Virus record (IMG/VR): IMGVR_UViG_3300010885_049206
Location: 1-21,315 of that record
Reading direction: 5' to 3' (one strand)
DNA length: 21,315 nucleotides
From: a virus
The position numbers were made by a program, and so were the translations under genes. The notes beneath the pieces are model-generated. The model worked only from the letters and a program-made list of their open reading frames with translations. It did no database searches and was not told the origin of the DNA. Below, one piece after another: positions 1 through 21,315 of this stretch. Positions within the stretch are counted from its first letter, which is position 1. The number at the start of each line of letters is the position of its first letter.

Positions 1-3000
1 ATCATTTCTAGCAAATAAAATAGTATTGCCGCTAGAATTAGCAAGAAGCAAAGTAGCCGCTGAAGAATCTGATGTTGATCCCTTAATAGCAAGTTTATGA
101 GTAGCTCCAGAAAACTGTCCTATGAGTATATTTCCATCATTCCTAATATCTAACATAGGAGCATAGTTTGAGTCTTCGGCCCTAAAGCAAGATGAGTTAT
201 TATTTGTATTTGCTCCCCTAGCATATAGTGAGGGCTGAGTACCTGCTGGACTCCCACCAGCATTTAATGATGAAGAAAATAATCCAGTTCCTATAACATG
301 TAATTCTGTATTTGGTGAATTTGTTCTAATACCAATTTTGGAACCATCATCATAAATTATACCACTACTAATAGCACTAGAACTAGTCCATTTACTTAAA
401 TATCCACTAGTTCCAACTCCAATAACACCACTAGTTACTGTAGCAGCATTTCCACTAATGCTTATATTCCATGTTCCAGTAGCATTAGTTCCGCTTATGG
501 AAGGAGATCCAATACTGTTATAAGAAATGGTTCTTGCTGCACTACCATTAAATGTGAAACTGGAACTATCACCAGCACCACCATTATTAATAGTGATAGA
601 ATTAGTAGTATTTCTAGTATCACTTAGCCTACTATCATTACCCTGGCAGAAAGTATTAGCTGTTGATCCAAAGCTTCCTGTTGTTAATGCTCCAGCAGTT
701 GTTGTTATAATTGGCAAGTTGGCTGTTGAGCCGATAGCGCCAGCATTTGTTATACTACCTAGTGATGGTATGTCACTAGATACTAAAGCTCGAAAAGATG
801 GAGCACCAGAGCTTCCATTAGGAGCAGCCAAAACAGTATTGGCAGTTTTACTTCCATAAGGATTTACAGTATCTCCATAAGCTGTTGCTAATCCAATAGT
901 ATTACCGGACTTAGTTAAACCAGAACCAGCAGTAATTTGACCAGCACCGCTAAATTGAGCAAACGCCAACGCTGTGGTTCCTAATGTGATAGAATCATTA
1001 GTTGTTAATACCCAACCGCTATCAGCATTGGTCGTACCTTCTGCTACAAAAGTAAACATGCCAGCAGTAACTTCAGTATCAAGATCAGCATCTGTTGCTC
1101 TGCTCCAAGCTCCTGCGGCAACAACATAAATACCATTTTGACTACCGGTACTTTGGTCTTTAACAAGAACTCTATCTCCGGCACTTAAAACAACACCGTC
1201 AATAGTTTGAGTTCCAGACAGAGTTATATTGGCTGTGGTGGCAACTCTAACACTTTGCTTCACATCAAGGCCGCTTCGTGCAGCATCAACATAAGCTTTT
1301 GTTGCAGCATCTTGGGGATTGGTCGGATCTAACACATTGGTTAAAGCTTGACTATTCATTGAAACAGAAGCTGTCGGTACCGCCATCTGATCCAAACGGT
1401 TAGTTCTTACAGAAGTATTAAAATCATTGATATTGCTGGATACTAACCCAGTACCAGTAATGGTAAGATTTCCTCCGATACTAACATTTCTAAAATTACT
1501 AACATCTCTATTAGCGTCTACAGTCACAACCTTAGAAGCTGATACTGTACCGGCAGTAAGTCCGTCAATTCTTCCTAATTCTGTAGCATCTAGAGTGACT
1601 CCATTAACTGTTAGAGTACTACCATTGACTGTTAGAGTACCTCCTAGTGTCTGATTACCTGTTGTTCTAACTACTGTAGAATCAACTGCTATTGTATCTG
1701 CTGTTACACTAATACCATCACCTTGACCAATATCAAAAGTCTTATCAGAACTTAAATCTCCTCCACCAACCAATCCGCTTCCGGCAGTAAGCGTTCTTGA
1801 TGTGTAAACACCACTTGTTACTGTAGCAGCATTTCCATTTATACTAATTCCCCATGTTCCGGTAGCATTAGTTCCGCTTATTGACGGGGCCCCAATACTA
1901 TTGTAAGATATTGTTTGAGCAGTATTTCCATTAAAGGTGAACGAAGATGCTGTTCCGGCCCCTCCATTATTCACAGTTAAGGTGTTGGTAGTAAGACCTA
2001 TTCTACTATCATTGCCTTGACAGAAAGTATTGGCTGTAGTACCGAAACTACCTGTAGTTAAAGTTCCTGCTGTTGTTGTTATGATTGGCAAATTAGCATT
2101 TGATCCAATAGCTCCAACATTACTTATATTCCCGTGAGTATGACTTGCAGTAGCAAAACTACTAGAATTTAAAGAACTATCCTTAACAATCTTGCCTGTT
2201 GTTCCATCAAACATAGCAAAATTACCACTAGTAGCACTAGCTGGACCAGTAACAAGAATACTAGAGTCAACAATATTAGTTTGAAGAATATTCCAATTAC
2301 TACCAACGGATGCGTGAGTGCCAGCGGCAGTGCTGTCTGTTCCACAAATTATTGTATCATTAACCTCTACTACTGGACCAGAAGCTCCACCAATTCTACC
2401 AGCAACGCTAATTTTATATACCCAACCTCTATCAGCAGCCGGATAGTTGGGATTGGCTGAACAATCTATTGTTCCTTTGAAAATCATAGCGTCATTAATT
2501 GATATACCACTGACTATAGCATTATCAACATATGTTTTAACAGCATCAGCTCTTGGTAATGCTGATGATCCGCCAGTTAATGTTGTTTCAACACTATAAG
2601 GAGCTGATATTGCGCTAGTTCCATTACCAACAAGAATATTGTTAGCTGTTAATGTTGTTGCTCCAGTACCACCTTTATCTACAGCGATTGTGGATGCTCT
2701 CCATTCTCCATTAGTTATAGCAGCTCCTCCAACAAGATCAAAAGTTATTCTGAATGGAGCAGATGACGCGTCACCGTGTAATCCTGCTAAAAAATATCCA
2801 GAAGATACACCTTGTTGACCAGTATAATAATCAAAATAGTTATCTCCACCGCCACCAATATTCAAAGATGGAATATTACTAAAAGACCCAGTATGAGATA
2901 TATTTATTCTGTCGCCAAAAGTTTTTCTTCCATTTACAGTTTGATTTCCTGTGGTTCTAACAACAGTACTATCACTAGTAGATACTTTACCATCTATTTG

Positions 3001-3873
3001 TGTCTGAATAGCGCTAGTAACACCTTTTACATATGCTAATTCTGTTAATGATGGATATGTAGCTGTAGATAACGATGTAACGTTTTTGTTAGCGTCAAAA
3101 CTAGCAAGTGTACTAGCAGTCTGATTAGCTATATTTAATCCGCTAGCAAAGATTCCGCTGCCATTAACATGAAGTTTTGCCGAAGGAGTTGAAATTCCAA
3201 TACCAACATTACCACTATCCTCTCTTACTGCTATTCTGGGACTAGCTAATGTTCCGCCCCCATAAGCATAATGAATTATACTATCTGATCCAAGCCAATA
3301 CTCTGCAGCAATTGGAGTAGCAAGTCCATCAAATAATCCTGCTCCACTAGCTCCAGGTCCAAGTTGGTCTCCAAGTCTAAATCCTGTTTGGTTTCCTGTT
3401 CCAAATTCTGCATTGCCATCAAATGATTTGAAACCCGCCATTCTCTGTACTCCTGTTGTTCTAATAACAGTACTATCAACAGCAATGCTATCGGCACTAA
3501 CAGTTATCCCGTCACCCTGTCCAATGTTAAATGTTCTATCAGCACTAAGATCAAGAGCTGCTGATCCAGCTAAGCCGCTTCCAGGAGTGATAGTTCTACT
3601 AGAATAAACTCCACTAGTTACTGTGCCAGCATTTCCTGTTATTCCTATTGGCCAGGTACCAGTAGCGTTAGTTCCACCTCTTAATGAATATGCTCCGCTA
3701 CCACCAATAGCAGGAACAGACTGAGATACTCCACCGGTTCCGCTGCCGTAAGCATAATATAATATATTATCATTTTCATTAAAGGCTAATTCACCATTGT
3801 ATAACGATGCTGATGATGGGGCGCCAGCTGATCCGCTTGATGGTCTTCTTTTAATTCTGATAGTATTAGCCAT
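1..3873 (-). CDS. Tail fibre / receptor-binding protein, partial (C-terminus beyond window)
   Basis: This frame stays open for 1291 codons from the ATG at 3873 to the window edge, so the C-terminus is missing. An AAGGA ribosome site lies about 8 bases upstream of the ATG. Near residues 218-235 and 1177-1192 are two copies of the VGIG..TPSAKLHV-type motif, common in phage fibres that end in an intramolecular chaperone (peptidase S74 type); that domain, if present, lies outside. Residues about 848-985 match the phage-tail module with KQSVRVATTANITLSG and DRVLVKDQ. Ser/Thr/Gly/Asn-rich repeats fill the rest, including two ~105-residue copies (nt 426-755 and 1812-2130) and three DSTVxRTTG units. 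The protein presumably forms a trimeric, beta-rich fibre that binds the host surface. It is the last gene seen in the leftward late cluster and has its own candidate late promoter at 3910-3916. Confidence 0.88.
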   Translation of the reverse strand, partial: MANTIRIKRRPSSGSAGAPSSASLYNGELAFNENDNILYYAYGSGTGGVSQSVPAIGGSGAYSLRGGTNATGTWPIGITGNAGTVTSGVYSSRTITPGSGLAGSAALDLSADRTFNIGQGDGITVSADSIAVDSTVIRTTGVQRMAGFKSFDGNAEFGTGNQTGFRLGDQLGPGASGAGLFDGLATPIAAEYWLGSDSIIHYAYGGGTLASPRIAVREDSGNVGIGISTPSAKLHVNGSGIFASGLNIANQTASTLASFDANKNVTSLSTATYPSLTELAYVKGVTSAIQTQIDGKVSTSDSTVVRTTGNQTVNGRKTFGDRINISHTGSFSNIPSLNIGGGGDNYFDYYTGQQGVSSGYFLAGLHGDASSAPFRITFDLVGGAAITNGEWRASTIAVDKGGTGATTLTANNILVGNGTSAISAPYSVETTLTGGSSALPRADAVKTYVDNAIVSGISINDAMIFKGTIDCSANPNYPAADRGWVYKISVAGRIGGASGPVVEVNDTIICGTDSTAAGTHASVGSNWNILQTNIVDSSILVTGPASATSGNFAMFDGTTGKIVKDSSLNSSSFATASHTHGNISNVGAIGSNANLPIITTTAGTLTTGSFGTTANTFCQGNDSRIGLTTNTLTVNNGGAGTASSFTFNGNTAQTISYNSIGAPSISGTNATGTWGISINGNAATVTSGVYTSRTLTAGSGLVGGGDLSSDKTFDIGQGDGISVTADTIAVDSTVVRTTGNQTLGGTLTVNGSTLTVNGVTLDATELGRIDGLTAGTVSASKVVTVDANRDVSNFRNVSIGGNLTITGTGLVSSNINDFNTSVRTNRLDQMAVPTASVSMNSQALTNVLDPTNPQDAATKAYVDAARSGLDVKQSVRVATTANITLSGTQTIDGVVLSAGDRVLVKDQSTGSQNGIYVVAAGAWSRATDADLDTEVTAGMFTFVAEGTTNADSGWVLTTNDSITLGTTALAFAQFSGAGQITAGSGLTKSGNTIGLATAYGDTVNPYGSKTANTVLAAPNGSSGAPSFRALVSSDIPSLGSITNAGAIGSTANLPIITTTAGALTTGSFGSTANTFCQGNDSRLSDTRNTTNSITINNGGAGDSSSFTFNGSAARTISYNSIGSPSISGTNATGTWNISISGNAATVTSGVIGVGTSGYLSKWTSSSAISSGIIYDDGSKIGIRTNSPNTELHVIGTGLFSSSLNAGGSPAGTQPSLYARGANTNNNSSCFRAEDSNYAPMLDIRNDGNILIGQFSGATHKLAIKGSTSDSSAATLLLANSSGNTILFARND

Positions 3874-3909
3874 TATTAATATTCCTTAAGAGAGAGAGAT
3901 TAAAACTAT

Positions 3910-3916
3910 ATACACC
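3910..3916 (-). promoter_or_regulatory. Candidate late promoter element (GGTGTAT) for the tail fibre
   Basis: The minus strand reads TAGGTGTATATAG, 36 bases before the fibre start and just after the stop of the 233-aa gene. It is one of five similar elements at nearly fixed distance from late gene starts. Promoter function is inferred from position and recurrence. Confidence 0.45.
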
Positions 3917-3925
3917 TATATTTTA

Positions 3926-4627
3926 TTAAATAGTTCCTCCATCAATACTACCAGAATTGGTCCACATAGACGAGGAACTATCATATTTTAATAAGTCTGT
4001 GTTTTTTTCATTATCAATGTCTATTCCATTTAATTCTTTTAATTTTGGATTTATAAATGGCCTAGTTAATATGCTTCCATTAATGTTGCTGTATAATATC
4101 AAACCAACTAAAATAATATTATATTTGGGTTTAACATTTGTCAGCTTTCCATAGTCATATCTATTTACATATAATATATCTCCATTAGACCATGATTCAT
4201 TTCCGATAGCCAAATTGCTTATATTTCCAGTAGTGTCTATTCCAGATAAAACCCCAAATAATATTACATATCCTGAAGATCCATTAGGAATATATGACGA
4301 TGATAATCCTAAAAATTTTTTTTCATTTAAAGTATTGTTTGCAATATATAGTCCAACATAAGGCAAATTACTAACAGAATCATATCCAGATATATAAACG
4401 GCCTGTCCTTTATTAATAGCATAGCCAGTATTGTTTTTAACCTCAAGAACATTTTCTGAAGATCCTATATATTTTAGATTATTCCAAGTATCACTACCAT
4501 TACCTATTTTGAGCTTATTAGTATCTATTTCAAATCCAAGTTCTCCAATAGACAAAATAGGATTTATTAACATCCATTCACTAGATGATCCTCTTCTTAC
4601 TTGAATCAAATGGCTTTGTGCAGGCAT
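3926..4627 (-). CDS. Tail/fibre-associated structural protein (233 aa)
   Basis: Residues 8-54 carry the pattern IQVRRGSSSEW, then NPILSIGELGFEIDT, then KIGNGSDTWNNLKY. This module is widespread near the N-terminus of phage tail-fibre and hyaluronidase-type proteins, where it packs into a baseplate or fibre trimer. The second half has NNTGYAINKGQAVYISG and GVLSGIDTTG, a pattern seen in other phage fibre-shaft or attachment proteins. The start ATG overlaps the stop of the upstream 108-aa gene (TAATG), indicating translational coupling. It lies between small tail proteins and the long fibre, so it is probably a fibre connector or short fibre. The exact role is not resolved; the family-level call is fairly sure. 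Confidence 0.72.
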   Translation of the reverse strand: MPAQSHLIQVRRGSSSEWMLINPILSIGELGFEIDTNKLKIGNGSDTWNNLKYIGSSENVLEVKNNTGYAINKGQAVYISGYDSVSNLPYVGLYIANNTLNEKKFLGLSSSYIPNGSSGYVILFGVLSGIDTTGNISNLAIGNESWSNGDILYVNRYDYGKLTNVKPKYNIILVGLILYSNINGSILTRPFINPKLKELNGIDIDNEKNTDLLKYDSSSSMWTNSGSIDGGTI

Positions 4628-4953
4628 TAGGGGCTTCCTCCGTCAATAAGAGCAGGCCCAACAAGAGTTATATGGTATTGTAAAATATGATTTTGCATAG
4701 AAGTGGTTGATGACTGATTAACATAATCTGTTAAGCCACTAACTCTAGTATAAGGAAGATCTCCGATAGTATTTTCTATAGGATATCCATAAGGCAAATC
4801 ACTAGCTAATATTTTTTCAGTATTAACTATGTTAATAGTGTTATTATATTGATGTTCAACTGTTATATTATCAGTAACAGTATCTAATATGCTTGTTTCT
4901 ATCTCAATAGTATTAGCTACTGGCTCTAAAATTTCAAGTATAAAATCACTCAT
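4627..4953 (-). CDS. Hypothetical tail-cluster protein (108 aa)
   Basis: This small acidic protein has no recognisable catalytic motif. Its N-terminal half is a run of alternating hydrophobic and polar residues (LEILEPVANTIEIE, then DNITVEHQYNN), suggesting beta strands. The C-terminal half has LPYTRVSGLTDYV and LQYHITLVGPALIDGGSP. The ATG directly follows the TAA of the 132-aa gene and its own stop overlaps the next start, so it is the middle of a tightly coupled three-gene set. Context suggests a minor tail, baseplate or fibre-attachment component. No independent ribosome site is obvious, which fits coupling to the upstream gene. Confidence 0.6.
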   Translation of the reverse strand: MSDFILEILEPVANTIEIETSILDTVTDNITVEHQYNNTINIVNTEKILASDLPYGYPIENTIGDLPYTRVSGLTDYVNQSSTTSMQNHILQYHITLVGPALIDGGSP

Positions 4954-5352
4954 TTAGCACACTAGTTGGTTTAAAGATTGACTAAATCGTTTAATAAAAG
5001 ATATTGTTCCAAATAATAATCTTATAGTATATTTTCCTCCACTAGCATATAAATCATCTGGGCTTTGTAATTCTAAATCATATTTAGCCATACTAAAAGT
5101 ATAAGTATTAGTGACTGATGCGGGAATCATAAGAGTTAATTTGCCATTAACTCCATCTATAGTAAATTTATATAAACTATAATCGGTATTTTTAGAGCTA
5201 AAAGTTTGAGAAGCATTAGTATTGGTTTTCCAGATTAATCGGGCACACCAATTAGTTAAATTTATAGGATTTCCATTAGAATCTTTATAAACTAGACTAA
5301 TTTTAAATGATGTACCTTGCTCTATAGCAAAATCATATTTACTTGCTGCCAT
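4954..5352 (-). CDS. Putative baseplate / fibre-connector protein (132 aa)
   Basis: The pattern is that of a small phage protein family resembling the N-terminal domain of baseplate upper proteins: YDFAIEQGTSFKISLVYKD near residues 6-24, then PINLTNWCARLIWK, a Gly-containing strand (GVNGKLTLMIPASVT), then KYDLELQSPD and YTIRLLFGTI near the end. Such proteins form a beta-sandwich that anchors fibres to the tail tip. It is the first gene after the capsid terminator and sits 36 bases behind a GGTGTAT element, so it probably starts a tail transcript. The ribosome site is weak. Function is assigned from motif resemblance and position, not from a match run here. Confidence 0.6.
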   Translation of the reverse strand: MAASKYDFAIEQGTSFKISLVYKDSNGNPINLTNWCARLIWKTNTNASQTFSSKNTDYSLYKFTIDGVNGKLTLMIPASVTNTYTFSMAKYDLELQSPDDLYASGGKYTIRLLFGTISFIKRFSQSLNQLVC

Positions 5353-5388
5353 AGTATTTACCCATTAGTGTTAGTGGTACAATAAGTA

Positions 5389-5395
5389 ATACACC
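5389..5395 (-). promoter_or_regulatory. Candidate late promoter element (GGTGTAT) for the tail gene set
   Basis: The minus strand reads ATTAGGTGTATTACT. It lies directly after the T-tract of the capsid terminator and 36 bases before the ATG of the 132-aa gene. A promoter is expected here because transcription from the capsid genes should stop just upstream. Confidence 0.5.
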
Positions 5396-5402
5396 TAATA
5401 AA

Positions 5403-5428
5403 AAAGGCCAGCCGTGAGGCCAGCCTTT
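5403..5428 (-). terminator. Rho-independent terminator after the major capsid gene
   Basis: On the minus strand an AAAGGC...GCCTTT stem with an inner GCC/GGC stem, separated by a two-base mismatch, closes a TCAC loop and is followed by a run of T. It begins about 30 bases after the capsid stop codon, the place where many phages stop high-level capsid transcription. Confidence 0.75.
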
Positions 5429-5459
5429 CTTATTTCGGTTATTAGAACCAGTTTAATAA

Positions 5460-6479
5460 TTAGAGAGCGCCAATAAGTACTCTACGATTATCAAGAACAG
5501 CAAAGCCAAGCTCTGCCCAGCCGTAGAAGCCGGCTCTCTTCTGACGATGTAGTGTTTCGTCTTCGAAGATTTGAACTTCTTGACGAATTGGCATTATGAA
5601 ACTGTCTCTCTTGCGTTGATCAAGACCAACTACCATCTCAGTCTTGCCTGCTGGCATTGAGGCACCTAGGCCACCAGAAGCAGAACTGTAGAATAGTTGA
5701 TACTGTTGACCAACACCTAGTTCGTCAAGGTCGTGAAGGTTAACGCCGAATACTCTATTGATGGCACCATCATTGGCAGTATAGATTTCTCTGCGTGTTA
5801 CCTCGTCAACTTGATCGATACCCCAGTTACGAATATCTTCCATAGCCTCTGGACTAACGTAAAGATCAGTTAGTAAGCCTCTATTGTTTGATGTGCTGTT
5901 ACCACCGCCGTTACGACGCATAACAGTTTTCATGAGACTCACTAAACGCTTTGTGAACTGACTAGCATTAGCATCACTATCATATACTACGATGTTGCGA
6001 TCAACACCAGCAGCGAGTAGTGTGTGCCAACCGTCATCATTCATCTTCTTTACGAAAGAAGCTTCGAGAACTTCCATAGCACGACCAACAACGTCCCAGC
6101 GGGCGTCACGAGCATACTTTAGAAGATAGTCGATACTAGCACCAACGTCATAGGTTGGAACCATGACGTAATCGCCTTCAACATGGCGCTCTGGAATGTA
6201 GCCATGATTTGGGATTGTATAGGCCACAAAGTCCTTCTCTGTGCCTGGAGCTAGGAAATCGAGTGGGAATTCTGGAGTGGCACTTTGAGCTAATTGAATT
6301 GGCTCGAAGATACCATCAAGAATATCACCACTAAGAATACCTCTACGAAGAGGAAGCTCAAGAGCTTTTGCAAACTCTGCATTAGCAGCAAGAGCGGTCT
6401 CTCTATTTGCCGAACCAGAACGCATTAGAAGGTCTGTTAGTTCTGGTGTTGGCTGAAATCTTTCGGTTTTAGCTGACAT
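5460..6479 (-). CDS. Major capsid protein (HK97-like fold expected)
   Basis: At 339 residues this is the usual size for a phage major capsid protein. Order supports the call: portal, protease-scaffold, decoration protein, then this gene. The C-terminal part has the pattern QEVQIFEDETLHRQKRAGFYGWAE followed by LGFAVLDNRRVL, found in major capsid proteins of many tailed phages. The N-terminal region (residues 1-45) is polar and helical and could be the processed or scaffold-contacting arm. A GGGAG ribosome site lies 8 bases before the ATG. Codon use is richer in C/G-ending codons than in the neighbouring tail genes, as expected for a highly expressed gene. A terminator follows. Confidence 0.9.
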   Translation of the reverse strand: MSAKTERFQPTPELTDLLMRSGSANRETALAANAEFAKALELPLRRGILSGDILDGIFEPIQLAQSATPEFPLDFLAPGTEKDFVAYTIPNHGYIPERHVEGDYVMVPTYDVGASIDYLLKYARDARWDVVGRAMEVLEASFVKKMNDDGWHTLLAAGVDRNIVVYDSDANASQFTKRLVSLMKTVMRRNGGGNSTSNNRGLLTDLYVSPEAMEDIRNWGIDQVDEVTRREIYTANDGAINRVFGVNLHDLDELGVGQQYQLFYSSASGGLGASMPAGKTEMVVGLDQRKRDSFIMPIRQEVQIFEDETLHRQKRAGFYGWAELGFAVLDNRRVLIGAL

Positions 6480-6508
6480 ATGTTTTTCTCCCTTTATTTA
6501 AAAATTAA

Positions 6509-6988
6509 TTATATGATGTTAACTGATACTTTGGCATAACCATCGGCGTCTTTGGCACTTAGGAACTGGCCAATCTTAACAGCGTTAGTTGAGCTTGTTC
6601 CAATTAGACCACTGACACCAACATAAGCATCAGCACCAGCAGATGGTGTTGTGCCTGAAACTAGTAGATTTGTGGTTACTTGACCTTGACGAAGTAGGGT
6701 GACCTTGCCACCAACTTGTGTTTCGTCTTTGTGCCAATTGATGTGTTGTCTTGTTAGATCAAGATTAACAACATCGTTTAGTAGAACGCCTACTGGCTTA
6801 GCGCCAGAAGCAACAGCAGCATATGCTACGACAGCATTGCCATCATCCATTGAAACGCCAACGCCGCTAGTAGCTGTTACAACACTAGCAACACCACCAC
6901 GCTCAACATAAGTTGAACCAGCTGGGATAGATGTCATGAAGAATGAAACGTCAGTTAAAAGTTCGATACGATCTGGTTTTAGAGCCAT
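6509..6988 (-). CDS. Capsid decoration / head-stabilisation protein (159 aa)
   Basis: This small Ala/Gly/Val-rich protein sits immediately upstream of the major capsid gene, the usual position of head decoration proteins. Internal motifs PVGVLLNDVVN (residues 65-75) and QHINWHKDETQVGGKVTLL (81-99), and the C-terminal GQFLSAKDADGYAKVSVN, recur in phage capsid-cementing or minor head proteins. It probably binds the outer capsid lattice. A GGAG ribosome site with 8-base spacing precedes the ATG. Codon use is similar to the capsid gene, so comparable high expression is likely. It could instead be a head-fibre component. Confidence 0.7.
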   Translation of the reverse strand: MALKPDRIELLTDVSFFMTSIPAGSTYVERGGVASVVTATSGVGVSMDDGNAVVAYAAVASGAKPVGVLLNDVVNLDLTRQHINWHKDETQVGGKVTLLRQGQVTTNLLVSGTTPSAGADAYVGVSGLIGTSSTNAVKIGQFLSAKDADGYAKVSVNII

Positions 6989-7022
6989 TGTAATTTCTCC
7001 GTATTTAGTTGGTTATTACTTA

Positions 7023-7739
7023 TTAGTTTTTCTTGCCTAGTTTACTTGATACAAATTCGACCAATGCTGCTCTAGTTGATTCTAGTGCAGATTCTACATC
7101 GCTACTGCCAACACCTAGATTAATATTAGCTTCAACCTCGGCTGTTTCTAATACCGATGGATCTGCTTCAACAAAAGATTTTTCTGATGCTGTTTTGCGC
7201 ATCATCATAGCATTATCTTCTTTTTTGTCTTCTTTATCTTGTTCTTCATCTTGCTTTTTAATCTTTTCTAACCAAGGTGGCATTTTTCCAGCAAAAAGAG
7301 AAGTCATGGCCTGGAAAGCCTCATCATCCAAACTTTCGAATTTGTCAACTGTTGCTTCGGCTGATTCACTATCAATGCCAGCCTCAATTAAATTGGCCAT
7401 TCTTTTCATCTTCTTTTCTTTCTTCATCATGGCCTCTTCTTTAGCAACGTATTCTGCGATAGTTGTAAGAGCAGCTTCTAATTCAGCCTTAGATTTCTTC
7501 ATCATATCTTCTTCTTTTTTCATCTGCTCTTCGGTCTTTTTAGCTGCTTCTGATTTGATTTGTTCAATTTCAGCTTGTAGTGCCTCGTTAGCAACAGTTA
7601 GCTCTTCAATTTTAGATGTTAATTCAGCAGCATTTACTTCAGCAACTTGAACTTCTTCTGTTGCTGTTTCTACTGCTACTTCTGCTACTGTTGGAACTTC
7701 TTTTGTTTCCATCTCTACTTCTGTATTAGCTGAACTCAT
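7023..7739 (-). CDS. Internal in-frame start: separate scaffold protein (238 aa)
   Basis: An ATG at 7739, codon 282 of the protease-scaffold gene and in the same frame, has a CGGAGA ribosome site about 9 bases upstream. Translation from here gives only the coiled-coil part (residues about 282-519), starting MSSANTEVEMETKEV. A GGTGTAT element lies 38 bases upstream, like those before other late genes, so it may also have its own transcript. The product would be free scaffold made in excess over the protease fusion, as with Nu3 inside lambda C. This is inferred from signals seen in the sequence. Confidence 0.6.
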   Translation of the reverse strand: MSSANTEVEMETKEVPTVAEVAVETATEEVQVAEVNAAELTSKIEELTVANEALQAEIEQIKSEAAKKTEEQMKKEEDMMKKSKAELEAALTTIAEYVAKEEAMMKKEKKMKRMANLIEAGIDSESAEATVDKFESLDDEAFQAMTSLFAGKMPPWLEKIKKQDEEQDKEDKKEDNAMMMRKTASEKSFVEADPSVLETAEVEANINLGVGSSDVESALESTRAALVEFVSSKLGKKN

Positions 7740-8582
7740 AATTAAAGTCTCCGATTGTATATTGGATTGAAAATTAAATACACCTGAATTGACAATTTCT
7801 TCATTTTTTTCTTCAATATTATCATTACTAGTAACTGTATTTACTGGAACTATTATATTTTTAGAAAAAATAACACTATCTTCATTAGCTGGTCTGTTCA
7901 CAAAACCCTTACCTGTAAAGGTTATATTTCTTAAAACTCGACCAATTTTATAGTTCTCATGTTCTCCTGCTCCGCCATAAGATCTTAAAAATTTTGTTAA
8001 ATATGCAGTATCTTCATTGCGTCCAAGAACATGATATTGACCAGTACTATTATCTAGTAGACCATAATCAAATCCCTTAAAAAAACATTCCATACTAACA
8101 TATTTAGTTCCGTCTTCTATTTCTGATATTAATTTCATGGATCTTTCGCGTAAATCTTCGTCGCTAAAACCCCTATATATAACTGATCCTGTTAAAATAT
8201 GATATTTCTCAGGAAGATTCTCTATTGGAGTATTTTCATCAATTAAAATACCATCTTCTGTGATGGGCCAATTAGAAACAATATGACCGATAATAGAGTG
8301 TTCGTCATGTTCAAGATTAGTAGGTTTATGCTCTGGAGTATTTTTAGCATTCCATACTTCTACTTTGTCAAAAATATCATCATTTTTATTCCAGGATGAC
8401 GAAACTAAAATAGATTGAACATAATATAGATCTTCATCATCAAACGACGCTATGCTTTTAAAGTATTTTGAATCTTTTTTGGAGCCGCCATATGGCTCAA
8501 CAACACAAGCATATGATATAGAAGCAGAGGCCTTAAGAGACTCCTCTAATCCATCAAGTTTTTCTTGCTCATATATTTTCAT
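7023..8582 (-). CDS. Prohead protease fused to scaffold protein
   Basis: The N-terminal ~240 residues look like a capsid maturation protease: EHDEHSIIGH (residues 91-100) offers candidate catalytic His residues, KYVSMEC (160-166) a candidate nucleophile Ser163, and VNRPANEDSVIF (228-239) is the motif that commonly closes such protease domains. From about residue 282 the sequence becomes a Glu/Lys/Ala-rich coiled coil with Met-Lys-Lys runs and ends in a short basic tail (SSKLGKKN), typical of scaffolding proteins. The protease would cut the scaffold and itself during head maturation. The fused layout resembles lambda C/Nu3. AAGG precedes the ATG. Catalytic residues are assigned by pattern, not by alignment. 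Confidence 0.8.
   Translation of the reverse strand: MKIYEQEKLDGLEESLKASASISYACVVEPYGGSKKDSKYFKSIASFDDEDLYYVQSILVSSSWNKNDDIFDKVEVWNAKNTPEHKPTNLEHDEHSIIGHIVSNWPITEDGILIDENTPIENLPEKYHILTGSVIYRGFSDEDLRERSMKLISEIEDGTKYVSMECFFKGFDYGLLDNSTGQYHVLGRNEDTAYLTKFLRSYGGAGEHENYKIGRVLRNITFTGKGFVNRPANEDSVIFSKNIIVPVNTVTSNDNIEEKNEEIVNSGVFNFQSNIQSETLIMSSANTEVEMETKEVPTVAEVAVETATEEVQVAEVNAAELTSKIEELTVANEALQAEIEQIKSEAAKKTEEQMKKEEDMMKKSKAELEAALTTIAEYVAKEEAMMKKEKKMKRMANLIEAGIDSESAEATVDKFESLDDEAFQAMTSLFAGKMPPWLEKIKKQDEEQDKEDKKEDNAMMMRKTASEKSFVEADPSVLETAEVEANINLGVGSSDVESALESTRAALVEFVSSKLGKKN
7778..7784 (-). promoter_or_regulatory. Candidate late promoter element (GGTGTAT) inside the protease gene
   Basis: The minus strand reads TTCAGGTGTATTTAAT, located within coding sequence but 38 bases before the internal scaffold start. 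The spacing matches the other copies (36-40 bases). Confidence 0.45.
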
Positions 8583-8604
8583 ATTATTTAACCTTTTATT
8601 TTGG

Positions 8605-10809
8605 TTAGTTATCTATTTCGTTATACACCATAGAATAAAAAGAGGCTTTTGCTTGTTTAGTTTCATCGACAGATAATTCTCTGCCAAGATCTGACTGTAG
8701 TGCTTTTAACCACATATAGTATTGATTAAGATTAGTACTATTATCTTGTGCAGATGCTAAGTGGCCGGTGATTGAGTCTTCTCCTATTGACGAAAATGGA
8801 CTAATAGATAATAATACATTGGTTTTAATATCTTCTAGTTTTTGTGATTCTAAATGACTCAAGCTTCTTAGGTTCTTCTTTTGAAAAAACTCTAATATAA
8901 TTGGATTAATTATTTCACTTATTTTATCTTGTGCTCCAGAAGCCCATAGTGATAGCTTTGCACCAGTTTGAGGAGAGAACTTTTTGGTTTGTCTTTTTTC
9001 ACTATCTTTAGATAATTTTGGGCGACCAGCTCCAGGCTGTTTTGGTAGCGAGGAATCTTTGGGTTGCGGTGCTCCTCCACCAAATGGAGTTGATGGAACC
9101 TTCATTTCTAATGCTGATTTTTCCCCACCTTTTTTCTTATCTAGTTCTAAACCAACTTGACTTGGGGCAACAACACCTATCTGTAAAGCAATCTTCTTAA
9201 GAGAATTTTCAAATTGTGGATCAAACCAAGGACCGGATTTAGCAACCATTCTATTGCTATCTCTTTCTCTGCTTTCTCTATTGAGCCTGCTCTTCTCCAT
9301 GTCAGGATCAAAGCCAAATCGAGTTTGTAATAATTCATCACTAATAAGATTACGATCTGCTAATTGAACTAATAAAGCTTTCTCGGTATCTTCATTACTA
9401 AGATCCATTCTATCAAATTCAATTTTAGCTGGAAATTTAAAACCCATAGCCTTCTGAACAATAGCAATTTCTTCTTCCCAGAATTCTATTAATCTATCTC
9501 TACCATACTGCAGTCTTTGAGTTAGTGTCTTTAAGCTAATAAAGTTATTTGTTGTCCCTGCTGCACCAAATGTTCCAGTTAATGTTGGTGGAATGCCCAA
9601 ACCAGCATATATTGCATTAAGGTGTGGAATATATTTACCTTCTCCCAAGAAATTATGAACATTAGTATTACTTTCCATTAATTCAATATCTGGTCCCCAA
9701 ATCAAATCCATAGTTCCTCCACCAACGTTATTACCAAGAATTTGGGCAAGCTTGGATGTTGCCGCTTTTGTTGGAGCAATCTTGTGTTCTAAGCTTCCTA
9801 ATTTAAAAATTCTAATATTACTAATAGCGCCATCAAGAGCCGCCATATCAGCTAATTTAAGCTTTTCCACAACTGTTATATCGTCCATGATTGCATAAAT
9901 CATAGGATATGCCCACGCTTGCCAATCGTCTTTTTTGTAGTGGAACACTAATGTCTTATCATGATCAAGAGGATATGGTTTTTTATTTTTAGCAGCTTCA
10001 ATTATTTGCGATGGCAAACTATTAACAACTTTTTTCTCATTTTCTGTTTTAGGATTATTGATAATTCTACGTAATGTTGCTGGTAGAATTAATTCATATG
10101 TTTTATCATTTTCATTTAAAAAAGAAGAAAGTGCTCCTGCTGATACCTCTACGCAAATAGGATCTATAAAAGTATACTTCCATGGGATTTCTCTTTTTTC
10201 TACAGTAACCTCTGGCAGATCATTCAGCTGCATATCTGCTGTTCCAAGGGCTTTATATAGTTTATCAGCAACTTTTATACTTATCTTTGCTGTTCGTCTA
10301 TCTATAACTATATTGCCACTCTTATAAAGATTATTAAGAAATCTTTCACTACGATCCTTGCCATTTATTTTTTTAAACCATCTTCTATAAAATCTTTCTA
10401 TTCTTTTATTTCTATGAACTAATCGTATTCCTTGACTAGCAAAATCACCCATAAGATCTATTACATTTTTTACTAAGCCTACTCTTTGGTAAACTCTTTC
10501 TGCTCTTTGCAAGATCATTTTGATCTCGTTAGGAGGAGCTTCTTGTGGTCTAAATGTATAGTAATCGTCTTTTGTTAATCCTGGGCGACTTCCAGTAAGA
10601 CCGTCTAAACTAGAAAAATCAAGACTATATCTTCTTCCTCCTGCGGCAGTTGCTCTTTCTACCAGAGTAAATTCATCTAGTGATGCTCCAGCAGTTTTTA
10701 AGGCTTCTTGTTTGCTAGATAAATCGTCCCCCCATGTTACATAAGCTTCTGGTGGTGCAGTGTTGGCTGTTCCTAGTACTTCCTCTTTTGTTCTTTTTTT
10801 ATTGGCCAT
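8605..10809 (-). CDS. Portal protein
   Basis: This 734-residue protein sits between the large terminase and the head protease, the standard portal position. Residues 403-455 (GIPPTLTGTFG, then LKTLTQRLQYGRDRLIEFWEEEI) are typical of portals: a ligand-like loop followed by the long stem helix and an amphipathic helix. The middle has HKTLVFHYKKDDWQAWAYP-like beta-strand and crown-connecting segments, here with a Lys-rich patch. The C-terminal third is Pro/Gly/Lys-rich and then helical, probably the barrel or crown. It forms the dodecameric DNA channel at one capsid vertex. The ribosome site is weak, but an AGTGTAT element lies 50 bases upstream. No frame disruption was seen. Confidence 0.82.
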   Translation of the reverse strand: MANKKRTKEEVLGTANTAPPEAYVTWGDDLSSKQEALKTAGASLDEFTLVERATAAGGRRYSLDFSSLDGLTGSRPGLTKDDYYTFRPQEAPPNEIKMILQRAERVYQRVGLVKNVIDLMGDFASQGIRLVHRNKRIERFYRRWFKKINGKDRSERFLNNLYKSGNIVIDRRTAKISIKVADKLYKALGTADMQLNDLPEVTVEKREIPWKYTFIDPICVEVSAGALSSFLNENDKTYELILPATLRRIINNPKTENEKKVVNSLPSQIIEAAKNKKPYPLDHDKTLVFHYKKDDWQAWAYPMIYAIMDDITVVEKLKLADMAALDGAISNIRIFKLGSLEHKIAPTKAATSKLAQILGNNVGGGTMDLIWGPDIELMESNTNVHNFLGEGKYIPHLNAIYAGLGIPPTLTGTFGAAGTTNNFISLKTLTQRLQYGRDRLIEFWEEEIAIVQKAMGFKFPAKIEFDRMDLSNEDTEKALLVQLADRNLISDELLQTRFGFDPDMEKSRLNRESRERDSNRMVAKSGPWFDPQFENSLKKIALQIGVVAPSQVGLELDKKKGGEKSALEMKVPSTPFGGGAPQPKDSSLPKQPGAGRPKLSKDSEKRQTKKFSPQTGAKLSLWASGAQDKISEIINPIILEFFQKKNLRSLSHLESQKLEDIKTNVLLSISPFSSIGEDSITGHLASAQDNSTNLNQYYMWLKALQSDLGRELSVDETKQAKASFYSMVYNEIDN
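8623..8629 (-). promoter_or_regulatory. Candidate late promoter element (GGTGTAT) for protease-scaffold
   Basis: The minus strand reads TATGGTGTATAACG inside the last codons of the portal gene, 40 bases before the protease ATG. It belongs to the same motif family as four other sites in the late region. Confidence 0.4.
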
Positions 10810-10859
10810 AATTTTTAATTCTAATGTAATGGGATTGTAAAGAGATTACTAGATTAGTA

Positions 10860-10866
10860 ATACACT
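10860..10866 (-). promoter_or_regulatory. Candidate late promoter element (AGTGTAT) for the portal
   Basis: The minus strand reads AAAGTGTATTACT just past the terminase stop and 50 bases before the portal ATG. It is one base off the GGTGTAT form and more distant than the other copies, so it is less certain. Confidence 0.33.
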
Positions 10867-12891
10867 TTATCTATAAATTCCTGTATATACGTCATCATTT
10901 GCTCCGTTAACGAACCATTCTGGTCCTTTATACATATTTCCGTTATTTTTAACTGAATCCTTAGCATTGGCTCCTATTATATCATAATCAACTGGTTTTA
11001 AGGCTTTATTAAGTTGTCTAGCTAACATATTTGCTATTATTAAAGAACTATATCGGTCTTTTCTTAGTCTTCCTTTTTTACCATGGCCAAGCTTAGTTTC
11101 TGGGGTATCCCATCGATCTCTAGCATTTGGGCCTTGACTAGTTTGTGACATAACTATTGTTGTCAATTCATTTTTTAATTCTTCTATTTCTAAAATACAT
11201 TCACTTACGCTATCATATAAGGGATTAAGATCTGCTTCTAATATACTCTTGCCTTCTCTTTCAATGGCTAGTCCCAAGGTTAAATTATCAAATGCTGGAA
11301 ATAATAACGCTTTATCCTCTAGGTCTTTTCTTAAACCGTGGTTAGCTTGACTTGTCCATTCTGCTTTTGCAAACTGAATCAATTCTAAAATATGTAATCC
11401 TGGCTGATCGTCTGTGTCTTTGCTTTTATCATCTATTGTCGGCCAAATTAAAACCTCTCCTTCTTCGAGCTTATTTGGGTCGTGTAGTGATTCTTCAATA
11501 GCGACACCACCACCTTGAGCATCCATTCCTATTTTAATTGGCTTAAAGGTTTTCATTAGATTTCTAATTTTACGAGTACAGAAACCATAGAAATCATGTT
11601 CCGTTATTAATCCAGTTTTTTGACGCTCTTTAAAATTAGCTCTATTAGTAGTCCAGCAATACACGATCTTGGAATGCGTAGGATTTACTTCTAATATAAC
11701 TATACTAAAATTATCTTGTTCACTCGCAGGATCGATACCATATACATATTCTTTATTAGCATCTCCTCTTGTGATAGCATCAAACATTACAGGTTTTCCA
11801 TCAATCAAAATTTGAGTATTTGATACCACACAGCTTTCAATTAAACTTCGTCTAAAGAATCCTTCGCTATCTTTCACAAAACAAGCGGCATACTCCATAT
11901 TATAGATACCAGTATGTATGGTAGCCTTAGCACGACTTACTTGTTTGTCATCCATAAATCCTTTTGGAATAAGCTCATAAGGAATACGAATGATACTATA
12001 GTCTTTCCAATTAAAACTATCAGGAACTTCTCCTTTAAATATATCTTCAAGTTTTCTCTTTTCTCCTTTGCTTTCTATTATTGCTTTGTATCTTTTCCAA
12101 TAACTAGCAAAGTGTTTAAAATCATAATCTGCTGTTCCACTAATTATTGCTTGATTACCCATTTTAGTATTTAGTACTTCAAGTTCTTCATTCCATATTC
12201 CTGCTTCAATCATTGCTTGTTTTTTAGCTTCTTCTTTAACATTTTGAATAGGGCTGGCAGATACCGCAGCGAATCCAGACACTACTGTTTCATAAATATC
12301 TGGCGATATAGATGCAAATTCGTCAGCAATAATAATGTGTGCGCGTAAACCTCTGATCTTGCTTCCATCTCCCATGGGAATAGCAATTGTCCAACTGTCT
12401 CCTAATCTTATAGTACATCTATCAACATCTCGTCGCGGACCATCATCATTACCATTAAAAATACTTCTTAATATAGGACTACTACGCCAAATAGTTTCCA
12501 TATATTCAAAGATGATTTTACTTTGACGAAACGCAGCACCAACTACTACAATTTTAGTACCAGGACAAAATGTGCATTTTATAACACAATATAAAGCTAA
12601 TAGGAATGACTTACCCCAACCGCGACTAGCGATATACATTGGAAATGGTCGTATCCAAAACTCTTGTAATATTAAAATTTGCATAGGATGTAATTCAATA
12701 TTGAATAAAAGCTTCACCATGCTTCCAATATACTTTGGATCTTTTAAAACTTTCATTAAATGCAAATCAGGAAGTTCAATATCTCTCTCTGATCTATTAA
12801 TCATCACATTCTTTGTTAATTTTATTTTATTTATATCGCCCAGATCTAACCAAGCATCATCAAATGATATTCTATTTTTAGATTCACTCAT
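10867..12891 (-). CDS. terL: Terminase large subunit
   Basis: This is the ATP-driven DNA packaging motor and cutting enzyme. In the ATPase half, SRGWGKS (residues 89-95) is a Walker A-like loop and IIIADEF (186-192) is Walker B with the catalytic Glu. In the nuclease half, YGIDPASEQ near 382, IGMDAQGGG near 456 and KDRYSSLIIAN near 613 supply the three acidic positions expected of an RNase H-like nuclease. Its length of 674 is at the upper end of the family, without a visible intein. Its ATG overlaps the stop of the ERCC4-like gene by 8 bases. A weak ribosome site suggests coupling. The portal follows, as usual. Confidence 0.93.
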   Translation of the reverse strand: MSESKNRISFDDAWLDLGDINKIKLTKNVMINRSERDIELPDLHLMKVLKDPKYIGSMVKLLFNIELHPMQILILQEFWIRPFPMYIASRGWGKSFLLALYCVIKCTFCPGTKIVVVGAAFRQSKIIFEYMETIWRSSPILRSIFNGNDDGPRRDVDRCTIRLGDSWTIAIPMGDGSKIRGLRAHIIIADEFASISPDIYETVVSGFAAVSASPIQNVKEEAKKQAMIEAGIWNEELEVLNTKMGNQAIISGTADYDFKHFASYWKRYKAIIESKGEKRKLEDIFKGEVPDSFNWKDYSIIRIPYELIPKGFMDDKQVSRAKATIHTGIYNMEYAACFVKDSEGFFRRSLIESCVVSNTQILIDGKPVMFDAITRGDANKEYVYGIDPASEQDNFSIVILEVNPTHSKIVYCWTTNRANFKERQKTGLITEHDFYGFCTRKIRNLMKTFKPIKIGMDAQGGGVAIEESLHDPNKLEEGEVLIWPTIDDKSKDTDDQPGLHILELIQFAKAEWTSQANHGLRKDLEDKALLFPAFDNLTLGLAIEREGKSILEADLNPLYDSVSECILEIEELKNELTTIVMSQTSQGPNARDRWDTPETKLGHGKKGRLRKDRYSSLIIANMLARQLNKALKPVDYDIIGANAKDSVKNNGNMYKGPEWFVNGANDDVYTGIYR

Positions 12892-13369
12892 CTGACTTTT
12901 TTACCATTTCTACATAATGTATTTTTTTTAGAATAAACTCTGCTATTTTTTCTGCACTATTAGCATTGCCACAAAATATAACTTTAATATTATGGTTTAA
13001 TTGCAACTCTAAAATATGTTTAATAAGAAATGCTGGAGTGATTTTAACTTTGTCCCACATTCTTTTGGGTACGGTACTTCTTTCTGGATATACTAATAGA
13101 TCTTCAAGATCAAATTCTAATAATAAAAATGAATATTTAAATTGGCTCAAGCGCATCACAACATCTTTGAATCTACTCTCAACAATATTTGTTGCAAATT
13201 CACTGGAACTTTTCTTTCTTTCGATGGTTAGTATATGCTCCAAGCCTTCAATACTATAGTCTCCAGTATCTAGCTTCTTATGAGCCTTAGCGTAATTATC
13301 AAAGATCCACGGTTGTTGTTCTCGTGTATCTACTATGATGGTAAAATTATTATAAGTATTATTTATCAT
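12884..13369 (-). CDS. ERCC4/XPF-type nuclease domain protein (161 aa)
   Basis: The protein has the ordered motifs of the ERCC4 nuclease fold: VDTREQQPW at residues 13-21, LDTGDYSI at 33-40 and TIERK at 48-52. The acidic and Lys residues in these motifs (D14, D37, E50, K52) would form the metal-dependent active site. The ERKxxxD signature is relaxed (ERKKSSSE), as is common in short phage members. There is no helicase or HhH domain, so it is a stand-alone nuclease that could cut flaps, branches or forked DNA in recombination, repair or packaging. It overlaps the HNH gene upstream and the large terminase downstream, so it is made together with the packaging proteins. Confidence 0.85.
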   Translation of the reverse strand: MINNTYNNFTIIVDTREQQPWIFDNYAKAHKKLDTGDYSIEGLEHILTIERKKSSSEFATNIVESRFKDVVMRLSQFKYSFLLLEFDLEDLLVYPERSTVPKRMWDKVKITPAFLIKHILELQLNHNIKVIFCGNANSAEKIAEFILKKIHYVEMVKKSDE

Positions 13370-13634
13370 ATTTTTTATTCTGTTTTATAATATTGTAAAA
13401 AACGGCCTCATAATAAGTTTCTACACCAGTAATCATTTTATGATGATCTTTACAAAGAGTGATTCCGTTGTCTACTTCAAATCGTAGTCCCGGACAATCT
13501 GCCCAGCGACGAATATGATGAGCATTCAATTTTTTCTTACTAGAACATCCTGGCCACTGACAAGTATGGTGGTCTCTTGCATAAATTTTGTTTCTCCATT
13601 TTTTATATTCTGGATCATTAAAATTCCTAACCAT
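13359..13634 (-). CDS. HNH endonuclease (91 aa)
   Basis: The ATG at 13634 (MVRNFNDPEY) is preferred because it overlaps the upstream gmd stop by only 8 bases. The frame stays open to an earlier ATG at 13670, which would add a hydrophobic 12-residue extension. Zinc ligands Cys25/Cys30 (CQWPGC) pair with Cys61 and His64 (CKDHH), and the HNH core is His39-His40, Asn56 and His64/65. The protein probably nicks or cuts DNA. HNH proteins beside terminases help packaging-linked DNA cutting in phages such as HK97; here the gene lies two genes upstream of terL in the same operon, so that role or a homing role are both possible. Confidence 0.85.
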   Translation of the reverse strand: MVRNFNDPEYKKWRNKIYARDHHTCQWPGCSSKKKLNAHHIRRWADCPGLRFEVDNGITLCKDHHKMITGVETYYEAVFYNIIKQNKKYDK

Positions 13635-14625
13635 GACCACATAGTTCAATATCAGAACTAACCATATCATGAACTAGTTGTTGAAATGTAATTTTAGGAA
13701 TCCAATTTAGAACCTTTTTAGCTTTACTACAATCCCCTTTAAGATATCCAACTTCAGCCGGTCTATAAAGAGACGGATCAATTGTCACATAATCCCTATA
13801 ATCTTTATTAACAAAGGAAAATGATTCTATTAAGAAGTTTTCAACGGTTTGGGCTTGTCCGGTACTTATAACAAAATCATCAGCTTTATCTTGAGATAAC
13901 ATTAATCTCATAGCTTCAACATAATCTTTAGCATGTCCCCAGTCTCTTACTGCATTAATATTTCCAAGTTTTAGTTTTTCGTTAGGTTCTAGTTTGTTAT
14001 TAACTAGTCGCCCAATATATTTGGTTATTTTTCGCGTAACAAAGTTTTCGCCACGACGAGGACTTTCATGATTAAATAGTATGCCGCTACAAGCATATAA
14101 ATTATAAGCTTCCCTATATATTTGAACCATTCGGTGACTAGCAAGTTTGGCTACAGCGTATGGACTTTGTGGTAAAAGGGATGTTTCTTCGTTTTGATAT
14201 TTATTACCATCAGAGTCAATTGAATAATTTCGCCCAAACATTTCGCTGGTACTTGCTTGATAAAATCGTGTTGTGCTGCTAAATTTTCTAATATTTTCTA
14301 AGATGTTAATTACTCCCACAGCATCAATTTCGAATGTGGTGGTTGGCTGTTTAAAACTTGTGGCCACATGACTCTGGGCCGCCAGATTATAAAATTCTTT
14401 GGGGCGATGCTTGGTTATCATATCTGTACAGTCACTAGGATCAGTAAGATCAAATTCTTCCAGTATCAATCGTGGATGATTAACTATGTTTTTAATACGT
14501 TCAAAATTCACTGAACTGGTTCGTCGGTATAATCCAACAACTCCGTATCCTTTTTGTAAAAGACTTTCTGCCAGATAACTTCCGTCTTGGCCAGTTATGC
14601 CCGTAATAATTGCTGTTTTACTCAT
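13627..14625 (-). CDS. gmd: GDP-mannose 4,6-dehydratase (332 aa)
   Basis: This short-chain dehydratase converts GDP-mannose to GDP-4-keto-6-deoxymannose, the precursor of GDP-fucose, GDP-rhamnose and related sugars. It has the NADP-binding GITGQDG (residues 9-15), the catalytic set T126, E128, Y156, K160 (STSE and YAVAK), and the signature NHESPRRGENFVTRKI (185-200). The C-terminus has YRPAEVGYLKGD and KKVLNW. The ATG at 14625 starts the conserved MSKTAIITG and overlaps the upstream stop by 8 bases; a GTG four codons earlier is less likely. Its place between terminase subunits makes it a cargo gene in a packaging operon, probably altering host or phage glycans. No partner reductase is visible. 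Confidence 0.93.
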   Translation of the reverse strand: MSKTAIITGITGQDGSYLAESLLQKGYGVVGLYRRTSSVNFERIKNIVNHPRLILEEFDLTDPSDCTDMITKHRPKEFYNLAAQSHVATSFKQPTTTFEIDAVGVINILENIRKFSSTTRFYQASTSEMFGRNYSIDSDGNKYQNEETSLLPQSPYAVAKLASHRMVQIYREAYNLYACSGILFNHESPRRGENFVTRKITKYIGRLVNNKLEPNEKLKLGNINAVRDWGHAKDYVEAMRLMLSQDKADDFVISTGQAQTVENFLIESFSFVNKDYRDYVTIDPSLYRPAEVGYLKGDCSKAKKVLNWIPKITFQQLVHDMVSSDIELCGHG

Positions 14626-15439
14626 TGTTATTAACACTCTCTGAGTTTAAGAATGGTTTGTCTACTGTGCCGTCCTGATAATTATGATAATCATAAAGTT
14701 TCTGCTTAACCTTCCCTGCTGCCATGCTGAGAATCTCCATTTCTCTTCCTTCTTTTTCTCTTATTTCTTCATCCTCTAGCATTCGTATTAATCCTGTCCA
14801 ACTGCTTTTTCCGTCTTCAATTCTTTTGATTCGTTGCTCTCTGGTGGCCTTAAGATCTTTGCTTATTTTTTGCTGTTCGTTAAGCAATTTGGTATATTCA
14901 TTAGTATAATTTGCGATACTATTTCTTGCAAAGCTGAGTTGAGTTTCCAAGTTGGCCAATTTGGGTATGTCTCTTTCAACTTCTGGTTTAGCATAAATTT
15001 CATCCACCATTCGTTGAAGCTTTTCAGTTTCGCTAATGTGACGTTTTCGCTCTTTCATGCTTCGGTTAATAAGAATATCAATAGTTATAAACTGTTTGAT
15101 CTGAAGTTCTTCGGCCGGAAGAACGTCTTCTCTAAACTGCTTGACCAGATTAATCCATGTGCTTTCAAAGTATTCTAATTCGCCGCTATCACTATCAAAC
15201 TGACGAGTAATTTCTGGCCAAAACGTTTTAGTATGAAGTTTCTGGCTAAGTATCTGATTATCATTACTGCTATTCATAACAGACAATTGATTTTCATTAA
15301 CATATCGTTGTACTGGACCAACTGTTCTATTAAGATAGTCAGCAATTTGTTGCAGGGAGGATGATGTGTAATTATCTCTTATGTATTTTTCTTCATCAAG
15401 GCTTAGTTGTCCTCTTTTTCTGGGAGCATTGTTTTCCAA
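14618..15439 (-). CDS. Probable terminase small subunit (TTG start)
   Basis: This 273-residue protein begins at a TTG that is preceded by a perfect GGAGG ribosome site with 7-base spacing. The next in-frame Met is 54 codons on and would remove the conserved-looking N-terminus, so TTG is favoured. Residues about 12-50 (LSLDEEKYIRDNYTS, then LQQIADYLNRTVGPVQRYV) form a helix-turn-helix suitable for DNA-end recognition. Residues about 130-230 are highly charged and helical, likely a coiled-coil oligomerisation region. Small terminases share little sequence, so the call rests on architecture plus position upstream of terL in the same operon. A different DNA-binding packaging factor remains possible. 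Confidence 0.6.
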   Translation of the reverse strand: MENNAPRKRGQLSLDEEKYIRDNYTSSSLQQIADYLNRTVGPVQRYVNENQLSVMNSSNDNQILSQKLHTKTFWPEITRQFDSDSGELEYFESTWINLVKQFREDVLPAEELQIKQFITIDILINRSMKERKRHISETEKLQRMVDEIYAKPEVERDIPKLANLETQLSFARNSIANYTNEYTKLLNEQQKISKDLKATREQRIKRIEDGKSSWTGLIRMLEDEEIREKEGREMEILSMAAGKVKQKLYDYHNYQDGTVDKPFLNSESVNNNE

Positions 15440-16062
15440 TTGTTGTCCTCCATTAGTTTGGCTATGTGGTTTTGAAGTTTTTTAAGATCACTCTTATTTA
15501 TTTTGAGACCGTGTTTGAGTTTTAAATAAATTTCTCTATATTCGGTCTGAATATTAGAGTCTAAGAATTTAATTAGTTCCTTATTTTCTAATAGGGGCTC
15601 AATAGTTGTTGACGGCGAAAATGATGTGTTACTTTCAATGTATCCTGGCTGAATAATATTCTTCTTGGCCTCATTTCTTTTTGCCCATGCTGCATATAAT
15701 TCACAGTCATCTTTATTGGTAAATTTTTCACATTGATTAATACTAACCTTGCAACCTTTGTCGAAGAAAGGACAAGAGTGACAGGGTTTGTCGGGCCTTT
15801 GATAGTTATTCCTTTTGTAATTGAATAGTCTATTACGAACGTGGGTCCACAGGAAGTTTTCTAATGGTCTTTTTTTGTCATAATTTTTAAGACCTTCCAA
15901 TGCAAAAATAGCAGCTTGTTGCTTCATATCATCTACGCTATGGTAGGCGAATCTGAATTTATGGGCTAATCTTTTGCTAATATTTTCTAATACTAATAGA
16001 AATTCTTCTGTGCTAACGCCATTTGGTAATTCAGTCGGATTTGTTGTCTTTTTCTTGGTCAT
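15403..16062 (-). CDS. Sigma-70 region-2-like factor with cysteine cluster (219 aa)
   Basis: Residues 30-90 resemble sigma region 2: KRLAHKFRFAYHSVDDMKQQ, an ALEGLKNYD helix, then FLWTHVRNRLFNYKRNNY, the -10 recognition helix type. Immediately after lie five cysteines at 94, 97, 104, 111 and 120 (CHSC pattern first), a likely zinc-binding insert. The C-terminus (residues 160-219) is helical but lacks an obvious region 4 helix-turn-helix. It would bind host RNA polymerase core and redirect it to phage promoters. It is the second gene of the leftward operon, overlaps the small terminase gene by 37 bases, and is expressed before the capsid genes. Similar sigma-like proteins are known in phages, but their promoter specificity is mostly undescribed. 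Confidence 0.72.
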   Translation of the reverse strand: MTKKKTTNPTELPNGVSTEEFLLVLENISKRLAHKFRFAYHSVDDMKQQAAIFALEGLKNYDKKRPLENFLWTHVRNRLFNYKRNNYQRPDKPCHSCPFFDKGCKVSINQCEKFTNKDDCELYAAWAKRNEAKKNIIQPGYIESNTSFSPSTTIEPLLENKELIKFLDSNIQTEYREIYLKLKHGLKINKSDLKKLQNHIAKLMEDNNWKTMLPEKEDN

Positions 16063-16195
16063 GTAATAGTTCTGCTATGCTCTTTCCGTTGTCTAATAAT
16101 AAATCATTAATAATATCGTCATTAATAGATCCAGAGGCTCTAACGAATAATACGCTATCAGCAACAGTGTCTGGTTCAAAATTGTGATCTATCAT
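16031..16195 (-). CDS. Small acidic hypothetical protein, first gene of the left operon (54 aa)
   Basis: This short ORF has an AAGGA ribosome site 7 bases before its ATG, better than most genes in the operon. The product MIDHNFEPDTVADSVL... is acidic, with two helical stretches (INDDIINDLLLDNG and IAELLHDQEKD) resembling a small helical adaptor. Its end overlaps the sigma-like gene by 32 bases in another frame, so the two would be translated together. It lies just downstream of a consensus promoter, making it the leader gene of the transcript. The function is unknown; a partner or regulator of the sigma-like protein is one guess from context. Confidence 0.62.
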   Translation of the reverse strand: MIDHNFEPDTVADSVLFVRASGSINDDIINDLLLDNGKSIAELLHDQEKDNKSD

Positions 16196-16228
16196 ATTTT
16201 TTTCCTTGCTCTAAACTGATCAAACCTT

Positions 16229-16259
16229 ATTATAGTATGTTTTGGAGCGAGATTGTCAA
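16229..16259 (-). promoter_or_regulatory. Sigma-70 promoter for the leftward packaging operon
   Basis: On the minus strand a perfect TTGACA (16254-16259) is followed after 19 bases by a perfect TATAAT (16229-16234). The spacer is two bases longer than ideal. The start site should be near 16222, giving a leader of about 25 bases with an AAGGA site before the 54-aa gene. Confidence 0.75.
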
Positions 16260-16283
16260 CAAATTAAAAGATAGGAGCGATTT

Positions 16284-16520
16284 ATGGCCAACTATAAAAA
16301 GTGGACAAATGCGGAACTAGACTATATTAACAATAATCATACTCTATTATGTGATGAAGGACTAGCATCATCATTGAGCAAGATGACGGGCGAAACTATT
16401 AGTACAGCAATGGTAAGACGCCAACGAAGAAAGTTGGCATTGAAGAAGAGCAGGGGCCGTCCAAAGAAGATTAAGGAAATTAATAGCTCAAAAGATACTA
16501 CAGCTACTGCTATTAGTTGA
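16284..16520 (+). CDS. Small DNA-binding protein with HTH-like region and AT-hook (78 aa)
   Basis: This is the first rightward gene, with an AGGAG ribosome site 6 bases before the ATG. The N-terminal half (KKWTNAELDYINNNHTL, then LASSLSKMTGETISTAMVRRQRRKL) is patterned like a short helix-turn-helix related in style to the N-terminus of the probable small terminase. It is followed by RGRPKK (residues 57-62), a minor-groove AT-hook core. The C-terminal 15 residues are polar. It faces the leftward operon across a shared promoter region, the classic place for a transcription regulator. Whether it represses or activates either side cannot be told. A strong hairpin terminator follows its stop. Confidence 0.7.
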   Translation: MANYKKWTNAELDYINNNHTLLCDEGLASSLSKMTGETISTAMVRRQRRKLALKKSRGRPKKIKEINSSKDTTATAIS

Positions 16521-16549
16521 AATTTAGCAGATAAATAATTGAAGGGCGG

Positions 16550-16597
16550 AACAGCGGTCACGATTAATAACTTTTAGTCGTGGCCGTTGTTGTTTTA
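16550..16597 (+). terminator. Hairpin terminator after the HTH/AT-hook gene
   Basis: A 14-base-pair stem (16550-16563 with 16578-16591, two G-T wobbles) encloses a 14-base AT-rich loop and is followed by GTTTTAT. It starts 30 bases after the stop at 16520 and separates this gene from the next promoter. Confidence 0.7.
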
Positions 16598-16618
16598 TGG
16601 GGGGTTGGCCGTTATAAT
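16590..16618 (+). promoter_or_regulatory. Promoter for the secreted Val/Pro/Tyr-rich protein
   Basis: TTGTTT (16590-16595), a 17-base spacer and a perfect TATAAT (16613-16618) lie just after the terminator and about 40 bases before the ATG. The -35 box overlaps the right arm of the terminator stem. Confidence 0.55.
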
Positions 16619-16658
16619 AAGGTGACATGAAGTCAAAAATACCTTTAGGAGATTAGTC

Positions 16659-16964
16659 ATGAAAATTTTTATGTTGTTAGTTTGTGGATTGTTTTGTTGT
16701 GCTGGAAATAACATTTATGGATGTGAATGGATAAGAGCAAGAAATGTTCAGCCAGTTTATGTTCCTGTTCAGCAGTTTCAACCAGCAATATCATGGTCTT
16801 ATGTTCAACAAAATTCTATTAGCTATGTTCCAACAGTGGTTTATCAGCCTGTAGTAAATACTCAAATAGTACCTGTTCCAACAGTAATTTATCCGGTTTA
16901 TCCAGTTTATAGTCCTGTTCCGACTGCTCCTTATTTCTATGGATATAATGTTTATAGATACTAG
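16659..16964 (+). CDS. Secreted Val/Pro/Tyr-rich protein of unknown function (101 aa)
   Basis: The N-terminus is a signal peptide: MK, a hydrophobic core LLVCGLFCCAG and a polar end near residue 20. The lipobox is not convincing, so export rather than lipidation is assumed. The mature part is low in charge and built from repeated short Val/Pro/Tyr segments (VQPVYVPVQQF, YVPTVVYQPVV, VPTVIYPVYPVYSPVP), ending NVYRY. Such sequences tend to be extended and sticky surface or periplasmic proteins. AGGAG lies 7 bases before the ATG and a TATAAT promoter upstream. A secreted, monocistronic phage gene next to the early region suggests a moron acting on the host envelope, for example superinfection exclusion; this is inference only. 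Confidence 0.7.
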   Translation: MKIFMLLVCGLFCCAGNNIYGCEWIRARNVQPVYVPVQQFQPAISWSYVQQNSISYVPTVVYQPVVNTQIVPVPTVIYPVYPVYSPVPTAPYFYGYNVYRY

Positions 16965-17040
16965 GGGGAATTCGGCTAATATATAGTAAGTAATCTGTAG
17001 ATAAATAAAAGATGGTGCAGGGTTGATTGTTAATTGGTGG

Positions 17041-17065
17041 AAACTGGCCAATTGATATGATGACC
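17041..17065 (+). repeat. Direct repeat copy 1 (AAACTGGCCAATT...ATGATG)
   Basis: AAACTGGCCAATT, three variable bases, then ATGATG; the second copy is at 17166-17188. In this copy an AATTGG at 17032-17037 can pair with CCAATT at 17048-17053 to form a small hairpin. Function unknown. Confidence 0.55.
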
Positions 17066-17078
17066 CGGCCATTTTTTT
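17046..17078 (+). terminator. Possible weak terminator after the secreted protein gene
   Basis: TGGCC can pair with GGCCA around a long 17-base loop and is followed by seven T (17072-17078). The short stem and long loop make it weak, but no other terminator is seen after the stop at 16964. Confidence 0.3.
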
Positions 17079-17104
17079 AGAATAGGTGATTCTGGGCTGG
17101 TTAT

Positions 17105-17118
17105 TGATACTTGTATCA
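17105..17118. promoter_or_regulatory. Inverted repeat TGATACTTGTATCA, possible operator
   Basis: Two 6-base arms (TGATAC and GTATCA) are separated by TT, the size of a small dimeric repressor site. A TTGTAT/TATAAA pair with 16-base spacing overlaps and follows it (17111-17138), so it might control a weak promoter. No such gene immediately follows. Confidence 0.3.
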
Positions 17119-17165
17119 GTACAAAAATGATTTATAAAAGATTATTATAGGGGAAAATGGCTAAT

Positions 17166-17188
17166 AAACTGGCCAATTACGTATGATG
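17166..17188 (+). repeat. Direct repeat copy 2 (AAACTGGCCAATT...ATGATG)
   Basis: This is the second copy of the element at 17041-17065, 125 bases downstream, identical for 13 bases and again for ATGATG. It falls in a nine-codon ORF preceded by AGGGG, probably by chance. Confidence 0.55.
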
Positions 17189-17287
17189 GTCCTTATTGTT
17201 TTTGCACCACCCGCGAGGTACGGCGATTTTCTAAACCCCTTGATATAAAACGAAAAAACCCCCTCTTGCTCTAAAGTGTTGTGGGAT

Positions 17288-17383
17288 AAGACTTTACGAC
17301 GAGTGGCAGATGCAAGGGTTGTGCCAAACTCTTGTGAGATAAGGACTTAGAGCACCTTACGATATTTTAAGGAAACTTTTTGC
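17288..17383 (+). repeat. Promoter-associated intergenic repeat, copy 1
   Basis: Ordered conserved boxes are AAGACTTTACGACGA (17288-17302), AAACTCTTGTG (17326-17336), ATAAGGACTTA (17339-17349), CCTTACGAT and TTTTAAGGAAACTTTTTGC, ending directly before the -35 box. A clear hairpin around the first box is not seen here, unlike copies 3-5. Copy 2 at 18126 is its closest relative. Confidence 0.75.
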
Positions 17384-17411
17384 TTGACGCTCAAGATAGG
17401 TTTGGTATAAT
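17384..17411 (+). promoter_or_regulatory. Sigma-70-type promoter (TTGACG/TATAAT)
   Basis: TTGACG (17384-17389), a 16-base spacer and TATAAT (17406-17411) end with TGTCGATAT, a downstream segment shared with the promoter at 19877. The expected start site at about 17418 leaves almost no leader before the first usable ATG. Confidence 0.75.
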
Positions 17412-17426
17412 GTCGATATGAGAAAC

Positions 17427-17642
17427 ATGATGATCTTCAACACGATGAACGAGTTGGTTGGTTTCCTGAGCAGTGCCGATTCTGCTACTTTGGTTAACGT
17501 TGCAGCGTTTGGAATGGATCTTCTGGATCTTGCTCGTAGCAACGAAAACGAAATCGAAATCGGTGAGGATGGCGGATTCATCCGAATCGACGAAATGGGT
17601 TACGTTGTGGAAGAGTTTGCGATTGACAACGTTCGCGAATGA
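17427..17642 (+). CDS. Small acidic early protein (71 aa)
   Basis: The product MMIFNTMNELVGFLSSAD... has a helical N-terminal half (LVNVAAFGMDLLDLARSNENEIEI) and an acidic C-terminal half with GEDGGFIRIDEMGYVVEEF, which looks like a small beta hairpin. There are three Arg and no Lys, so it is strongly negative. The frame also opens at an ATG at 17418, but that lies at the predicted transcription start, so 17427 or the next ATG is chosen; either way the leader is nearly absent and no ribosome site is visible. Its last codons contain the -35 box of the next promoter. The function is unknown. Confidence 0.65.
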   Translation: MMIFNTMNELVGFLSSADSATLVNVAAFGMDLLDLARSNENEIEIGEDGGFIRIDEMGYVVEEFAIDNVRE

Positions 17643-17651
17643 TGATAGAAT
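17623..17651 (+). promoter_or_regulatory. Sigma-70-type promoter overlapping the previous gene's end
   Basis: TTGACA (17623-17628) within the codons for Ile-Asp-Asn, a 17-base spacer and TAGAAT (17646-17651) just after the stop at 17640-17642. Confidence 0.7.
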
Positions 17652-17677
17652 AGCAACACAAGAAAGAGAGAAAGAAT

Positions 17678-17872
17678 ATGACGATCAACACCGAAATCAC
17701 TACAACCTATAACGGCAAGCGGTATACGGGATTTATCGTGGAAAGCAAGACGATAAAGAATCGTGAAATGATCACGATCATGATCAAGGATGATACGCGA
17801 AATGATGGTATTGGCTATCGTAACCTGTATGTTGATATGATGAGCCAAACTTCTGAAAATCTTTTTGCTTGA
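17678..17872 (+). CDS. Small hypothetical early protein (64 aa)
   Basis: MTINTEITTTYNGKRYTGFIVE... reads as a compact beta-rich domain: a GKRYTGFI strand, a turn, MITIMIKDDT, then YRNLYVDMM. The order GKxYxGxI, charged turn, ITxxI, aromatic strand is shared with the next gene (17924), suggesting an ancient duplication or a common small fold. A purine-rich AGAAAGAGAGAAAG stretch before the ATG serves as a loose ribosome site. It has its own promoter, and its stop codon TGA is part of the next promoter's TTGACA. No known family is recognised. A regulator or host-protein binder is the default guess for such early genes. Confidence 0.65.
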   Translation: MTINTEITTTYNGKRYTGFIVESKTIKNREMITIMIKDDTRNDGIGYRNLYVDMMSQTSENLFA

Positions 17873-17896
17873 CAAAGAAAAAAGTTTCTGTAGAAT
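17869..17896 (+). promoter_or_regulatory. Sigma-70-type promoter (TTGACA/TAGAAT) overlapping a stop codon
   Basis: TTGACA (17869-17874) contains the TGA stop of the 64-aa gene; a 16-base spacer leads to TAGAAT (17891-17896). The preceding CTTTTTGC matches the sequence before the promoters at 17384 and 18221. Confidence 0.75.
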
Positions 17897-17923
17897 ACAT
17901 TCATCATCACCAAGGGAAATCAA

Positions 17924-18112
17924 ATGAACGATCTGAAGAGTCTTTTTCTTGCGATGGCTTCTGGTAAGTATGCTGGATTCCGAGATACTAAGGGTAAGGG
18001 ATATATCGGAATCATTAACGGTATCATGCGTGAGGATGGTAGTGGTCGTAACTGGATCATTACTGTGACTGAGGGAATCAAAACAAGTAAGGTTTTTATC
18101 CACGCAACGTAA
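17924..18112 (+). CDS. Small hypothetical early protein (62 aa)
   Basis: MNDLKSLFLAMASGKYAGFRD... begins with an amphipathic helix, followed by KGKGYIGIINGIMRED, GRNWIITVTEG and KTSKVFIHAT, probably four beta strands. The pattern resembles the preceding 64-aa protein, so the two may be distant paralogues. AGGGA lies 6 bases before the ATG and the gene has its own TTGACA/TAGAAT promoter. It is followed by the second promoter-associated repeat, whose hairpin could end the transcript. It is basic overall, unlike the acidic gene two places upstream. The function is unknown. Confidence 0.68.
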   Translation: MNDLKSLFLAMASGKYAGFRDTKGKGYIGIINGIMREDGSGRNWIITVTEGIKTSKVFIHAT

Positions 18113-18125
18113 GCCCAATAACCAC

Positions 18126-18220
18126 AAGACTTTACGTCGAGTGGGGGCATAGAGGGACGATCTAAACTCTTGTGCCATAACGACTTACGAACCTTACGAT
18201 CTTTTAAGGAAACTTTTTGC
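18126..18220 (+). repeat. Promoter-associated intergenic repeat, copy 2
   Basis: Boxes AAGACTTTACGTCGA (18126-18140), AAACTCTTGTG (18164-18174), ATAACGACTTA (18177-18187), then CCTTACGATCTTTTAAGG and AACTTTTTGC align with copy 1. GCCC/CCAC segments just upstream can pair with GTGG/GGGC after the first box. Confidence 0.75.
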
Positions 18221-18248
18221 TTGATCTCTAAACAATACCCTGTATAAT
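18221..18248 (+). promoter_or_regulatory. Sigma-70-type promoter (TTGATC/TATAAT)
   Basis: TTGATC (18221-18226), a 16-base spacer and TATAAT (18243-18248), followed by GACGATATAAGAG, closely like the start regions at 17412 and 19906. Confidence 0.75.
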
Positions 18249-18275
18249 GACGATATAAGAGAAAGAGGAAACAAA

Positions 18276-18491
18276 ATGATCTCCAACGAAATCAAAAATG
18301 CTTTACGTCAGATTTGGGGTAGCGAAACGTATAACGTGGTGCTACTGTATACGGCAGACGGTAAACTGTTTGCTGAGTGTGAGGCGACGAATGACCGGCG
18401 ACGGATCACGGAAAGCAACTACGAAGAAATGCTGAACGATATGTTCTATAACTTCTGTATGGAAAAGGCATCTTGGATGGGCGTCTCATGA
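18276..18491 (+). CDS. Small hypothetical early protein (71 aa)
   Basis: MISNEIKNALRQIWGSETYNVVLLYTADGKLFAECEATNDRRRITESNYEEMLNDMFYNF... folds plausibly as a helix, a beta hairpin (VVLLYTADGKLFAECE) and a C-terminal helix. AGAGGAAACAAA precedes the ATG and supplies the ribosome site. The gene stands alone between a repeat-linked promoter and a small C/G hairpin that leads straight into the next promoter. The ending KASWMGVS is short and uncharged. No known family is recognised; size, place and expression signals all match the early small-gene block. Confidence 0.68.
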   Translation: MISNEIKNALRQIWGSETYNVVLLYTADGKLFAECEATNDRRRITESNYEEMLNDMFYNFCMEKASWMGVS

Positions 18492-18492
18492 C

Positions 18493-18507
18493 CCCCTACT
18501 AGAGGGG
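18493..18507 (+). terminator. Small C/G hairpin between genes
   Basis: CCCCT (18493-18497) pairs with AGGGG (18503-18507) around ACTAG, directly after the stop and directly before TTGACA. There is no T-tract, so termination is uncertain; it could set the edge of the promoter. Confidence 0.3.
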
Positions 18508-18536
18508 TTGACAAGATAAAAAACTTTCTGTAAAAT
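18508..18536 (+). promoter_or_regulatory. Sigma-70-type promoter (TTGACA/TAAAAT)
   Basis: TTGACA (18508-18513), a 17-base spacer and TAAAAT (18531-18536). The spacer end and downstream part (TTTCTG, then TTCATCACCAAG) match the promoter at 17869, so the two are related copies. Confidence 0.7.
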
Positions 18537-18563
18537 ACGTTCATCACCAAGAGGAAAAAGAAA

Positions 18564-18893
18564 ATGGCTACCAAGTTCAAGATTATCGAAGATGCCAAGA
18601 TTCAGGTTCGGTTGTGCTTTCTCGGCATGGCAACGCGGCATCAGCCATCACTTGCCGATGGATTGTACGGCCCGATCCACAGTGAAAAGGTTCACAAGTT
18701 CAATCGCAAGGCTCTCCGCAAGGGAAGCAAGAGCAAGGCTGAAAAGGCCGACCCCCGCTACAATGGGGGTGAGGATCTTATGATTCTAAAGGTGGGCAAG
18801 CCCGGCTCGGCCGAACGTAAGGAAGCACTGGCACAACAGTATGCGGCCATTCTGGCCTGTGGAGAGGAAGTCTCCCCCTTCGCGGAGGGGTGA
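18564..18893 (+). CDS. Basic hypothetical protein (109 aa)
   Basis: The longest of the early block. It opens MATKFKIIEDAKIQVRLCFLG, continues with HQPSLADGLYGPIHSEKVHKF, then a strongly basic part (NRKALRKGSKSKAEKADPRYN) and a short C-terminal helix (SAERKEALAQQYAAILACG). The Lys/Arg cluster suggests nucleic-acid or host-polymerase contact, but no named fold is recognised. GAGGA with a suitable spacing precedes the ATG. Codon use is notably G/C richer than in the left arm. The stop codon follows a CCCCTT/GAGGGG hairpin formed by the last codons (18875-18890). Confidence 0.68.
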   Translation: MATKFKIIEDAKIQVRLCFLGMATRHQPSLADGLYGPIHSEKVHKFNRKALRKGSKSKAEKADPRYNGGEDLMILKVGKPGSAERKEALAQQYAAILACGEEVSPFAEG

Positions 18894-18926
18894 CATCCGT
18901 ACACTAATCGCAAAGCGTTACGGCGT

Positions 18927-19031
18927 AAGACTTTACGACGAACGCGGCCGCCACCGTTTGACGTAAACTCTTATCCGTCAACGAGTTGCGAACCTTGCGG
19001 TATTGTAAGGAAAAATATTCACGATACCCCC
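18927..19031 (+). repeat. Promoter-associated intergenic repeat, copy 3
   Basis: Box AAGACTTTACGACGA (18927-18941) sits in a hairpin (GCGTT at 18915-18919 with AACGC at 18941-18945, plus an inner CGTAA/TTACG stem). It is followed by GGCCGCC, TTTGACGTAAACTCTT, and TTGTAAGG before the -35 box. Confidence 0.7.
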
Positions 19032-19059
19032 TTGCATTAGCCGATATTGTCTGTATAAT
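19032..19059 (+). promoter_or_regulatory. Sigma-70-type promoter (TTGCAT/TATAAT)
   Basis: TTGCAT (19032-19037), a 16-base spacer and TATAAT (19054-19059) preceded by TCTG as in several neighbours. Its predicted start near 19066 rules out the ATGs at 19063-19066 as efficient starts. Confidence 0.68.
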
Positions 19060-19098
19060 CGTGGCATGATGATCGCCACCACCAACGGAGAGCATAAG

Positions 19099-19272
19099 AT
19101 GCTGAACAACTTCGACGAAGAGAATGGTGTTCTGGCCGACCTTGCCGAACAGGGTATCATCGAGCCTATGGTCGAGCCGATTGACGATCCTAGTTTGGAA
19201 GTGAACTACTGGGATTGGGCAGAAGTGCTGGGCATTGTTGACAATATGGTTCCAGAGGAGTATGCTGTATGA
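19099..19272 (+). CDS. Acidic hypothetical protein without Lys/Arg (57 aa)
   Basis: The start ATG at 19099 has GGAG 8 bases upstream; upstream in-frame ATGs at 19066 coincide with the predicted transcription start and lack a ribosome site. The product MLNNFDEENGVLADL... has 15 Asp/Glu and no Lys or Arg in 57 residues. A helical first half (VLADLAEQGIIEPMVE) and a Trp-containing second half (VNYWDWAEVLGIVDNM) suggest a small folded acidic protein. Its stop overlaps the next start (ATGA), so it is coupled to an even more acidic protein. The function is unknown; mimicry of DNA or binding of a basic host protein is possible. Confidence 0.7.
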   Translation: MLNNFDEENGVLADLAEQGIIEPMVEPIDDPSLEVNYWDWAEVLGIVDNMVPEEYAV

Positions 19273-19514
19273 GTCACCCTGATCCTTGTTTCGATCCCGA
19301 TAACTCTTATGAGGATGATGAGATGAATCCTAACTATGATGACCATGACGATTTCTACGGTGATGATCTGGACGGTGATGAACTGATCGACCAGTGGGAT
19401 GATGCTGACCATTATGATGACAGCATGGATGGCGACCACGATAGTGCTATGAACTCTATCGGTTGGGACGTTGATGAGGGTTATGGTTGTTCTACTAACT
19501 ATTATGAGGAATGA
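19269..19514 (+). CDS. Extremely acidic protein, candidate DNA mimic (81 aa)
   Basis: Of 81 residues 24 are Asp and 6 Glu, while Lys and Arg are completely absent; only four His could offset the charge. The Asp-rich run from residue 9 to 58 (for example YEDDEMNPNYDDHDDFYGDD) alternates acids with aromatic residues, and the tail has GWDVDEGYGCSTNYYEE. Known phage proteins with this kind of charge (such as Ocr) mimic DNA to block restriction enzymes or histone-like proteins, but this sequence is not recognised as one of them and may be partly disordered. It is translationally coupled by ATGA to the gene before, and the membrane protein gene begins right after. Confidence 0.7.
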   Translation: MSHPDPCFDPDNSYEDDEMNPNYDDHDDFYGDDLDGDELIDQWDDADHYDDSMDGDHDSAMNSIGWDVDEGYGCSTNYYEE

Positions 19515-19516
19515 AT

Positions 19517-19729
19517 ATGAAAGAAATGGGTATCTTTGTTGGGTTGTTTGTTGGTGCGATTGTTGGTAGTATTTTTCTAGGATTCCTATGTAGTTACTTT
19601 GTTATGCTACTTTGGAATAACTGTCTAGTTCCCGCAGTTGATGGTATTCATACTGTGGGTTGGTTGCAGGCTTGGGGTATTACTATTCTTTGTTCACTTC
19701 TTTTTAAAGCCAGCATTACTAGTAAGTAA
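19517..19729 (+). CDS. Small membrane protein (70 aa)
   Basis: The ATG at 19517 has GAGGA 6 bases upstream, whereas the ATG at 19511 abuts that site, so 19517 is chosen. Residues 5-32 (IFVGLFVGAIVGSIFLGF, extended to LLW) form a Gly-zipper transmembrane helix and residues about 45-63 (GWLQAWGITILCSLLF) a second. The short loop between them and the basic end (KASITSK) suggest both termini on the cytoplasmic side. It is the third gene of an acid-acid-membrane operon. It could be a holin-like or envelope-acting early protein, but nothing identifies it firmly. The fourth repeat follows. Confidence 0.7.
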   Translation: MKEMGIFVGLFVGAIVGSIFLGFLCSYFVMLLWNNCLVPAVDGIHTVGWLQAWGITILCSLLFKASITSK

Positions 19730-19772
19730 GGAAATATCGATTCAGTATCTGATTCGCAAGAGTTGACCTAAA

Positions 19773-19802
19773 GCCTTGCCGCATAACACTTTGCGGCGAG
19801 GC
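19773..19802 (+). terminator. Strong hairpin in repeat copy 4, possible terminator or RNA site
   Basis: GCCTTGCCGCA (19773-19783) pairs with TGCGGCGAGGC (19792-19802), 11 base pairs with one G-T, around TAACACTT. It follows the membrane protein gene by 44 bases. No T-tract follows, so it may be a processing or protein-binding site instead. Confidence 0.4.
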
Positions 19803-19876
19803 GGGCCGCACGGGTTTGACGTAAACTCTTTAGACTCAATGACTTAGAGGAAACCGTAGAATCTTTTATTTTGTTG
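19773..19876 (+). repeat. Promoter-associated intergenic repeat, copy 4
   Basis: Hairpin with AACACTTTGCGGCGA (19785-19799), then GGGCCGC, GTTTGACGTAAACTCTT (to 19830) and ATGACTTAGAGG, ending before TTGACA. It is closest to copies 3 and 5. Confidence 0.7.
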
Positions 19877-19905
19877 TTGACAGCCTAAAGAGCAGGCTGT
19901 ATAAT
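19877..19905 (+). promoter_or_regulatory. Sigma-70-type promoter with inverted repeat in the spacer
   Basis: TTGACA (19877-19882), a 17-base spacer and TATAAT (19900-19905). The spacer carries CAGCCT (19881-19886) and AGGCTG (19894-19899), a perfect 6-base inverted repeat exactly filling the gap between the two boxes, like an operator. Confidence 0.78.
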
Positions 19906-19935
19906 GTCGATATAAGAAAGAGAGAGAGGAAAAAA

Positions 19936-20136
19936 ATGTTCATCATCATGAAAAGTTCTCGTTCATATGAAAACGCTAGGGTTATTGATGCTTACGACGG
20001 TCCCTCTTGTGAATGTGCGGGAGTTCAACCGGGTAGAGTCTATGCTAATAGGGAGTCTGCCCAGAATGACGCGAAAAAGTTGAACGATTGTAACCCTGTC
20101 GGTTTTGATGTTGTAACTGTAAAGGTTGACAACTAA
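19936..20136 (+). CDS. Small hypothetical phage protein (66 aa)
   Basis: MFIIMKSSRSYENARVIDAYDGPSCECAGVQPGRVYANRESAQNDAKKLNDCNPVGFDVVTVKVDN has the layout of a small phage protein type: an N-terminal strand, a loop with Cys, then a helix whose opening YANRESAQNDAKKLN matches the frequent 'SREEAEADARRLN' style, and a final NPVGFDVVTV strand. A GAGAGGAAAAAA ribosome site precedes the ATG. The final Val-Asp-Asn codons hold the -35 box of the next promoter. Such proteins are common in actinophages and other tailed phages without known function. Confidence 0.65.
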   Translation: MFIIMKSSRSYENARVIDAYDGPSCECAGVQPGRVYANRESAQNDAKKLNDCNPVGFDVVTVKVDN

Positions 20137-20153
20137 AGTTTGTCCTGTAGAAT
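20126..20153 (+). promoter_or_regulatory. Sigma-70-type promoter overlapping the end of the 66-aa gene
   Basis: TTGACA (20126-20131), a 16-base spacer and TAGAAT (20148-20153), preceded by CCTG as elsewhere. The TTG of TTGACA can be mistaken for a start codon of the next frame. Confidence 0.75.
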
Positions 20154-20179
20154 ACCGATATACCACTAAGGAGAAAAAC

Positions 20180-20503
20180 ATGACTCATACTGAAGCGACT
20201 AAGATGGTTTTGGGCAAGCGGAATCGGGGCCAACGTAAGATTGGCAACAACACCTACGCCTACATTCAGGCCGATGGTAGCGTTGCAATCGAACTGCATG
20301 GTACTAACGTGGTGGTGATTTACCCGGACGATAGCGTGATGCTGAATAGCGGCGGTTGGCATACCAGCACCACAAAGGATCGAATCAACAAGTATAGCCC
20401 GGTGCGAGTGTACCAGAAGAACTACGAATGGTTTCTTGGTGATGGTACTCCGTTTGAGGATAAGATGATCGTGACCCCTGATTGGGTGGTTGCCCCCGTC
20501 TGA
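20180..20503 (+). CDS. Conserved phage hypothetical protein (107 aa)
   Basis: The ATG at 20180 has AAGGAG 6 bases upstream, so the in-frame extension to a TTG at 20126 is rejected. The pattern KRNRGQRKIGNNTYAYI, then GSVAIELHGTNVVVIY, DDSVMLNSGGWHTSTTKDRI and VYQKNYEWFLG belongs to a phage protein type seen in many tailed phages as a hypothetical protein; the LNSGGW.T.TTK.R core is the hallmark. It is probably a mostly beta-strand protein. It lies alone with its own promoter and the fifth repeat behind it. No biochemical role is established as far as I know. Confidence 0.8.
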   Translation: MTHTEATKMVLGKRNRGQRKIGNNTYAYIQADGSVAIELHGTNVVVIYPDDSVMLNSGGWHTSTTKDRINKYSPVRVYQKNYEWFLGDGTPFEDKMIVTPDWVVAPV

Positions 20504-20510
20504 ACCTAAA

Positions 20511-20605
20511 GCCTTGAAGCGTAACACTTTACGCCAAGGCCCGCCGCCCGCATTTGACGCAAACTATTGCGAGGTAAGGACTTAGAAATATTCAAGATTA
20601 GGGGC
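20511..20605 (+). repeat. Promoter-associated intergenic repeat, copy 5
   Basis: A hairpin is formed by GCCTTG (20511-20516) with CAAGGC (20535-20540) and GCGT with ACGC, around AACACTTT. It continues with TTTGACGCAAACTATTG and GTAAGGACTTA, and ends before TTGACA. The stem sequence differs from copy 4 but pairing is retained. Confidence 0.7.
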
Positions 20606-20634
20606 TTGACAAGTCGATAATAGTAGTGTAGAAT
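20606..20634 (+). promoter_or_regulatory. Sigma-70-type promoter with a nearby duplicated -10/ribosome-site unit
   Basis: TTGACA (20606-20611), a 17-base spacer and TAGAAT (20629-20634). A second TAGAAT (20654-20659) with its own AAAGGA follows 25 bases later but lacks a -35 box. Confidence 0.7.
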
Positions 20635-20677
20635 GCTAATAAGGAAAACCCTGTAGAATACCATTAAAGGAAAACAA

Positions 20678-20929
20678 ATGCAAAATCTAGTAACCCATTC
20701 ACCAGACCGTTGTAAGGGGCAAAACTGTTGTATTCATAATCCGTCAGATCATCATATGATTTCATGGACTATGAACTGGCGAAGTGATAAAGGTGTGATG
20801 GAGCGTATTTGTCCTCACGGCGTTGGACACCCCGACCCTGACGATGCTGATTACAATGATCGTAATGGTAAGGGCTATCTAAACATTCACGGCTGTTGTG
20901 GATGTTGCACTCCACCAGAAAAGGAATAA
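20678..20929 (+). CDS. Cys/His-rich phage protein, probable zinc binder (83 aa)
   Basis: Cysteines at 12, 17, 18, 45, 73, 74, 76 and 77 and His at 20, 25, 26, 47, 51 and 71 are set in motifs CKGQNCCIHNPSDHHM, MERICPHGVGHPDPDD and HGCCGCC. This combination recurs in a family of small tailed-phage proteins of unknown function; the number and spacing of ligands suggest one or two zinc sites. AAAGGA lies 6 bases before the ATG. The protein may act as a small structural or nucleic-acid-binding zinc protein. An AAGGA ribosome site for the next ORF overlaps its end. Confidence 0.78.
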   Translation: MQNLVTHSPDRCKGQNCCIHNPSDHHMISWTMNWRSDKGVMERICPHGVGHPDPDDADYNDRNGKGYLNIHGCCGCCTPPEKE

Positions 20930-20932
20930 CAT

Positions 20933-21043
20933 ATGAGTTTTCTCAAGGATTAGTACAACTACATTTTCTTCGACAATGATGATACCTTTGTGGATTTTAA
21001 TGATAAGAACGAGAAGTTTTTGTGTGGATATATTAAGGATTAG
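20933..21043 (+). pseudogene. Short gene interrupted by an in-frame TAG (36 residues if read through)
   Basis: The ATG has AAGGA 7 bases upstream, a good ribosome site, but the seventh codon is TAG: MSFLKD, stop, then YNYIFFDNDDTFVDFNDKNEKF and CGYIKD to a second TAG. The 29 codons after the first stop remain open and have protein-like composition, with an acidic FFDNDDTFVDF motif, and the next gene is properly spaced behind the second stop. This is either a recent nonsense mutation, or a readthrough site. TAG also ends other genes here, so a phage-wide recoding of TAG is not supported. Confidence 0.5.
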
Positions 21044-21051
21044 GTGATAAA

Positions 21052-21195
21052 ATGTATCAAACCATGTGGACTATGTTTCAGCGTGGGCAGATTACTGAGC
21101 AGGGTTGGCTCAACTTCTGTGATTGGTATATGTGGGAGTGCATCATGACTCGTCCTGAGATTATTCAGATGATGATTCGGATGAAGTATAACTAA
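21052..21195 (+). CDS. Small hypothetical protein (47 aa)
   Basis: AGGTGA lies just before the ATG, overlapping the end of the interrupted ORF upstream. The product MYQTMWTMFQRGQITEQGWLNFCDWYMWECIMTRPEIIQMMIRMKYN is rich in Met, Trp and aromatic residues and looks helical throughout, without a clear membrane segment. Its spacing in the tandem of small ORFs (next ATG 15 bases after the stop, with its own ribosome site) supports it as a real gene. The function is unknown. Confidence 0.6.
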   Translation: MYQTMWTMFQRGQITEQGWLNFCDWYMWECIMTRPEIIQMMIRMKYN

Positions 21196-21210
21196 AGGAA
21201 AGGGCTACGG

Positions 21211-21315
21211 ATGGCCGATATATATCTAGACTGGAATAGTTTCAGTGTGGGATTTGTTGTTGGCCTTGGTTGTGCTTGGTTTGTTTGTGATCTTGTTTTT
21301 CCATTAAGGAAGTAA
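21211..21315 (+). CDS. Single-pass small membrane protein (34 aa)
   Basis: AAGGAAAGGG precedes the ATG and the stop is the last codon of the window. The product MADIYLDWNSFSVGFVVGLG then CAWFVCDLVFPLRK has one hydrophobic helix (residues about 12-30) with an acidic N-terminal side and a basic end, so the N-terminus probably faces outside. Very small one-helix phage proteins can act as holins, antiholins or envelope modulators, but the sequence alone does not say which. Confidence 0.55.
   Translation: MADIYLDWNSFSVGFVVGLGCAWFVCDLVFPLRK

Follow-up and report, generated by a model that had tools for sequence, protein, structure and literature searches.

The heptamer RGTGTAT precedes five late gene starts of an uncultivated phage, and its placement, strand and conservation support RGTGTA(T) as a late promoter element, a role that we infer from sequence. 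The reading we favour, with a probability of about 0.8, is that the host RNA polymerase carrying a phage-encoded sigma factor reads RGTGTA(T) as the sole late-promoter element, of the extended -10 type. Only a few phages in culture have a well-understood sigma-driven switch to late genes. The sequences analysed here point to a new dialect of that switch, a predicted sigma-promoter pair that is conserved over hundreds of uncultivated genomes and occurs in two natural dialects, so that -10 recognition becomes testable by sequence comparison and by part swapping in vitro. RGTGTA ahead of a gene would also be a marker for predicting late operons in phages without a cultured host.

Placement and conservation of the motif

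The analysed window is the whole 21,315-nt stretch of virus DNA from IMG/VR (IMGVR_UViG_3300010885_049206, positions 1 to 21,315), and its features are listed in Table 1. The five sites reported in the first-pass annotation were all located, with the gaps that it had given, and the two further GTGTAT sites that it had seen near 2806 and 11662 were found as well: the former (2805-2811) is a sixth RGTGTAT within the fibre gene, while the latter (11660-11665) reads CGTGTAT and thus falls outside the motif. When both strands were counted, as the annotation had proposed, the raw frequency proved to be at chance level (6 observed, shuffle mean 6.00), but position and strand were far from chance. All six copies lie on the late-gene (minus) strand and none on the plus strand of the window, and four of the six stand 30-60 nt ahead of one of the 14 minus-strand starts (binomial p = 1.6e-7 for both strands, 8e-6 for the minus-strand arm alone).

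Table 1. Motif copies and associated features of the window; functional names are predictions.
Feature	Position	Strand	Remarks
GGTGTAT, putative late promoter element	3910-3916	minus	Context TATAGGTGTATATAG; 36 nt upstream of fibre gene (start 3873)
GGTGTAT, putative late promoter element	5389-5395	minus	36 nt upstream of 132-aa gene (start 5352)
Intrinsic terminator	5410-5425	minus	Stem-loop then TTTTTT, after major capsid gene; terminator scan; GGCTGGCCTCACGGCTGGCCTTTTTT
Protease-scaffold gene	7023-8582	minus	ORF, 519 aa
Nested in-frame scaffold ORF	7023-7739	minus	C-terminal part of protease-scaffold gene; own Shine-Dalgarno GGAG and ATG
GGTGTAT, putative late promoter element	7778-7784	minus	Inside protease frame; 38 nt upstream of scaffold start 7739
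GGTGTAT, putative late promoter element	8623-8629	minus	Overlaps 3' end of portal gene; 40 nt upstream of protease-scaffold gene (start 8582)
AGTGTAT, putative late promoter element	10860-10866	minus	Directly past TerL stop; 50 nt upstream of portal gene (start 10809)
Phage sigma factor	15403-16062	minus	219 aa; sigma-70 region 2 at about residues 17-86; candidate motif reader
Host sigma-70 type promoter	16232-16259	minus	TTGACA-16-TACTAT, 10/12 consensus match; upstream of sigma gene

Comparison with relatives, a group of hundreds of retrieved contigs from uncultivated aquatic phages with genomes up to 244 kb, supplied the decisive statistics. RGTGTA[TCA] was present ahead of the portal in 75 of the 86 distinct orthologous regions (shuffle mean 2.1), ahead of the 132-aa gene in 62 of 78 (2.4) and ahead of the protease in 73 of 89 (2.4), the exact motif being missing in 12-20% of orthologous upstream regions; upstream of the capsid (MCP), decoration, TerL, TerS-like and sigma genes it occurred at most once. 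The fibre is left out of these per-gene counts, as no orthologous fibre starts passed the filter; a fibre-like gene of one relative (G001, 46% identical) has AGTGTAT 52 nt ahead, measured from the motif 5' end to the start codon. In the late-gene loci of relatives GGTGTAT occurred 442 times in the forward and 28 times in the reverse orientation. The extension beyond the window that the first-pass annotation had suggested gave the same picture: across four whole relatives of 175-244 kb, an unbiased scan placed GGTGTAT as the top 7-mer upstream of genes, with 43 of its 109 copies there (z = 18) and first rank among 140 permutations of itself, followed by CTTGACA as the next 7-mer class. For RGTGTA[TCA], 79 of 351 copies lay near a gene start, against 15.4 for random positions.

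The level of raw counts in the window would fit an AT-rich 7-mer noticed for happening to precede five genes. This chance reading is already refuted by the relatives and retains practically no probability, given the positional p of about 1e-7, the 2-3 occurrences expected per set of orthologues and the top rank in unbiased scans of two clades; we accept the observation as real on the statistics of the relatives. A motif count restricted to the window would have wrongly dismissed the finding.

Alignment of 182 non-redundant intergenic sites yielded the logo wRGTGTAT. The core RGTGTA of the annotated consensus stood as invariant, but the fixed seventh T was slightly too strict, because this base is T in 86% of sites and otherwise A or C. 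The logo shows no -35 box, in line with the absence of TTGACA noted at first, and a weak, initiator-like T/A bump lies 13-14 nt past the first invariant G. Spacing and flanks of the motif drift across hundreds of relatives, and the same structural operons keep it. Most genes that follow the motif are of the structural or lysis type; a few targets are non-structural (PhoH, one ribonucleotide reductase and HNH genes), and the class may therefore take in middle as well as late genes. Searches of the literature on phages found no description of RGTGTAT.

A distant clade (clade B), with a capsid about 65% identical, carries the motif TTTGTGTATAAT at the same genes, with a T at the same spacing downstream, and the unbiased 7-mer scan puts the motif on top there as in clade A. 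A GTGTAT element stands ahead of the clade B portal in 47 of 57 cases, and 58 of 82 loci have a motif 40-100 nt past the stop codon of the capsid gene. In the window, the copy at 5389 is about 15 nt past the terminator stem, right behind it as the annotation had claimed, and in orthologues, too, the motif follows a T-rich tract. The predicted terminator would shield the capsid operon and the late promoter behind it from each other. The proposal of a late promoter is supported by an element that is strand-specific, gene-proximal, conserved before structural operons, placed behind the capsid terminator and free of a -35 box; as judged from sequence, these putative promoters fit the class of single-element late promoters served by phage sigma factors, with one -10-like element, no -35 box, structural operons and strand specificity.

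We also considered that the motif is not a core promoter and that it is bound instead by a MotA-like activator of the phage, or acts in the RNA as a signal for processing or translation. It does lie in the 5' region ahead of the ribosome site, phages use such activators, and the gene at 14618-15439 has, by eye, a putative DNA-binding N-terminus. This 273-aa gene, however, resembles a small terminase by position, no known RNA family was found in the window, and no conserved second element exists downstream, where an activated promoter needs a -10. The fixed spacing to the T-A bump in two differently flanked clades fits a -10 element, and we regard the activator or RNA-signal reading as very unlikely.

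Selection within coding frames

Two copies of the motif overlap coding sequence. In all 87 protease orthologues a nested in-frame GGAG-ATG is present, with RGTGTA[TCA] about 45-51 nt upstream, and the copy in the protease gene is the predicted nested promoter for the scaffold. This site is read in the protease frame as the codons GGT GTA T.., with GGT in 67 of 74 cases (background 0.41) and GTA in 68 of 74 (background 0.34). Portals ending in ..MVY.. use GTG for the valine in 61 of 61 cases, against a GTG/Val background of 0.07, which indicates DNA-level selection at 8623-8629. Synonymous selection, as read from these codon counts, preserves the motif within both frames, a clear case of a predicted promoter preserved within a coding frame. 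A nested scaffold promoter of the RGTGTA type was not seen in clade B loci. The names scaffold and protease follow from position and from the charged, coiled sequence, and a family search gave no match for the protease-scaffold protein. In phage lambda C/Nu3, an internal, in-frame start of the protease gene gives the scaffold. The nested start described here has the same arrangement but, unlike that of lambda, appears to be served by a separate late promoter element, which is conserved within the coding frame.

A phage sigma factor as candidate reader

The annotation attributed the motif to a modified polymerase. This is best explained as the host polymerase with a phage sigma factor, a protein that the annotation had left unnamed (15403-16062). 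Homologues were found in 13 of 13 near relatives searched and in 18 of 20 distant ones. The Pfam model Sigma70_r2 (PF04542) matched 43 of 43 clade A members (best 7e-6) and 16 of 16 clade B members (29.7 bits for the first, gathering threshold 24), whereas the window sigma alone scored 21.6, under the threshold. A PDB profile search retrieved S. aureus sigma-B at E 0.003, and a PDB sequence search with the window sigma alone gave noise. The AlphaFold model is of moderate quality (mean pLDDT about 70); its top 50 Foldseek matches were all sigma factors, including the N-terminal domain (region 2) of SigE with a probability of 1.00, at E-values of 0.011 at best. By region 2, though divergent, the protein can be placed in the sigma-70 family. 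Four invariant cysteines (94, 97, 111 and 120), an insert present in clade A, precede a C-terminal helical domain. None of the 59 members of the two clades matched a region 4 Pfam model; the three C-terminal helices may represent region 4 in degenerate form, as a TIGR02937 match reaches residue 178.

The sigma gene has a host sigma-70 type promoter (Table 1). This promoter is conserved: a score of at least 10/12 was reached upstream of the gene in 47 of 52 cases among relatives, mostly by TTGACA/T-16-TATTAT at a distance of about 174-206 nt, and in 20 of 260 control stretches.

Comparison of the two clades revealed that the motif flanks differ in step with the diverged sigma region 2.4 (for example, F80 to K and R76 to S). 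This covariation bears on the alternative of an extended -10 promoter read by a housekeeping or alternative sigma factor of the host, with another role for the phage protein. Extended -10 promoters do work without a -35 box, and the clade B form TTGTGTATAAT includes TATAAT. Against this, early promoters in the same genomes carry TTGACA and TATAAT boxes, clade A conserves only TAT of the hexamer with the classical TGn spacing off by one (GTG-TAT), and the motif-bearing genes are of the mostly structural and lysis type described above. We consider recognition by a host sigma factor unlikely. The phage sigma is tied to the motif by their joint occurrence in one lineage, and the reader could therefore be a different factor of the phage.

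A promoter of a phage-encoded RNA polymerase of the phiKZ/AR9 or T7 type is not supported, as no polymerase gene was found in 12 relatives of 175-244 kb: PF00562 (Rpb2) gave no match there and matched 14 of 14 controls, and PF00940 gave none and matched the T7 control; some sequence could be missing from these records, and a strongly diverged subunit would escape detection. Host assignment from capsid matches failed; the matches in genome collections were five MAG contigs of conflicting phyla, which are probably mis-binned phage.

Under phage sigma recognition, the host housekeeping sigma would early in infection transcribe right-arm genes via TTGACA...TATAAT and the phage-sigma operon from the conserved TTGACA-16-TATTAT. 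The phage sigma, with region 2 and no recognisable region 4, would then join the host core RNA polymerase and direct transcript starts to a point about 8-9 bases past GTGTAT. With the initiator bump taken as -1 to +1, the invariant T-A of this element would lie near -12/-11. Late starts would serve the portal, the protease, the tail gene and the fibre, as well as the nested scaffold, with decoration and capsid following it. Through the nested promoter, more scaffold, decoration and capsid than protease would be made, while output for the tail genes would be reset by the pair of terminator and promoter past the capsid.

Relation to known phage systems

The middle and late promoters of phiEco32 gp36 (Kuravirus), determined experimentally, consist of the single element tAATGTAtA with the start 6-8 bp downstream, and this sigma lacks region 4 (PMC8948821); its gene is first expressed from host sigma-70 promoters (PMC8948821, PMC4331800). 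The system described here is similar in its phage-encoded sigma without a recognisable region 4, its predicted single-element promoters (wRGTGTATw, which has its core in common with tAATGTAtA; start probably at 8-9) and the sigma-70 promoter ahead of the sigma gene. It differs in genome size (175-244 kb, against 78 kb), in the nested internal promoter and in the third base of the motif, G here and A in phiEco32. Membership of the gp36 family is not supported, no sequence homology beyond region 2 being detected: hhalign of the window-group sigma against gp36 gave E 0.0095 at a probability of 4%, and a second comparison 1%. The window sigma had no match at E 1 in a phage collection, and the TerL, capsid and sigma of phiEco32 were not among the matches listed in searches of that collection.

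With T4 gp55 the protein shares the small, region-2 type of phage sigma, and the promoters share one -10 element, no -35 box and structural genes. T4 differs in its late motif, TATAAATA as against RGTGTA(T) or TTTGTGTATAAT, and its sigma lacks the extra cysteine insert of clade A. The T4 form TATAAATA showed no strand bias when counted in clade B (74 vs 67). Searches of the 12 relatives with PF02916 (T4-type clamp, run without a positive control) and PF02767 (bacterial clamp) found none, and so there is no sign of clamp-coupled transcription. With clade A alone, single-sequence and family comparisons to gp55 gave nothing (family probability 0.9%); a weak match with region 2 in register (hhalign A3 against 12 gp55 homologues, E 9e-4, probability only 23%) appeared solely after clade B was added. 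The phage sigma is not demonstrably a member of the gp55 or gp36 family.

We lean slightly towards a broader picture in which these uncultivated aquatic phages run a private late switch. Its sigma would be unrelated at the family level to gp55 and gp36 and, in one clade, would have a four-cysteine insert beside the -10 reading helix; the outer motif bases would have changed from R-GTGTA to TTT-GTGTATAAT as region 2.4 diverged; and a promoter inside the protease frame, in one clade, would over-produce scaffold and capsid. The Microcystis phage Ma-LMM01, by contrast, has a reported sigma-70-only programme. The gp55 structure 7d7c_F was among the Foldseek matches of the phage sigma.

Position and strand of the motif

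The first-pass annotation had proposed RGTGTAT as a late promoter before the fibre, 132-aa, scaffold, protease and portal genes, and the five motif positions and their gaps to the starts (36, 36, 38, 40 and 50 nt) were confirmed on the window sequence. RGTGTAT is present in the window at chance frequency (6 copies against a shuffle mean of 6.00), so that frequency, which that annotation had named as grounds for refutation, would on its own have led to rejection. All copies lie on the late strand, and 4/6 fall 30–60 nt before a start (p = 1.6e-7); the signal resides in position and strand, not in raw count.

Capsid and TerL searches gathered 158 distinct loci, in which GGTGTAT occurs 442 times in the forward and 28 times in the reverse orientation and clusters 30–70 nt 5' of starts. 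RGTGTA[TCA] was found in 75/86 distinct upstream regions of the portal, 73/89 of the protease and 62/78 of the 132-aa gene, against a shuffle expectation of 2.1–2.4, and in only 0–1 of 51–80 upstream regions of the MCP, decoration, TerL, TerS-like, GMD and sigma genes. Most of the other upstream regions viewed by eye have one-base variants, such as GGTGTAC and GGTGTAA. The motif also held on extension to four whole relatives (175–244 kb): unbiased ranking of every 7-mer upstream of genes placed GGTGTAT first (43/109 copies, z = 18), with CTTGACA, a host-type early promoter, as the second class. Among its targets are the genes for portal, protease, tail and fibre and for tube-like, serine protease and holin-like proteins, together with the non-structural PhoH and one ribonucleotide reductase. 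In 182 non-redundant intergenic sites of the window's own phage clade (clade A), a T followed by A stands out, the T being 13 nt downstream of the first G. Judged from sequence, the RGTGTA(T) sites are very probably late promoters.

Two of the five window sites overlap coding sequence and thus provide a strict test of selection at the DNA level. The motif upstream of the protease falls within the sequence coding for the portal C-terminus; in portals ending ..MVY.., the valine codon is GTG in 61/61, against a GTG share of 7% among valine codons there. In frame, the site at 7778 reads GGT GTA T.., with GGT in 67/74 (background 0.41) and GTA in 68/74 (background 0.34), and the surrounding peptide varies while codon choice stays biased. 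In 87/87 orthologues, the motif is followed by an in-frame GGAG-ATG, and RGTGTA[TCA] lies about 45–51 nt 5' of that ATG. The internal site belongs to a predicted nested gene with its own putative late promoter, the gene product being read as scaffold by position.

A second motif form and the candidate reader

A distant clade (clade B; 82 loci, capsid about 65% identical) was analysed without a presumed motif. GTGTATA and TGTGTAT were its top upstream 7-mers (z > 50), with the logo TTTGTGTATAAT and, as in clade A, a T located 13 nt from the first G. The element lies upstream of the portal in 47/57 and of the protease in 55/73, and downstream of the capsid in 58/82; none precedes the decoration, capsid or TerL genes in these loci. 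In neither clade was a -35 element seen.

Co-occurrence and logic point to the 219-aa sigma-like protein as the likely reader. PF04542 (sigma-70 region 2) matches the window protein alone weakly (E 2e-4, 21.6 bits), 43/43 aligned clade A members (best 7e-6) and all clade B homologues (present in 18/20 records; the first scoring 29.7 bits, where the gathering threshold is 24). The AlphaFold model has a mean pLDDT of about 70, mostly 80–90 in region 2; its top 50 PDB matches are all sigma factors, the best domain match being SigE region 2 (probability 1.00). No region 4 is recognisable in the protein. C94, C97, C111 and C120, located between region 2 and the helices at the C-terminus, are invariant in clade A and absent from clade B, and residues 94–120 may form a metal-binding insert directly after region 2 in clade A. 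The region 2.4-equivalent stretch differs between the clades (RPLENFLWTHVRNRLFNYKR versus RPLENFLSVHLSNRLKNFVR), and we infer that this difference goes with that in the outer motif bases. A host-type promoter, mostly TTGACA/T-16-TATTAT, is kept upstream of the sigma operon (47/52 regions scoring at least 10/12, versus 20/260 controls). Searches of 12 relatives for multi-subunit and T7-type RNA polymerases detected neither.

The sigma gp36 of phiEco32 lacks region 4 and reads a single element, tAATGTAtA, with the start 6–8 bp downstream (PMC8948821). The window system has the same design and the core TGTA in common with it, yet the two proteins are not detectably one family. T4 gp55 with TATAAATA has a matching design, and its relation to the window sigma is suggestive only. 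Among 50,697 phage records, the window TerL has distant matches only and the sigma none. We therefore file the system as a variant of phage-sigma, single-element late promoters, rather than as a member of the gp36 or gp55 family.

Gene order and other features

The IMG/VR fragment analysed is 21,315 bases long, and its record holds nothing beyond the window. The names scaffold, protease and TerS are positional.

Features of the window
Feature	Coordinates	Strand	Remarks
RGTGTAT sites	3910-3916, 5389-5395, 7778-7784, 8623-8629, 10860-10866	minus	before five late genes
Sigma-like gene	15403-16062	minus	rightmost in late-gene order
273-aa gene		minus	left of sigma-like gene; TerS candidate by position
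GDP-mannose dehydratase	13627-14637	minus	full-length GDP-mannose 4,6-dehydratase, PF16363, E 5e-112
HNH, ERCC4 nuclease, TerL, portal, protease-scaffold		minus	right to left after dehydratase
Decoration, major capsid, terminator, 132-aa gene, 108-aa gene		minus	right to left after protease-scaffold
Tropism-determinant-like protein, then long fibre		minus	left end
Right arm		plus	many tiny genes downstream of TTGACA/TATAAT promoters
101-aa protein	16659-16964	plus	secreted-looking; signal-peptide-like start; repeated VPVQ/YQPV/VPTV segments
83-nt intergenic block, five copies	17269-20586	plus	spaced 738-858 nt among tiny right-arm genes

The GDP-mannose 4,6-dehydratase lies within the packaging operon, an odd neighbour for terminase genes, and has homologues in related loci of both clades. 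The 83-nt blocks, mostly followed by a TTGACA/TATAAT-type promoter and without a match in Rfam, are possibly terminators or leaders between early transcription units. Relatives of this phage were also observed on genome contigs (L217-L221) within MAGs assigned to Alphaproteobacteria, Flavobacteriales, Chitinophagia and SAR202; these are most likely mis-binned phage contigs.
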